Below, piece by piece: positions 1-64,000 of a DNA stretch of 64,000 nucleotides (positions are counted from its first letter, which is position 1; every line of letters starts with the position of its first letter). A program made the translations under genes and the position numbers. The stretch is taken from contig PLRJ01000087.1 of the NCBI GenBank assembly GCA_003163855.1, positions 12,479 to 76,478 on the forward strand, given 5' to 3'. Source of the DNA: Bryobacterales bacterium (GTDB taxonomy: Bacteria; Acidobacteriota; Terriglobia; Bryobacterales; Bryobacteraceae). The notes under the pieces were generated by a model that searched no databases, was not told the origin of the DNA, and saw nothing but the letters and a program-made list of their open reading frames with translations.

Positions 1-1542
1 GCCGCTGCCGTGGCCACCAAGGAAGCGCACATCGTCTATCAGCGAGTTCTCACCCGCGCACCACAGTACTCCGACAGCTCGATCGTTGATGCCGCCGGTA
101 GAGACTCCAAAGCCGCTGAGGATGTTGGCTGCTCCTGGCGGCGCGGAAATAACCGGCCGCGGTGTACCAACTCCTTGAAAGCCGGGCGTTCCGTCGGGAA
201 GATCGAACTGCGTCAAGGTGGGATGCAAGCCGATGAGAATGGAATCCGGCCGCAGCGTCAGCGTGTCGCGAATGATGTAATGGCCGCTTGGGAAATACAG
301 CACACGATGCGTGTTGATGGCGTTTTGAAGGGGCAGCGTATCGTCCGTGCTGCCGTCTCCGGTAACGCCAAGGCCATGAACATTGGTCCATTCGCCGGTA
401 GGCGGCAGCGCTTTGATCGCGGCTCCCAGCGGCGCTGGCATTATGTTTAACGGAGCCGCGTTGTAGAGCATGCCCATGGCTCCCATCATTCCCTCGCCTG
501 GAACAATCAGCCCAAAGTTGAAATTCTTTACCTGGTACGCGGGTCCTTTGCCGGCTATCTTCTTGCCGCTCTCGCGCAAGAGGGCGAACACCGGGGCGTC
601 CTTTAATACCGCGTTGTCAAAGCCGACCTCCGTCAATGGGCTCTTCTCGTTGCTGATGATAACGACTGGCCCGGAGATGTTCTCGAAGCGGCTGTCTTTC
701 ACCCACAATTCATCCGAATAATGAGGATCGATGTCGATAGCCGTTGGCAGATTGCGAAACGTATCGCGAATGAGAGTGATGCCGGCCTCATGCTCGCGGA
801 TGGCCGACTCACGCTGACCGTCGAACACCGAATCGAGCAAGGTGAACTGCCACGCTGGCGATGTCTTGTCAGTCAGAATGCCATAGCGTCCGCCGTAAAA
901 ATGGAGGTCTTCGGCTTCATTGCCGATTTCGGTAAGCGCGGCCAGCCCCGATCCGATGCGAAAGTCCATGTGGCTGAGATAAGCATGCTGCGCCACGTGA
1001 AAGCGTATGCCTACGGCCGCCGGGTTGCCTTCGCCAATCTCAAAATCGATATTGCTCATGGCCGAATAGAATGTTCCCGAATTGGCATCCGCGATGGCAT
1101 TGTTGGGCGGCACGCTATCGGGCGGCGGAAAGGGAACACGCCCGCTGCCCGGACCCGAGCGCTGGCCGGGCCGTGCGCCCGTGAAGATCAGCATGACACC
1201 AACGCCTTTCTGAAAACCAGGCGTATTGTCGGCCAGCAGGAAGACGGGCCGAGTAGTGCCATAGCCGAACAGGCGCACGCCGGGCCAAACATAGACGGTG
1301 CGCGTTAACCGGTAGCGGCCCGAGGCGATGAACACAATGCCTTCGTGAGCATTACTCTCCGCTTTGTCGATAGCGGACTGAATGGCCGCGCTATCGTCGG
1401 CCTGTCCATCGCCTTTTACGCCCAAGTCCGGCGCGGCCAGATACACGGCTTTGGGATCATCAAGCCTGGTAGTGATGACCGAGGCGGCGGGAGCGGAGGT
1501 TGAGGCGACAAGCAGCAGGGCAAGCAGCGGATTGGTTTTCAT
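1..1542 (-). CDS. Secreted GH55/pectate-lyase-3-like right-handed beta-helix protein, C-terminus truncated by window edge
   Basis: Read manually on the minus strand; absent from the ORF track because it has no stop in the window. Starts MKTNPLLALLLVASTSAPAASVITTRLDDPKAVYLAAPDLGVKGDGQADDSAAIQSAIDKAE; a second similar motif GVTGDGSTDDTLPLQNAINTHRVLYFPSGHYIIRDTL lies downstream (two Pectate_lyase_3-like starts). Confidence 0.8.
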   Translation of the reverse strand, partial: MKTNPLLALLLVASTSAPAASVITTRLDDPKAVYLAAPDLGVKGDGQADDSAAIQSAIDKAESNAHEGIVFIASGRYRLTRTVYVWPGVRLFGYGTTRPVFLLADNTPGFQKGVGVMLIFTGARPGQRSGPGSGRVPFPPPDSVPPNNAIADANSGTFYSAMSNIDFEIGEGNPAAVGIRFHVAQHAYLSHMDFRIGSGLAALTEIGNEAEDLHFYGGRYGILTDKTSPAWQFTLLDSVFDGQRESAIREHEAGITLIRDTFRNLPTAIDIDPHYSDELWVKDSRFENISGPVVIISNEKSPLTEVGFDNAVLKDAPVFALLRESGKKIAGKGPAYQVKNFNFGLIVPGEGMMGAMGMLYNAAPLNIMPAPLGAAIKALPPTGEWTNVHGLGVTGDGSTDDTLPLQNAINTHRVLYFPSGHYIIRDTLTLRPDSILIGLHPTLTQFDLPDGTPGFQGVGTPRPVISAPPGAANILSGFGVSTGGINDRAVGVLWCAGENSLIDDVRFLGGHGSG

Positions 1543-1706
1543 AGCGTTCTTGGCTATGTTATGCGAACGTAAATTAGTGTCTTGTGGCGTGTGGCGTTGC
1601 TTGGCCTAAGAGCACGAGGAATTGATCGATCGCCGAACAGCGTAGGACCAGTAGCCCCACTGGGACGCTGGTTTGGTGGGTTCGCAATCAACCGGGAGAG
1701 TGCCCA

Positions 1707-1865
1707 TTGACGAACGGTTGGCTTCAGGTCGTCACTTTCGGCTCTGGAGATATCCTCACGATAGCCGAGAGTCGCATCAAAAAAGGGCTAGGCGTAAAGC
1801 AGGAGCACATGACCCCTGCTCATACGGTAAAAGAAGCAAAACGGCTAGCGGCGGGGGATTTTTAA
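1707..1865 (+). CDS. Possible small ORF with TTG start, unknown function
   Basis: Manual reading: (M)TNGWLQVVTFGSGDILTIAESRIKKGLGVKQEHMTPAHTVKEAKRLAAGDF*; GGGAGAG upstream resembles a Shine-Dalgarno; not in ORF track (non-ATG). Confidence 0.25.
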   Translation: MTNGWLQVVTFGSGDILTIAESRIKKGLGVKQEHMTPAHTVKEAKRLAAGDF

Positions 1866-1905
1866 TGACCTGTTGCCGTGACAGTGAAAAAACTAAAGTA
1901 ACGGT

Positions 1906-2145
1906 TTAGCCTACGCTGGCATGTTTATAGCTTGCAAGAAGTTCGTTCATCTGGTCCTTCAAGCTCAGCTTTAACTTCTTGAGATGTTGTTCCTCAAGTT
2001 CATCTTCCCCAGTAACGTGGGGCTTGGATTCAATGGCCTCAATTTGCTGCTTCAGTTGCGCATGCTGCTCAGACAGCGCTCGAAAGTGCTGGCTGTTCAC
2101 TCGCAGATGCGCCTTCAACTCTTCGTCTTGCGTTTGATGCTCCAT
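1906..2145 (-). CDS. DUF465/YdcH-like small coiled-coil protein
   Basis: 79 aa; HFRALSEQHAQLKQQIEAIES...LKKLKLSLKDQMNELL pattern typical of YdcH family. Confidence 0.7.
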   Translation of the reverse strand: MEHQTQDEELKAHLRVNSQHFRALSEQHAQLKQQIEAIESKPHVTGEDELEEQHLKKLKLSLKDQMNELLASYKHASVG

Positions 2146-2211
2146 CGGAATGATCTCCTTCTATGTGTGACCCGCTCAGTGTCACCTGCCTTCATTCGCA
2201 CCCCAAAATTA

Positions 2212-2649
2212 TCACCATTTCAGCTGCATGACAATACCTGATTCCTCGGGGTTTTGGTAATAAGCGTTTCGCCGAGATATTTTTTCGAATCCAAACTTTT
2301 GGTAGAGGATGCGTGCCGCGGCATTCGACTCTCTGACTTCCAGAAATAGGTCACCGCCGCGCTCGCGTTCATGCTTTAGCAGCAATGTCGCTATGCCCAT
2401 CCTCCGGAATCGTGCCGTGACAGCCAGATTCAATATCTCCCGTTCAGGTAATGCGTCGAGCGAACCGGCGAAGGTCTGGCGCGACACGACAAAACCTGCC
2501 AGCGTGCCCTCCACTTCGGCGACAAGGCAGTCGTAGACGAGAAAATCATTAGATTTCCAACTGGGGTCGGGAAAGCACTCGTTCTCAAGCGCTGCCAAGC
2601 TTTCGCAATCTTTCTGCTCGGCTGGCCGGATCAAAATACTTAGCGCCAT
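2212..2649 (-). CDS. rimI: GNAT acetyltransferase, ribosomal-protein-alanine N-acetyltransferase-like
   Basis: 145 aa; ILNLAVTARFRRMGIATLLLKHE...LEVRESNAAARILYQKFGFEKISRRNAYY matches RimI-like GNAT motifs. Confidence 0.75.
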   Translation of the reverse strand: MALSILIRPAEQKDCESLAALENECFPDPSWKSNDFLVYDCLVAEVEGTLAGFVVSRQTFAGSLDALPEREILNLAVTARFRRMGIATLLLKHERERGGDLFLEVRESNAAARILYQKFGFEKISRRNAYYQNPEESGIVMQLKW

Positions 2650-4376
2650 GCAATGGTTAAAATATCGCCATCGGTGCCGCGGGCGTCGCTATCGTGCGGC
2701 TTATATGTCACGGTGACGCGGGTGGGCTTAGGATGATTGCTACAAGGCATCTTGCTAGTATCCGGATCTTTCCAGTAGAGTTGCACGACTTTCCCGCGCA
2801 GGTCCTTCACTGCGACCCTTTCGTAGTCCTTAATACAATCCACCAACACAACCACGCCTGATATCTTCTGCGGCTTCACCAGAGAATCGAAATCTACAAT
2901 TTCAGTATTAGAGGAAGCCGAGCCCGATTCCGCCGCCAGAGCCTTGTTGGCTTTGTCTTCAGCGGCATGAATCCGGTCCAGTTCTGCCTGCTGGGCGCGC
3001 TGGTCGGCCAGCAGGGCTGCTTCTTTTTCACGTTTTCGGTCGGCTTCCAACGCGTCCAGACGTGCCGCCTCGGCCGCTTCCCGCAGTTCATGCATGCGGT
3101 CGCGCTCGGCCTCGTCGACAGCCGCATCTTCGGCTCGTATCCAACTCGCCTTGGCAAATTCCGAGTGCCCATCGGTTGCCTGTGTTTTGGCCAGTTCAGC
3201 CCAATACTGAGCAGATCGTGGATTTAACTTAATGGCTTGCTTTAATAATGCTTCTTTATCATCTGGTTTATCGGCAATTTCCGCTTGCTGGAAGATCGGG
3301 TCGGACCAAAGCGGATTCAATAATGCCGCCTTCTTATACAACGGCAAAGCCTGCTTAGGCGGCAATCCGGCGGCGGCGTCCATGTAAACAGTGGCGCTCT
3401 TGCTGCCCGCTTGCATGGCATCCTGCAAATGCTGTTTGGGATCCAGTTTGCGCAGCCGATCCATGTTAGCCAGTCCTTCATAGGCCAGAGCCTTGGCAGG
3501 ACCGCCTTCGTTGATAGCGGCGAGGAAAGCCGCTTCCGCTGCCGCAGGGTCCGTAATTAGCAGTGTTTCGGCTTCATAGACACTGGCGGTAGCGGCATCC
3601 AGGTAGTGCTCGCCGAAATCCCGCTTCGGATCAAGCGGGCGACCCGAAACGGCTACGGTCTGGAAGTTGTGCGCCTCCAGATTGTCGGCGGCTTCCTTTT
3701 CCAGAAGATCGGGATTCACGCCAAACGCATTCTTCTCCGCAGCCCGAACCGTGCTTCCGCTGCGCAGCGACGCAAGGAAAATATGAAAACTGGCCGAATA
3801 CTCAAACTTGGTGGCGAACAGTTGCAGGCGCGCAAAGCCCATGTCGGCATGCGCCGGCGACCCGCCCCAGGTGACGCGACTCCCGTTTGCCTGTAGGGTG
3901 TCGAACAACTGTAGAAATCCAGATTCCACTTCCACCGGCAATCTTGGCGTGTTGGCCTCTATAAAAAAACCAGCCAATTGGCCTAGCGGCAGAACTGAGT
4001 TGGGTGCGGCAACTAACAGATAATTGCCATTTTGCAAAACGAATTCGCCGCGGAACTTGGGGTTCGCCTTAGCTGAACTGGTGATAAGCACCCGTACCGG
4101 CCAGACCGTGTTCAGTTCGCGGATCTCCAGTAATCCACTTAAAACCCAGCGCAGTTGTTCAAGCTGCGTTAGCGCCTGGCGCGCGGCTGCCTGATCAGAA
4201 TCGGTATCTACATAAAACGGACCAATGTTGTATTCCGTCCATTTCGACGTCGCGGCAAGGGCAGATTGCGATTCAAAGCCAATCAGAAAGCTACAAGCGA
4301 GGAGGCGAAGTAACCACAATCGCTTTAACCGGTTCGTCCGATAAGCCGGAGTAGGCATGGGGTTCAGAGGCATCAA
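2640..4376 (-). CDS. Secreted TPR-repeat protein
   Basis: 578 aa; N-terminal hydrophobic signal (RLKRLWLLRLLACSFLIGFESQSALAA), TPR-like region (LYKKAALLNPLWSDPIFQQAEIADKPDDKEALLKQAIKLNPRSAQYWAELAKTQ). N-terminus overlaps upstream gene by up to 86 nt, so exact start is uncertain. Confidence 0.7.
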   Translation of the reverse strand: MMPLNPMPTPAYRTNRLKRLWLLRLLACSFLIGFESQSALAATSKWTEYNIGPFYVDTDSDQAAARQALTQLEQLRWVLSGLLEIRELNTVWPVRVLITSSAKANPKFRGEFVLQNGNYLLVAAPNSVLPLGQLAGFFIEANTPRLPVEVESGFLQLFDTLQANGSRVTWGGSPAHADMGFARLQLFATKFEYSASFHIFLASLRSGSTVRAAEKNAFGVNPDLLEKEAADNLEAHNFQTVAVSGRPLDPKRDFGEHYLDAATASVYEAETLLITDPAAAEAAFLAAINEGGPAKALAYEGLANMDRLRKLDPKQHLQDAMQAGSKSATVYMDAAAGLPPKQALPLYKKAALLNPLWSDPIFQQAEIADKPDDKEALLKQAIKLNPRSAQYWAELAKTQATDGHSEFAKASWIRAEDAAVDEAERDRMHELREAAEAARLDALEADRKREKEAALLADQRAQQAELDRIHAAEDKANKALAAESGSASSNTEIVDFDSLVKPQKISGVVVLVDCIKDYERVAVKDLRGKVVQLYWKDPDTSKMPCSNHPKPTRVTVTYKPHDSDARGTDGDILTIAWR

Positions 4377-5007
4377 AGTAGACGCTGTCGCCTGAGTTGA
4401 GCGTATGCTCTTCTGATTGATAGTTTATCGACAACGAGCCGCTCAGCACATGCAGAAATTCAGCGCCGTCATGAACGTGATGGCGGGCCAGTTTGGGGTC
4501 GCGCTTCGGAAATTCGGCCAGGTAGGCTGAAATCGACTTGTCGGTAGCCCCGAATGCCAACACTTCGAAGAAATAGCCCGGTACGGGCGTATCGGGCAGG
4601 TCAGGAAAGCGCAAGCGTTCGTTGGAGCGTACAACCGAAAAGATCCTTTTTGTACGCCGATCGGAGAAAAAATGCTCGAGACCAACGTCAAACACCATCG
4701 CAATACGAGCTAGAGTAGGTAAGGTAGGGACTAGCTTGCCGTTCTCCAGTTGCGACAACATAGACGCCGATAACCCGGTGTGTTTACCCAGGTCTACCAA
4801 GGCTATCTTTTTTCGCAACCGGAGTTGTCTAAGCTTCTGTCCAATATCGTAGTTAATGAGTAACCGGCGGATACTCTCTTCGGAACTTTCAGTGTCCTTC
4901 AAAGTTACTTTATCGGGAGTTACATCGGGACAATCATTTTCTGTCTGGCTAAACTCAGTTTTAATAGGCTCTACCACCGAGACAGTTTCTGGCATAACGT
5001 TATTCAT
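4291..5007 (-). CDS. XRE-family transcriptional regulator with C-terminal cupin domain
   Basis: HTH: IGQKLRQLRLRKKIALVDLGKHTGLSASMLSQLENGKLVPTLPTLARIA; cupin: HHVHDGAEFLHVLSGSLSINYQSEEHTLNSGDSVYFDASEPHAY. Confidence 0.88.
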   Translation of the reverse strand: MNNVMPETVSVVEPIKTEFSQTENDCPDVTPDKVTLKDTESSEESIRRLLINYDIGQKLRQLRLRKKIALVDLGKHTGLSASMLSQLENGKLVPTLPTLARIAMVFDVGLEHFFSDRRTKRIFSVVRSNERLRFPDLPDTPVPGYFFEVLAFGATDKSISAYLAEFPKRDPKLARHHVHDGAEFLHVLSGSLSINYQSEEHTLNSGDSVYFDASEPHAYSGLSDEPVKAIVVTSPPRL

Positions 5008-5021
5008 AGAGGCTTAAATTC

Positions 5022-5666
5022 ATGGATGACGCTGAAATAGGACCGATGCAAAACCCGAGAGCCTATAACAAGCTCCCGGACGATGAGTTAGTACGTTTGT
5101 GTCAGGATGGTGACCAAATCGCCTTTGGCGAGCTTGTTCGGCGCCACCAAAATTCAGCCATGAAGGTCGCCTTGTCCATTGTCAGGGACAAACTTGACGC
5201 GGAAGATGAAGTCCAGAACGCTTTCTGGAAAGCCTACGAACACATTAGCCAATTTCAGCGCGACGCCAAGTTTTCCACCTGGCTTACCCGCATTGTGGTC
5301 AATCAATGCCTGATGAAGCTGCGCCAAGTTCGGCGTGCGAAGTTTTCGTATATAGACGACACCCAGCCCGGTGAAGACTCGTTGAACTTCGAGTTAAAGG
5401 ATTTCCGGCAATCTCCCGAGCAGCAGCTTGGCCAGGCGGAAGTAGCGCGCGTTCTGGAGCTGGAGATTAAACGGACACCGCCGTTGCTGCGCAATGTGTT
5501 TTTGCTGCGCGATGTGGAGCATCGTCCGATGCCGGAAGTGGCTGCGCGTCTGGGTATTTCTGTGGCAGCGGCGAAGAGCCGCCTGCTGCGTGCCAGAGCG
5601 GAATTGCGGGAACGCATGAAACGGCATTATGGCGATATTGGACCGGCCACTCTGATGGCGCAGTAA
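5022..5666 (+). CDS. RNA polymerase sigma factor, ECF subfamily
   Basis: 214 aa; LVRRHQNSAMKVALSIVRDKLDAEDEVQNAFWKAYEHISQF (region 2) and RNVFLLRDVEHRPMPEVAARLGISVAAAKSRLLRARAELRERM (region 4). Confidence 0.9.
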   Translation: MDDAEIGPMQNPRAYNKLPDDELVRLCQDGDQIAFGELVRRHQNSAMKVALSIVRDKLDAEDEVQNAFWKAYEHISQFQRDAKFSTWLTRIVVNQCLMKLRQVRRAKFSYIDDTQPGEDSLNFELKDFRQSPEQQLGQAEVARVLELEIKRTPPLLRNVFLLRDVEHRPMPEVAARLGISVAAAKSRLLRARAELRERMKRHYGDIGPATLMAQ

Positions 5667-5762
5667 GAACGTCATTCTGCAATCTTTTGGACGCAAGGTG
5701 CATTTCATTTAAAGATCACGCGCCGAACGGGTTTGGTCGGGAGTTTTCGCGGGGCGCAGATA

Positions 5763-6710
5763 TTAGAAGAAGCTCGATCCGCCATGCAAGCGTCCGGGCA
5801 CCTGTACCAGATTCATGCAATACCAGCTCAACAAGCCGTTCGCGACCGCGAGGGCAATGAAATAATATCCGATCATCTCGGCCGCTTCGGTCACATCCTT
5901 CTTATAGATGCGGTATCCAGTGGCTGCGGCCAGCAGCAGCCAAACGATGAAGTTGCCATCCTTTAAAACGAACACCATGGCAAGCGACAGCACTAAAATT
6001 GCTATGCGTTGATTCAGGTTGACTGCATCCATCGCCTTACCGCCATCGAAGAAGCCGATGGGAATCAGGTTGATGAGGTTCAGCCATCCCGCCACCTGCG
6101 CGACCGCGACCCAAACATGCTCGCCAGTGGCCAGATAAATGCCGAAAGCCGCCAGACCGGCGAGGAATCCGAAAAAGGGACCGGCGAGCGATATGACTGC
6201 GCGGACGCCCGGATTGACTTCGGCACCGCCTTGCCAGCGAACGTAGGCACCAAAACCGGGCAGGAACATCGGCAACTCAGGCTTCATGCCGTAGCGCCGA
6301 ATGGCTACATAATGCCCCATTTCGTGGATAAAGATGCAGCCAAAAAAGCCAACCGCAAACCACCATCCGTAAAGCGCCCAATAGAGGCCCAGGAAGGCCA
6401 GCATGCTGAAGAGGAACTTACCCTTCGTCAGTAGAACGAAGAGGGCGGTCTTGAATTTGGCGAGCGCGGCCAACACGACGCCGAATGGACCCAGTTTCTT
6501 GCGCCAGTCCGTGGCTGGTTTTGGTTGCAGGCGGTCGGTTAAACGGTCGATTTCGCGTTGAACGCCAGCGCGCTCCGGTGCGTCGGTGGGGAGCAGATTC
6601 AGGATGGTCATCCAATCCTGCCGCGCCGCTTCGTATTGCCCGGTGGAGGCAAGACGGCGGGCACGAATGATCAGGGGTTGGATGGCTCCCAGGTTAGGAG
6701 TTGTGGCCAA
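5763..6710 (-). CDS. Site-2 protease (M50) family membrane metalloprotease
   Basis: 315 aa; HEMGH zinc motif and NLIPIGFFDGGKAM motif, multiple hydrophobic helices. Confidence 0.85.
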   Translation of the reverse strand: MATTPNLGAIQPLIIRARRLASTGQYEAARQDWMTILNLLPTDAPERAGVQREIDRLTDRLQPKPATDWRKKLGPFGVVLAALAKFKTALFVLLTKGKFLFSMLAFLGLYWALYGWWFAVGFFGCIFIHEMGHYVAIRRYGMKPELPMFLPGFGAYVRWQGGAEVNPGVRAVISLAGPFFGFLAGLAAFGIYLATGEHVWVAVAQVAGWLNLINLIPIGFFDGGKAMDAVNLNQRIAILVLSLAMVFVLKDGNFIVWLLLAAATGYRIYKKDVTEAAEMIGYYFIALAVANGLLSWYCMNLVQVPGRLHGGSSFF

Positions 6711-6739
6711 GACTTAAGTTTAGCGCCAAGGATTGAGGC

Positions 6740-7273
6740 CTACGACGATTGGGCCAATTCTTCCGAAAGGTCAGGAAGGTCTTCTGTTACTTGCGAACCG
6801 ACAAACACCGAAGCAAGCGTCTCCAAGCCTTCCTGGTCATCCTCGTCGAAGCGGTTCAGCTTGGCGCTGTCCACGTCGAGAATGGCAATCAGGTGGCCCC
6901 AGTTTAACAGCGGCACCGCAATCTCTGATTTGGATTCGGGGTCGCAGGCAATGTGTCCCGGGAATTGGCAGACGTCGGGCACGATCACGGTCTCCATGCT
7001 GGCTGCGGCCTTTCCGCAGACGCCTCTGCCCACGGCAATCCGCACACAAGCCGGCTTGCCCTGAAACGGGCCGAGCACTAATTCACCCCCGCGAAGAAAG
7101 TAAAAGCCAACCCAGTTAACATCCGGCAACGAATGAAAAAGCAGGGCGGCGGTATTGGCGGCGTTGGCGACGAAGTCAGTCTCATTGCCGATGAGCTGCT
7201 GCAATTTTTCCAGTAGTTCCTGGTAAAGAGCTTGTTTCGCCTTGATGGTTTGCGGTTGGCTAGACACTGACAT
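6740..7273 (-). CDS. GAF-domain free methionine-(R)-sulfoxide reductase
   Basis: 177 aa; VNWVGFYFLRGGELVLGPFQGKPACVRIAVGRGVCGKAA...DVCQFPGHIACDPESKSEIAVPL with the fRMsr cysteine arrangement. Confidence 0.85.
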   Translation of the reverse strand: MSVSSQPQTIKAKQALYQELLEKLQQLIGNETDFVANAANTAALLFHSLPDVNWVGFYFLRGGELVLGPFQGKPACVRIAVGRGVCGKAAASMETVIVPDVCQFPGHIACDPESKSEIAVPLLNWGHLIAILDVDSAKLNRFDEDDQEGLETLASVFVGSQVTEDLPDLSEELAQSS

Positions 7274-7423
7274 ATCTCTCTACTTCCTAGTGTATCCATC
7301 GGCGGATGTGGCGCCAGTCTTTATTTACCGGGACCGCTTAGGAGTACTGCCCAATCAGGGAGTAGGGGATGGCTTTCAAGCAAAACCATGAAGGGAATCC
7401 TTCAAGGGTCGTGCGGACGGGCC

Positions 7424-7459
7424 GCAGGTGGTGCCGGAGCAAGCTCCGTCACCACCTGC
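7424..7459 (-). terminator. Strong hairpin just downstream of the TonB receptor gene (terminator or other 3' element; no T-tract)
   Basis: GCAGGTGGTG-C-CGGAGC-AA-GCTCCG-T-CACCACCTGC near-perfect inverted repeat. Confidence 0.5.
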
Positions 7460-7469
7460 GCCACATGCT

Positions 7470-10454
7470 TTAGAACTTAAACTTCAAAGCTAACTGAATC
7501 TGGCGCGAAACTCCGAAGCCCAACGTGCTGCCGAAGGTACTCAGAATCTGGCCAAAACTTGACGTGCCCACTACGTTATAAGGTAGAGCGAAGGTCGGGT
7601 GGTTGAAGATGTTGAAAATCTCCGCCCGAAACTCGACGCGGGTTTTTTCGGTGATGGCCGTATCTTTCATCAACGAGACGTCCGCGTCCCAGGCTGAAGG
7701 TCCGTACAGGGTGCCGCGGCCGGCGTTGCCGAAGGTTCCGGCGGCCGGGATGGAGAACGCGGCGGGATTCCAGAACTGGTTAATGGTCTGATTGGCCGGT
7801 ATGGTGCTGACGCCCGCTACGACGTTGGGCCGCTGATTCGTCGTGTCGGCGTTTCCGTAGGTGTTGACGCCGATGAGAGGCAAGTCGGCGATACCGCTGC
7901 GGATGAGCCCCAGCGTGTTCACCTGCCAGCCGCTGATCATCCTGCCGGCGAAACCGTTCGCAGTTCCAAAGAACCTTTGACCTTGGCCAATGGGAAGGTT
8001 GTACAGGAAGGTGAAGGTTGCATTGTGACGGATGTCGTTGGTGCCGGGCCCGCGGTCGCATGAGATGCAGTTCATGTTTTGCGGCAAGGTGGAGTACAAG
8101 CCGTAATCCTGAACGTCATCAATCGACTTGCTGTACGTGTAATTGAAGCTCATGGTGATGCCGGTTGCGAAGCGGCGGTTCAGACTGACTTGCAGGCCAT
8201 CATAAATACTTTGCCCCTCGTCGTTCTCGACCGAGATGTTTCCATACTGCGGATAAGGACGGGCACCCAATGCCGGACTGAACAGGTTCTGGTATGTCTG
8301 GATGCGCAGATTGACGGCGTGATTGCCGACATAAGCGACAGACAGCGCCAGTTTCCCCGGCAGAGCCTGCTTAACGGTGAAGTTCCACTGCTGGGCGTAC
8401 CAGTCAGGATGGTGTTGATTGAATGCGCTGTAAGCGGGCACCGGCGCGGTACCCTCCGTCACGAAAGGCGTAACCGGGTAGGTCAGCGTTGGGATATTTT
8501 GCTGCAACAAAGAAAAGTTTCCTGGGACGGTATTAGTGACAATGCCACTACCCAAGCCAGGAGGGTACTGTTGGTAGAAAATTCCATAGCCGGTGCGGAT
8601 GACGGTGCTTTTCGTCACCTGCCAGGCAAGCGCGACGCGCGGAGAGAAGTTCTTCTTGTTCATCGGGAACCACTGCTGGCCGGGAGGGCCTAGCGTGTAG
8701 GTGGACAGATCGAACGGTTGCGCTTTACCATGAACATCGTAATTTGGAACGCCCAAGTCCCAGCGCAATCCCAAGTCCACGGTGAGACCGGGACGCGCCT
8801 GCCAGGTGTCCTGAACGAATGAACCGACCCACAACTCGCGGATGCCGCTGCCCGGATTGCCGCCACTGAAGGTAGCCTGATAGAGGCTGTCGTTGATAAA
8901 GTTCTGCAGCGACGTGTAGGTCAAGGAGTAGGATGGCTGGCTGTAAGCATTGACCTCGCTCTTCCAGGCGGTCGCTCCGAACTTGACAGTATGCGCGCCG
9001 TGGACCCAACTCATCGAATCGCCGTATTGATACATGGTGCTATTGGTTCGCGAATAGCCACCGTTTCCGGGAGCCACGGTCAAACCAGTAATGTTGACGG
9101 GCGGCAAAGGTTCGGCGGAGTCAATAACGCTGGCCCAGCGCTGCACGCCAATCAACAATTCATTCACCAGCGAAGCACTGAAGATCTTGTCGTAGTGAAA
9201 TGCCGCGTTCGTGGTGGTAATGGGTACGTCTTGATAGTCGTCAAGGCCAAGCTTCGAAGTCGTTACGCCGAACAGCGGCCCATGGACGTAGGAGCTGTTT
9301 TCGTTGTAACGGACGAAAATGTGATCTTTAGGAGTAAAGTTGTGGTCTACTTTGATGCTGCCTGTGTCCTCGCGCACATTAGAGACACCGGTGGTTGTGT
9401 ATTTGGAAACCAGCGGATTCGAGGTTGCCGCCTGCCCGATTGGAAACATGCCCAGCAGGGCTGACAGTTGCGGCGATTGCAGCAACACATCACTGCGCAT
9501 CAGCGCGCTGGGAACCGTGCCCGAGCCGGTGATGCCTATCAACTGACGCGATCCTTCGTAATTTGCAAAAAAGAAGGTCTTGTCCTTGATGATGGGTCCG
9601 CTGAAATTTCCTCCGAAATTGTTGTAGCGGAACTCCGGCATGTGGGTGCCGACAACGTTGAAGAAGTTGCGCGCATCGAAGAAGTCGTTGCGGAAAAAGT
9701 CGAAGGCTGTGCCGTGGAACTGATTGCCGCCACTCTTGGTGACGATGCGCACATCGGAGCCGGCGGCGCGCCCGTACTCGGCGTTGTAATTGCTGGTCTG
9801 CACGCGGAACTCTTCCACCGTGTCCAGGCTGCCGGTTAGCAGGCGCGCTCCGCGCTCGAACCCATTGGCCATGTAGGGCTCGTCCACGCGCGATGCATCG
9901 ACGCCATCGATGGAAAACTGATTGTGCACCGACTGCATACCGTCAAAGGTGGTGTCGGCGATGTAGTTATAGACGGCCACGGCGCCCGGCGTCAGCAGAG
10001 TGAAGCGCGCATAGTCGCGTCCATTGATGGGCAGATCGACAACGCTCTTGTTGCCCATCAACTGGCCATTGGCGGCATCAGGATCGACCACCTCGGCCTT
10101 TCCCGTGACCTCCACCGTCTGGCTCATTTGCCCGGTGGGCAGGGTGAAATTGACGACCAGAGTGCTGGCGACGTTCAGTTGCAAACCCGATTGGACCTCC
10201 GACTCAAAGCCCTTTGCAGACGCTGTGACTTTGTAGGGTCCGATGGGCAGATCGTCGAAAACGTAGTGGCCCTGGCGGTCGGCTTCAACTTCACGCCGTG
10301 AGCCGGTTGATGAGTTCTCAGCAGCTATTTTAGCTCCTGGAATGGAGGCTAACGACGGATCCAGAATCTGGCCTGAAATCCGGCCAGCGGTTTGGGCGTA
10401 CAGAGCGCCGCCCAAGTACGTGCACACAAATATCGTTAAAAGTCTTCGAAGCAT
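7470..10454 (-). CDS. TonB-dependent receptor with N-terminal carboxypeptidase-regulatory-like domain (Oar-like)
   Basis: 994 aa; RISGQILDPSLASIPGAKIAAENSSTGSRREVEADRQGHYVFDDLPIGPYKVTASAKGFE; plug-like region and C-terminal beta-barrel ending in aromatic/charged LKFKF. Confidence 0.85.
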   Translation of the reverse strand: MLRRLLTIFVCTYLGGALYAQTAGRISGQILDPSLASIPGAKIAAENSSTGSRREVEADRQGHYVFDDLPIGPYKVTASAKGFESEVQSGLQLNVASTLVVNFTLPTGQMSQTVEVTGKAEVVDPDAANGQLMGNKSVVDLPINGRDYARFTLLTPGAVAVYNYIADTTFDGMQSVHNQFSIDGVDASRVDEPYMANGFERGARLLTGSLDTVEEFRVQTSNYNAEYGRAAGSDVRIVTKSGGNQFHGTAFDFFRNDFFDARNFFNVVGTHMPEFRYNNFGGNFSGPIIKDKTFFFANYEGSRQLIGITGSGTVPSALMRSDVLLQSPQLSALLGMFPIGQAATSNPLVSKYTTTGVSNVREDTGSIKVDHNFTPKDHIFVRYNENSSYVHGPLFGVTTSKLGLDDYQDVPITTTNAAFHYDKIFSASLVNELLIGVQRWASVIDSAEPLPPVNITGLTVAPGNGGYSRTNSTMYQYGDSMSWVHGAHTVKFGATAWKSEVNAYSQPSYSLTYTSLQNFINDSLYQATFSGGNPGSGIRELWVGSFVQDTWQARPGLTVDLGLRWDLGVPNYDVHGKAQPFDLSTYTLGPPGQQWFPMNKKNFSPRVALAWQVTKSTVIRTGYGIFYQQYPPGLGSGIVTNTVPGNFSLLQQNIPTLTYPVTPFVTEGTAPVPAYSAFNQHHPDWYAQQWNFTVKQALPGKLALSVAYVGNHAVNLRIQTYQNLFSPALGARPYPQYGNISVENDEGQSIYDGLQVSLNRRFATGITMSFNYTYSKSIDDVQDYGLYSTLPQNMNCISCDRGPGTNDIRHNATFTFLYNLPIGQGQRFFGTANGFAGRMISGWQVNTLGLIRSGIADLPLIGVNTYGNADTTNQRPNVVAGVSTIPANQTINQFWNPAAFSIPAAGTFGNAGRGTLYGPSAWDADVSLMKDTAITEKTRVEFRAEIFNIFNHPTFALPYNVVGTSSFGQILSTFGSTLGFGVSRQIQLALKFKF

Positions 10455-10603
10455 AATTCTCCCTGTTAGCGAGTAATTGAAAGATGCAACGACGTGGTTT
10501 AAGGTAGTGTACCCCGATTAGCGGGTCCTGATCTACCGGGTTGTCATCTTTTTTTCCAGGGAGCCGTCACTTGATCATCGGCGGCTGCCACGGAACCTTC
10601 GGC

Positions 10604-11108
10604 TTAAGCACCGAAATGAACCGTGGGGACGACCGACATGCCAGGCCGTAAATCCTTGAGCCCGTCCTGATTCTTGTCGAAGCGGATTCGCACCCCTAGC
10701 CTCTGGACCATTCCGGCGGCAGCGCGCTGGAGCGGTCTCCGGTGGCGGCTGGAAGGCTTTCGACAAATCCATTAAAGGTCTTGTCCAACGCATCCACCTT
10801 CACACTAACCGGCTGGCCGGTGCGGATCCTCTTTAACTGCTGGCCGGCAATTGGCGCGGGCCATTCTGCATGGTTTGGTCGAGCTTGAACTGCTGCTCAT
10901 CCATCTGCGCCTGACGCTGCTCAACGATCTTGGCAGCGGCGGTCACGTTCTCCTTTTGCGCGGCGACGGAGGAGGCTTGTGCTTTAGCGGCAGCGTTGTA
11001 TTGGTCATGCAACTGCGACGAATCGCTGGCATGATCGTGCTGCGCGGCTGCCAGAGCCGCATCGGTATTAGTCAATTCAGCATTCGATGGCGACTTTCCT
11101 AGCGACAA
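10604..11108 (-). pseudogene. Degraded HlyD/EmrA-family membrane fusion protein
   Basis: Three in-order fragments in different frames: coiled-coil hairpin (AQHDHASDSSQLHDQYNAAAKAQASSVAAQKENVTAAAKIVEQRQAQMDEQQFKLDQTMQNG), then RTGQPVSVKVDALDKTFNGFVESLPAATGDRSSALPPE, then VQRLGVRIRFDKNQDGLKDLRPGMSVVPTVHFGA*. Lipoyl/barrel segment missing between pieces. Confidence 0.75.
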
Positions 11109-11240
11109 GAGAATTAGAGGTAGCGGGCTAAACGATTGGTCCCATTACGCGGATACTCTCTCCAGCAAGCTTGACTACACGAGTACTTTTTACAAGGCCT
11201 CGGCGGGAGAAGTTCATACTTTCCGAGTAATCCCCCTGGT

Positions 11241-14200
11241 TCATGGCGCGAAGTATCCGTACGCATCGAGTGTCAGCACAGTGGGATTCAGCGCGAAGAA
11301 ATTTATCGAACCGGTTGTTGTGCCCACCACAGCCGTATTCGAAGTGACTGAGCCGTCGTTGGCGTTCAGCGTGGAAACGTTTGGCATCGGTGTAGCGCCC
11401 GGCCAGAGAATGAGGTGGCCAAACGCGGCTGGCGGAGTGACGGTGGCGTCCAGCAGCAGCGCCTGGGCTGTCGCGGGGATGCCGGTGGAAGAAGCGGGTG
11501 CGGGTAATGTGACGGCACCGCTGACGTCAGTGGCGCCGCTGTTGTACAGGCGTACCGGCGTTACCGGGTACAGTGAGAGGCCGCCTGTGCCGGGCGGCGC
11601 CCAATAGCCGTTGATATCAATAAGCAGATTGGTTGGGCCGGTGGAGACGACGGAAATACTGCCGCTGGTTCCCGCGCCGACAATGGCGGCGTTGGCGGTG
11701 ACGTTGGTAGCGGTGTTGAGCGTGGAGGTTGCGGGCTGCGCCTGCCCCGCTGGCCACGCGATGATATCTCCTAACGTACCGGTTGGCACCACAGTCAGAT
11801 TGAGCGAGTAGGCCTGAGCGGTGGCTGGAATTCCCGCCATGGACTGGATGGCGAAGGTTTGGACTTGTCCAGCGGCCAAAGCGCTGCCGTTGCGCGTGTC
11901 GAAAAGCCGCGCCGGAGTGATGGGATAGAAAGTGAGGCCGGCCGAGTTACTGGCAGGCACAAAATAGCCATTCACATCGATAATCACGTTGGTTGTGTTT
12001 GAAGCCGCTACGGTAATGGCTCCGCCCGTACCCGCCAGCACGATCGCAGCCTGCGCCTTGACGCGTCCATCGGAACTAAGCAGCGGGAAGGAAGGCGCTG
12101 TTGCGCCGGTGGGATAGACGGTGAGCGATGACAACGTTCCCGAGGGGACTACCGTGACATTAAGTGAATAAGCGAGCGCGCCTGAAGGGATGGCGCTGTC
12201 GGCGGTGGGTATGACAAAGCTTCTGGTTGTTCCGGCGCTAATGCTGGGTCCGCCGAATGCTCCGGTGGCATTGCGCGTGTCTACCACGCGCAGAGGAGCG
12301 ACCGGCACAAAGCGCATGGCTGCGGTTGAACTGCCTGAACCCCCGCCCGCGGAAGTGCTTGCGGTCAGGTTGAGCGAGAACGAAGCGGTAGCGGTGAGGC
12401 CAGCAGAGGTTCCGGTTAACGTGATGGGGTACTGGCCCGGGGTGGCGCTGGCGGATGCAGTGACCGTGAGGGTGACGGAGGTGGAACTTGAGGCTGAGAA
12501 GACGCCGGTGACGTTGGCGGGTAAGCCGGCAGAACTGATGCTGACAGTGCCGGTAAAACCGTTCAGCGGAGTGATGGTGATGGCCAGAGATGAACTTGCA
12601 TTCTGGGCGACGTTGAGTGACGCGGCGGCTGGAGTGATGCTGAAGGATGGTGCGGCGGTTGCGCGGTTGAAGATACCGACTTCAGCAAATTGCATGCGAT
12701 AGGCGCCGCTGTCGTTTGCATTAGCCGTTAGATGGAGTCCGTTGATGCGGACATAGCGCGCGTTCTGGGCGGCGAGCGCCACCACGACATGGGCAGTTGG
12801 CGCCGAACTGACTGAGCCTGTGGCCACAACGGTCCAACTGGCGCCATCGTTGGAAACGGCGACGTTATAGCTGGACGGAAAACCTTGGCCGGCGTTGCCC
12901 GCATCGCTTCTGGGCCACAGGTCAACTTCGTTAAAGGGCATAGATGTGCCCAGGTCGAGTTCGTAATACTCGGTATGATCGCCAGTGAGCTTGGAGCTGG
13001 ACGACCAGCCGAGAGTGGACGCCTGACTAGTGGTCTGACCGTCGTTGGCATAGCCGGCCCACCAATCGGTATTGCCGATGTCGCTGGAGACAATGGGCGC
13101 CCCCAGCAGCGCCAGATCGGGCGCCGGCGGGTTGGCGCCTCCGAAGGTGAGGCTATAGGAGTGGCCCGCAATGGTGGACGCGGTGACGGTGGCGGTGCTG
13201 CCGGTTACCTGGTTAGCGGTGGATGCTGTATCAGTGATGGTGATGGTTGCGCCAGGCCACGGCTGGGCGACGGTTAGTGGCCGGCCAACGGCGCTGACAA
13301 TGGTAGTTGGCTGGATAATGCCGCCGGAGACGGCGCTTGAAACAGTAAAGCCACCGACGGCTGCCATATTGCTGAAAGAAGCGTTGCGTGCCAATGGCCA
13401 GGCCGGGAACAAACGCAGCGTGCCGTCGTAACTGGAAAGGAGCATCCCGTTCACCGTTTCAATGGAGCCGGCAGTCTCCGCCCCGCCGCCGTTCTGGCTA
13501 ACGGTTCCGTTGGCGCGCATTAAAGCGGGCTCTCCAAGGCGGCCTGCCACACTGGCTTGCAGGCGGCTGAAAATATCGGGCAGTCCGGCGCGGGCGGCAG
13601 CCGGGTAAATCCAGCCGAAAGAATTGCCCTGATACCAGATGCTGGCGTTGTCACCCAGATCGTAGATGGTGTTTTGCAGTGTCAGTAAGGTTGTGGCGGA
13701 CGACCCGAGTCCCAGCACCGGGGACCAAACCGCGCCATTTACAGGATTCGCATCGCCGCCGTAAAAGCCAGGGGCATCCTGTGTCGACTTAAAGTCGGTA
13801 TGGCCGTTGTAGGTGAACGTCGGAAGGGGCGCCAAGCCGGCCAATTCGGTTTTCCAAAGTGCCAAATCAGACGCGGCCGAGGTTACCGCTCCTGACTCGT
13901 TCATGTCGATGAGCGCGGCATAGAGTGCGCGCAGATTCGACAAGTCTCCCATGGCATTCAGACTATAGGACGAGCCTTCGTTCTGAGCGCTGTTGATGTC
14001 GTTGTAGTAACCGTTTTCATAGACCAGGTGCTGGTCCCACCAATGGGCGGTTGCCAGCAGCCACAGATAGGCGGTTTGACTGGCCCAGGTCGAGTTGCGG
14101 GTGTAGTTCCACTGGTTGACCAAAACGGTTGCCAGCCAGGCGGCGTCCCCATTCATGCCCCAGGTGGTGTCGAGCTGGTTCTGCCCGCCGGGACCGAAGG

Positions 14201-15428
14201 CAACCTCGGAGAAAGCTCCGTCGGAGCCGCTGCTGTTACCCGCATTGGAATAGGCTGTCGAAAGATATTGATTGAGTGCGGCATCATAGGGTGCGGCGAG
14301 TTCAGGATGGTTGGCGGAGAAGACGCCGAGGTAGGTATTTTCAATGTTGTAGTCGGCGGTCCAGGTGCCGCCCCACAGAGGGTCGTCTTCGGTCTGGATG
14401 GCCTGCATTCCTGGCATTTCCTGGCCCGTTCGATTGGAACACGCTAACAAATACAAGGAGGTGTACCAGTACTGTTCCACGGGGCCGCCGCCTAAATCCA
14501 CGGTCGCGCCCGCCAGCCAAAACGTCTGCCACCATGCCAAATGCGCGCTATAAAGCGTGCTGATGGAACTGTCGGTTTGACTGTTTGCCAGATTCAGCGC
14601 ATCGTTCAGATAGGTGGTGGAGTTGTGCCCGCCACCCACTCCCACCACGATGTTGACGGTTGTGTTGGACGGTACGCTGAAGCTGCTTTCAACGGCGGAA
14701 CCGCTTACCACTGAAGTTGTGACTGAGGCAGCGTCCACCACCCGCGTAGCGAGCGCGACGCTGGCCACCCAGGGGTTGCCGGAAACCGCCGTCGTGCGCG
14801 TCACGTAGCCGGTGAGGCTCTGGACACCGGAAGTAACGGGCAGACTGTCATTGGTGCCCACTGAGCCCGCTTGCGTGACGATGGAAATTCCTGAGATCGT
14901 CGCCGAACCGCTGTTGGTGATTTGAATCAGCAGCAGATTGGAGGTGGCAGCTACCAGGGAGCGGATTTGCACCTGTTGAATGCCTTCCGAAAAGCTGGAC
15001 CGCACTTGCGCAAGACCGGGATCCTGAGCCTGCTGATAGCTGGCTCCCGCATCAAAGCCAGGCGTGTTGATTGTGACCGAGCCGACTACCTTCGGCGCAC
15101 TGGCGTTCCAGAAATCGGTTGTGGTGATGGTGTAGGTCTGGGACGCGGCGGTGCCTCCGATGGCCGCTGTAACGCCGCCGTTACCCATGAATGGTCCATC
15201 GGGAATGTTGAGATTGTTACCGGTGACGTTGACGCCCGGCGTCTGCGTTGGCGGCGAATTCAGGATGGAGACATTCCTTGCCAGGATTGGCTGCACAGAA
15301 GCCCATGTGCCCGTATCGGTAGCTGATGCGGGTGTGGCCAGAAAACCGGCTGCTGCCAGCCAGGCTGTGAAGAATTTCAGGCGCGCTGAAGCACCGGGGC
15401 CGCAGGTGCGCAAGTTTGAGTTGGGCAT
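11241..15428 (-). CDS. Large secreted glycoside hydrolase-like protein (six-hairpin/GH95-like) with discoidin-like domain, Ig-like domain and three C-terminal ~130 aa repeats
   Basis: 1395 aa; signal peptide; EDDPLWGGTWTADYNIENTYLGVFSANHPELAAPY; discoidin-like NEVDLWPRSDAGNAGQGFPSSYNVAVSNDGASWTVVA; repeats starting RFVPVAPLRVVDTRN, LTFYPITPARLFDTRN, LSLYPVTPVRLYNSG. Confidence 0.75.
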   Translation of the reverse strand: MPNSNLRTCGPGASARLKFFTAWLAAAGFLATPASATDTGTWASVQPILARNVSILNSPPTQTPGVNVTGNNLNIPDGPFMGNGGVTAAIGGTAASQTYTITTTDFWNASAPKVVGSVTINTPGFDAGASYQQAQDPGLAQVRSSFSEGIQQVQIRSLVAATSNLLLIQITNSGSATISGISIVTQAGSVGTNDSLPVTSGVQSLTGYVTRTTAVSGNPWVASVALATRVVDAASVTTSVVSGSAVESSFSVPSNTTVNIVVGVGGGHNSTTYLNDALNLANSQTDSSISTLYSAHLAWWQTFWLAGATVDLGGGPVEQYWYTSLYLLACSNRTGQEMPGMQAIQTEDDPLWGGTWTADYNIENTYLGVFSANHPELAAPYDAALNQYLSTAYSNAGNSSGSDGAFSEVAFGPGGQNQLDTTWGMNGDAAWLATVLVNQWNYTRNSTWASQTAYLWLLATAHWWDQHLVYENGYYNDINSAQNEGSSYSLNAMGDLSNLRALYAALIDMNESGAVTSAASDLALWKTELAGLAPLPTFTYNGHTDFKSTQDAPGFYGGDANPVNGAVWSPVLGLGSSATTLLTLQNTIYDLGDNASIWYQGNSFGWIYPAAARAGLPDIFSRLQASVAGRLGEPALMRANGTVSQNGGGAETAGSIETVNGMLLSSYDGTLRLFPAWPLARNASFSNMAAVGGFTVSSAVSGGIIQPTTIVSAVGRPLTVAQPWPGATITITDTASTANQVTGSTATVTASTIAGHSYSLTFGGANPPAPDLALLGAPIVSSDIGNTDWWAGYANDGQTTSQASTLGWSSSSKLTGDHTEYYELDLGTSMPFNEVDLWPRSDAGNAGQGFPSSYNVAVSNDGASWTVVATGSVSSAPTAHVVVALAAQNARYVRINGLHLTANANDSGAYRMQFAEVGIFNRATAAPSFSITPAAASLNVAQNASSSLAITITPLNGFTGTVSISSAGLPANVTGVFSASSSTSVTLTVTASASATPGQYPITLTGTSAGLTATASFSLNLTASTSAGGGSGSSTAAMRFVPVAPLRVVDTRNATGAFGGPSISAGTTRSFVIPTADSAIPSGALAYSLNVTVVPSGTLSSLTVYPTGATAPSFPLLSSDGRVKAQAAIVLAGTGGAITVAASNTTNVIIDVNGYFVPASNSAGLTFYPITPARLFDTRNGSALAAGQVQTFAIQSMAGIPATAQAYSLNLTVVPTGTLGDIIAWPAGQAQPATSTLNTATNVTANAAIVGAGTSGSISVVSTGPTNLLIDINGYWAPPGTGGLSLYPVTPVRLYNSGATDVSGAVTLPAPASSTGIPATAQALLLDATVTPPAAFGHLILWPGATPMPNVSTLNANDGSVTSNTAVVGTTTGSINFFALNPTVLTLDAYGYFAP

Positions 15429-15612
15429 TACAGTGAAAGGATTCCGATGTCTGAGATAACCAAGGCAGGCCGAAGCACTCTTTCAACGCTAACGGGCGCT
15501 GCCTCTTGCCGTCAACGACTTAGGCTGGTGGTGTTTATGGCGATGGGTTATAGAACTGATTGCTTTTGGACAGTACTCTCAGCGGATTTTGTATTCGGGG
15601 GGAGCGGCGTGA

Positions 15613-16827
15613 TCAGCCGTTAGCGCTCTTGCGATGGTACGGATTTGTCATGTACCCCTTAGCCTCAGAAGCCGCCTCCGATTTTGGGGCCGTGCGCACG
15701 GTTTCCCGATACGCTTGAATCGCATCCTCATGCTTCCCCTGCAAATCGTAGACCTGGCCCAAGCGCAGCCATGCCAGGACAGCCGTATTGAGATCGAGCG
15801 CCCCGGACTTACTCGTCACCTGCTGCAGGTTTCGCAGCGCCGGAGCCAAATCGCCATACCAGAACTGCAGATTAGCCTTGGTGTATTGAATTTTTTCCGG
15901 CGGAATGTCGGTGTACCCAGGTGATTTGTTCGCTTGCAGGTTTTCCATTTCGGCAAGAACCTGCAGCGCGGCCTTTTCATTGCCGGCGTCGCTGTACATT
16001 TGCACTTCCTCAAAGCGGAAGAGGTAATTGCGGGGGAAGCGTGCCGCCAAGTCCTTTAAGAGCGGAATCGCCTTCTGCGGATCCTTCTCGCGGCGGTAGA
16101 TGACTGCCAGCATCACTTCGGCGTCGTAGCGATTGCGAGTTCCGTGGGCGAGTACCTCCTCCATTTCGCGAATGCCGCGCGCCCGGTCGCCGGTAAAGCC
16201 ACCCATAGCACCGATGGCACGCAGATAAAACGGCAGTGAACCAACAATATAATGATCCAGGCCAATAACGAAGTACGCATCCACCTGTTTCGGATCAATC
16301 TGCAAAATCCGCTCCGTCTCGCGGCGGGCTGCTGTCGCTTCCTTCAACGAATCGATCCATGATTTTTCGACCAGAAACAGGTAATTGGACTTTAAGCCGT
16401 GCGCCGCAGCCAGCGCGAAGAGCGCTTCGATATCTTTGGGATTCTTCTGCAACTCGGCGTCGCTAAGGCTGATGCTCTGCTGAATGCAATCCAGAAAACG
16501 CTGCTTTTCTTCGGCCGAAATCTCCATTTTTGGCCGACGTAGAAAAGGGTTGTTGCCGCTGACCATCTGGCTTTCCATCGCTCCGTCACGCAGCATTTCA
16601 CGGAACAGTAACGTTTGGGCGATGTGGTTGTAGTTCTGCGGATTTTTGGGATCGGCCTTCAGCTCAGCCTGGAAATAGGTCAGGGCCTGGTCGAACTCGT
16701 TATTGTAGATGTGCGTATAGCCGGGATCAACCGCCGGCCCATCAGCATAAATCGATGTTGCCAGCAGCAAAAGGATGGCAAAACGGTCAAACTGCAAGCG
16801 CCTGCTCCAGGCGGGCCAGCGCCGCAC
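15613..16827 (-). CDS. Secreted TPR-repeat protein
   Basis: 404 aa; signal-like N-terminus, TPR-like segments (YNNEFDQALTYFQAELKADPKNPQNYNHIAQTLL; LRLGQVYDLQGKHEDAIQAYRETVRTAP). Confidence 0.75.
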   Translation of the reverse strand: MRRWPAWSRRLQFDRFAILLLLATSIYADGPAVDPGYTHIYNNEFDQALTYFQAELKADPKNPQNYNHIAQTLLFREMLRDGAMESQMVSGNNPFLRRPKMEISAEEKQRFLDCIQQSISLSDAELQKNPKDIEALFALAAAHGLKSNYLFLVEKSWIDSLKEATAARRETERILQIDPKQVDAYFVIGLDHYIVGSLPFYLRAIGAMGGFTGDRARGIREMEEVLAHGTRNRYDAEVMLAVIYRREKDPQKAIPLLKDLAARFPRNYLFRFEEVQMYSDAGNEKAALQVLAEMENLQANKSPGYTDIPPEKIQYTKANLQFWYGDLAPALRNLQQVTSKSGALDLNTAVLAWLRLGQVYDLQGKHEDAIQAYRETVRTAPKSEAASEAKGYMTNPYHRKSANG

Positions 16828-17872
16828 GAGCGGTGGACGCCACTAACTCGTTGTCATGCGCGCTCAATTTTTGTAATGGTTCTTTCATTTCGACCTTTCC
16901 CGAATTGCCAAGCGCCACTGCGACATTGCGCAGAAATCCTTCGTACTTGGTCCGCCAGACCGGCGAGCGGCGAAAAATTCGGCGGAAGTCCCCTTCACTA
17001 AAGTACGCCAGCTCGGCCAGATGCGGAGCAAAAGAGAGCGGCTGAAACGCCAGTTCTTCGGTTGTGGCCGCGCGCCGGTTCCAGGGGCAGACATCCTGGC
17101 AGATGTCGCAGCCAAAGATGTGATTCGCCGTCGCGCTTTGCGTTTCCTCGGGTGCGACGCCACGTTTTTCTATGGTCAGGTAGGAAAGGCATAGGCGCGA
17201 ATCCAAAGCCCACCCGCCATTTGCCGCCGGGCGTATGGCGTCTGTAGGACAAGCGTCGATACAGCGCGTGCATGTTCCGCAACGGGGCGGCGCCGCGGTA
17301 TCGGTGTCTAAAGAGATGGACAATAGCAATTCCGCCAACAAGAACCACGACCCTGCCTGCTGATTGATCAGGCAGGTATTCTTGCCTATCCAGCCAAGTC
17401 CCGCCGCCTGGGCGTAGCTGCGCTCCAGCAGCGGCGCCGTATCTACGCAGATCTTCCATTCAAAAGGCAGCGCCTGTTCCTGGCGAATCAGATGGAGCAG
17501 CTTTTCAACGGCTTCCCGCAAAACGTCATGATAATCACGGCCCCACGCATAGCGCGCTATCCAGCCGCGTTCCTTGTCCTGAAAAGCTGTCGAGTAAGGG
17601 TTGGAAGTGTTGTAAAGCTTTCCCAGGCAGACGATGCATTTGGCTGACGGAAGCAGGTTTCTAGGATCAGCGCGTAAGTCGCCGCGTCGATCCGTCAGGT
17701 AAGACATCTCCGCGGCGAAGCCCGCCTCGCGCCACTGCTGGAAGCGCTGGAAATCGTCTGACAAAGGCTCCGCTGCCGCGATGCCGGAGATTTCAAAGCC
17801 AGCGGCACGCGCAAGTTCCTTCACCTTTGCCGAAGTTAGTGGCATCCCTTCCATTCTGACGCCTGGAGCCAT
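16787..17872 (-). CDS. queG: Epoxyqueuosine reductase
   Basis: 361 aa; two ferredoxin-like Cys clusters CGTCTRCIDACPTDAI and CDICQDVCPWNR plus GLGWIGKNTCLI, typical of QueG. Confidence 0.92.
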   Translation of the reverse strand: MAPGVRMEGMPLTSAKVKELARAAGFEISGIAAAEPLSDDFQRFQQWREAGFAAEMSYLTDRRGDLRADPRNLLPSAKCIVCLGKLYNTSNPYSTAFQDKERGWIARYAWGRDYHDVLREAVEKLLHLIRQEQALPFEWKICVDTAPLLERSYAQAAGLGWIGKNTCLINQQAGSWFLLAELLLSISLDTDTAAPPRCGTCTRCIDACPTDAIRPAANGGWALDSRLCLSYLTIEKRGVAPEETQSATANHIFGCDICQDVCPWNRRAATTEELAFQPLSFAPHLAELAYFSEGDFRRIFRRSPVWRTKYEGFLRNVAVALGNSGKVEMKEPLQKLSAHDNELVASTARAALARLEQALAV

Positions 17873-17942
17873 AAAGCGCTGATGGGAATTCTCAGCTACC
17901 TTGAGGCTCAGACTTATCGCATAAGCCTGCTAGAATACATGT

Positions 17943-18473
17943 ATGCTTTTTGATTATGGGCGTTCTAAGACGCTCTTAGTTGCAGTCGGTGTGGTTGCGC
18001 TACCGTTGACCTTTCCTTTATTCAGCGCCAAACCGACCGGACAGCCAAAGTCGGCCCAAAAGCCCGCTCCATCCGATCCGCGCGTCAGCCGCTTGCGCAC
18101 CTTCTTTTCGCGCCTGCATTGCCCCGTAGCCGATCTTTCTGAGGACTTCGTACGAGTTGCCGATCAGAACGAGTTGGACTGGCGCCTGCTTCCCAGCATT
18201 GCTGTGGTGGAATCAGGCGGCGGCAAGGCCTACAAGAATAACAATATTTTTGGCTGGAACGGCGGCGAACAGGCATTCGCTTCTATCCGCTCGGGCCTGG
18301 AACTTGTAGCCTACAAACTGGGCCGCAGTCCGCTGTACCGGCGTCGTGATGTGCCAGGTAAGTTGCACATTTACAACGAGAACGAAGATTATGCATCGTC
18401 TGTGCTGAGCCTTATGGAACGAATCGGGCCAAAACAGGCCCCGAGAGCCGGCGCGGCGCTCGTGCATAACTAA
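17943..18473 (+). CDS. Secreted glucosaminidase/lysozyme-like protein
   Basis: 176 aa; LDWRLLPSIAVVESGGGKAYKNNNIFGWNGGEQAFASIRSGLELVAYKLGRSPLYRRRDVPGKLHIYNENEDYASSVLSLM. Confidence 0.6.
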   Translation: MLFDYGRSKTLLVAVGVVALPLTFPLFSAKPTGQPKSAQKPAPSDPRVSRLRTFFSRLHCPVADLSEDFVRVADQNELDWRLLPSIAVVESGGGKAYKNNNIFGWNGGEQAFASIRSGLELVAYKLGRSPLYRRRDVPGKLHIYNENEDYASSVLSLMERIGPKQAPRAGAALVHN

Positions 18474-18495
18474 CAATTACGTATAGAATAGTGGC

Positions 18496-19290
18496 GTGCG
18501 AGTCCCGCTGCTGCTCCTGTTTGGCGCCGTATTAGTGCTGGGCGACACCTTCAAGCTTTACCTTAAAGAAGGCGGCTACCACGTTGTGCGGGAATATTCT
18601 GTGCAGGGTGACAGGGTTCGCTACTTCAGCACGGAACGCGGCGAATGGGAAGAAATCCCGAAGGAACTAGTTGATCTGGCGCACACCGAGGCCGAGCGCA
18701 AAGCGCGGTCCGATGCGGAAGCGCACGAAGCGAAGGAAGAAGCCGCCGAGGATAAAGCCGAACGGGATCTGCGCAAGGAGATAGCCTCCGTGCCGAAGGA
18801 ACCTGGAGCGTATTTCAACACGGGCTCCAAGATTGAGACCATTCCCCCTTCCGACTACCAGATCATCACCAATAAAAAACGCCGTACACTTCAGATTCTT
18901 TCACCCGTTCCGCTGGTCCCAGGCAAGGCTTCCGTCGTTATCAAAGGCGAGCATGCTAGTTTTTCCGTCTCAGACGATAAGCCTAACTTCTACCTCCGCC
19001 TTGAGAAACAACAGCGCTTCGGCATTATCAAGCTAACGCCCAAGAAAGACTTGCGCGTGGTGGAAAACGTCTCCATCGCGCCAGTTGTTAAGCAGGCTAC
19101 CGAGGAGCGCAAGCAGATTGAGACGTTTGAACAAGACCTGGGAAACAGTTTGTTCAAGGTTTGGCCGGAAAAGCCCTTGGAGCCTGGTGAGTACGCGCTG
19201 ATCGAGTATGAATCGGAAGAAGACTCCGAGGTGACGGACGTGAAAACCGACATCACGCTGCTGCTTTGGGCGTTTGCCGTACGTCCGTAA
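18496..19290 (+). CDS. Hypothetical secreted protein (GTG start)
   Basis: 264 aa with N-terminal hydrophobic segment MRVPLLLLFGAVLVLGDTF and charged central region. Confidence 0.65.
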   Translation: MRVPLLLLFGAVLVLGDTFKLYLKEGGYHVVREYSVQGDRVRYFSTERGEWEEIPKELVDLAHTEAERKARSDAEAHEAKEEAAEDKAERDLRKEIASVPKEPGAYFNTGSKIETIPPSDYQIITNKKRRTLQILSPVPLVPGKASVVIKGEHASFSVSDDKPNFYLRLEKQQRFGIIKLTPKKDLRVVENVSIAPVVKQATEERKQIETFEQDLGNSLFKVWPEKPLEPGEYALIEYESEEDSEVTDVKTDITLLLWAFAVRP

Positions 19291-19318
19291 GACCGGCTGT
19301 CATACTAATAGGGTTCCG

Positions 19319-20569
19319 ATGCACCTCGACCGCGCCACCCTTTTAACAGCCGCACGGTGGCTCACTTTCGCCTCTTCAGCCGTCATTGTCGTTGGCATTG
19401 CGCCGTCCCAGATATTTCTGGGCTTGGCGCTGCTGGCGCTTTTTCTCTCGGGAGAAAAGCTGCGGTTGCCGCCCATTAAATGGATACTCGGCTTGTTCCT
19501 GGCCGGAACACTCCTAGCAGTTCTGCTCTCCGGCCATCCAGCGGCCGGCTTCCCGCAGGTGAAGAAAATCTACGTTTTCTGCCAGTTGCTAGTGGCGTAT
19601 ACGTTGCTGCGCGACATGCGCATAGCGCGGTGGCTGGTAATGGCGTGGGCGGGGCTTGCCAGCATCAGCGCCTTCCGCGGATTCGTCCAATTTGCCAACA
19701 AGTTTTATCACGCTTTGGCCATTCATCGGGACTTCTACGCCGCCTACATGGGTGAACGCATCACCGGCTTCATGAGCCATTGGTACACCTTCAGCGATAT
19801 AGGAATGCTGGTGCTGATTATGCTGGGGGCCTTCATCCTCTTTTCCCCCGGTGCGCGCCGTTTTCTTTGGCTTTGGTTGCTGCTGGAATTGCTGATTGGT
19901 TCCGGAATCCTGTTAGCCGAGACACGGGCGGTCTGGATCGCCACCGCCATCTCTATCCTGTATCTAACTTGGTTCTGGAAAAAGTGGGTTACCGCTTTGG
20001 TGCCAGTCCTTATCGCCGCAGCACTAATCCTGGGACCGCATACCTTCCGCGAGCGCGCCGAATCCATCGTCCATCCGGGCCGTGACGACTCCAACCAGTT
20101 CCGTACCATCCTCGACCGCACCGGCATACGCATGATCGAAGCCCACCCCTGGTTCGGCCTAGGACCGGAGGAACCGCGCATTCAATTCATGAAATACTTG
20201 CCGCCCGACGTGCCGCTGCCGCTGCCGTCCGGTTCCTACATGCACTTGCACAATCTATACCTGGAATATGCAGCTGAGCGTGGTATCCCGGTCTTGCTGT
20301 TGATGCTTGGCATGTTGGGCAAGATCCTCTGGGACTACTCGTTAGCACTTCGCAAGCTTCCCGCTGGGCTGAGTGATCGCCGCTTCTTACTGCACGGTGG
20401 GATTGCCGTAGTTATAGCCATTCTGGTAGAAGGCTTTGCGGATGTGAACCTGGGCGACAGCGAGGTGCTGACCATGTTCCTGGTAACGGTAGCGTTAGGT
20501 TACATGGCGGCGGAGCCGCTGATAGTAAGGGAGCGGCCGGTGAATAGGGAACTCGCCCCGGCGGCTTAA
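19319..20569 (+). CDS. O-antigen ligase/polymerase-like (Wzy_C) membrane protein
   Basis: ORF 19274-20569, likely start ATG 19319 (MHLDRATLLTAARWL); many TM helices; AETRAVWIATAISI and GLGPEEPRIQF...MHLHNLYLEYAAERGIPVLL motifs. Confidence 0.8.
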   Translation: MHLDRATLLTAARWLTFASSAVIVVGIAPSQIFLGLALLALFLSGEKLRLPPIKWILGLFLAGTLLAVLLSGHPAAGFPQVKKIYVFCQLLVAYTLLRDMRIARWLVMAWAGLASISAFRGFVQFANKFYHALAIHRDFYAAYMGERITGFMSHWYTFSDIGMLVLIMLGAFILFSPGARRFLWLWLLLELLIGSGILLAETRAVWIATAISILYLTWFWKKWVTALVPVLIAAALILGPHTFRERAESIVHPGRDDSNQFRTILDRTGIRMIEAHPWFGLGPEEPRIQFMKYLPPDVPLPLPSGSYMHLHNLYLEYAAERGIPVLLLMLGMLGKILWDYSLALRKLPAGLSDRRFLLHGGIAVVIAILVEGFADVNLGDSEVLTMFLVTVALGYMAAEPLIVRERPVNRELAPAA

Positions 20570-20925
20570 GAATGCAATTTCCAAGACGGGATCAGAGAGT
20601 CATAACGAAGCAGAGCACTGAAGGCGACGTGGACGACCAGATAAATAGCCCAAATGGAAACGTAGGCGACAATCATCGCGCGCGGCCGCCTCAACACGTA
20701 CCAAAGCAGCAGGAAGTCTAGCGGAATTGGTGCCGCTACAACCAGCCAGAGGGGCGCGCCGAGACTCTGTGCGGTATACCCGGTAAGGCAAACAAAACAG
20801 CCGATCGCAAGCGGTGCGAAAATGCGAACCCGCCTATCGGCGACGTAGAAGCCCATGCCCCAGCAGAAACCGGTAAGCAGAATGGCCATGTCCAGCAATA
20901 TGGGGCCTGGCAGAGCGTTCAGCAT
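20566..20925 (-). CDS. Small hypothetical membrane protein
   Basis: 119 aa, about 4 hydrophobic helices; convergent with preceding gene (4 nt overlap). Confidence 0.5.
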   Translation of the reverse strand: MLNALPGPILLDMAILLTGFCWGMGFYVADRRVRIFAPLAIGCFVCLTGYTAQSLGAPLWLVVAAPIPLDFLLLWYVLRRPRAMIVAYVSIWAIYLVVHVAFSALLRYDSLIPSWKLHS

Positions 20926-21037
20926 TCTTGGAATACCAATCTACAAGAAGAGGACGGGACGAGTTACGTTTATGGTCGGCGGAAGGAGGCAGCCAAGCCA
21001 CAGCCGCGACGCGAAGCGACGGTTCGCCGGCAATTAG

Positions 21038-21856
21038 CTAATCGGCAAGCTTGCGTGCTACCCGGTCAATAAAAGGGAGCTTGATCGTTCGTCCCATGAA
21101 TGTGCTGACTGCGAGGCTAATATAAATTGGCAAAAATGTGAAGAAAAGTAGGAACGGATGATGTAAAGCGATTGCCAGAACCAACCAACCCAAGGCGAGG
21201 AGCGTCGACTGAAACGCGTGAAATCGAACTAGCCTATTTCTTCCAAGCGTCCTTGCAATCAGAAGCAGCAGGCTCAGGGGGCCCATGAGATAGCACAACC
21301 CTCCGGCCACGCAATCCGAGGTGATTGCCGTCGCCTGAGGGGCGGGATCAAGTCCCGGCGGCGTTCGATACGGCAGATTTGTGGCGTCGACAGAATCACG
21401 GCTAGTGTCTGCTCTCAAGAAATCTGCGCGGTGTCCTGTTACGGTCGCTGCGGCGTAGCTTTCCGCCTTGCGAGTCATACACCACACCCCATGGCATAGC
21501 TGACGGAACTCCGGATTATCTACGTCGCCGTTCCAGCCAATCAGATTGGCCGCTTGTATATGCTTAAATCCAAGTGGAATTTGAACATTATCGATAAGTA
21601 CCGGAAGCAGAATACGCCTCCGCATCCCCTCACTCGCTTCGTTGCTAACCCACTGTGATTTGCTTGATCGAATCGACCAAACAACGATCACGCACTTTGC
21701 GGAATTAAGGGCCTCTTCTAACTCTACGTCCCATCTCTTCCCGACAGTAATATCGCGGTCCCACCATACACTAAAGTTCAGGTAGTTTAAACCGTCAACA
21801 AGTGGTCTGATGCGACCGCGATCGTCAGATGCGTAGCTGAGAAAGATATCGGTCAT
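21038..21856 (-). CDS. TIR-domain protein with C-terminal membrane region (DUF4870/Tic20-like)
   Basis: 272 aa; MTDIFLSYASDDRGRIRPLVDGLNYLNFSVWWDRDITVGKRWDVELEEALNSAKCVIVVWSIRSSKSQWVSNEASEG, then YLMGPLSLLLLIARTLGRNRLVRFHAFQSTLLALGWLVLAIALHHPFLLFF. Confidence 0.85.
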   Translation of the reverse strand: MTDIFLSYASDDRGRIRPLVDGLNYLNFSVWWDRDITVGKRWDVELEEALNSAKCVIVVWSIRSSKSQWVSNEASEGMRRRILLPVLIDNVQIPLGFKHIQAANLIGWNGDVDNPEFRQLCHGVWCMTRKAESYAAATVTGHRADFLRADTSRDSVDATNLPYRTPPGLDPAPQATAITSDCVAGGLCYLMGPLSLLLLIARTLGRNRLVRFHAFQSTLLALGWLVLAIALHHPFLLFFTFLPIYISLAVSTFMGRTIKLPFIDRVARKLAD

Positions 21857-21931
21857 AAACGCGTCGATTGAGCCTCCGAACTCTATTTGAACGTAGTTTA
21901 TCGAACAACGAGCAAAGCATCGGCTAACCGC

Positions 21932-22225
21932 CTAAAGGGCTTCCTCGTCCTGGAGGGCAATTGCTTTCAAGCAACAATTTGGAATCGCGAGCAATAGAAA
22001 GTGGCAGCGAAGACCCGATCCACTGGTCCTTCTTCGGAAGGCCGAAGATGTAATTGTCGACTTAGCTTGCACCATCGTTTGGACCAATTGGTGAAAGACT
22101 TCATCCGGGACGTTTTTCATCAGTCTGCGAAGAAATTCCCAGATCGGCTTTGGGTCGCGTTCGGCAGTCGGCATCTCACTTCCAGGAATGCGGCTAATCA
22201 GTTCGTGCAGGATTTCGCGAGTCAT
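21932..22225 (-). CDS. Hypothetical small protein
   Basis: Internal ATG start gives MTREILHELISRIPGSEMPTAERDPKPIWEFLRRLMKNVPDEVFHQLVQTM; C-terminal part looks low quality. Confidence 0.3.
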   Translation of the reverse strand: MTREILHELISRIPGSEMPTAERDPKPIWEFLRRLMKNVPDEVFHQLVQTMVQAKSTITSSAFRRRTSGSGLRCHFLLLAIPNCCLKAIALQDEEAL

Positions 22226-22280
22226 CAAGCTTTTTCCACCGCACATGGCTAAGCGCGGAGCCGCGCTGTAAGAAACTAAA

Positions 22281-23102
22281 TTGATGCTCCAACACCCTGA
22301 TCGCTTTCAGATGGCGGCCGAGAAGTTCGGCGAGTTAGTGAAGGTGATGGCGCGATTGCGCGCGCCCGGAGGTTGTCCGTGGGACCAGAAACAGAGCTTT
22401 GCCAGCATCAAGAGCTATTTGCTGGAAGAAACGTATGAGGTCATGGATGCCATCGATGAGGGTGATTGGAAGGGTCTGGAAGAAGAACTCGGGGATCTGC
22501 TGCTGCAGCCGGTGTTCTTTGCTGAGATGGCTGCTGAGAAGGGGCTGTTCGATATAGCGGGATCGCTGGATGCGATTAATCAGAAGTTGATCAGGCGGCA
22601 TCCGCATGTATTTGCCGATGCGCTAGCGGAGACGCCTGAAGATGTGAAGCAGCGATGGGACGAAATCAAGAAGCAGGAGAAGGTGGCGCAGGGCGTGGCA
22701 GAGAGCGGTTCGGTGCTGGATGCGGTGCCGCGCAATTTACCCGCGCTGGTGGAGGCGGAAAAGATCGGGAAGAAAGCGGCTGCGTCGGGATTCGACTGGC
22801 CTGACGTCGACGGTGCGCTGGAGAAGCTTAAAGAGGAAGCAGGCGAGTTGGTGGAAGCGCGGCAGCAGGAAAATCAGGCGCACACTGAGCACGAGGTGGG
22901 CGATCTGCTGTTCGCGGTGGTGAATGTGGCGCGTTACCTGGATGTTGATCCCGAACAAGCGCTGCGTAAGGCCAGCAGCCGATTCAGAAAGCGCTTCCGG
23001 CATGTGGAAGAAGCGGTGAAGGCCGAGCGCGGCGTTATGGGAGAGACGCCGCTGGAGCGACTGGAAGACTTCTGGCAGGATGCGAAACGCCACGAGTTGT
23101 AG
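22281..23102 (+). CDS. mazG: Nucleoside triphosphate pyrophosphohydrolase MazG
   Basis: 273 aa; LRAPGGCPWDQKQSFASIKSYLLEETYEVMDAIDEGDWKGLEEELGDLLLQPVFFAEMA and second EEAGELVEA...HEVGDLLFAVVNVARYL. Confidence 0.92.
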   Translation: MMLQHPDRFQMAAEKFGELVKVMARLRAPGGCPWDQKQSFASIKSYLLEETYEVMDAIDEGDWKGLEEELGDLLLQPVFFAEMAAEKGLFDIAGSLDAINQKLIRRHPHVFADALAETPEDVKQRWDEIKKQEKVAQGVAESGSVLDAVPRNLPALVEAEKIGKKAAASGFDWPDVDGALEKLKEEAGELVEARQQENQAHTEHEVGDLLFAVVNVARYLDVDPEQALRKASSRFRKRFRHVEEAVKAERGVMGETPLERLEDFWQDAKRHEL

Positions 23103-23144
23103 CTGGACAGTACCGCATCTGGTACTGGTCTTTAACTCAGTGGG

Positions 23145-23507
23145 ATGCGGCGAAATGCGGAGTGCGACATAATACAGTCCATAAAAGTGCAGGCGAACCC
23201 ACTCCCTACTTCAGACCGTCGCGGAACCAATCGGTTCCCGATTGAGCAAGCGGTGCATTACAAGACGCTGAATCGGCGTGGAGACGTGGTAGCCGGAGAT
23301 GGGAAGACGATTAACATAAGCAGCACGGGTGTTCTTTTCAGCTCGCAGCATGACCTGATTGTGGGCACTTTGCTGGAGTTATGTATCGAGTGGCCAACGG
23401 TTGGCGATGGCGAGAAAGCGCACAGCCTGGTGGCATTTGGCCGGGTGGCACGCGCAAGCGGTTATCAACTCGCACTGCGCATGGAGCGTTACGAATTTCG
23501 GGCTTAG
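23145..23507 (+). CDS. PilZ-domain protein
   Basis: 120 aa; RGTNR (RxxxR) and NISSTG ([D/N]xSxxG) motifs of c-di-GMP-binding PilZ domains. Confidence 0.7.
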   Translation: MRRNAECDIIQSIKVQANPLPTSDRRGTNRFPIEQAVHYKTLNRRGDVVAGDGKTINISSTGVLFSSQHDLIVGTLLELCIEWPTVGDGEKAHSLVAFGRVARASGYQLALRMERYEFRA

Positions 23508-23804
23508 AGTAGCTTTCTTAAGAGGCGCAAGACGGGCGCGGTGTCAAGCGATCTTTTTGCTCGTTGGCGGCGCTCCGCCTTACCTATGCGCTTTTTTCAA
23601 TAAACTTTCGCTCCATTGCTGCCAGGACTTGTTCGTAAACAGGCATTAAGCTAGACTGCGGTAGAGCGGCGGTAAACGTTCGCTCCGAGCTCTACGTTAT
23701 AAGCTCTTTGCGCCCTCCCCGAAACGGTTCTTTCTTAGAGATCGCGCCAGCATAATTCACCGGTCTCTCCAGGCCTTTGTTCCACCGCATTGAGGTTCTA
23801 ACTT

Positions 23805-26800
23805 TTGCAAGCAACAGTATCGTATAAACATAAAAGTCTTTTTCCTATTGTTACCGTTTTTACCTTTTTGTACGCTGCTAGCGCGTACTCGCAGAGCACG
23901 AACATTGCTATCGGCACTACAGTTTTGCAGCCTTCGGTTAAACGCATGGGCATCAACTTGGGGACGCTGACCAACTATGACTCCGGGCAAATGTATAAAA
24001 ATCTGATTACTCAGAACCCGGGCTTTGAAGGGCAGATCTGGAATTCAACCATTCGCTGCGCGTACGGCACAGCGACGAGTTGTACAGACGAAAATCAATG
24101 GTCCAGCTGGCCTGCCGGTTTCTGGGCCGGCGCCACTTATCAGTTTTTCTATGGCACGGCGGCAGGCCGGAGCGGGACTGTGGCTTCGTCAAGCGCGCCT
24201 GGTTACGGTGCTGGGGTGATCCTAAACTTCGGCGACTCCGGCGTAGTGCCGGCACAAGGCGATTACGTAATTGTCAGGCGGAAAGTGCCGGGCGGGTCTA
24301 CCGGCGGATGGTTTCCGTATACTTCCGGCAACGGTTTCACCTCAGATAATCTTACCGACTTGCCGCCGGGGACGCTGGGGCAGCAAACTACGGCGCTAAC
24401 CGCGCCCACTTCGGCTGATTATGCATCTATCTCGGCCTACTTCGATTCCACGGCCGGCATCTCTTTTACTCAACTGAATGGGAACTATCAACTTCAGTTC
24501 AAAGCAAAAGGCACGGGTGGATCAAGCACTATCTATGTTCGTGTGGTCCGCTATGGTGGATCGACATTCATAAGCCAGAACGTGACGCTGAGCAGCAGTT
24601 GGAACACCTATAACTTAACTTTCGCAGCGGCGGAAAACGGATCGGCAGTCGGCACGGTCGGGGTCCAGTTCAGCACAGTGGGGGCCGATTCCTTCGAATT
24701 GGATGATGCCAGTCTGACGCAGACGAACAGCAGCACTAGCAACACGACGGTGTTTAGCGACGGGGTGGTAAATGCGCTGAAGATACTGCAGCCTGGCGTG
24801 TTGCGTTACTGGGGCGATAACGGTCAACTGGGCGATACGCTGGACAATCTGCTTACGCCTAGCTTTGGGCGGCAGCGCGCCGGCTTCTCGGCATGGTCAA
24901 ACCAAGCGAATCAAATCGACTACGGTTTGCATGAGTTCCTGCAGCTATGCCAGTTGGTTGGCGCTGAACCGTGGTTTGTGGTTCCTTCCACTTTTACGAC
25001 TACCGATACGGCCAATATGATCGATTATCTGGCGGGCAGCACCGCGACTGTCTATGGAGCCAAGCGCGCTGCTTTGGGCCAGACGACACCGTGGTCGCAA
25101 GTATTTTCGAAGATCCATCTAGAGTTTGGCAACGAAGAGTGGAACACGACGTTTTCGGGTGGCAGCATTCTTTATCCGGCTCCGTACTCGGGCCGAGCGC
25201 AGACGATGTTCGGCATTATGCGAGCGATGCCGGATTATGTAGCTTCCGCGTTCGACCTGGTCATCGGTGGCCAGGCCGCGAACCCGGGGAACAACGGCAG
25301 TATTCAAAACGGGATCAACAACAACGATTCCTTCGCGATAGCTGCCTACACCATGACCGATGTGAACAGCTACTCGACCAACGAGCTGCTGTTCGGCTCT
25401 ACCTTTGCGGAACCGGAAGCGTTGATGTCCAGCGCTAGTTCGACCTCGGCGGAGGGATTGTCGCCGGGATACGTTTATGAAAACTATCAGGCCCTGCAGA
25501 CGTCGAGCCATCCCGTGCCGATGGCTTTTTATGAGGCGAACCTTTCTACGCTTAGTGGAACCATTACGCAACAAGCGCTTAACTCCTACACGTCTTCTCT
25601 CGGAGCCGGTTTGATGGTGGCCGATACTATGCTGCAAGGTTTAAGATCGTTCGGCGTCATCAACCAGGAGATGTTTGCCTTACCGCAATACGAATATACG
25701 CGCAGCGACGGCAGCAATGTATTTTTGTGGGGCTCGGTGTTGGACATGGGGAACACGAATCGCAAGCGGCCGCAGTTTCTGGCTTTAGAACTAGCGAACC
25801 AGGCACTCAGCAACGGCGCAAGCGAGTTGCAGACGATTCACTCGGGCGCCGACCCAACCTGGAATGAAGCTCTGACAAACAGCGTGCAAATGACAGGCGC
25901 GCATTATCTGCAGTCCTACGCTTTTGCAAACGGGACCAATCATTCAGCCATTGTTTTTAATCTGTCGCGGAGTTCGTCAGAAGCCATTACGTTCAGCGGA
26001 GTGAACGCTCCTTCGGGCAGCGTGCAGATGCAGCAGTTAACTTCGGCCAATCTTACCGATAACAACGAGGCGGCCAGCGTGGTGAACATCACATCGTCGA
26101 GCCTGCCGAACTTCAACGGCGCGAACGGCCTGACGCTGCCTCCTTTTTCGATGACTGTGCTGACATGGGCTGGTTCGGGCGGAGGCCAGGGAACGCCCCC
26201 GGTAATCTCGGCCGTTTCAGCCAGCGCGATTACCAGCACATCGGCAACTATTACCTGGACAACGGACCAGGCTTCGAATTCACAGGTGAATTACGGCACC
26301 AGCACGTCTTACGGATCGGCTTCGGCGCTCAACTCGTCGCTGGTGACAAGCCATTCAGTCAGTCTGACGGGCCTCACGCCGGGCACGGCCTACGACTTTG
26401 ACGTAGTTTCGGCAACGTCGGGTGGGCTTTCATCGGCCTCGGCCAACGCGACGTTCACCACTGCACCCAAAGCGCCGACGATCTCTGCTATCAGTGCTAC
26501 CGGCATAACGGTCAGTTCAGTAACCATCACCTGGACGACTGACCAAGCATCGACATCCCAGGTTGATTACGGAACCACTTCGGCTTACGGTTCCGCCTCA
26601 ACTTATAGCTCCACTCTGGTGACAAGTCATTCGGTGACTATTACCGGACTGGCAGCGGCAACCACTTATGACTTTGATGTGCTTTCCGCCAATTCAACGG
26701 GTGTGTTGGCGACGTCGGGGAATACAACGTTTACAACCTCAACTGCGGGCGGGGGGGCGGCTCCCACTGTCTCCTATGTTGCCTTCTGGGGCATAACGGG

Positions 26801-27305
26801 ATCGGGCGTTACTATTTCCTGGTCAACGAACGTCGCGGCTACGACATCCGTGCTTTACGGGACAACAAGTGCGCTGGGACAGACCAGTCCGCTACAAACA
26901 GCCCTTGTGACCAGCCATGGCGTTACCTTAGCGGGTTTGAATCCCCTGACAACCTACTATTTTGAGGCCGAATCTACGAGTGCCAGCGGACTTGCAGGCT
27001 ACTCTACGGTTTACTCGTTTACGACCCTAAGTTCCGGTCTGCCTGTGATTTCGGGAGTAACGGTTGTTCCCGGCACCGGCAGCACCGCTCAAATATCCTG
27101 GACTACTTCGGTTCCCACCACCAGTTACGTCCAATTTGGATCGACGACGGCCTACAACCACTGGTCCACTCTCACAAGTCTGACGACAAGCCCAAATCCT
27201 GCGATGGGGTGGGTGCCCAGCGGTACCGTCCACTACCAGCTCGTCAGTACGGATGCGAACGGCAATCAGACGATCTCGCCCGATTATACTTTCCAGGAGC
27301 CGTAA
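23805..27305 (+). CDS. Large secreted GH-A-like protein with 4 C-terminal FN3-like modules (paralogue 1)
   Basis: 1166 aa; signal peptide then STNIAIGTTVLQPSVKRMGINLGTL; IHLEFGNEEWNTTFSGG and PMAFYEANLSTLSG; FN3-like repeats PPVISAVSASAITSTSATITWTTDQASNSQVNYGTSTSYGSASALNS... Confidence 0.85.
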   Translation: MQATVSYKHKSLFPIVTVFTFLYAASAYSQSTNIAIGTTVLQPSVKRMGINLGTLTNYDSGQMYKNLITQNPGFEGQIWNSTIRCAYGTATSCTDENQWSSWPAGFWAGATYQFFYGTAAGRSGTVASSSAPGYGAGVILNFGDSGVVPAQGDYVIVRRKVPGGSTGGWFPYTSGNGFTSDNLTDLPPGTLGQQTTALTAPTSADYASISAYFDSTAGISFTQLNGNYQLQFKAKGTGGSSTIYVRVVRYGGSTFISQNVTLSSSWNTYNLTFAAAENGSAVGTVGVQFSTVGADSFELDDASLTQTNSSTSNTTVFSDGVVNALKILQPGVLRYWGDNGQLGDTLDNLLTPSFGRQRAGFSAWSNQANQIDYGLHEFLQLCQLVGAEPWFVVPSTFTTTDTANMIDYLAGSTATVYGAKRAALGQTTPWSQVFSKIHLEFGNEEWNTTFSGGSILYPAPYSGRAQTMFGIMRAMPDYVASAFDLVIGGQAANPGNNGSIQNGINNNDSFAIAAYTMTDVNSYSTNELLFGSTFAEPEALMSSASSTSAEGLSPGYVYENYQALQTSSHPVPMAFYEANLSTLSGTITQQALNSYTSSLGAGLMVADTMLQGLRSFGVINQEMFALPQYEYTRSDGSNVFLWGSVLDMGNTNRKRPQFLALELANQALSNGASELQTIHSGADPTWNEALTNSVQMTGAHYLQSYAFANGTNHSAIVFNLSRSSSEAITFSGVNAPSGSVQMQQLTSANLTDNNEAASVVNITSSSLPNFNGANGLTLPPFSMTVLTWAGSGGGQGTPPVISAVSASAITSTSATITWTTDQASNSQVNYGTSTSYGSASALNSSLVTSHSVSLTGLTPGTAYDFDVVSATSGGLSSASANATFTTAPKAPTISAISATGITVSSVTITWTTDQASTSQVDYGTTSAYGSASTYSSTLVTSHSVTITGLAAATTYDFDVLSANSTGVLATSGNTTFTTSTAGGGAAPTVSYVAFWGITGSGVTISWSTNVAATTSVLYGTTSALGQTSPLQTALVTSHGVTLAGLNPLTTYYFEAESTSASGLAGYSTVYSFTTLSSGLPVISGVTVVPGTGSTAQISWTTSVPTTSYVQFGSTTAYNHWSTLTSLTTSPNPAMGWVPSGTVHYQLVSTDANGNQTISPDYTFQEP

Positions 27306-27311
27306 ACGGAA

Positions 27312-27356
27312 ACAAAGAAGCGCCGCCCTTCCCAGTGACGCTTCTTTGTCGTTTTC
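27312..27356 (+). terminator. Rho-independent-like terminator after FN3 paralogue 1
   Basis: ACAAAGAAGCG (27312-27322) / CGCTTCTTTGT (27339-27349), 11 bp perfect stem followed by CGTTTTCT. Confidence 0.65.
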
Positions 27357-27536
27357 TGTCAAAAAAGGGCGGTAAAAGTACTGACATTGACCTAGTACTC
27401 AGTGCAATAAGGGCTATAGACATGGCATACTTACGGGGTTACAACTCCATACAGGATTTACATAGATGTTTTTTGCCGTCCGATTTATGTCCAGCCGTAA
27501 ACGCGCTATCATCTGCCCGCTTTTTGGAGCAGGCAA

Positions 27537-30404
27537 GTGAAGAATCTGGTTTTCTTTCTGATGTGCCTTCCGGCTTGCGCCACGACGTATTATGTCGCAA
27601 ATGCCGGCAACGACTCGAATTCCGGAACTAGCGCCAGCGCGCCCTGGAAGTCCGTCGCGAAGGTGAATACAAGCTACTTCAGCGCGGGCGATTCGATCCT
27701 CTTTAATCGCGGCGACGTGTGGCGGGAGCAATTGACACCGCCTACCTCGGGGTACTATGGCAATCAAATCACTTATTCCGCCTATGGGGTTGGCGCCAAC
27801 CCGGTGATCAGCGGCGCTAACCTTGTTACTAGCTGGCAAGGCGGTTCATCGGGAGGCAGCGGCGGCAGCAGTGCGCAAGGGTGCTCGGGTTCGTGCGTTT
27901 TCTCGAGTAGCATGGAAACAGCCGGATTCACTGACTGGAGTTCAGTCTATGCACCGGCGGGCGACGGTACGACGGTAGCGCAGAGCAGCAGCGTGGCGCA
28001 CAGCGGCACCTATTCGCTGCAGATAAAGGGCGGCGGTTCGGACAATCGCGGTGGGCTGAGCGAGTCCTTTACGGCGTTCGGATCGGAAGGTATTCGCTAC
28101 TTCCGCTTCTACATGTACGTTCCGGCAGGAGCCCTAAAGCCGAACGACCGTTTTCTGATCTTTCAGATCCCCCAGGGCAGCACGAATATTTCCCTGTTTA
28201 CGGACGGCAACGGGAACGTCGATGGCTTGCAGTATTACGCCAATGGCGGCACTATTGTGCCCTATAACTACAGCGGCCTCAATTTCACCATGGGTGCCTG
28301 GAACTACTTTGATGTCGCGTTTAAAGCGGGTTCAGGCGATGGCGGTGGCCAAGTATGGTTGAACGGTACCAGCCTAGGCAGCAATTACAGTCTAAACACA
28401 AGCAGCAGCGCGGGCGTAAACAGCATCCTGCTGGGCACGGACTCATTTGGCCATGGACAGGTAGCGGGCGGAAGCATTTATTTTGACGATTTTGAGATTG
28501 CCACTACAGGGCCGATTGGACCGACGACTTCCACCACCACCAGCACGAGCACGGCTCCGGCAAACGGGGTGTGGACGGCGAGCCTGCCAACGCAGCCCAA
28601 CGTGGTGTTCATCGCGGGAAATCCCGGCGTACAGGAATCCACACCATCTCAGGTTACAGCGGCCGGTCAATGGGCTTGGAGCAATGGGACCCTGTACGTT
28701 TACAGCGGTACCGGAGCTCCTCCAAGTAATGTAGAGGCGGCGCAGCGCAGTTTTGCGCTCCTTATAGGGCAGACCGGGCCGGGAAGTTATGTTACCGTCA
28801 GCGGAATCGATTTCCGCATTTCCAATGGCGATGTAGTTCATATCGTCAACACCACGGGAGACATCGTGAATGGTGGCCTGATTACGGGCGGCTATCAGTT
28901 CGGGCTGCTGGCGATTGGAATTTCGGGTGGGTCCCTGACCAACCTTCAGGTAACCAACAATACCGTGTCGATGAACGGGTCGAGCGGTATCGAGATTTCG
29001 TCGGGTCATACGGGCGTAACGGTGCAGGGCAATACGGTGTTCGGGAACGCTTCCAACCCGACCTTCACGGGCGACTTTATCGAGATGGGCGGCATTTTGT
29101 TGCTGGGTAATGCAAGCACCCCGAATTACGACTTAGTGCAGAACAACGTATCGGATAACAACGGCGTGTATAACGGCAACGAATCGGAGGGCAGCGGCCT
29201 CTGGTTCGACAGCATCAGCAATTCCACAATGCAAAACAATGTCTCGTTCAACAACGCGGCGTTTGGGCTTTATTTCGAAAAAACGGTCAACAGTAACATG
29301 TTGAATAACGTGTCGTATTCCAACGCGTACGTGCCGGACACCGCCAACATCGCGGCTTATTGTTCTCAGGGCGTTCCATCGTATGGGAATACCATCAGCG
29401 GAAACTATGCCTGGGGCAGCCAAACCTGGGGAATAAAGTTAGGTGCTTACCAGGGCGCTGGCGCGACGAAGGTTTATAACAACAACTACACAAACAACAT
29501 TGTTTTTGCCTCGCAGAGTATCGATCTTTACGCCGATACAGGCGCGGATAACGATGGCGAAAATGGTTTTGGCAATGTGTACTCAGGCAATGGCTTTGGT
29601 ACGCCGGCGCAGAACTGGCTGTATTGGGTGACGTACGGGTTTATTTCCAACTACGGGCAGTTGGATGCCGCCTATGGTTCCTCGGCCAACAGCAATCAGA
29701 GTAACTGGAGCCTGACTCCGGGCGACCAGGAACGCTGCAGCGGATCGTGCATTTTCGCGAGCGGCATGGAAACAGGAAACTTCTCCGACTGGTCGAGTAT
29801 TTACCGGCCGGCATCGGACGGCACCACGGTGAGCCAATCGAACAGCCTGGTTCATTCCGGCGCGCACGCGCTGCAAATTAGCGGGGGCGGCGTGGACAAC
29901 CGCGGAGGATTGATCCAATCGTTCGGACAACTGGGCTCGGAAGGGCTGCGCTACTTCCGCTTCTATATGTATGTGCCGACGGGGGCGTTGAAGGCGAACG
30001 ACAGCTTTACGGTGTTTGAGTTGCCCGCAGGCGGCGGCGCGAACATGTCGCTCGGCACAGACGCGAATGGCAATGTGACCACGCTGCAATTTACGGCGAA
30101 TGGCAACACGATTATTCCCAGCACATTGATTCCGTTCACCATGGGTCAGTGGAACTACTTTGATGTTGCGTTTCGGGCTGGATCGGGCGACGGCGGGGCC
30201 GAGGTTTGGCTGAACGGCAACGGCGTGGGCGGAAGTTTCAGCGTGAACACCAGCGGCAGCGCTGGGGTTTCCAGCGTCCTTGTTGGCAACGATTCTTACG
30301 GCCACGGACAGGTGGCTGGCGGGAATATGTTTATTGATGATTTCCAGATTTCGGGCTCCGGTCCGATTGGTGCCGCGACGGTTACTTTGCCGACTCCGTA
30401 TTAG
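27537..30404 (+). CDS. Secreted right-handed beta-helix protein with two ~230 aa jelly-roll-like modules
   Basis: 955 aa, GTG start with GGAG upstream; TTYYVANAGNDSNSGTSASAPWKSVAKVN (beta-helix N-cap) and beta-helix region (LQVTNNTVSMNGSSGIEISSGHTGVTVQGNTVFGN); module CSGSC[VI]F[SA]S.MET..F[TS]DWSS[VI]Y appears twice. Confidence 0.8.
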   Translation: MKNLVFFLMCLPACATTYYVANAGNDSNSGTSASAPWKSVAKVNTSYFSAGDSILFNRGDVWREQLTPPTSGYYGNQITYSAYGVGANPVISGANLVTSWQGGSSGGSGGSSAQGCSGSCVFSSSMETAGFTDWSSVYAPAGDGTTVAQSSSVAHSGTYSLQIKGGGSDNRGGLSESFTAFGSEGIRYFRFYMYVPAGALKPNDRFLIFQIPQGSTNISLFTDGNGNVDGLQYYANGGTIVPYNYSGLNFTMGAWNYFDVAFKAGSGDGGGQVWLNGTSLGSNYSLNTSSSAGVNSILLGTDSFGHGQVAGGSIYFDDFEIATTGPIGPTTSTTTSTSTAPANGVWTASLPTQPNVVFIAGNPGVQESTPSQVTAAGQWAWSNGTLYVYSGTGAPPSNVEAAQRSFALLIGQTGPGSYVTVSGIDFRISNGDVVHIVNTTGDIVNGGLITGGYQFGLLAIGISGGSLTNLQVTNNTVSMNGSSGIEISSGHTGVTVQGNTVFGNASNPTFTGDFIEMGGILLLGNASTPNYDLVQNNVSDNNGVYNGNESEGSGLWFDSISNSTMQNNVSFNNAAFGLYFEKTVNSNMLNNVSYSNAYVPDTANIAAYCSQGVPSYGNTISGNYAWGSQTWGIKLGAYQGAGATKVYNNNYTNNIVFASQSIDLYADTGADNDGENGFGNVYSGNGFGTPAQNWLYWVTYGFISNYGQLDAAYGSSANSNQSNWSLTPGDQERCSGSCIFASGMETGNFSDWSSIYRPASDGTTVSQSNSLVHSGAHALQISGGGVDNRGGLIQSFGQLGSEGLRYFRFYMYVPTGALKANDSFTVFELPAGGGANMSLGTDANGNVTTLQFTANGNTIIPSTLIPFTMGQWNYFDVAFRAGSGDGGAEVWLNGNGVGGSFSVNTSGSAGVSSVLVGNDSYGHGQVAGGNMFIDDFQISGSGPIGAATVTLPTPY

Positions 30405-30754
30405 GACGGGGTTGTCGAGGGCGGGGGCGAGCTATAGAAGCTTCCGCCTGATTATAGCGAGCGTAGGCGACGTACTTCGATCCACCTCAGATGCCACATT
30501 CTAGTCTTATTACGTCGTGCCAGGTCGAAGTTCTTCGTCGAGTTCATCCCATGTCCCGCTCAACGGAAAGTCGCCGTCTGGAACTTGTATCGCGGAGATC
30601 CGCTTAGACTTCAGATTAAGTCGTGGCTTGGTCCTCGCCGATGTTCCTGCACGACCAGGTCACTCCAGGTATTCAGTAGATTTCACCATGCACCGGAGGA
30701 GGCTGCTCCGGGTATGCAGCGAAGGATGCTCGCCAGTTACTCCACCACAGGCGC

Positions 30755-32221
30755 TCAATAAGAACCCGAAGGCTTAATCACCGCCCGCGCCGTACGCAGC
30801 AGAATGTACAGATCAAGCCACAAAGACCAGTTTCTTATATAGTATTGGTCCATCGCCTCCTGGACTTTCAAATCGCCGTTGCTGCGCGCGCCTACCTGCC
30901 ACAACCCCGTTAAACCGGGCTTGACGTGTAACCGCAGGCTACGAAAATCCGGATCAAACTGCGAGTTGTGATACGCCGGGAAGGGGCGCGGACCTACCAG
31001 GCTCATCTCACCCTTCAAGACATTCCACAATTGGGGCAACTCGTCGATACTGGTCCATCTTAGGAAGTGGCCGATGCCTGCAATGATGCGCGGATCGTTG
31101 CGCAATTTATAGAAGCGGCTCCATTCGGCGGCCGCTTCCTCGTTGCTGGCCAGGTATTTGGCAAGCATCGTTTCAGCCTCTCGATGCATGGAACGAAGCT
31201 TAAGGATGCGGATGGTCTCGCCGTCTTTGCCCTCGCGCTCCTGGACATAGAAGACCTTACCGGGGCTCTTGATCTTAATAATGACCGCGGCGCAGGCGAC
31301 AATGGGAGCGGCTACAAGAATGGCCAGACCAGAGCCAACAATGTCAGAAGCGCGCTTGATGGTTTGATTCCAGCCATCGAGGAGCTTGTGCTGGATCTCT
31401 ACAGCCAGCAAACCACCTAAATCGCGCGGTTCCGTCCAAAGACTTGCTATCCCCATCAGGTTGGGAACGATCAGAATGCGCGGGAAAACCTTCGACCAAG
31501 AACGCATGTGGGCGATCAGGCGCTCGGGCGGCATGGCGGGGATGGCAACAATGGCATGCTGGGCGTTAAGGCTCTTGGCTACGCGCTCGATTTCATCCAG
31601 CGAGCCGACGATCGGAATATCTTCGCAATAAGCTTCATGAATGGCATCTTCCGAAACGCATGCCAACGGGCGATAGCCGAGAATCTTGTTCTCGCGCAGG
31701 TTGGCTATGACCCATTGCGCGGTGCTGCCGACACCTATGATGACCACCGGTATGCCCCAGTTGGATTTCAAGGTCAGCAACTTTCCCATCAGCAGGCGGC
31801 CGATTGGCGTTATGGCCAGAGACAGAAGCCAAGCCAGCAGGAAGCCGCCGCGTGAATCGGCCCAGCGGTCCTTGGCCATGAACATAGCAGCGGTAAAAAG
31901 CAGGAACACCAGCGTCAATGCATGCGACGCGCGTTTCATTTGCGTGACAGCGTTTAACCCGATGCCAGGGTAGAGGCCAAAGAACGCCAGCGCCGCGACC
32001 GAAAGGACCGGCATCAGCAGCATGGGAAGTTGCAGTGGTGGAATCTGAGGATTAATCAGAGCCCAGATGCGAAAACCCATGAAAACAGCGAACGAAGTGG
32101 AAAAAAGATCGGTGGAGGCCAGCACGAGGGCCATAGAGGTCGGGCTCCAGTCTGCCTTGGGCAGGGGCCGAATGCCAATTTTTGCCTGTGCCGCTGTCGC
32201 CATCTTAGACCTTCCTGGCAC
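30755..32221 (-). CDS. Undecaprenyl-phosphate sugar phosphotransferase (WbaP/WcaJ-type priming transferase)
   Basis: 488 aa; TM N-terminus, VSEDAIHEAYCEDIPIVGSLDEIE, KRASDIVGSGLAILVAAPI, KLRSMHREAE, GHFLRWTSIDELPQLWNVLKGEMSLVGPRPFP, VKPGLTGLWQVGARS. Confidence 0.93.
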   Translation of the reverse strand: MPGRSKMATAAQAKIGIRPLPKADWSPTSMALVLASTDLFSTSFAVFMGFRIWALINPQIPPLQLPMLLMPVLSVAALAFFGLYPGIGLNAVTQMKRASHALTLVFLLFTAAMFMAKDRWADSRGGFLLAWLLSLAITPIGRLLMGKLLTLKSNWGIPVVIIGVGSTAQWVIANLRENKILGYRPLACVSEDAIHEAYCEDIPIVGSLDEIERVAKSLNAQHAIVAIPAMPPERLIAHMRSWSKVFPRILIVPNLMGIASLWTEPRDLGGLLAVEIQHKLLDGWNQTIKRASDIVGSGLAILVAAPIVACAAVIIKIKSPGKVFYVQEREGKDGETIRILKLRSMHREAETMLAKYLASNEEAAAEWSRFYKLRNDPRIIAGIGHFLRWTSIDELPQLWNVLKGEMSLVGPRPFPAYHNSQFDPDFRSLRLHVKPGLTGLWQVGARSNGDLKVQEAMDQYYIRNWSLWLDLYILLRTARAVIKPSGSY

Positions 32222-33002
32222 CGTTTGGCCAACCTGCTTGGCATGCCATGTGACCTAAGATCTGCATGCCGAAGAAGAGGACAAACCTGGGGTTGTTCTT
32301 CAAATAGCGTTTCCACAGCCTTGCCGGCTCGGTTATCAGCCGGAAAAGCCACTCGAGACCGGCCTGCATCATCCAACGCGGCGCCTGCGGCTTTGATCCC
32401 GAGAGAAAGTCGAAGGCTGCGCCCACGCCGATCATGACAGCTTGGACGTCGTGCATGTGACTGGCCATCCAGGCATCCTGCTTGGGTGAACTTAAGCCGA
32501 GAAACAAGATGCTGGCGCCTGAATGCCTGATAGATTCGACAACTGCGAGATCTTCCTCCTCCGTTAGAGGACGAAACGGGGGAGAGTAAGAATAGACAAC
32601 CTGTAAACGGGGGAAACGCGCCGCTACAAAAAGCAACAGCCTATCCAAGGCTTCAGGAGATCCGCCATAAAAGCCGACCTTCAATCCTCTGGCTTCGGCC
32701 ATTTTTAACACCAGCGGGGTCAGGTCGGGTCCGTAAACGCGAGAGGCAGCTTTCTGGCCGAGAAGCCTCAATCCCCAAACCAGCGGCATTCCATCCGGAG
32801 TTACCAGGTCAGCGCCATTCATCACACCCTGAAACTGCGGCGAATCATAGGCCTCCATCACTTGGCACACGGTGCCTATGCAGACGTAGCGAGACAAGCG
32901 CTGCTGCGCCCACGCACCGATTAAACCGGTCGCATGATCATAGCTTGTATGATTCACTTTCATGCCCAGGATGGATGTAAACGGAATCTTAGTATCTGGC
33001 AA
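32205..33002 (-). CDS. WecG/TagA/CpsF-family glycosyltransferase
   Basis: 265 aa; GADLVTPDGMPLVWGLRLLG...VYGPDLTPLVL...GSPEALDRL...ILFLGLSSPKQDAWM...IGVGAAFDFLSGSKPQAPRWMMQAGLEWLFRLITEPARLWKRY. Confidence 0.93.
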   Translation of the reverse strand: MPDTKIPFTSILGMKVNHTSYDHATGLIGAWAQQRLSRYVCIGTVCQVMEAYDSPQFQGVMNGADLVTPDGMPLVWGLRLLGQKAASRVYGPDLTPLVLKMAEARGLKVGFYGGSPEALDRLLLFVAARFPRLQVVYSYSPPFRPLTEEEDLAVVESIRHSGASILFLGLSSPKQDAWMASHMHDVQAVMIGVGAAFDFLSGSKPQAPRWMMQAGLEWLFRLITEPARLWKRYLKNNPRFVLFFGMQILGHMACQAGWPNGARKV

Positions 33003-33267
33003 TAAACAATCATCCTCAACAACTGTGCTTATGTGGCGACGTTTACCGCAGAACGAACGTCCCCCGAACGGTAGCCAAAATTCCTGGTTGCAGGATCACC
33101 AACTTATCCCGTTATAGAGTAATCCCCAGACGCCAAGAACACCTTAGCCATGACTTCGCTTTTATATTCTTGTACCACGTACAGGTACCTTTCGCACTAT
33201 GTATACGGTTGCGAAAGTACTTTTGGCGCGCCTCCTTGTATACGCGGCGCTTCAATGGTACGAAACG

Positions 33268-34416
33268 CTATTTCGCCCATGGCATAGGAGCCATTACTTC
33301 GAAGGAAGACGTCATATCGTGTGACGCACCATATTGCTCAGGATGCTGCATGGCGAACACCAACTCGTTTACATGTAAGGACCAGGCGGCAGAGAGCCGG
33401 CACGGCCTATTCTCTTTGAGAGAGTCGGCCATTTCTGCCATTCCGCGGCAAAAGTCCATGTGGTTGTGGCCCTTGCTGGAACGAAAACTGGCCGGACGGA
33501 CTAACGGGACTTTCTTCGGCCCCAGACCGGCCAGGCGGCCCAACTTTGGATATCTATTTTCCAGGCGCATTTTTAACGGCGTGCGAACAGAAGAGTATAC
33601 CGGCGAACCATAGTGCCAGCAGGCGTCGGTGGAAAGAGTGCCACCATCGCCAAAGATGCGCAAGCGATGATCGTGAGTGGCATAGATACTGCAGGTAATG
33701 CGCGCCACCACGCCGGATGTGTATTCGATAGAGGCGACGGCGAAGTCGGGAGCGCTGGCCATGGTAAGGGGCACCTGCTTGTCTTGCATCAGCACGTGCG
33801 AGAACGAGGTGATTCGCTTGGCGGGCCCGAAGAATGCCGCCAGCATACCCAGCCAGTAGCCGGCATGTTCGAACGTGCAGCCCACCTCGAATTCATCGAT
33901 GTACGGCCAGGGCGCACCTGATTCGCTGATCCAGGTTTTGTAGTTGAAGTAGGGAACCGGACCGTCGTCGAGTTCAGCGTAGACAAGGCGCGGCGTGCCG
34001 ATTGTCTGCTTACGCAGAGCCTTCCAGATGGTTTGCGCCGACTCACCCAATACATTGCAAGGGGCACCCGCCAAGAGTAACTTCTGGGCGGTGGCATAGT
34101 CGGCCAGCGCTTGGGCATCGGCCAAGTTTAAAGCGAGTGGCTTTTCCGAATAGACATGCTTGCCTGCGCGCAGGGCGGCCATGGACACTTCAAAGTGACT
34201 CTTGGGATTGGTGAGATTGGCTACCAGATCGACAGAAGGGTCTTGTAAAAGCTGCTCCAGCGACTCATAGCGGCGTACGTGATGGAAGTCGGCAAAGCGC
34301 TGCGCGCGTTCAGGATTCCGATCAAAGAAGCCGGTAAGCTCAAGCTGCGCATGGTTAGGCAGCGTGCTCATATAGAAGTCTGCTACATAGCCGCACCCTA
34401 CAATTGCGAATTTCAT
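33268..34416 (-). CDS. Gfo/Idh/MocA-family oxidoreductase
   Basis: 382 aa; MKFAIVGCGYVADFYMSTLPNH...LVANLTNPKSHFEVSMAALRAGKHVYSEKPLALNLADAQAL. Confidence 0.88.
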   Translation of the reverse strand: MKFAIVGCGYVADFYMSTLPNHAQLELTGFFDRNPERAQRFADFHHVRRYESLEQLLQDPSVDLVANLTNPKSHFEVSMAALRAGKHVYSEKPLALNLADAQALADYATAQKLLLAGAPCNVLGESAQTIWKALRKQTIGTPRLVYAELDDGPVPYFNYKTWISESGAPWPYIDEFEVGCTFEHAGYWLGMLAAFFGPAKRITSFSHVLMQDKQVPLTMASAPDFAVASIEYTSGVVARITCSIYATHDHRLRIFGDGGTLSTDACWHYGSPVYSSVRTPLKMRLENRYPKLGRLAGLGPKKVPLVRPASFRSSKGHNHMDFCRGMAEMADSLKENRPCRLSAAWSLHVNELVFAMQHPEQYGASHDMTSSFEVMAPMPWAK

Positions 34417-34445
34417 GCTGTTTAATACGGTAGTCTAAACTACCT

Positions 34446-35516
34446 TTACTTTTTCTCCCAGCGTGCTCGAATGGCGTCCATGGACTCAAGGACAGCAAGC
34501 GTATCGTTCCACGTCATCTCCGAACTCTCGTGCAAACCGGCTTGCAGACAGCGCTGCACCTCGGCGGCTTCGAAGGCGTAGCCGCTGTGCGGGGCGCGTT
34601 TGCTCACGCGCTGCACTTTCCGCTGGCTGCGCAAGTCTGCCAAGGCTCGCACGGCGGGATTGTAGCGAAGCTTTGACGCTTTGCGGTAGCCCTGCTTCAG
34701 ACCGGTTGTGTGCGGGGTGGTTGGCAGCAGTTGGTAACGTTCAGGAAAGTAAAGCGGCTCCTCCAATTGCAGGACCGCGTTGTGCCCATGAATGGCCGCC
34801 GCGTTGCTCAACTTTGCCTTCAGACTGGCGGCGATGACAGCCTGCGTTCCTTCTTTGTAATCGAGAATCGCGGCAAATTGTTCGTCTACTCCGTTGGCGG
34901 CAAGTTGAACGGAACTCGCGACTCTGATGGGAGTTCCCAGCAACGCCTGTGCCAGCGACAAGGGATAAACGCCCAAATCGAGTAAGGCGCCCCCACCGGG
35001 CTGCCGAAAGAGTCGGTTGTCTTCACCAACGAGGTAGGGGAAGCCCAGTTGACCTGAAAAAAATTGAAGCGTGCCCAGTTTGCCTTGCTTAGCAAGCGTC
35101 AGGGCGTCGCGCACGGCCGGGGCAAAGCGCATCCACATGGCTTCCATGCAGAAGACGCCGCGGGCACGCGCCAACGCTATAACTTCGCGCGCTTCCGCAG
35201 CGTTGAGAGCGAACGGCTTTTCACATAAGACAGCCTTCCCTGCCCCGATTGCTTTCAGGCAGTGCTCACGATGATATTCGTTCGGGGTAGATATGTAGAT
35301 AACATCAACCGACGCATCTGCGAGCAGCCGGTCGAACTCCGGCAAGGCAGTAGGAATTCCATAGTGAGCGGCAAACTTGCTCGCGCTTTCCTGGGTGCGG
35401 GCGGCGACAGCCTGTACCTTCGCACCATCGAGAGACAAAAGGGCTTCCACAAACAACTCGGCCATCGTTCCCGCACCCAGAAGACCCCAGCGAATGACGC
35501 TCATATCGATATCCAA
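34446..35516 (-). CDS. Gfo/Idh/MocA-family oxidoreductase
   Basis: 356 aa; IRWGLLGAGTMAELFVEALLSL...DVIYISTPNEYHREHCLKAIGAGKAVLCEKPFALNAAEAREVIALAR. Confidence 0.9.
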   Translation of the reverse strand: MDIDMSVIRWGLLGAGTMAELFVEALLSLDGAKVQAVAARTQESASKFAAHYGIPTALPEFDRLLADASVDVIYISTPNEYHREHCLKAIGAGKAVLCEKPFALNAAEAREVIALARARGVFCMEAMWMRFAPAVRDALTLAKQGKLGTLQFFSGQLGFPYLVGEDNRLFRQPGGGALLDLGVYPLSLAQALLGTPIRVASSVQLAANGVDEQFAAILDYKEGTQAVIAASLKAKLSNAAAIHGHNAVLQLEEPLYFPERYQLLPTTPHTTGLKQGYRKASKLRYNPAVRALADLRSQRKVQRVSKRAPHSGYAFEAAEVQRCLQAGLHESSEMTWNDTLAVLESMDAIRARWEKK

Positions 35517-35671
35517 ACAACGCTACCATGCGGGTGCTTCGACTGCCGTTCACAAATCTTGAAGAAAAAATGAAAAATTTCAAATAACTTGCTCCTCAAC
35601 CACTTACAACGATTTTTGATCGACGGCCGCCAGCAGCATCTCCGTTAGCCCTGCAACTCTTTGAAGGAAAG

Positions 35672-35759
35672 AGCGCAAAGGCGGCGGCGGTATCAACTGC
35701 TCCGCCGAAGGGGTTAACGAGTTCCTTTAATGGCGGCGCGAAGCCGCGTCCTTTGCGCT
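35672..35759. other. Candidate multi-branched structured RNA/DNA element
   Basis: Outer 10 bp perfect inverted repeat AGCGCAAAGG (35672-35681)/CCTTTGCGCT (35750-35759) enclosing CGGCGG..CCGCCG (35682-35687/35702-35707), a weak AAGG..CCTT, and GCGGC-GCGAA-GCCGC (35733-35747). Confidence 0.4.
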
Positions 35760-36262
35760 GTTGACAGGTAACCCCGGTTGAAAGGAGGAGGCAAGTCAAT
35801 TTAAAGTTTTTCTAAGCGCGGGTTGCATTTAGGCTGTTGCTTTATCGGTACGTGTCGATGAGAATAATCTGCCTTAGAACTTCTCCCGGCGTTCTGCACC
35901 ACTTTTCAGAGCTTCCAGCATAACTCCCCCCTCGTCGTTCGACCAGGATCAGGCTGACGTTGGCGCTGCTTTGAGTGCGTAGCACCCTCTAACGATAAAT
36001 TTCTATGGTTCACATCCAGCATTTGTAAGAACTAGCGTGTGGAAGCCGATGAGACTTTTGTGGCAAGTGAACCCCGAAATCGAAGTTCAAACTTGGGCCA
36101 CAAAGGCTTCAGCCCATTGCAGCGCGTTTGCCGCCGGTAGGCTCCTCCTCGTGCAAAGCGTTTCTTCGTGGTGGCGTGAGCTTCACAACATTGCTTTGCC
36201 CCGCTGGCGGTAACGCCGGGCTTCGGGAACTAACGCTTTAAACAACTTAAGAGGTCTACGTT

Positions 36263-39200
36263 TTGGAATCGACATTACCACTCTGCCCGAAAAGAAGTCA
36301 TACCGGCCCTATCCGGTTTAGCACTCATAACCTATTTGCTTTCTTTCTCGTAAATCTGTGTGGCGCGGCATTGTTTGCGCAGAGCACTGATATTTCGATT
36401 GGCACAACAACACTGCAGCCATCTGTGAAACGGCTTGGCATCAACCTGGGTACGTTAGATTACTACGACTCGGGCCAGACCACGCAGAACCTTGTGATGA
36501 ACAATCCAGGGTTCGAAGGCCAGATATGGAATTCAACCATTCGCTGTGCATCAGGCACGGCGACCTCCTGCACCGATGAAGATCAATGGGCAGGCTGGCC
36601 GGCTGGTTTCTGGAATGGCGCAACTTTTGAAGTGTTTTACGGAGCGGCAGCGGGCCGCACCGGCACAGTGACCTATTCAACAGCGCCCGGCAACGGACAA
36701 GGATTGACGCTGAACTTTGCAAGCCCGGGTGTGGCGCCTGGAACCGGCGACTACCTGATTGTGCGCAAGACGGTGCCAGGGGGCTCAAGCGGCGGATGGT
36801 GGCCATCCACTTACGGCAACGGCACCATCGGAGACAACCTGACGGACCTCCCGCCCGGCACGCTGGGCAAGCAAACCGCTGTTTTGAGCGCGCCTACTTC
36901 GTCGGATGCAGCTTCGCTATCGGGCTTCTTCGACTCGGTCGCTGGAAAGACTTTCCTTCAACTGAACGGAACCTACCAACTGCAATTTAAGGCAAAGGGC
37001 ATTGGCGGTTCGAACCAGGTGCAAGTGATGGTGAGCCGCAATGGTGTAGGGACTTACTACAACCAACCAGTCACCTTATCAGGCAGTTGGAATACTTATA
37101 CGGTGAATTTCAGCGCTGCTGAGAATGGATCGGCCATCGGCATCGCGGGCGTGAATTTTGCGACAGTGGGAGCCGACGCTTTCGAACTGGACGACGTCAG
37201 CCTGGTGAAGACCAACGGCGACCCGACGAATACAACTGCTTTCCGCGACCCGGTGGTGAATGCATTACGCACTCTCCAGCCGGGCGTTCTGCGTTACTGG
37301 GGCGGCCAGTTAGGCGACACTCTGGATAACCTGCTGATGCCTCAGTTTGGCCGTCAGCGTGCCGGCTACTCGGCCTGGTGGACAGAATCGGATGCCATTG
37401 ATTACGGCTTGCACGACTTTCTGGTACTGTGCCAGACCATAGGCGCAGAGCCGTGGTTCGTAGTTCCATCAACCTTCTCCACCACGGACGCATCGAACCT
37501 GATTGAGTATCTGGGCGGCAATAGTAGCAGCACAGTTTATGGCGCCAAACGCGCCGCGCTGGGGCAGGCAACGCCCTGGACGCAAGTATTCAGCAAGATC
37601 CACCTTGAATTTGGCAACGAAGCCTGGAACGGAACGTTCAAAGGCGGCAGCATCGAATATTCAGAGCCTTATGGCGGCCGCGCGCAGACCATCTTTGGCG
37701 TGATGCAGGCGAATCCGTCGTTTGCGCCCAACAGCATTGACATGGTGCTGGGCGGACAGGCAGCGTATGTGGGCCGCAACAGCGACATTCAAAACAATTG
37801 CAATAACAACACGACTTTCGCTATCGCTCCCTACACCATGAGCCAGGTGGACAGCTATACCGACAACGAATCTCTCTACGGTTCGACCTTCGCTGAACCC
37901 GAGGCATTTATGTCCAGCAGCGGGTCGGCGGAAGGACTCACGCCGGGCATGGTTTATCAGAACTACCAGGCTATTCAAGGCTCCAACCATCCGGTGCCGC
38001 TGAGCTTCTACGAAATCAATCTCTCGACTCTGGCCGGTGCGATATCGCAGGACGCTCTGAACTCCTACACTCCGTCTCTGGGAGCGGGCCTGATGGTGGC
38101 CGACACGATGCTGCTTAGCATGCGTCAGTTCGGCGTCGTCAACCAACAGTTGTTTGCACTTCCGCAGTATTCCTTTAACCGGCCCGACGGCAAGAGCGTT
38201 CTCCTGTGGGGTTCGGTTGTGGATATGGGCGTCACCGATCGCAAGCGCCCTCAGTTCCTCGCCCTTCAATTGGCCAACCAGGCTCTCAGCAATGGTGCTG
38301 CGATGCTGCAGACCACGCACACGGGTGCGGACCCAACCTGGAATCAGCCTTCAGTGAACTCAGTGCAACTCAATGGAGCGCACTTCCTTCATTCGTTCGC
38401 TTTCTCGAATAATGGAACCGGGTCAGTGGTTGTCTTCAACCTGTCGCGAAGCTCGTCTTTGCCGGTTACTTTCAGTGGACCGAACGCGCCATCGGGCACA
38501 GTTCAAATGCAGCAGCTAACCTCTGCCAACCCAACCGACACGAACGAAGCCGCCAATATCGTGAACATCGTGCCTTCGACTCTGAACGGGTTCGTGGGAT
38601 CGTCGGGCCTGACCCTGCCTCCCTACTCAATGACAGTTCTTACCTGGACCACAACATCGAATCCGGCGCCGGTGATTTCAGCCGTGGCCGCTTCGAACAT
38701 CTCAGGAACATCGGCCACAATTAGCTGGACCACTGATCAGCCTTCCTCTTCAATCGTCAACTACGGAACCAGCAGCGCTTACGGTTCCGCCTCTCCTCTG
38801 AACTCTACGCTAACGACTGCCCACTCCGTAACTCTCGCCGGTCTGACGCAGGGCGTTACTTACAACTATCAGGTTGCTTCCGCCAATTCTGCCGGTACTA
38901 CCTCTACTTCCAGCAACTACACATTTGCTACTACGGCAGCGGCGCCGCCGGTTGTCTCCGGAGTTACGGCCACGGCCATCAGCGCAAACTCAGCCACCAT
39001 CGTCTGGAATACCGACCAGCCTTCTTCTGCGCTGGTCCAGTATGGAACCACGAGTGCTTACGGTTCAACCTCAGCGCTGAGTTCCTCCCTAACCGCGGCA
39101 CACGCGATCACGATCACCGGCTTAACATCGGGCACGGTCTACAACTACGATGTCGTCTCTGCCAACGCAGCTGGCAAGTCCACGACGTCAGGAAACTTCA

Positions 39201-40336
39201 CATTTACCACTCTGACCGTGCCGCCGGTTATCTCAGCGGTGAGCGCCACGAGCATCAGCGCCACTTCGGCGACCATCGTCTGGACCACAGATCAGGCTTC
39301 GTCGTCGCAAGTGCAGTACGGAACGACGACTTCTTACGGTTCTAGCTCGGCCCTGAACTCTTCGCTGGTCACTACGCACTCAGTAACACTTAACGGATTA
39401 ACGCCGGGCGCCACTTACAACTACGCTGTGGTTTCCGCTAACTTCGCAGGCAACTCGGCCACCTCCGCTAACTTTAGCTTCACCACCCCGTCGGCCGCTC
39501 CTGCCATTTCGGCAGTAACCGCCGGCAACCTAACAACTACTTCGGCCACCATCGCCTGGACGACAAACCAGCCGAGCAACTCGCAAGTCCTGTACGGCGC
39601 AACAACAGCCTATGGTTCGTCCACCAGCATCAACTACAACTTGGTCACGGCACACTCAGTCGCGTTGACTGGATTAACGCCCGGCACAACTTACAACTAT
39701 GCCGTTGTTTCGCAAAACGCCTCCGGCAATACCAGCACATCGAGCAACTTCACCTTCACCACCAGCCCGGCGGCGGCTTCTCCGACCCCCGGTCCGCAGG
39801 TAGGCTATGTAGCCTTCTGGGGCATCACGGGATCAAGCATAACCATCTCATGGTCTACCAATACGCTTGCCACGACCGCAGTAGCGTACGGCACAACATC
39901 GGCCCTGGGTCAGATGAGTCCGGTGCAAACGGCCTTAACCGCTAATCACGGAGTCGTTTTGACGGGCTTGAACGGCGGAACCACCTATTACTTCGTCGCT
40001 CAGTCTACCGATGCTAACGGTAATACTGGTTCCTCGACGATGTATAGCTTTACCACGGCTAATACAAACCCGCCGGTGATCACCGGCATCAACGTAACAC
40101 CGGGCAGCGGCAATACCGCTACCATCAGCTGGACCACCAACGTGCCGGCGGTGAGTTGGGTCACCTTCGGGACGAGCACCAGCTACGGACACTGGTCGCA
40201 GTTCACTTCACCCACAACCAACCCGCAACCTGCAATGGGGTGGGTTCCAAGCGGCGTGGTTCACTATCAACTGCATAGCGTAGACTCTTCCGGACATGAG
40301 GAAGATTCGCCGGACTACACGTTCGTCGAGCCTTAA
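36263..40336 (+). CDS. Large secreted GH-A-like protein with 6 C-terminal FN3-like modules (paralogue 2)
   Basis: 1357 aa; STDISIGTTTLQPSVKRLGINLGTLDYYDSGQTTQNL; IHLEFGNEAWNGTFKGG; PLSFYEINLSTLAG; six FN3-like repeats. Confidence 0.85.
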   Translation: MESTLPLCPKRSHTGPIRFSTHNLFAFFLVNLCGAALFAQSTDISIGTTTLQPSVKRLGINLGTLDYYDSGQTTQNLVMNNPGFEGQIWNSTIRCASGTATSCTDEDQWAGWPAGFWNGATFEVFYGAAAGRTGTVTYSTAPGNGQGLTLNFASPGVAPGTGDYLIVRKTVPGGSSGGWWPSTYGNGTIGDNLTDLPPGTLGKQTAVLSAPTSSDAASLSGFFDSVAGKTFLQLNGTYQLQFKAKGIGGSNQVQVMVSRNGVGTYYNQPVTLSGSWNTYTVNFSAAENGSAIGIAGVNFATVGADAFELDDVSLVKTNGDPTNTTAFRDPVVNALRTLQPGVLRYWGGQLGDTLDNLLMPQFGRQRAGYSAWWTESDAIDYGLHDFLVLCQTIGAEPWFVVPSTFSTTDASNLIEYLGGNSSSTVYGAKRAALGQATPWTQVFSKIHLEFGNEAWNGTFKGGSIEYSEPYGGRAQTIFGVMQANPSFAPNSIDMVLGGQAAYVGRNSDIQNNCNNNTTFAIAPYTMSQVDSYTDNESLYGSTFAEPEAFMSSSGSAEGLTPGMVYQNYQAIQGSNHPVPLSFYEINLSTLAGAISQDALNSYTPSLGAGLMVADTMLLSMRQFGVVNQQLFALPQYSFNRPDGKSVLLWGSVVDMGVTDRKRPQFLALQLANQALSNGAAMLQTTHTGADPTWNQPSVNSVQLNGAHFLHSFAFSNNGTGSVVVFNLSRSSSLPVTFSGPNAPSGTVQMQQLTSANPTDTNEAANIVNIVPSTLNGFVGSSGLTLPPYSMTVLTWTTTSNPAPVISAVAASNISGTSATISWTTDQPSSSIVNYGTSSAYGSASPLNSTLTTAHSVTLAGLTQGVTYNYQVASANSAGTTSTSSNYTFATTAAAPPVVSGVTATAISANSATIVWNTDQPSSALVQYGTTSAYGSTSALSSSLTAAHAITITGLTSGTVYNYDVVSANAAGKSTTSGNFTFTTLTVPPVISAVSATSISATSATIVWTTDQASSSQVQYGTTTSYGSSSALNSSLVTTHSVTLNGLTPGATYNYAVVSANFAGNSATSANFSFTTPSAAPAISAVTAGNLTTTSATIAWTTNQPSNSQVLYGATTAYGSSTSINYNLVTAHSVALTGLTPGTTYNYAVVSQNASGNTSTSSNFTFTTSPAAASPTPGPQVGYVAFWGITGSSITISWSTNTLATTAVAYGTTSALGQMSPVQTALTANHGVVLTGLNGGTTYYFVAQSTDANGNTGSSTMYSFTTANTNPPVITGINVTPGSGNTATISWTTNVPAVSWVTFGTSTSYGHWSQFTSPTTNPQPAMGWVPSGVVHYQLHSVDSSGHEEDSPDYTFVEP

Positions 40337-40360
40337 TCCTTAAAGCAAAACGCCCGCAAC

Positions 40361-40409
40361 AAAGCGCCAGCGACGGACCCAAGTCCGTGCTGGCGCTTTC
40401 TTTCTTTTT
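40361..40409 (+). terminator. Rho-independent-like terminator after FN3 paralogue 2
   Basis: AAAGCGCCAGC-G-ACGGAC-CCAA-GTCCGT-GCTGGCGCTTT followed by CTTTCTTTTTG. Confidence 0.8.
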
Positions 40410-40564
40410 GGGAACATCAGGCGTCTGTGACCGCGTAAGAACGCCGCGGATCGTCGACGCAAGAGGAGCCAAAGTAACAATCTGAAGATAGGGAATGGCG
40501 CGGTCGCGAGGGATGCCTGGTCTAAATCGCAGTCGAAAGACTCGGCAATTGCGGCCGGCAATTT

Positions 40565-41041
40565 TCAGGATGACCCCAACAGAGGTGGCATCCGTCTGCG
40601 GAATATGGCGAGAATCCAATAGCCGATCATGACACCGAACGCGTTTAATAGTATGTCGTCGACATCGAATATTCCTACACGGAACAAGACTTCTGTTCCT
40701 TCCATAGCAAGACCAACGGCAACCGCGAGAACGAGCGAGCGTCGCCATGCCAGGCGTGGAGAGACAAGCGAAGCGAGCAATCCTACCGGCGTAAAAGGGA
40801 AGATGTTCCCGAGTAAATTTACCGCCGCTATGAAGCGATTCGGACGGCCGTTCAGAAAAGGCCAGATGGTATTGAACGGCGTGAAGTTTCCCGGACCAGT
40901 GTGGGTGCCGTTGAACTTCAGCCTCAGATGGCCGATGTGAATCATAGGCGCGGCCTTGAACACCACGAGTGTGATCAGAAGCGCGCTATAGCCAATGAGA
41001 GCGCACAGTGCGACCCAACGCATTCTTTTCACGAAGATCAC
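40565..41041 (-). CDS. VanZ-like family membrane protein
   Basis: 158 aa; NFTPFNTIWPFLNG...NLLGNIFPFTPVGLLASLV...EGTEVLFRVGIFDVDDILLNAFGVMIGYWIL. Confidence 0.85.
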   Translation of the reverse strand: MIFVKRMRWVALCALIGYSALLITLVVFKAAPMIHIGHLRLKFNGTHTGPGNFTPFNTIWPFLNGRPNRFIAAVNLLGNIFPFTPVGLLASLVSPRLAWRRSLVLAVAVGLAMEGTEVLFRVGIFDVDDILLNAFGVMIGYWILAIFRRRMPPLLGSS

Positions 41042-41136
41042 TCACACCAGACTCCAGCCAGTGTTGCCTCTTTCTTCATCTAGCGCACTTGCAGTAAGAG
41101 CTAAGATCGGCCCTCCACCATACGGTCGGGCTTAGT

Positions 41137-41400
41137 CTAAATGGCCGCTGCAGCATGGTAACCATCCATCCGGGGAATCTGGCAATCCATCAGCACTAGG
41201 TCAAATTGCTGAGCTTCCAACGCGGTCGGTGCGAGCACTCCGTCGTCCGCCAAATCACATTCGCAACGCAGCATCTTAACGATTCCCGGCTGAGAGCCAG
41301 GGCTTTGTCCCACTTGTTTTTGCTGCGCGATGTCCTGTTTAATCCCCAACATGCGAAGCGGCGTTTCGTCGGCCTCAGAGCGGGCGTCAGCCCTGGTGCG
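41137..41400 (-). pseudogene. Remnant of a hybrid sensor kinase/response regulator (PAS-PAC end joined to partial receiver domain)
   Basis: Frame reads ADETPLRMLGIKQDIAQQKQVGQSPGSQPGIVKMLRCECDLADDGVLAPTALEAQQFDLVLMDCQIPRMDGYHAAAAI*; kinase core absent and receiver truncated after the phospho-Asp motif. Confidence 0.6.
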
Positions 41401-42442
41401 AAAAGCGTTCCTTCATGCGAAGGAAAACCGATTCGTACCAGCGGAAACTCGCCTGCGCCACAAAGTAAGTGATCACCGATCCACATCCGAAGAGCGCAAT
41501 CGGGGGAAGCGGGGCCGCTTTCCTTAAGAAGCCAAGACAAAGCTGGTGCAGCATGTACATGCCATAACTGACGCGGCCGATGGATTGGAAAGGCTCCCAG
41601 TCAAAGAACCACGCCAAGGCGTGATCGGGGCGGATGACGGAGGAGACCACCAAGCAGGTCATGGCAATTGAAAGCGGAAGTTCGTGGGCGTTGATCCAGG
41701 CCAGAATCATAACAGCGGCCAGCCAGAGAAGACTGCAAGCCCTGGGATAAGTTATAGCAGCTATATATTTAAAGCTGATAGGGTTGTCTAACGCATGTGC
41801 CGCCAGGACGCCAAGAACAAGCGGGGCCGAGATCTTGGCAATAACGATTCCCAGCGGAAAGAAGCCGGACGCCGTATGAAGCGCTAGGGCGACTAACAGA
41901 GCCGGCACGGCGAAGGAGCGGAAATACTTCTCAAGTGAAGGAACCACTAAGTAGAACTGCTCCTCCGTTGCCAGTGACCAGGAGTAGTAGAAAATGACCT
42001 GCGCGCCTAGCGGAACAAACCAATTGGAGGTGTAGGTGGCAAAGAAAGGAAGATTGTGGAAGAATTCCATGCCAGCCTGGGTATGCCGTTGCGTGGCAAA
42101 GACTAGAACCACATAAACCAGCAGGACAGCGTAATAGAGCGGAAAGATTCTCAGCGACCGGCGCGCATAGAACTTGGGAAGAGAGATCTCGCCGAACTTG
42201 CGCCGCTCCCTTAACAGCAAAGTAGTAATGAGAAAGCCGCTGATGGCAAAAAAGATCTGGACGCCTAGGAAGCCTTTTCCAATTTCGGTGGCATGATGCC
42301 AGATTACGGCTAGAATACTGAAGCAGCGCAGGCCGTCAAGCGAAGCAAACTTCTTGATCTTTAGGAACTCGGCGTGTCGACTGACATGGACATCCGCAGG
42401 ACTGGATAAAACTGAACTCATTCTCTTTCGTATCGTATACAA
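41387..42442 (-). CDS. Acyltransferase 3 family membrane protein (OafA-like)
   Basis: 351 aa; LDGLRCFSILAVIWHHATEIGKGFLGVQIFFAISGFLITTLLLRERRKFGEISLPKFYARRSLRIFPLYYAVLL...SWSLATEEQFYLVVP. Confidence 0.9.
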   Translation of the reverse strand: MYTIRKRMSSVLSSPADVHVSRHAEFLKIKKFASLDGLRCFSILAVIWHHATEIGKGFLGVQIFFAISGFLITTLLLRERRKFGEISLPKFYARRSLRIFPLYYAVLLVYVVLVFATQRHTQAGMEFFHNLPFFATYTSNWFVPLGAQVIFYYSWSLATEEQFYLVVPSLEKYFRSFAVPALLVALALHTASGFFPLGIVIAKISAPLVLGVLAAHALDNPISFKYIAAITYPRACSLLWLAAVMILAWINAHELPLSIAMTCLVVSSVIRPDHALAWFFDWEPFQSIGRVSYGMYMLHQLCLGFLRKAAPLPPIALFGCGSVITYFVAQASFRWYESVFLRMKERFSHQG

Positions 42443-42445
42443 GAC

Positions 42446-43726
42446 TCATGTGTGCGCCATGTGCTTTACGATCTCACTCCGCTCCTTAAATAAATCCTCA
42501 TCGTTAAATCGCTTTCCATTAGCTGCCGCCTGTGACAGCAAGCGCCTCAGTTCGCTTCGCCTGCCAGATAGTTCAGCAATTCTTTCGCCAAGAGCCTGCC
42601 AATCGTGCATGGGCACGTACGATCCGCCTCCCCGCTCGACCGTCAAATCCTGGGCGAAGGCATTATCATATCCCACAATCGCGGTGCCGCAGATCAGGGC
42701 CTCCAGCAAACAGCGCGGAGATTCGGGTGTAATGTGGGTGAAAAGCATCAGGTGTGAGTTGCGCAGGCCTTCGAGCAGGACTTTTCGATCGGACACGAAC
42801 CCGGCCAGGTTCACCATGCCATTTAGCCCAAGAGCGTTGATTTCAGCCTCTACCTTGGGGCGCAACTCGCCGTCGCCATACCAAGTGGCGCTGACGGCGA
42901 CGCCTTTATCGCGTGCACGGCCAATCGCCTTTACCCACTCAAGCGGAGCTTTCATCTCAGCCATTCTGCCGGCATAGGCGATGCGCAGTTCGTTCGAATT
43001 GCACACTTCTTGCAGTTTAACTTCCATTTCCTGAGCGGAAATGGCGTCTGAGGGTTTCGTGTGCACGTCGTGCACGATGTGGTTGTTCTTACACCAGGGT
43101 GAATACGCGGCATAACATTCCTGCCCATGCCACAAACCGGCGGCGCAAGGGGTAATGACATACCGATGATAGCGGTCCATCAGATCCGCTTCGATTCTCT
43201 TCTTCCAGGCACGCGGGCCGGTGCTGCCTGATGCCAATTTGCGTAGAAGCTGCGATTCAACGCGATCGGTATGGATAGCATAGGGGCGCCCTTGTTTCTT
43301 CGCTTCGACGGCCGCGAGTGCCGCCCAATCGCCTACGAGCCCGCCAATGGCGAACTGCAAATACTCGCAGGCTTTGATTTGCTCCGCCAGAAGTTTGCGA
43401 CAGCGCGGATAGTTCCGCACAAAATCTTTGATTCCATAGGCCCAGGGCAGAGGTATGCAAGTAACGCGATCGTTCAGGACACTGGTGGTGTCCTCCCACA
43501 CAATGGTCTTGTCCGCCTGCGCAATCTCCTCAGGCATTACTGGCGCAGCGGCAACAACCTTTGAGAAATTGTCCGCCCAGCGATTCAAACCATTGCACGC
43601 CTGCGCTTCAAAGAGGAGCCTATTTCCTTTCAGGCGGAACGGGACGGGCAGTACAAGAAGCATGCTCCCCGGAACAAACGAAGCCACTGAGTCGATTACC
43701 ATTCTTAATTCAAGCGGAGTGTACAA
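42446..43726 (-). CDS. GT4-like glycosyltransferase
   Basis: 426 aa; LRIAYAGRMAEMKAPLEWVKAIGRARDKGV...VNLAGFVSDRKVLLEGLRNSHLMLFTHITPESPRCLLEALICGTAIVGYDN. Confidence 0.85.
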   Translation of the reverse strand: MYTPLELRMVIDSVASFVPGSMLLVLPVPFRLKGNRLLFEAQACNGLNRWADNFSKVVAAAPVMPEEIAQADKTIVWEDTTSVLNDRVTCIPLPWAYGIKDFVRNYPRCRKLLAEQIKACEYLQFAIGGLVGDWAALAAVEAKKQGRPYAIHTDRVESQLLRKLASGSTGPRAWKKRIEADLMDRYHRYVITPCAAGLWHGQECYAAYSPWCKNNHIVHDVHTKPSDAISAQEMEVKLQEVCNSNELRIAYAGRMAEMKAPLEWVKAIGRARDKGVAVSATWYGDGELRPKVEAEINALGLNGMVNLAGFVSDRKVLLEGLRNSHLMLFTHITPESPRCLLEALICGTAIVGYDNAFAQDLTVERGGGSYVPMHDWQALGERIAELSGRRSELRRLLSQAAANGKRFNDEDLFKERSEIVKHMAHT

Positions 43727-43834
43727 GCCAATTGTGGTACTCGCGACTGATTTTTCGCAATATACTCGTGTACTGGCTTGTTCTGGGAGCGAGAGACGGA
43801 CTAAGCGACCTAATCCGTCGGATGGAGCAGTAGC

Positions 43835-46800
43835 TTAAGGTTCGACGAATGTCTGGTCGGGCCAGAATGTCTGATTTCCGTAAATGTCGGTACTAACCAA
43901 CTGGTAATGCACGACGCCGCTAGGTACGTGTCCCATCGCCGGCGTGGGATTAGTAGTCAAGCTGGTAGTAGACGACCACTGGTTATAGGCAGTGGTCGGA
44001 CCGAACTGTACATAGCTATAAGTGGGTGTGGAAGTTGTCCATGAAACGAAGGCCGTATTGCCGCTGCCCGGAGTTACTGTAATGGCTGAGATCGACGGTC
44101 CGCTGGCACCTGTGGACGTGGTGAAGGAGTAAGTTGACGAATAGCCGGTGTTGCCGTTGGCATCGGTCGACTGGGCCACGAAATAATAGGTCGTGGAACT
44201 CTTCAAGCCGGTTAAAGTCACTCCGTGATTATTAGTGAGAGTGGTCTGAACGGGTGTCGTTTGGCCCAGGGCAGGACTTAAGCCATAGGACACCGCAGTG
44301 GTTGCAACATTATCAGTGGACCATGAAATGCTAATGCCGGAAGCATTCACACCCCACGAGTTCAGATATAAGAGAACCGGGCCATTGCTGGACGAGGCGG
44401 GAGTTGAGGCGGCGGGAGGGGGAGTGGCGGTGCTACTGCTGGAGCCTCCCGTAGTGAAACTGTAGGTGGCGGAATAGCCCGTATTTCCGTTAGAGTCAGT
44501 AGACTGAGCTACAAAATAGTACGTTGTCCCGCTGGCTAAGCCGTTGAGCACGACTCCGTGGCTTACCGTGAGCCCAGTTTGGACGGGGGTTACCGTCCCT
44601 AACGCAGTGCTAGTACCATACGCTACGGCAGTAGTAGAACCCACATTTGTGGACCAGGAAATCGAGGCACTGTTGCTGGTGATGCCCCACGACAGCAGAT
44701 ACGAAATCTGCGGTGGAGGACCAGTACTCGCGGAGGCACTGGAACCGGTGGTGGTTTGCGTGCTGCTTATAGTGGTAAAAGTATAGACCGTAGAAGTACT
44801 GGAATTGCCGTTTACATCGGTGGCATTGCAAACGAAGTAATAGGTTGTTCCACTTGCCAGGCCGGTTAAGGTAACGCCGTGGGAAACCGTTAAGTAACTT
44901 TGCACAGGCGTTGTTGTACCTAACGATGTCGTAGTGCCGTAGGACAAGGAAGTTGTCGCTGGGGAACTGGTAGACCAGGAAACGGTAATTCCCGACGTGC
45001 TGACGCCCCATGACACTACGTACGAGATGGCTGGTCCGGCGCCAGACGAGGAACCAGTCACCGGCGGAGGGGCTGCTGCCGCGGCCGGTGACGTCGCGAA
45101 GGTGAAGTTGCTGGACGCAGCAGAAGTTCCGGCAGAGTTAGCCGAAACTACCGAAAAGTTATAGGTCGTGCCGGCCGCGAGCCCGGTGAGTGTCACCGAG
45201 TGAGTTGTAGTCAGCGAACTGCTGGCGGCTGAACTTGAACCATAGGCGGTGGTGGTTCCATAGAAAACCTGGGATGAAGATGCCTGATCTGTGGTCCAGG
45301 TAATTGTGGCGGACGATGTGGTCAGGCCGCTCGCAGCCACTGCGGAAATGACCGGCGCCGGCGTAACTACGGGCGCGGCTGCGGTGGTTCCACCCCAAGT
45401 CAAAACAGTCATAGAATAAGGCGGTAAAGATAGGCCGGAAGAGGCATTGAAGCTGTTGAGCGTCGACGCGGTGATATTCACTACGCTTGAGTTTTCGTTG
45501 GTATCTGTTGGGTAAGCAGAGGTCAACTGCTGCATCTGTACGGTTCCGGAAGGAGCATTAGAGCCGCTGAAGGTAACGGGCAGCGCACTGCTGCGGGACA
45601 GATTGAAAACGATGGCCGAACGGCTGCTCCCGTTAGCGAAAGCAAAAGAATGCAGGTAGTGAGCGCCGTTGAATTGAACGGTGTTCACCAACGGCTGATT
45701 CCAGGTGGGATCAGCTCCACTGTGCACGGTCTGCAGCATAGCTGCTCCGTTGCTGAGGGCTTGGTTGGCAAGCTGAAGGGCCAGAAACTGCGGTCTTCTA
45801 AGGTTCGCCGAGCCCATATCAACAACCGCGCCCCAAAGCAAAGCGGTAAGGCCGTCGGAGCGCATGAAGTTGTATTGCGGGAGCGCAAACAGTTCCTGAT
45901 TTACCACACCGAAATTACGCAGACTGAGCAGCATGGTATCGGCAACCATCAAGCCGGCGCCCAAACTTGGCGTGTAAGAGTTCAGCGCCTGCTGGGATAT
46001 AGATCCAGATAGCGTCGCCATATTGATCTCATAAAAGCTCATGGGAACCGGATGTGAGGAAGCTTGTATGGCTTGGTAATCCTGCAGCACTTCGCCTGGA
46101 GTCTCACCTTCGGCGGTGCCGCTACTGGACATGAAGGCTTCCGGTTCTGCGAACGTGGAACCGAACAAGGATTCGTTGTCGGAGTAGCTATCCACCGTGC
46201 CCATAGTGTAGGGCGCTACCGCCAGCGAGTCGTTATTGTTCATAGCATTCAAAATGGCGGTGTTACGCGCGGCGTAGGCCGCCTGGCCGCCAGCGACGAG
46301 GTCAAAATTGCCAGCCACAAAGTTAGGATTCGAGCGAAAGATGCCGAAGATCGTCTGGGCGCGGCTCCCGTAGGGTGCCGCATACTCGATGCTGCCGCCT
46401 TTGAAGCTTCCATTCCACGCTTCGTTACCGAACTCCAAATGAATCTTTGAAAATACTGAGGTCCAAGGCGCGTTCTGCCCGAGGGCGGCTCGTTTGGCGC
46501 CATAAGTCGATGTGGAAGCTCCAGCAAGATATTCGATCAGGTTGTTGGCGTCGGTTGTACTGAAGGTGGAGGGTACGACAAACCAGGGTTCGGCTCCAAT
46601 TGCCTGGCACAGCCCGAGAAAGTCGTGCAAGCCGTAGTCAACCACGTCCGACTCGGTGTACCAGGCGAGATAACCGGACCTCTGCCGCCCGAACTGCGGT
46701 TGAAGGAGGTTATCCAAGGTGTCACCCAGTTGGCCACCCCAATACCGGAGCACCCCAGGATTCAGCGTCCGTAGTGCACTGACTACTGGATCGCGAAAAG

Positions 46801-47812
46801 CCGTCGTGTTCGTCGGATCGCCGTTGGTTTTGACAAGGCTGACGTCATCCAACTCAAAGGAATCGGCACCAACAGTTGCGAAGCTGACATCTGCAATACC
46901 AATGGCGGAGCCGTTTTCGTAAGCCGAAAAATTGATGTTATAGGTGTTCCAACTGTTCGTGAGGTTTACCGGCTGGCTAACGTAAGTGGCTACACCTGTT
47001 CGGCTTATCACCACCTGGATTTGGTTTGACCCGCCAATACCTTTTGCCTTGAACTGCAATTGGTAGGTTCCGTTCAGCTGCAGAAAGGTATGTCCCAAGA
47101 CGGAATCGAAGAAGCCGCCAATGATCGCCGAGTCGCTGGCCGTAGGAGCGGTAAGGGCGATGGTCTGCTTGCCTAACGTTCCGGGAGGTAAGTCTGTGAG
47201 ATTATCGCTTATCTTGCCATTGCCCGACGTCGAAGGCCACCAGCCTCCGCTGGCTCCGCCTGGCACGGTTTTGCGGACGATTAGATAATCGCCTGCCGCC
47301 GGAGCTACACCCGAGTTTGAGAAATAGAAGGTTCCGCCGGAGCCGTTAGCGGCGGCAGTCGAACTGGTTATAGTGCCGGTGCGACCGGCGGAAGTTCCCC
47401 AGAAAACTTCATAAGTGGCGCCGTTCCAGAACCCGGCAGGCCAGGCGGACCACTGATCCTCATCAAGACAGCTGGTGGCCGTGCCGGAAGCGCAGCGTAT
47501 GGTGGAATTCCATATCTGCCCTTCGAAGCCCGGATTAGACATCAGCAGGTTCTGAGTGGTTTGCCCGGAATCGTAGTAATCCAAAGTACCCAGGTTGATG
47601 CCAAGGCGTTTAACCGAAGGCTGGATAGTAGTCGTGCCAATGGCTATATTCGTGCTCTGAGAAAAAATGGTAGTTGGTACGCCAAAAGTAAGAAAAAATA
47701 AAAGTGCATAAGTTCGGGACCGGAGGGATCCCCAATTAGTGGCGCGCTGCAGCGTCATTTCCAAAACATAGACCTCGTTCTTTAATGGCCGTAAGTTACC
47801 CCACGAGGGCAT
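43835..47812 (-). CDS. Large secreted GH-A-like protein with 5 C-terminal FN3-like modules (paralogue 3)
   Basis: 1325 aa; STNIAIGTTTIQPSVKRLGINLGTLDYYDSGQTTQNLLMSNPGFEGQIWNSTIRC; IHLEFGNEAWNGSFKGG; PMSFYEINMATLSG; five FN3-like repeats. Confidence 0.85.
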   Translation of the reverse strand: MPSWGNLRPLKNEVYVLEMTLQRATNWGSLRSRTYALLFFLTFGVPTTIFSQSTNIAIGTTTIQPSVKRLGINLGTLDYYDSGQTTQNLLMSNPGFEGQIWNSTIRCASGTATSCLDEDQWSAWPAGFWNGATYEVFWGTSAGRTGTITSSTAAANGSGGTFYFSNSGVAPAAGDYLIVRKTVPGGASGGWWPSTSGNGKISDNLTDLPPGTLGKQTIALTAPTASDSAIIGGFFDSVLGHTFLQLNGTYQLQFKAKGIGGSNQIQVVISRTGVATYVSQPVNLTNSWNTYNINFSAYENGSAIGIADVSFATVGADSFELDDVSLVKTNGDPTNTTAFRDPVVSALRTLNPGVLRYWGGQLGDTLDNLLQPQFGRQRSGYLAWYTESDVVDYGLHDFLGLCQAIGAEPWFVVPSTFSTTDANNLIEYLAGASTSTYGAKRAALGQNAPWTSVFSKIHLEFGNEAWNGSFKGGSIEYAAPYGSRAQTIFGIFRSNPNFVAGNFDLVAGGQAAYAARNTAILNAMNNNDSLAVAPYTMGTVDSYSDNESLFGSTFAEPEAFMSSSGTAEGETPGEVLQDYQAIQASSHPVPMSFYEINMATLSGSISQQALNSYTPSLGAGLMVADTMLLSLRNFGVVNQELFALPQYNFMRSDGLTALLWGAVVDMGSANLRRPQFLALQLANQALSNGAAMLQTVHSGADPTWNQPLVNTVQFNGAHYLHSFAFANGSSRSAIVFNLSRSSALPVTFSGSNAPSGTVQMQQLTSAYPTDTNENSSVVNITASTLNSFNASSGLSLPPYSMTVLTWGGTTAAAPVVTPAPVISAVAASGLTTSSATITWTTDQASSSQVFYGTTTAYGSSSAASSSLTTTHSVTLTGLAAGTTYNFSVVSANSAGTSAASSNFTFATSPAAAAAPPPVTGSSSGAGPAISYVVSWGVSTSGITVSWSTSSPATTSLSYGTTTSLGTTTPVQSYLTVSHGVTLTGLASGTTYYFVCNATDVNGNSSTSTVYTFTTISSTQTTTGSSASASTGPPPQISYLLSWGITSNSASISWSTNVGSTTAVAYGTSTALGTVTPVQTGLTVSHGVVLNGLASGTTYYFVAQSTDSNGNTGYSATYSFTTGGSSSSTATPPPAASTPASSSNGPVLLYLNSWGVNASGISISWSTDNVATTAVSYGLSPALGQTTPVQTTLTNNHGVTLTGLKSSTTYYFVAQSTDANGNTGYSSTYSFTTSTGASGPSISAITVTPGSGNTAFVSWTTSTPTYSYVQFGPTTAYNQWSSTTSLTTNPTPAMGHVPSGVVHYQLVSTDIYGNQTFWPDQTFVEP

Positions 47813-47985
47813 GGCATGTTTAAGCGTCTAAGGAAGTCTTGCCAGTATAACTCATTTAGTTTTATGAGCCACACTAGTCCTAGTATATGCCTCGCTAGTA
47901 GTCTTACGAATTCCTTAGAGATGCGGTCTTTTCAATAAACCTTTCAAAAAAGATTCAAGAAAAAATCTCCGCGGGCTGGGTGTGC

Positions 47986-49371
47986 TCAATGCAAGTTGAG
48001 GGGCTGAGACCAAGGAAAACCAGCGAGATTGCGTAGGAAGAACAGGCCAGCGGTACCGGCGACAAAAAGCAGGGTCATTTCCAGGTCCTGGCGGAGAGTT
48101 AAGAGGTTTTCTCGCCACAAACCGAACAAATTACAAAGGTATACCGGGAAATCGCTAAACGAGATGATCCAGACGGCTCCGATCAGGCCCCAGATATGGA
48201 AGGTGGAAGGCACAACCAATAACAAAACCGAGGCAGTCAGGATATACCCAACTACGTTGTAGCTTAATTTCCCCAACATAGTCAGGCAGGGCGCACTGGT
48301 GCTGTAGAGAATGGTGTGCCACAAACCAAGCGCCAAAATAGGTACCATCCAGGCAGCGTTGTGGTACCGCTTATCGTACACATGGAGCAAAAACAGGTCG
48401 GAAAAATTCACTCCGATCGCCAAGAGAACCGCTCCGGCCAGCAGCACCATGCGGCGATATTTTATGACTACGGCACGGAACTCGCCACGCTCCAGGCGAC
48501 TGAAACCGGATACAAACGGCAACCCAACGTATCCGCGGAACGCCATAATCACCTGACGCGGGATATCGGCCAGGGCGAAAGCTATGCCGTACAAACCTAA
48601 CGTTGTCATGGAAACCAATTTGCCTAGAACCAGGCGGTCCGATTGCGAAGCCAGGAAGGTTAGCGCGGTGGAGGCGAATATCCACTTACCGAACGCGAGC
48701 AATTCGTGGACGATCTCTTTATTCCAGGCAAAGCGGTTGCGGTAGTTGGGGATCAGCATGTGGCTGACGACCAGGCGCGCGGTGTCGGAAACCAGGCGGC
48801 CGATGACCAGCGCCCAAACGGTAGGGCTGATCAGCGCGGCCACTACCGTGACAATCAACTGCACTACCTGCACGAACAACTCAAGCAGCGCCACCTTGCG
48901 CACTTCCATGTGCTTGTTGAACGTCAGAATACTGGTGGAAGCAAAGCCGGTGATAACCAGGCTTAAGCCCAGAACCGGAGTGAGCGTCAGAAGTTGCGGG
49001 AGCTTATAAAAATGCGAAAAGGGCCAAGTCAGAATGACGCAGATCAGCCACAGTCCAACGCCGCGCAACACCTGCACCGTCCAAACCGTGTTCAGATAAT
49101 GGGGATCGTCACCCTTTTCGCTGCGAATGACGCTAGGGGCTAGGCCGACGTCGGAGAACAGCGTGAGACCGATCATCAGCGTGTTCAGCAGCGCCATGAG
49201 CCCGAAATACTGGGGCAGGAACAGGCGACTGAGCACGACGCTGCTGCCGAGGCGCACAATTTGGCCTCCGGCGTAGGCAACTATGGTCCAAATAGCCCCG
49301 CGGCCCGCCTTCTTGACAAGCGAAGAATGGTTTACTTCGGCTGGGGTATCACTGGTATCGGTAACGGGCAT
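47986..49371 (-). CDS. Polysaccharide flippase (Wzx/MOP superfamily)
   Basis: 461 aa; many TM helices; GRGAIWTIVAYAGGQIVRLGSSVVLSRLFLPQYFGLMALLNTLMIGLTLFSDVGLAPSVI. Confidence 0.88.
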   Translation of the reverse strand: MPVTDTSDTPAEVNHSSLVKKAGRGAIWTIVAYAGGQIVRLGSSVVLSRLFLPQYFGLMALLNTLMIGLTLFSDVGLAPSVIRSEKGDDPHYLNTVWTVQVLRGVGLWLICVILTWPFSHFYKLPQLLTLTPVLGLSLVITGFASTSILTFNKHMEVRKVALLELFVQVVQLIVTVVAALISPTVWALVIGRLVSDTARLVVSHMLIPNYRNRFAWNKEIVHELLAFGKWIFASTALTFLASQSDRLVLGKLVSMTTLGLYGIAFALADIPRQVIMAFRGYVGLPFVSGFSRLERGEFRAVVIKYRRMVLLAGAVLLAIGVNFSDLFLLHVYDKRYHNAAWMVPILALGLWHTILYSTSAPCLTMLGKLSYNVVGYILTASVLLLVVPSTFHIWGLIGAVWIISFSDFPVYLCNLFGLWRENLLTLRQDLEMTLLFVAGTAGLFFLRNLAGFPWSQPLNLH

Positions 49372-49449
49372 TTAAATCCTGTTCGGGCTGATGATCTGGT
49401 GCATTGGCAGTGTCATTCATATCGGGCAAAAGTGAGGATCTTGGACGTT

Positions 49450-50076
49450 TCAGACCGTTTTGTACGAAGCTTCATCAGGAACCACCTGAGGACGCGCGGC
49501 GCGGATAGGCACGGCCGGCACCCCTACCACCGTAACGCCGGCAGGAACATCGCGCGTCACCACCGCATTGGCGCCAATGGTGGCATTGTTACCGACGTTA
49601 ACGCCGGGAAGAATGGTGACACCTCTACCTACCCATACCTGCGTCCCGATCGTAATAGGAGACGCAAGATGGGCGCCATCGCGCATGGCGCCGTTCGCGT
49701 CGCGCAAGTGGTTGGCGTCACGAATGCTGGTGTACTCGCCTATCATCGATCCAGTGCCGATGCTCACTCGCGAATAGGAGACAATATGCACTCCGCGCGA
49801 GCAAACGACATTGTCGCCGATGTCTATGGAGCCGCCATCCGCTGTCTCCAGATACAGCCCCGGATAGAGCAGCAAGTTCTTGCCGAAGCGGATGTCTCCA
49901 GTGCCGCGCACCTCGGCTGTTCCCATAACCACCACGGAGGTGTCTACCGGGTACTGCACACAGGCGCTCAGCTTTAGATAGGCGGCCATGCGCTTCAGAT
50001 TTTCGAGAAGCGGGATGAAAAGCCGGACGATGGGCACTAAAATCGCTCTCACCGTGGTCTTTATCAGGCCTCGCAT
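49450..50076 (-). CDS. Hexapeptide-repeat (LbH) acyltransferase
   Basis: 208 aa; SPITIGTQVWVGRGVTILPGVNVGNNATIGANAVVTRDVPAGVTVVGVPA. Confidence 0.9.
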   Translation of the reverse strand: MRGLIKTTVRAILVPIVRLFIPLLENLKRMAAYLKLSACVQYPVDTSVVVMGTAEVRGTGDIRFGKNLLLYPGLYLETADGGSIDIGDNVVCSRGVHIVSYSRVSIGTGSMIGEYTSIRDANHLRDANGAMRDGAHLASPITIGTQVWVGRGVTILPGVNVGNNATIGANAVVTRDVPAGVTVVGVPAVPIRAARPQVVPDEASYKTV

Positions 50077-50179
50077 TTTCCTATTATCCTTTCCGCCGAT
50101 TTAGAACGCCTTCGCTGATCGCCGCACCTCCGGCCCGTCGGCCCAAAAGTGCAGGCCAACATTGTAACGAGAGTCGCCG

Positions 50180-51187
50180 TTACGCGCTTTTCTTATATTC
50201 GATAAGCTCGCTGCGCCAATTCCTTCTGGCATTCTTCCAATAGCGCAGCTGTCCCATAAAAACCGGGATTTGCTGGAAGTGCGAATGAATGGCAAACAGC
50301 AGGAGGGTCGCAGGCGAAGCGGGCTTACTTCGGGCCTTGTAGGCGGTCCGCACAATGATGGCTATAGCGCAACCCCCAAGCGCGAATAAAACCAGCCACG
50401 AGTGCAGAAGCAGCGCCGCCAGTAGAGCCACGGCAGGCAGTGTCATATACGCCGAAGCCTGCACAACATTGGTGCGCGACGCTGACTGCCAGAGCGGATC
50501 GCCCGAATTCTTGTGGCGTGCCGCAATCTCTGCATAGGCATGACCAGCCCGGAAGGAGTGGCGCCAATACTGCCGGAAACTGACCATGGCAAAGTCATGA
50601 CCGGTCATCGGCACGTCAATATGGGGAATCAATCCGCCATGGGCGCGGATGCGATGACAAAGGTCGGGCTCTTCGCCCGCGACGAGGTCAGGATTGAAGC
50701 CACCGGCCTGCTCCAGCGCCGAGCGGCGCATAACGGCATCGCCGCCGCAGAATTCGGTTAGGCCCGGAGGATAAACCCAGTTCAAATCAAGCACGCGATT
50801 GAACAGAGAGGCTTCGGGATGAAGTTCGCGGCGATGACCCCAGACGACGGCAACCTGCGGATTTTCAAACTCGGCCAGGGCTTTGGTGACGAAGTCGGGA
50901 TGAAGCACGGTGTCGCCATCCAGAAACAGGATGAACGGCGCCACAGCAGCCTGCCAGCCGGCGTTGCGGGCGCGCGCCGCCGACATGCGGCCGCTGGTGA
51001 TTTCAATCACCTTGGCTCCAAATTCGGCTGCCTTTGCGGCTGAGCCGTCACTCGAAGCCGAGTCTACATAGATGATTTCGAACAGGCCAAACGGGTGCGC
51101 CATGGCACTGACCGATTCCAGACATCGAACCAGCCGCGCGCCTTCGTTACGGCCTATGACGACAACAGATAGAGCTGGATCCTGCAT
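50180..51187 (-). CDS. GT2-family glycosyltransferase
   Basis: 335 aa; LSVVVIGRNEGARLVRCLESV...IIYVDSASSDGSAAKAAEFGAKVIE...ARNAGWQAAVAPFILFLDGDTVLHPDF. Confidence 0.9.
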   Translation of the reverse strand: MQDPALSVVVIGRNEGARLVRCLESVSAMAHPFGLFEIIYVDSASSDGSAAKAAEFGAKVIEITSGRMSAARARNAGWQAAVAPFILFLDGDTVLHPDFVTKALAEFENPQVAVVWGHRRELHPEASLFNRVLDLNWVYPPGLTEFCGGDAVMRRSALEQAGGFNPDLVAGEEPDLCHRIRAHGGLIPHIDVPMTGHDFAMVSFRQYWRHSFRAGHAYAEIAARHKNSGDPLWQSASRTNVVQASAYMTLPAVALLAALLLHSWLVLFALGGCAIAIIVRTAYKARSKPASPATLLLFAIHSHFQQIPVFMGQLRYWKNARRNWRSELIEYKKSA

Positions 51188-51189
51188 GG

Positions 51190-52221
51190 CTACCAGGGGC
51201 GCGGCGGAGACATGCGGCCGCCGTTGGTTTCCTTCCAGGCTTGCTTCATCAGTTGGCTGACTGTCTGGCTTTCAGCCGCCTTGTCCTGGCGCTCCTGACT
51301 GCTGCTCAGGCTGTTGCGCCAACGCCGCGCCAGATGCCACCAGCGTTCCATCAAATAAGCGAGAAAGGCGAAGTTTCCATGATGCTTGCGATAGTAGAGC
51401 AGGGCGCTCCGCATTCTCCACAGCGTTAGCTGTGAGCCTGAACGCGACATTACCGCTGAGGCGATCGTTTTGGAAGATTCTCCGCCTAGATGGACGATAA
51501 CAACGTCGGGCCAATAGACGACCTTCAAACCCAAAGCCTTGATGCGGCGGCACAGGTCCACTTCTTCGTAGTACAGGAAGAAATCTTCATCGAAGATGCC
51601 GGCGTTTTCCAGCGCCTTCGGACGGATGATGGAGAAGGCGCCGGGCACCCAATCTACTTCGGCGGTTTCCATCGGATCGCTCCAGGTGCGGTCGGCGCGT
51701 CCGAAGAAGCGCGAACGGGGAAACTTACTCGACAAGCCTGAAAGCGTCAGAAAATCATTTAATAACGATGGGAAGCAACGTGCGGAGGGCTGCCAGGTTT
51801 CTGTGGGACCGATGAGCCGGCCGCCACCTAAGCCCACGTCCGGGTTCTTCTCCATGTGGTCGATGGCGCGGCGCAGCGCATCAGGCCGCAGGAAGGCATC
51901 GGAGTTCAAAAGAATAATGTAGCGGCCGCTAGCCTCGAGCAGCGCACGATTGTTGGCGGCGCCGAATCCTAGGTTCACTTCACTGCGGATCACCTGAATA
52001 TCGGGATACTCTGCCTCCAGCATCTCGACGGAACCGTCTTTGGAGGCATTATCGACGACGATGATTTCAAGTTTTAAGCCTTCGGCCGATTCCTTCAAAT
52101 GCTGGAAGCAGCGGTGCAGAATCTCGCGCGTGTTGTACGAGACGATCACCACCGACAGATCGCACTGTTCCTTTTTCTTGACGAGCTTCAATTCCGAAGC
52201 CCGAGACGTCAAAGACGGCAC
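51190..52221 (-). CDS. GT2-family glycosyltransferase (rhamnosyltransferase WbbL-like)
   Basis: 343 aa; LSVVIVSYNTREILHRCFQHL...IIVVDNASKDGSVEML...NLGFGAANNRALLEASGRYIILLNSDAFL...DEDFFLYYEEVDLCRRIKALG. Confidence 0.92.
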   Translation of the reverse strand: MPSLTSRASELKLVKKKEQCDLSVVIVSYNTREILHRCFQHLKESAEGLKLEIIVVDNASKDGSVEMLEAEYPDIQVIRSEVNLGFGAANNRALLEASGRYIILLNSDAFLRPDALRRAIDHMEKNPDVGLGGGRLIGPTETWQPSARCFPSLLNDFLTLSGLSSKFPRSRFFGRADRTWSDPMETAEVDWVPGAFSIIRPKALENAGIFDEDFFLYYEEVDLCRRIKALGLKVVYWPDVVIVHLGGESSKTIASAVMSRSGSQLTLWRMRSALLYYRKHHGNFAFLAYLMERWWHLARRWRNSLSSSQERQDKAAESQTVSQLMKQAWKETNGGRMSPPRPW

Positions 52222-53468
52222 TGAAAAATGTCCCCCAATCCCTTGACACTTTGCTCTAGAACGTAGCTCTCCTGGACCCGCATGCGGCCCGAGAAACCGA
52301 GCCGGTGGCGCAGTTCGGGGTCGTCAATCAAGCGCGCCAGCGCGCCGGCGAGTTGTACTTCGTCGGAAGGCGCCACCAGTAGCCCGTCGACATCGTTGCG
52401 AATTAGTTCCGGGATGCCCGCTATGGTGGTACTCACGCACGGAATCTCCATCGCCATTGCTTCCATCAGCGCGATCGGAATTCCTTCGGCAAAGCTGGGT
52501 AAAGCGAAAATATCGGCCTGTTCCAAAGCCTGTCGTACACGGCCGATACCTACTGCTCCTTCAAAAACGACTTTGTTTGTTATTCCGAGACGAGCCGCGG
52601 CCGCTTCCAGGCTTTCGCGGTCGGGTCCTTTGCCGATGAGGCGCAACCTCACATCACGGCCTTCGCTGACAAGGCGTTCAAAGGCCGCCAACAGAATGTG
52701 CTGGCCCTTCGCCGCCACCAGCCGTCCTACAGAAATGATTTCAACGGGACCCGGGTGAACCGAGCGCCGAGCCGGAGCAAACTTTTTGGGATCGACGCCC
52801 AGGCGCGACAGCACCAGCTTGTGCCACATCGAAGACGGGCAAAGCATCATCAATTGGCTGATGCCGTAGGAGCTGATGCATATAACCAGGCTGGCTGTTT
52901 CCAGCTTTTCACGCAGATAAAATTTGCTGACATCCCAGAATTCATCCGGCCCATGCAGCGTCAGCGAGAGAGTTATCGGAAAAGTGCGGGCGACAATCAT
53001 CGCCACGTTCGCCACCGCGCCGCCAAAGTGAGTATGCAGGTGCTTGCGTCCATGTTTCCGCATCCACATGCCCACAATCAGCGCCTCGAGGAAATAGAAA
53101 ATCCGGATGACGCCGCCGCCCAGCCGCAGCGTGAAATACAAGCCGCGCAAAACGCCTAACGGATTCAGGACCATGGCGGAGAAAATGGCCTTAAGCCAGG
53201 CAAAAAGGCCCGCACCCTTGACATAAAAGGTATTGGCCTGCTCAGCACGCTCCACCGGCTCCATTTCGGCTTGCGGTTGATCGCAGGCATTGATGGACGC
53301 GGTGACGATGTCAAAGCCAAGCTTTTTCAGTCCGACGATTTCATTGAGGACGAAGGTCAGCGAGTAAGCTGGATAGCCGCTCAGCAGATAGGCGATCTTA
53401 GTGCGCGCCGGTGCGGCGTGGCTCGAGACCGGTTCCGATGCCGCGGCTACTTCGGCGACTGAACTCAT
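52209..53468 (-). CDS. GT4-family glycosyltransferase
   Basis: 419 aa; VEIISVGRLVAAKGQHILLAAFERL...LRLIGKGPDRESLEAAAARLGI...ADIFALPSFAEGIPIALMEAMAMEIPCVSTTIAGIPELI. Confidence 0.92.
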   Translation of the reverse strand: MSSVAEVAAASEPVSSHAAPARTKIAYLLSGYPAYSLTFVLNEIVGLKKLGFDIVTASINACDQPQAEMEPVERAEQANTFYVKGAGLFAWLKAIFSAMVLNPLGVLRGLYFTLRLGGGVIRIFYFLEALIVGMWMRKHGRKHLHTHFGGAVANVAMIVARTFPITLSLTLHGPDEFWDVSKFYLREKLETASLVICISSYGISQLMMLCPSSMWHKLVLSRLGVDPKKFAPARRSVHPGPVEIISVGRLVAAKGQHILLAAFERLVSEGRDVRLRLIGKGPDRESLEAAAARLGITNKVVFEGAVGIGRVRQALEQADIFALPSFAEGIPIALMEAMAMEIPCVSTTIAGIPELIRNDVDGLLVAPSDEVQLAGALARLIDDPELRHRLGFSGRMRVQESYVLEQSVKGLGDIFQCRL

Positions 53469-53526
53469 AGGCTCCTCGCGCGCAGACAGTTAGTTTGGTA
53501 GCAGGAAAATCTCAACGGCAAGCGTG

Positions 53527-55560
53527 CTACCACCCCACCCAGGTTCCGGAAAGACCAGCCAGCTGGCGCTGCATCGCCATGTATTCTTTCAAGTCGCGGC
53601 GCAGCGAACGCCCGGCGCGTTCCACGCGTACATCCTGCAGAATGACGCCGATAGCAGGAACATTCAACCGTTCCAGCAGACGCGCGCCGCGCAGCAGGTC
53701 GGGCCGCGTGTTCATACCCGCCTGCACGACAACCAGGGTCATGTCGGCTTCGGCCGCCAGACGTTCGGTTTCGGCCGAGAAGACCAGCGCTGGAGCATCC
53801 ATCAAAACGACCGAACAGTCTTCCAGGTCCTCGGCGAGGGAAACGCCCGGGCCGATCAACCTGGTTTGGCCATTGGCCTGGCGAAACTCCGAATCAAGCC
53901 GCCGGCGTCCCGGGCGAACCGTAACATTGATCTTGTGGTCGCCAAGCTGACGTGCGATGTCGCGCATTAATGAGGGCGGCACCGGCTGTTTCAGCCCGGT
54001 CAAGAGGACCGTTCTGGCACCTTCGGCAATGCCCCGTTCAATGCCCGCGATCAGCCGCCGCAAATGTTCATCGGCAAAGGCCTCAATTTTTGGAGTACGG
54101 GAAATGGTCATGCCCACCACCGGGAATCCAAGAATTCTTTCGATGCTGGCAGGGTCATAGATACGGGAATCGAGCAGGTCGAGCGCTACAGGAAGCGCCA
54201 GTCCGAAGAATAAGGCGGCGGCAAATACAGTCGCCAACGCTTTCATCCGCTGGCTCTTGAGCGGCCACTCGGGCGGCTGAGCGCTCGAAAACACACGCAT
54301 GGCCCCGCCTGTGGAGTTGCGCAGACTGATGTCTTCAAGCTGGCTCTCAACGCGCGTCAAATGCTCCTGAATTCTGGCAATGTCGGCATTCACAATTTCC
54401 GCCTGACCAAGATTTCTAGTCATGTTCGGAATGTTGGCTGTAGCCGCATTAATCTCCTCAGTCAAATCGTTTTCCACCCGGCGCGCCTCTTCCACCTGGG
54501 CCTTGTATTTTGCCAGCAGCTGTTGAGAAACTTTGGGAACTCGATCGCCGCCCGGTCCGCGCTGCAGTTCGGCATCGATAGAAGCCAGTTCCGCTTCGGC
54601 CTGTTTACGGTACGGGTGCGACGGAGTCATCGATTTAATGCGTTCCCGCAGTTCAAACTGCCGCTGCAGCAAAGTAGACGTGACAGAAGTGGTGGCGGGA
54701 TTTGAGCTGGCAATCTGCTCGGCATCGGAAGCCAGAGTGGACTGTCCCTCTTGCAGGTGTTCTTCTGCCTGCACACGGGCGGCGTGCGCCGCCGACAGGG
54801 ACCGGCGCAACTGCACCAGAACTTCGTCGTCTGGAAGGATGGTGTTCTGGTGAAGGTTGACTACCTGCAAAGACTCAGACAGGCGCGCGCGCAACTCCAA
54901 TTGCTGCTGCAACTCTTTCTGCAAAGCGGCCTTTTGAATGTATAAGACAGAGCCGCGATCGGAACGTCCCGAAGCGTCGGGCCGCGTTCCCGCTTCCAGA
55001 AAGCTGGCCGCGACGGTATTCACAATAGCCGCCGCCATGCGCGGATCGGCATTGGTGATTTGAATGCTAACTTCGTAGCTGTCCGGTACGCGCTGAACTT
55101 CCAGCGTCTTACGCAGGCGGTCCACAGCGTTTCGTTCGTTCTCGCCTGCAAAACGCCACGGAGTGCCCTTGTTAGCCAGTTGGTGGATGGCGTCGCTCAG
55201 CGTGTCGTAATGCAGAATCGACATGATCTGCTGGTTGACAAAAGTCGGATACGGTTGCGCCGCCACGCCATCGCCGGCGTCATCCCTTGCCATATCAGGC
55301 GGAACGTAGATGGTCGTCTCGGCCTGATAGACGGGCCGTATTGTTTTATAGGCCCACAGCGTCCCGATACCTACGATCAGCAGGAAGACAAACACGGACA
55401 AACGCCAGTGCCGCTCCAGGCTGTCCATTAAGTCCAGTTCCATTCCGTGTGTGGGAGCGGCTGGGGGTGGCGGCGGCTGATTTCGATAAACCGCTGCCGA
55501 AGAGTGGAGAACCAGGGCTTTATCGCTGTCAGGCGCTGGTGATTTGCGAAGCATTGACAT
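53527..55560 (-). CDS. Wzz/GumC-type polysaccharide co-polymerase with C-terminal BY-kinase-like domain lacking a recognisable Walker A
   Basis: 677 aa; Wzz N-terminus (RHWRLSVFVFLLIVGIGTLWAYKTIRPVYQAETTIYVPP), long coiled coil, FPVVGMTI linker, then degenerate NTPase-like region TVLLTGLKQPVPPSLMRDIARQ...CSVVLMDAPALVFSAETERLAAEADMTLVVVQAG. Confidence 0.88.
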   Translation of the reverse strand: MSMLRKSPAPDSDKALVLHSSAAVYRNQPPPPPAAPTHGMELDLMDSLERHWRLSVFVFLLIVGIGTLWAYKTIRPVYQAETTIYVPPDMARDDAGDGVAAQPYPTFVNQQIMSILHYDTLSDAIHQLANKGTPWRFAGENERNAVDRLRKTLEVQRVPDSYEVSIQITNADPRMAAAIVNTVAASFLEAGTRPDASGRSDRGSVLYIQKAALQKELQQQLELRARLSESLQVVNLHQNTILPDDEVLVQLRRSLSAAHAARVQAEEHLQEGQSTLASDAEQIASSNPATTSVTSTLLQRQFELRERIKSMTPSHPYRKQAEAELASIDAELQRGPGGDRVPKVSQQLLAKYKAQVEEARRVENDLTEEINAATANIPNMTRNLGQAEIVNADIARIQEHLTRVESQLEDISLRNSTGGAMRVFSSAQPPEWPLKSQRMKALATVFAAALFFGLALPVALDLLDSRIYDPASIERILGFPVVGMTISRTPKIEAFADEHLRRLIAGIERGIAEGARTVLLTGLKQPVPPSLMRDIARQLGDHKINVTVRPGRRRLDSEFRQANGQTRLIGPGVSLAEDLEDCSVVLMDAPALVFSAETERLAAEADMTLVVVQAGMNTRPDLLRGARLLERLNVPAIGVILQDVRVERAGRSLRRDLKEYMAMQRQLAGLSGTWVGW

Positions 55561-55566
55561 ACGCGC

Positions 55567-56649
55567 TTACTTTCCCCCCGCGATGGCGCCGAACATCAGA
55601 AGCGATCCCGCAGGGCTGAATTTGTTCAGAACATACCCAAACTTGCCTAAACCGCTCTTGGGCACATAAATTACGTCGCCACGCTGCAGCGACACTTCGA
55701 TGGTTTGCGACTTCCCGGGCGCCAACATATCTTTCAAAGAAACTTCACGGGTCTGGCCGGTAGAGGGCCGCACAATGCGAATTTTGTCGGTGGCCGCATC
55801 TTCATTTAAGCCCGCCATCGCCAGCACGTCCACCAGCCGGGTGTCCGAGGTTAGCCGAAACGCACCAGGATGCAGCACCTGGCCTAACACCGAAACCAGC
55901 GCCTCCTGTTCATCCGGCACGAAGACAACATCATCCCGCCGCAGATGCAGATCCACCCCCGAACCGCTGGCAAACAGATCCTGCATATCGACCCAGAGCA
56001 CCTGTTCGGTGCCGCGGTAAATAGCGCAGCGGCTGATCATAGCCGCCGGCGAACCGGTCTTCGTCACCGGGTTGATGGTTCCGTCCGCCGGGCGTGGGCT
56101 GTAAGCTCCGCTCTTGGCCAGCGCTTCCAGCAAAGTAGGAGCGGTATCGAAATAAAGGGGGCCGGGCGACGATACGCGGCCTACCACCACGATCCGGTTA
56201 GAAGAGTATTTGGTTACCTGCACCGTGACGCTGACATTGGAGTAGAATTGCGTCCAGGCCTTGGCCATAGCTGCGGCAGCGGCTTCGCGCGTCATCCCGC
56301 TCACCTTCATCGGCCCCGCCAGCGGCAGCGTGATTCTTCCGTCCGGTCCCACCACGTGATGCCCCTGCAGATCGCTCTGGGTGGGCACCTGAATGTCGAT
56401 CTCGTCGCCTGCCCCGATGGTGTATTCCTGCACCGACGCAGCTTCAAACTCGCGCAACAGTTCCGCCTGGCTCAGCTTGAGGCCCGACGTGCCGGTCACC
56501 GGATTCACCGGGCGATCGTTGACGTCGCCGGCATGATCCGTCTCCGAGGCAAGACAAACCGCACCTCCCCCCAGCAGCGTTGCAGCCACGAAAACGGCAC
56601 CGCATACGTGCATTCTGGTTAAGAAACGGTCGAACATTCTTCCCTCCAC
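55567..56649 (-). CDS. Polysaccharide export outer-membrane protein (Wza/GumB-like, SLBB)
   Basis: 360 aa; YTIGAGDEIDIQVPTQSDLQGHHVVGPDGRITLPLAGPMKVSGMTREAAAAAMAKAW; VSVLGQVLHPGAFRLTSDTRLVDVLAMAGL; VSLQRGDVIYVPKSG. Confidence 0.92.
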   Translation of the reverse strand: MEGRMFDRFLTRMHVCGAVFVAATLLGGGAVCLASETDHAGDVNDRPVNPVTGTSGLKLSQAELLREFEAASVQEYTIGAGDEIDIQVPTQSDLQGHHVVGPDGRITLPLAGPMKVSGMTREAAAAAMAKAWTQFYSNVSVTVQVTKYSSNRIVVVGRVSSPGPLYFDTAPTLLEALAKSGAYSPRPADGTINPVTKTGSPAAMISRCAIYRGTEQVLWVDMQDLFASGSGVDLHLRRDDVVFVPDEQEALVSVLGQVLHPGAFRLTSDTRLVDVLAMAGLNEDAATDKIRIVRPSTGQTREVSLKDMLAPGKSQTIEVSLQRGDVIYVPKSGLGKFGYVLNKFSPAGSLLMFGAIAGGK

Positions 56650-57158
56650 TGATCTAACTTTTTACGAGGCCGCACAACGGCGGGAATGCCCACCGCGATC
56701 GAACCTTCCGGAACATCGGTTAACACCACGGCATTAGCTCCGATGCTGGAATCGTCTCCAATTCGGATCTCGCCCAAAATCTTTGCGCCGGCGCCAATAT
56801 CCACTCGATTACCAATCACCGGCGAGCCGCGCTTGCCGGTACGGCGCAGGCCAATCGTGACGCCGTTTCGTAACACCACGTCGTCGCCTAAGCGCGCATC
56901 GCCGCTAACCACCACACCTTGTGGATGGTCAATCCGGACGCGCCGTCCCAGTTGCGCCTCGCAGGGCACTTCCGCTCCGGTCGCCATCAGCACAAAGGCA
57001 AACGCCAGCTTGTAGGCAAAGGAAAACGGCACTCGCACCAGCCGCCAGGGAATCGTGTAACGCCAGCAGCCGAAACGGTAGACCACCATCACCCACATGC
57101 CAGGGCACAGGGGATCGCGGCCGTAGGTCTGCCAGTCTTCGCGCAGATTGTCAAACAT
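56619..57158 (-). CDS. Serine-acetyltransferase-like hexapeptide transferase
   Basis: Start MFDNLREDWQTYGRDPLCPGMWVMVVYRFG overlaps stop of the upstream GT2 gene; VRIDHPQGVVVSGDARLGDDVVLRNGVTIGL...VIGNRVDIGAGAKILGEIRIGDDSSIGANAVVLTDVPEGSIAVGIPA. Confidence 0.88.
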   Translation of the reverse strand: MFDNLREDWQTYGRDPLCPGMWVMVVYRFGCWRYTIPWRLVRVPFSFAYKLAFAFVLMATGAEVPCEAQLGRRVRIDHPQGVVVSGDARLGDDVVLRNGVTIGLRRTGKRGSPVIGNRVDIGAGAKILGEIRIGDDSSIGANAVVLTDVPEGSIAVGIPAVVRPRKKLDQWREECSTVS

Positions 57159-58467
57159 TGTTGACCTCCGGCTGAGGCTCGGGCTGCACCTCTGGTTTTC
57201 CATCGCCGGCACGGGGCGTGCGCGTCCACTGCGCACCTTTGCGTGACGACTTAACAATGGCGGCCATACGCGTCAGTTTCCAAAAGACATAGGCGGGCGC
57301 CGACACTAATGCCATGGCGCTCGCGCGGACATTTCCGCTCAATCCTACTGCCGTCGCCACATGCGCCAGCAACATGGCCAGCAAAAAAATTCCGTAGTAG
57401 CGAAATGCGGCCACGGGAAACGCACAAAGCGCAAGCGAAATCAGCGCCAGATAGGCCAGCGGCATCGTCAACAGTTCGAACAGCGGCTCGGCTACCAGGA
57501 ACTTGCCGCGCAGCACTTGCGCTGCAAGCTTGGGAATCCACATGCCCGCTACCCGCGCCCGGCCACCTTCCCAGCGCGCACGCTGTGTCAGTTGCGCGGC
57601 TTCATCGTTCGGTATATCCCCGTAGACAGTGGCGGCGTTGGCAAAACGAACGGTTTTGCCCGCATCCACCAACAGCAAATGATATTCCAGATCTTCCACA
57701 ATTGAATCCGCCGAGTAAGGAACCGCCTGCAAAGTGGCGCGGCTGAGTGCAAAACCATTGCCAAGAATGCCGGCCGACAAACCCCAACCATCGCGTCCCT
57801 TAGGCCTTAGCACGTTGATGGCCAGAAAGGCTACATCCATCAGGCGCTTGCGCTCGGAATCAAGCGGCGGCATGACGCGATAGCGCGCCTGCATGGCGTC
57901 GGCTCCGGCCAGTAGCCCCCGGGCGATCTCCGGCACCAGGTTGGGCGAAACGACTGAATCGGCATCGACGATCAAAAACCCGTCGTAGCCTTCGGCGATT
58001 AACAGATCCAGGGCAAATCGCAACGCATAGCCCTTGCCGCGCAGTTGGGCGTTTTCACGGACCAGAACACGCGCGCCCGCCTGACGTGCCTTTTCGGCGG
58101 TCGCATCGGTACAGTTGTCGGCCACTACCGCCACAGTACAGCGCGGACCGCCCTTGGCTGAAGCGAACAAACTGGCAACACAACGTGCTATCAACACTTC
58201 TTCGTTATGCGCCGGGATAATGACGGCAAGCGAAAAGTTCTCGATTCCAGCGGCCGAGGGCAACGCACGCCGGAGCAAAGCACCGCCGGTGACGAGCATC
58301 AACTCGAGGGCTCCTGGCAGCGTCGCCAGGGTAGCAGCGGCCCCTACCGGGAGCAGAATTTCTCGCAGAAGATCCATCACGCGATTACCCTCCGGAACGC
58401 AAACGCAGGGGCGGCAACCACCACAGGCGAGCGCCGGGACCGGTACACCAGGCAGGCATCGCTCCAA
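57151..58467 (-). CDS. GT2-family glycosyltransferase, membrane-associated (cellulose-synthase-like fold)
   Basis: 438 aa ORF; likely start around VMDLLREILLPVG (overlap region with next gene); LAVIIPAHNEEVLIARCVASL...VADNCTDATAEKARQAGARVLVRENAQLRGKGYALRFAL...DADSVVSPNL...QRARWEGGR. Confidence 0.9.
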   Translation of the reverse strand: MERCLPGVPVPALACGGCRPCVCVPEGNRVMDLLREILLPVGAAATLATLPGALELMLVTGGALLRRALPSAAGIENFSLAVIIPAHNEEVLIARCVASLFASAKGGPRCTVAVVADNCTDATAEKARQAGARVLVRENAQLRGKGYALRFALDLLIAEGYDGFLIVDADSVVSPNLVPEIARGLLAGADAMQARYRVMPPLDSERKRLMDVAFLAINVLRPKGRDGWGLSAGILGNGFALSRATLQAVPYSADSIVEDLEYHLLLVDAGKTVRFANAATVYGDIPNDEAAQLTQRARWEGGRARVAGMWIPKLAAQVLRGKFLVAEPLFELLTMPLAYLALISLALCAFPVAAFRYYGIFLLAMLLAHVATAVGLSGNVRASAMALVSAPAYVFWKLTRMAAIVKSSRKGAQWTRTPRAGDGKPEVQPEPQPEVNNV

Positions 58468-59738
58468 CCAAGGAAGAGAAACAAAGCGGGGAACACCTGA
58501 CCACCCAGAAAAACCGTCCCTACGGCGACAGCAATGGAAATCACAATACCGGCGAGGGTGAAAAGCATACCGCGCTGATCGAGCGTGAGGGTGTTATCCA
58601 CAAGGCCGACCCAGAGCAGGTGCACCACCGCAGCCAGCAACATAAGTACAAACAAGACCAGCCCCGTTATGCCGTACATCAGCATTAAGAGGAGATACCA
58701 GTTGTCGATGGAACCCATGCCGGGCACGCGCGGCCAATAGGTGGATCCCCAACCCCAGAAGCGCTGCTGCGCGGCAATGTCGGAGTATTCGGCCACCAGT
58801 CTGGTGCGATATTCTGCCGATGCCAACTCTTCCTGACTCTCCTTGTCAGCTTGTGAGGTGTTTACATAAGACTTCCCGCCCAGATAAACTAGGCCCCCGC
58901 CAATTACCAGAACAATCACGGCCAAGCGCGCCGCGCGCCAGCGATTCTGCGCGGTTCCTACCAAAGCGATAATCAAGCCCACCATGGTCGCCAGCCAAGG
59001 GCCGCGCGAGATCGTCATGATACTTCCCGCGATCAGCCCTACCAGCATGGCCTTTGCTTTATCGATACGCAGAGTCGGGAACCAGCTGAAGCGCCTCTCC
59101 CATAGTCCAAAGCGCATCGCATACCGATGCAGAATAATGGCAATCGCCAGCATCGCGCCCATAAAAATGGCGTGTCCGAAAGGACCCGCAACGCGGCCCA
59201 ACCCATAGCGAAACTGGGTGAACCAGGGGTCGTAGGAGGAGAAAAAACGGCCGAAAACCATGCGGAACGGGTTCACTCCTAGGCGAAATTCATAGGCGGA
59301 GAGGATGGAGTCTACAAACAGGCAGAAGACAAAGCGGCGAATGATGGCCACCCGCATCCCGGTTTGCTCTATCAACAGCTTGCCCGCCATGTAAGGCAGC
59401 AATCCGATCATAATCGGCTTTAAAATACGGTAAACGATATCGGTCAATCCACCTGCGTGAATATCGGAGATGATGGTCCAGGCAATAAACAAAATCACTC
59501 CGGCATCAGTTAGCGACCAGCGCCAGCGGCCGTTCAAACACCACCAGCACAGCGCTGCGCCGATGGGTAAAAGCGCATACTCATTAAAGTTGAGCGGCGG
59601 CCATCCAAACAGATAAGCGTCGGGCAGCAGCAGCAAAATAGGCAAGTAGACCCGATAGAGGGCCGCCTCCACTGATGCATAGTAAATTACCGCTACGGAA
59701 GCCACCGCCGGCAAAGCTATGATGGGATCTATCGTCAT
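58377..59738 (-). CDS. O-antigen polymerase/ligase-like (Wzy) membrane protein
   Basis: 453 aa, many TM helices; GSIMTISRGPWLATMVGLIIALVGTAQNRW and FWGWGSTYWPRVPGMGSIDNWYLLLMLMYGITGL. Confidence 0.85.
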   Translation of the reverse strand: MTIDPIIALPAVASVAVIYYASVEAALYRVYLPILLLLPDAYLFGWPPLNFNEYALLPIGAALCWWCLNGRWRWSLTDAGVILFIAWTIISDIHAGGLTDIVYRILKPIMIGLLPYMAGKLLIEQTGMRVAIIRRFVFCLFVDSILSAYEFRLGVNPFRMVFGRFFSSYDPWFTQFRYGLGRVAGPFGHAIFMGAMLAIAIILHRYAMRFGLWERRFSWFPTLRIDKAKAMLVGLIAGSIMTISRGPWLATMVGLIIALVGTAQNRWRAARLAVIVLVIGGGLVYLGGKSYVNTSQADKESQEELASAEYRTRLVAEYSDIAAQQRFWGWGSTYWPRVPGMGSIDNWYLLLMLMYGITGLVLFVLMLLAAVVHLLWVGLVDNTLTLDQRGMLFTLAGIVISIAVAVGTVFLGGQVFPALFLFLGWSDACLVYRSRRSPVVVAAPAFAFRRVIA

Positions 59739-59954
59739 CCGCCCTTAATCGCCTTCCCAAGACGAACGAAAGGTGTCAACAATGGTGTTCGCAAGCATGT
59801 TTGGTCGAGCGCGGGCTGAATCCGTATCATATCCCTCTTCGACCGTTTTCGGCTTGTCTACACTGCTGACAGCGATATCATCTTCCTTTTTGCGTCTGTT
59901 GGCTTCTCGCATTCATTTGCCGCATAAAAGCGGGCTAAGTTATACCCTTATCCC

Positions 59955-61274
59955 TTATGCCGCCCCGGCTACCTGAGGCTCGGAATCAACGACGGCTTGG
60001 CGGCGTAGAATCTGCCCGACTGCATCCCTAACTGTATCGGCGGATTGGAGCAGACCTTCAAAATGCGCAGCGCGCAACTGGCGCTTGAGCGAGCGCGAGA
60101 CGCCGGCTAGCCAGACTTCCGACTTGTTTTGACTCGCATGACGCAGCATGGCAGCCAGCGTCCAGAGTCCATCAGCGCCCAGGTGGGAAGTGGCGGTTAA
60201 ATCGAGCACCACCGACTGTCCGGAAGCGACTGCGGCAGTCATTGCGTGCGACAGTTCCGCCAGTCCGCTGCCCGTCATGGCTCCCGCTGCTGCTATGACG
60301 TTTATGCCGTTCATTGCATTCTCGCTAACTTGTAGCGGCGCAACCGGACGCCGAAAGAGGCCCTGCACGAACAATTGCACGATCAGGTAACGAATCATCC
60401 AGAGCGCGTCGGCAGAGTAGCGCGGGACCAACCGAACGGGATCCACACACATGCGGAAGATCCATTCCAAGCCCGTTTTCTGCATCCAGGCAGGGGCGCG
60501 TTTCACCGTGCCGGCCATAAAGTCCAGCGTGCCGCCAATGCCGATGCAAACCGGAACATTAAGCCGGTGACGGTTGCGGCTGATCCACTTCTCCTGCTTA
60601 GGACTGCCGAAGGCGACCAGCAGAATATCGGGTCGGGCTTCTTCGATGGCCGAAAGGATAGGCTCGTTGTCAAAGTCCTTCAGCGGGCGAACCGGTGGAG
60701 ACATGCGTCCCACTACGCGCACGCCCGGGCTCATGGTCTTCATCTGACGTTCAGCCTTTTCGGCCACCTCAGGAGTAGCTCCCAGAAGAAAAATCGTGTA
60801 GCCTTTGCGCCCCGACAGGCGGACCAGTTCAGGCACCATATCGGCGCCGGTGACTCGTTCGCGCAGCGGAATACCAAACAGGCGCGACGTCCAAACAATC
60901 GGCATCCCGTCGGCTACCACCAGATCGCACATGCAGAGAATGTGGCGGTATTCTGAATCCTTGGTTGCATGCACCAGATAATCGACGTTGGCGGTTGCCA
61001 CCTGGTGCATCCCGCCTTCTTCGATCATCTTTTCGATGACCTGGAGCGCTTCCTGCATCAGCACGTCGTCGACGGCGACGCCTGACAACCCTAAGCCATT
61101 ACGGCTCTTCTCAAAACGCTCGTCCCGTTCTTCCGCGTTGTCTTCCATTTGACTGGCCTTATTTGTAAGGGAAGAGATCCCGAAATTCATGCTGCTCATA
61201 TGTACCCGCTTTAACCTCCGGCTGCCCCTACGACTGTAAATTGTGATATCTACGCCCCACTCGTTACAAACCAA
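59955..61274 (-). CDS. WecG/TagA/CpsF glycosyltransferase fused to C-terminal STAS-like domain
   Basis: 439 aa ORF; GT26 motifs VADGMPIVWTSRLFGIPLRERVTGADMVPEL, LLVAFGSPKQEKWISRNRHRL, GIGGTLDFMAGTVKRAPAWMQKTGLEWIFRMCVDPVRLVPRY; then VVLDLTATSHLGADGLWTLAAMLRHASQNKSEVWLAGVSRSLKRQLRAAHFEGLL. Confidence 0.9.
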   Translation of the reverse strand: MVCNEWGVDITIYSRRGSRRLKRVHMSSMNFGISSLTNKASQMEDNAEERDERFEKSRNGLGLSGVAVDDVLMQEALQVIEKMIEEGGMHQVATANVDYLVHATKDSEYRHILCMCDLVVADGMPIVWTSRLFGIPLRERVTGADMVPELVRLSGRKGYTIFLLGATPEVAEKAERQMKTMSPGVRVVGRMSPPVRPLKDFDNEPILSAIEEARPDILLVAFGSPKQEKWISRNRHRLNVPVCIGIGGTLDFMAGTVKRAPAWMQKTGLEWIFRMCVDPVRLVPRYSADALWMIRYLIVQLFVQGLFRRPVAPLQVSENAMNGINVIAAAGAMTGSGLAELSHAMTAAVASGQSVVLDLTATSHLGADGLWTLAAMLRHASQNKSEVWLAGVSRSLKRQLRAAHFEGLLQSADTVRDAVGQILRRQAVVDSEPQVAGAA

Positions 61275-61918
61275 ATGACGACGATCGTAGGAAAACGACT
61301 AACGGAATTGGCAAAAACATTTTCCGTTCAGTGAACCCGTAGCAGTAATTTCCCACGCTGCGACTGCACAGTCAATCAACGCCGGTTTGGTGTACGGGTC
61401 GCCCATTGGAACGGAATAAGTGATCGGCACTGGGCCTGTCGAACACCCAGGTGAGCTCGGAATTTCTAAACCTTCCTCCAGAAACCCTGTTCAAAATTTG
61501 CTCCATGCTTCGCCCTTTGCATCACAAGCACCAACTAGCGGCATCATTGCTGGCTACACGGAGAGCAGGTCCACGAGACCTTATACATTTAGAGATAGGG
61601 TGACACGCTGATAAGTCACCCGTCAACCGTTTGGGGGGTACCAGCGGTTACGGATCTTAGTGGTTACGGTTTGCCAATTACAGGAAATGGCGAAAATAAG
61701 ATTAACCAAAATTGTTTTGACTTATTGTCTAAATCAAAATTAATGATCTAGCTAATATCGTGGTAAACGCGAGCGCAGAGGCAACCGCCCATTTGCGGGC
61801 TGTGTACAAGTCTTCACGAGTTCTATTGGCGAAGGGATTACAGCCGATGAGAAGAACAAGGCACATTTCGTCAATCGCCCCGAGGCTTTGACTTAGTACT
61901 TTCGCTCTCAGTACTTGC

Positions 61919-63142
61919 TTGGCGTCTCGGGCTCTTTGGCGGAGGCCTGGAGGCCCAGTCGCAGTGAATTCGCTGATTACACTTCGAAAAAACCTTGCGT
62001 TGAAAACTATGCCGGGCCTGAACGGGGCGCGTGCTATTGCCGCACTTCTAGTCGTTTTCCATCACTGGACGCCTTTGCTGCATTCCAGAAATCCCTTTGT
62101 CGACCTCTCTCCTGGACCGTATGCAGTTATTTTCTTTTTTGTTTTAAGCGGATTCTTAATTACGACGCTGCTGCTGCGCGAACAGGAGCAAGCGGGTTCC
62201 ATTGACATTCGCGCGTTTTGGGTTCGCCGGCTACTGCGCATACTCCCCGCCTTCTATATCTGTTTAACTCTGCAAGCCGTTCTTATCAAAAGCCTGCCCG
62301 CCGATATCATCGCCTCTTTCGCCTATGTCAACAACTACTATCAGGCCATGCGCGGCTGGGGCTATTCGGTTGTGGAGCATAGCTGGAGTCTTTCGGTCGA
62401 GGAGCAGTTTTACTTCCTGTGGCCGATAGCCTTCCTAGTCTTCGCCAGAAATCGCAAAGCTCTTAAGCTTTATCTCGTGATCGGTATTGTAGCGGTTGAA
62501 GGAGCGCGCTTTGTGGGAAATCATTTCGGCATTCCCCTTCTCTACCGCTATTTTGCCTTCGAATTTCGGTGCGATGCATTGATGATCGGTTGTTACATGG
62601 CGATTAAGCTGAAAGAGCTCGCCGAGCCTCCGCAATGGTTGCTGAGTCCGGCGCTTGGTGCGGGCCTGGTTGTCCTTTTCCCAGCGCTGATGTTTCCCTT
62701 TAAGAATCGGCTGCTGGTCGATAAATTGATTGCTCCCTTTGGCTACAGCATCGGAGCTTATGCCTCGGCTGTGCTGATCATCCAGATAGTTGCCTATGCA
62801 CCGGTCTTCTTGACCAACCCGGTGATGAACTACCTGGGCTCATTGTCGTACTCGATTTACCTCTATCACGTGATGCTTCTTGACTTGACCAGCCACCTTA
62901 TGGGGCATATGAATACGGTTGCGGTCCTTGCATTCTATGTCTGTGGAACGGTAGCGGCGGCAAGCCTGTCTCACCATTTAATCGAAAAGCCGTTTATGAA
63001 GCTCAGGTCTCGAGCGCCGTCGCCACCGAAACCAAGTTCGTTGGACCGGCTGGCGGCGGCGCTGGGCAGTCCTTCGCGCTCACCCATTGGCGCGGCCCAG
63101 CGCGAATTCGCGCGCGACATTTCTGTGGAGATTACAAAGTAA
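61919..63142 (+). CDS. Acyltransferase 3 family membrane protein
   Basis: 407 aa ORF; LNGARAIAALLVVFHHWTPLL...FFFVLSGFLITTLLLREQEQAGSIDIRAFWVRRLLRILPAFYICL...EHSWSLSVEEQFYFLWP. Start may be downstream (MPGLNGARA). Confidence 0.9.
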   Translation: MASRALWRRPGGPVAVNSLITLRKNLALKTMPGLNGARAIAALLVVFHHWTPLLHSRNPFVDLSPGPYAVIFFFVLSGFLITTLLLREQEQAGSIDIRAFWVRRLLRILPAFYICLTLQAVLIKSLPADIIASFAYVNNYYQAMRGWGYSVVEHSWSLSVEEQFYFLWPIAFLVFARNRKALKLYLVIGIVAVEGARFVGNHFGIPLLYRYFAFEFRCDALMIGCYMAIKLKELAEPPQWLLSPALGAGLVVLFPALMFPFKNRLLVDKLIAPFGYSIGAYASAVLIIQIVAYAPVFLTNPVMNYLGSLSYSIYLYHVMLLDLTSHLMGHMNTVAVLAFYVCGTVAAASLSHHLIEKPFMKLRSRAPSPPKPSSLDRLAAALGSPSRSPIGAAQREFARDISVEITK

Positions 63143-63605
63143 TCGACCGGATCTTAAATCGATAGTCTTTGCGGATTGATCTACCTGCGCCTGTAAACAA
63201 TCCGCGAATATCGCTTCAAGACAAGAGCCTTCTTCTTGAAGCGATGCATTCTCTACAGAAGTACTGGCGATAGTACAATCCCTCCGGTCCAATGTTTTAC
63301 GGCAACTCTCGAAAATGTTAAAAAAGGAGTTACGGTCAAGTCTCAATCTATTCGCCCAGGACAGCAGTCTGGCTGGCGAGTCCCGCGCTGATTCGGGATC
63401 TCCCTGTGACGAACAGGGCGGAGCATGGACTCAAGAGTAGTTGGGTCGCTCGTTTACACAGTCTCTCTAGCTGCACAATCGGCTTCGTATCAAGCAGGTG
63501 GACAACTTACTCTCAAAATCAGTATGCTGAGAGTCAATCCCAACGTATACTCTTTCTCGCCTCATGGTTACTCGTGTTTTCTGAGGCCTGGTTGTTGATT
63601 AGCGA

Positions 63606-64000
63606 GTGGCAGACATTTCTGGAGGCGTTAGCAGTTTGATTAGCGACATAGTCCAAATTCTTAATCGGCGAAAGTGGCAGATTCTTGTTACGTTCTTCTC
63701 TATTGTCGGGATCGTCGTAGCCGTAACTTTTCTGCTGCCAAAGAAATACGAGACGCGCATGAAGATCCTGGTTAAGAGTGAGCGCACTGCTGGCAATGGA
63801 TACGGCAGCGGCGGCGACGTCAGTGAGAACCAGGTCAACACTGAGATGGAAATGCTGACCAGCAACAATCTGCTGGAGCAAGTGGTGAAATGGAGCGGCC
63901 TTCAGCATAACGAGGACGTAAGTTCCCTTCCCGCCGCTGAACAGCAGCCAGTGGCCATAGAAAAGGCAGTCCGCAGGCTTGAACACGATCTGAAGATCGC
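63606..64000 (+). CDS. Wzz/GumC-type chain-length determinant protein, truncated by window edge
   Basis: Manual reading, absent from ORF track: (GTG 63606) VADISGGVSSLISDIVQILNRRKWQILVTFFSIVGIVVAVTFLLPKKYETRMKILVKSERTAGNGYGSGGDVSENQVNTEMEMLTSNNLLEQVVKWSGL. TTG 63636 with GGAGG at 63621 is an alternative start. Confidence 0.8.
   Translation, partial: MADISGGVSSLISDIVQILNRRKWQILVTFFSIVGIVVAVTFLLPKKYETRMKILVKSERTAGNGYGSGGDVSENQVNTEMEMLTSNNLLEQVVKWSGLQHNEDVSSLPAAEQQPVAIEKAVRRLEHDLKI

Follow-up and report, generated by a model that had tools for sequence, protein, structure and literature searches.

The minus strand of the window (the whole 64,000-nt stretch analysed here, positions 12,479–76,478 of the forward strand of contig PLRJ01000087.1, GCA_003163855.1, from Bryobacterales bacterium, a soil acidobacterium) displays a single open frame at 59955–61274, 439 codons counted from a TTG, in which a GT26 glycosyltransferase is followed by a STAS domain (Table 1). 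A preliminary description of this DNA had given the frame these limits; it is indeed uninterrupted, while its start at 61274 is the upstream TTG. Translation more likely begins at the ATG at 61199–61197, since a GGAGG is located 15 nt 5' of this codon and residues 1–32 of the resulting 414-aa form are disordered in the AlphaFold2 (AF2) model. The same description had proposed that GT26 and STAS are fused in one gene, which Pfam, AF2 and Foldseek bear out, and had raised the possibility of two genes joined by a sequencing error. Such a join, or a frameshift, was ruled out because codon-position GC is even over the GT26/STAS junction and full-length homologs span both domains.

Table 1. Features of the GT26-STAS gene and of the genes that follow it, in positions of the window.
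Feature	Position	Strand	Basis or remark
GT26-STAS fusion gene	59955..61199	(-)	likely start ATG, 414 aa
GT26 (WecG/TagA/CpsF) catalytic domain	60417..60926	(-)	Pfam and alignment to 7mpk
Long helix after GT, residues 254-280 of 414 (27 residues)	60360..60440	(-)	AF2
STAS domain, residues 290-406 of 414	59982..60332	(-)	Pfam, AF2, Foldseek
G-A-D-G in place of the D-S-[SA]-G of SpoIIAA/TM1442	60168..60179	(-)	alignment to TM1442
Wzy-type polymerase / O-antigen ligase (Wzy_C)	58377..59738	(-)	Pfam
Membrane GT2 glycosyltransferase	57151..58467	(-)	syntenic in homologs; start probably downstream, overlaps wzy
Hexapeptide acyltransferase	56619..57257	(-)	domain match
Wza-type export protein (Poly_export and SLBB)	55567..56649	(-)	domain match and synteny
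Wzz-type chain-length protein	53527..55560	(-)	weak Pfam match under cut-off; backed by synteny
GT4 and two GT2 glycosyltransferases	50180..53468	(-)	domain matches
Wzx-type flippase (Polysacc_synt)	47986..49371	(-)	domain match

Glyco_tran_WecG (PF03808) is matched at residues 117–286 of the open frame (E 7e-62, 208.6 bits against a curated cut-off of 27.4). The AF2 model (10-row alignment, mean pLDDT 82.9, pTM 0.80) consists of a TagA-like glycosyltransferase, the long helix and a STAS fold, and Foldseek matched it to TagA/TarA at a TMt of 0.94. By alignment to 7mpk, T69, D97, R249 and R256 (414-aa numbering) occupy the positions of TagA Thr37, Asp65, Arg214 and Arg221; the equivalents of the catalytic Thr37, Asp65 and Arg221, which were probed by mutation in TagA (PMC6493773), are thus all present and, together with the Pfam match and the fold, uphold the earlier view of a complete GT26 enzyme. 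The helix contains an R-L-x-x-R-Y motif conserved in the alignment of fusions and corresponds to the C-terminal appendage of TagA, which is required for activity and membrane binding in an enzyme proposed to cycle between a dimeric, inactive form and a monomer that is active at the membrane (PMC6493773). Since the STAS domain directly follows this appendage region, it would be well placed to influence a TagA-type dimer/monomer switch.

The C-terminal part had been read as STAS/SpoIIAA-like, with structure prediction suggested as a check, and both the domain and the fold were recovered. STAS (PF01740) is assigned to residues 323–418 of the open frame (E 5e-9, 36.3 bits against a curated cut-off of 22.6), while the cut-off of the anti-sigma factor antagonist family TIGR00377 was not reached (26.9 bits against 53.45). 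A structure model of the STAS segment alone was weak (pLDDT 65) and was set aside. In a stretch distinct from the glycosyltransferase, Foldseek matched TM1442, an anti-sigma antagonist, RsbV and SpoIIAA, with TMt values of 0.73–0.92 overall (0.86 for TM1442, up to 0.92 for RsbV), and RsbV/SpoIIAA complexes were among the matches. The absence of a phosphorylatable serine, also noticed earlier, stands, and alignment to TM1442 defines the exact replacement as that of D-S-A-G by G-A-D-G: both site residues, D and S, are altered, the phosphoacceptor Ser having become Ala, followed by Asp, so that the window copy lacks the phosphorylatable Ser (or Thr) in D-S-S-G that marks the SpoIIAA/RsbV class. 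Among 29 aligned fusions, the column of SpoIIAA Ser58 holds Pro in 14, Ala in 13, Thr in two and Ser in none, and the next column holds Asp in 17 and Glu in seven; by comparison, six of eight other STAS domains from the same genome retain the serine. As judged from these alignments, loss of the site is a trait of the whole fused family, beyond the window copy alone. Most fusions retain the G, the acidic residue after the lost serine and the W-L strand; counted in invariant columns, the STAS part is less conserved than the glycosyltransferase part.

The GT26-STAS gene is the first of a conserved Wzx/Wzy exopolysaccharide (EPS) locus, with genes for Wzy, GT2, hexapeptide transferase, Wza, Wzz, GT4, GT2, GT2, hexapeptide transferase and Wzx following 3' on the same strand. 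The clustering of Wzx, Wzy, Wza, Wzz and glycosyltransferases, and homolog loci that repeat the order fusion, (Wzy), GT2, Wza, Wzz, confirm the proposed link to EPS. Upstream of the fusion, the scanned loci of a sister family of the same class (f2) carry NusG-like, Xre, sigma-54 activator or phosphopantetheinyl transferase genes, and in several Acidobacteriaceae EPS loci (L089, L085, L090) a NusG-like antiterminator gene lies immediately 5' of the fusion. Genes for a REC-GGDEF diguanylate cyclase and for EAL proteins near two fusion loci (L097:8601-9653, L081:2414-4024) hint at c-di-GMP control. For the ECF sigma/anti-sigma network that the preliminary description had wanted checked as a partner, the neighbourhood gave no support: no RsbW-type serine kinase, PP2C phosphatase or sigma gene was found among the neighbours scanned, which are part of all neighbours; the three strongest HATPase_c_2 matches of the genome sit on other contigs, two of them adjoining standalone STAS genes (contigs C79 and C193). 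Elsewhere in the window, a second GT26 gene beside a Bac_transf initiating sugar transferase (30755–33095) belongs to another polysaccharide locus, two very large proteins with repeated fn3/purple-acid-phosphatase N-terminal domains (36263–40336 and 43835–47812) are located next to the EPS locus, and on the plus strand an acyltransferase 3 gene (61919–63142) and the first part of a further Wzz gene (63606–63998) seem to open yet another polysaccharide locus.

Within its own genome, the window gene is the only one of five GT26 genes to carry a STAS domain, and no GT26-STAS fusion was found in 60 other genomes of its family. The resulting picture of a singleton was overturned by wider scans: a phylum sample yielded four fusions, all from f2, in which a profile of the STAS part then counted 28 fusion loci, spread over about 25 of the 299 genomes sampled. 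The search for further fusions that had been recommended at the outset was thus productive. A contig scan with a subgroup alignment as query returned eight named Acidobacteria loci with the fusion, whereas the single window protein as query gave no match; the named carriers include Silvibacterium MAGs, Acidobacteriaceae bacterium ZG23-2 and Paracidobacterium acidisoli. None of 282 GT26-bearing plasmid records covers 80% of the fusion query, and no report of a GT26-STAS fusion was found in the open-access literature. Two genomes (G622 and G540; loci L077 and L078) hold two GT26-STAS paralogs each, ~20 kb apart, the second with a more divergent STAS (SYASPEGLG).

In the GT26 tree the fusions form one clade (96/97). 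When the closest unfused protein, from genome G493, was added, it fell inside the fusion clade (100/97), and secondary loss of its STAS domain is therefore the most likely explanation by tree position. The fusions also form one group in the STAS tree (92/76), and the simplest reading of both trees would be one fusion event, vertical co-inheritance and one loss. Within the clade, the window copy has a long branch and belongs to another family than the f2 carriers, so that it may have been acquired by transfer, or the MAG (contamination 5.7%) may be mis-binned, although the contig that carries the fusion is 268 kb long.

We examined about 11 related EPS loci with an unfused GT26, from genomes G041, G058, G096, G489, G034, G015, G522, G231, G537, G493 and G527 (the last on a short contig). 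A standalone STAS gene lies near EPS genes in the first four. In G041 (VDSSG) it is found about 30 bp before wzy, beside Bac_transf and Bac_transf-GT26 genes; in G058 (VDTRG) a Bac_transf gene and a Bac_transf-GT26 gene come right after it; in G096 (IDSSG) and G489 (IDSTG) it abuts and directly precedes the GT4 gene of the locus. The D-S-[ST]-G site is intact in three of these four (G041, G096 and G489). No STAS gene was seen in the fetched stretches of the G034, G015, G522, G231 and G537 loci. Given some 10 STAS genes per genome, our rough estimate of the chance expectation in stretches of this size is below one, against four observed; by gene content, STAS thus recurs in this EPS system, either as a separate protein that is mostly phosphorylatable or as a fused domain that is not. 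That the fused domain descends from the standalone STAS of EPS loci is plausible but weakly resolved on the STAS tree (84/65, with open forks). The GT26 domains of G041 and G058 are themselves fused N-terminally to a partial Bac_transf (L164:10271-11665 and L171:11772-13145), another fusion of consecutive steps.

We propose, with a probability of about 0.5 for the reading as a whole, that the fusion protein is a cytoplasmic, membrane-peripheral GT26 enzyme that would add an early sugar onto the undecaprenyl-PP-linked repeat unit of an exopolysaccharide made by the Wzx/Wzy route, and that its C-terminal STAS domain derives from a regulator of the same EPS system, still a separate gene in sister loci. 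Tethered right behind the membrane-binding helix and without a phosphoacceptor serine, the domain would serve for docking or allosteric control in a state that is never phosphorylated: it would keep the enzyme together with further membrane components of the EPS machinery or, alternatively, shift a balance between inactive dimer and active monomer of the kind proposed for TagA. A scaffolding role for the EPS machinery had been suggested from the start, and the standalone STAS genes in sister loci strengthen it, as scaffolding or as regulation. Counting against this proposal, STAS is dispensable in the G493 lineage, where the locus was kept and the domain lost; the five related EPS loci in which no STAS gene was seen and the weak resolution of the descent on the STAS tree also speak against it.

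Alternatively, STAS could chiefly serve dimerisation or stability without regulating the enzyme, and have been kept by descent after one fusion. The single origin and single loss fit this possibility, as does the lower sequence conservation of STAS relative to the glycosyltransferase; we nevertheless consider it clearly less probable than a docking or allosteric module, since related EPS loci carry STAS as a separate gene and most fusions keep the STAS fold with its G, acidic residue and W-L strand. Nucleotide sensing had also been suggested at the outset, but a domain that detects a nucleotide or nucleotide sugar and thereby gates the glycosyltransferase is doubtful: SpoIIAA binds GTP and nucleotide binding has been proposed for some STAS domains (PMC8256260, PMC7367683), but Ser58Ala lowers the weak NTPase activity of SpoIIAA (PMC8256260), and Ala is the state of the window copy. 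Least probable by our estimate is an unphosphorylated decoy in RsbW-like partner switching, linking the level of the EPS enzyme to a sigma network. The Foldseek matches to RsbV/SpoIIAA complexes and the HATPase_c_2 genes of the genome would suit a decoy, yet two of these three kinases already own STAS neighbours, kinase, phosphatase and sigma genes were not seen among the scanned neighbours of the fusion, and both site residues have changed.

STAS regulators of polysaccharide, such as SypA, and the joining of STAS to a different glycosyltransferase (all4160, as far as its citation in PMC8256260 goes) were already known; the standalone STAS genes in four related EPS loci that lack the fusion are new. 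The recurring fusion and the separate genes hint at the step of slime production on which such regulators act, which matters for how STAS regulators set polysaccharide output below transcription. One tentative generalisation, which we hold to be possible rather than likely, is that STAS proteins of polysaccharide loci act on the lipid-linked glycosyltransferase complex (GT26/initiating sugar transferase) below transcription, and that here one has been welded to its target, fixed active and unphosphorylatable, a direction of regulation that we infer. If so, the fusion would expose the target class of regulators such as SypA, with the GT26 step and its Wzy/Bac_transf neighbours as the candidate target, and relatives with a separate phosphorylatable STAS or a fused unphosphorylatable one would be matched pairs.

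Among known systems, TagA/TarA of Thermoanaerobacter italicus (PDB 7mpk, 5wb4) shares with the fusion the glycosyltransferase fold, the four aligned residues and the C-terminal membrane appendage region, whereas only the fusion has a STAS domain after the appendage; the setting is wall teichoic acid for the former and Wzx/Wzy EPS for the latter. TM1442, RsbV and SpoIIAA have the same STAS fold, while the fused domain lacks D-S-S-G and is joined to an enzyme, with no kinase gene among the neighbours scanned. SypA of Vibrio fischeri is likewise a STAS protein encoded within a polysaccharide locus; it is active unphosphorylated, and its S56A variant overcomes SypE inhibition (PMC10120452), though its target is not known (PMC4517449, PMC8256260). 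SypA is standalone and phosphorylated by SypE, in contrast to the serine-less, glycosyltransferase-bound domain described here. MlaB, which stabilises and controls the membrane-associated MlaFEDB complex (PMC7367683), resembles the proposed role of the fused STAS in acting on a membrane-associated enzyme, not a sigma factor; unlike the fused domain, it is a protein of its own that retains Thr52 and binds an ABC ATPase. Finally, all4160 of Anabaena, according to the citation in PMC8256260, also joins STAS to a glycosyltransferase and is needed for the heterocyst envelope polysaccharide, with its STAS domain at the N terminus, as opposed to the C-terminal position in GT26-STAS.
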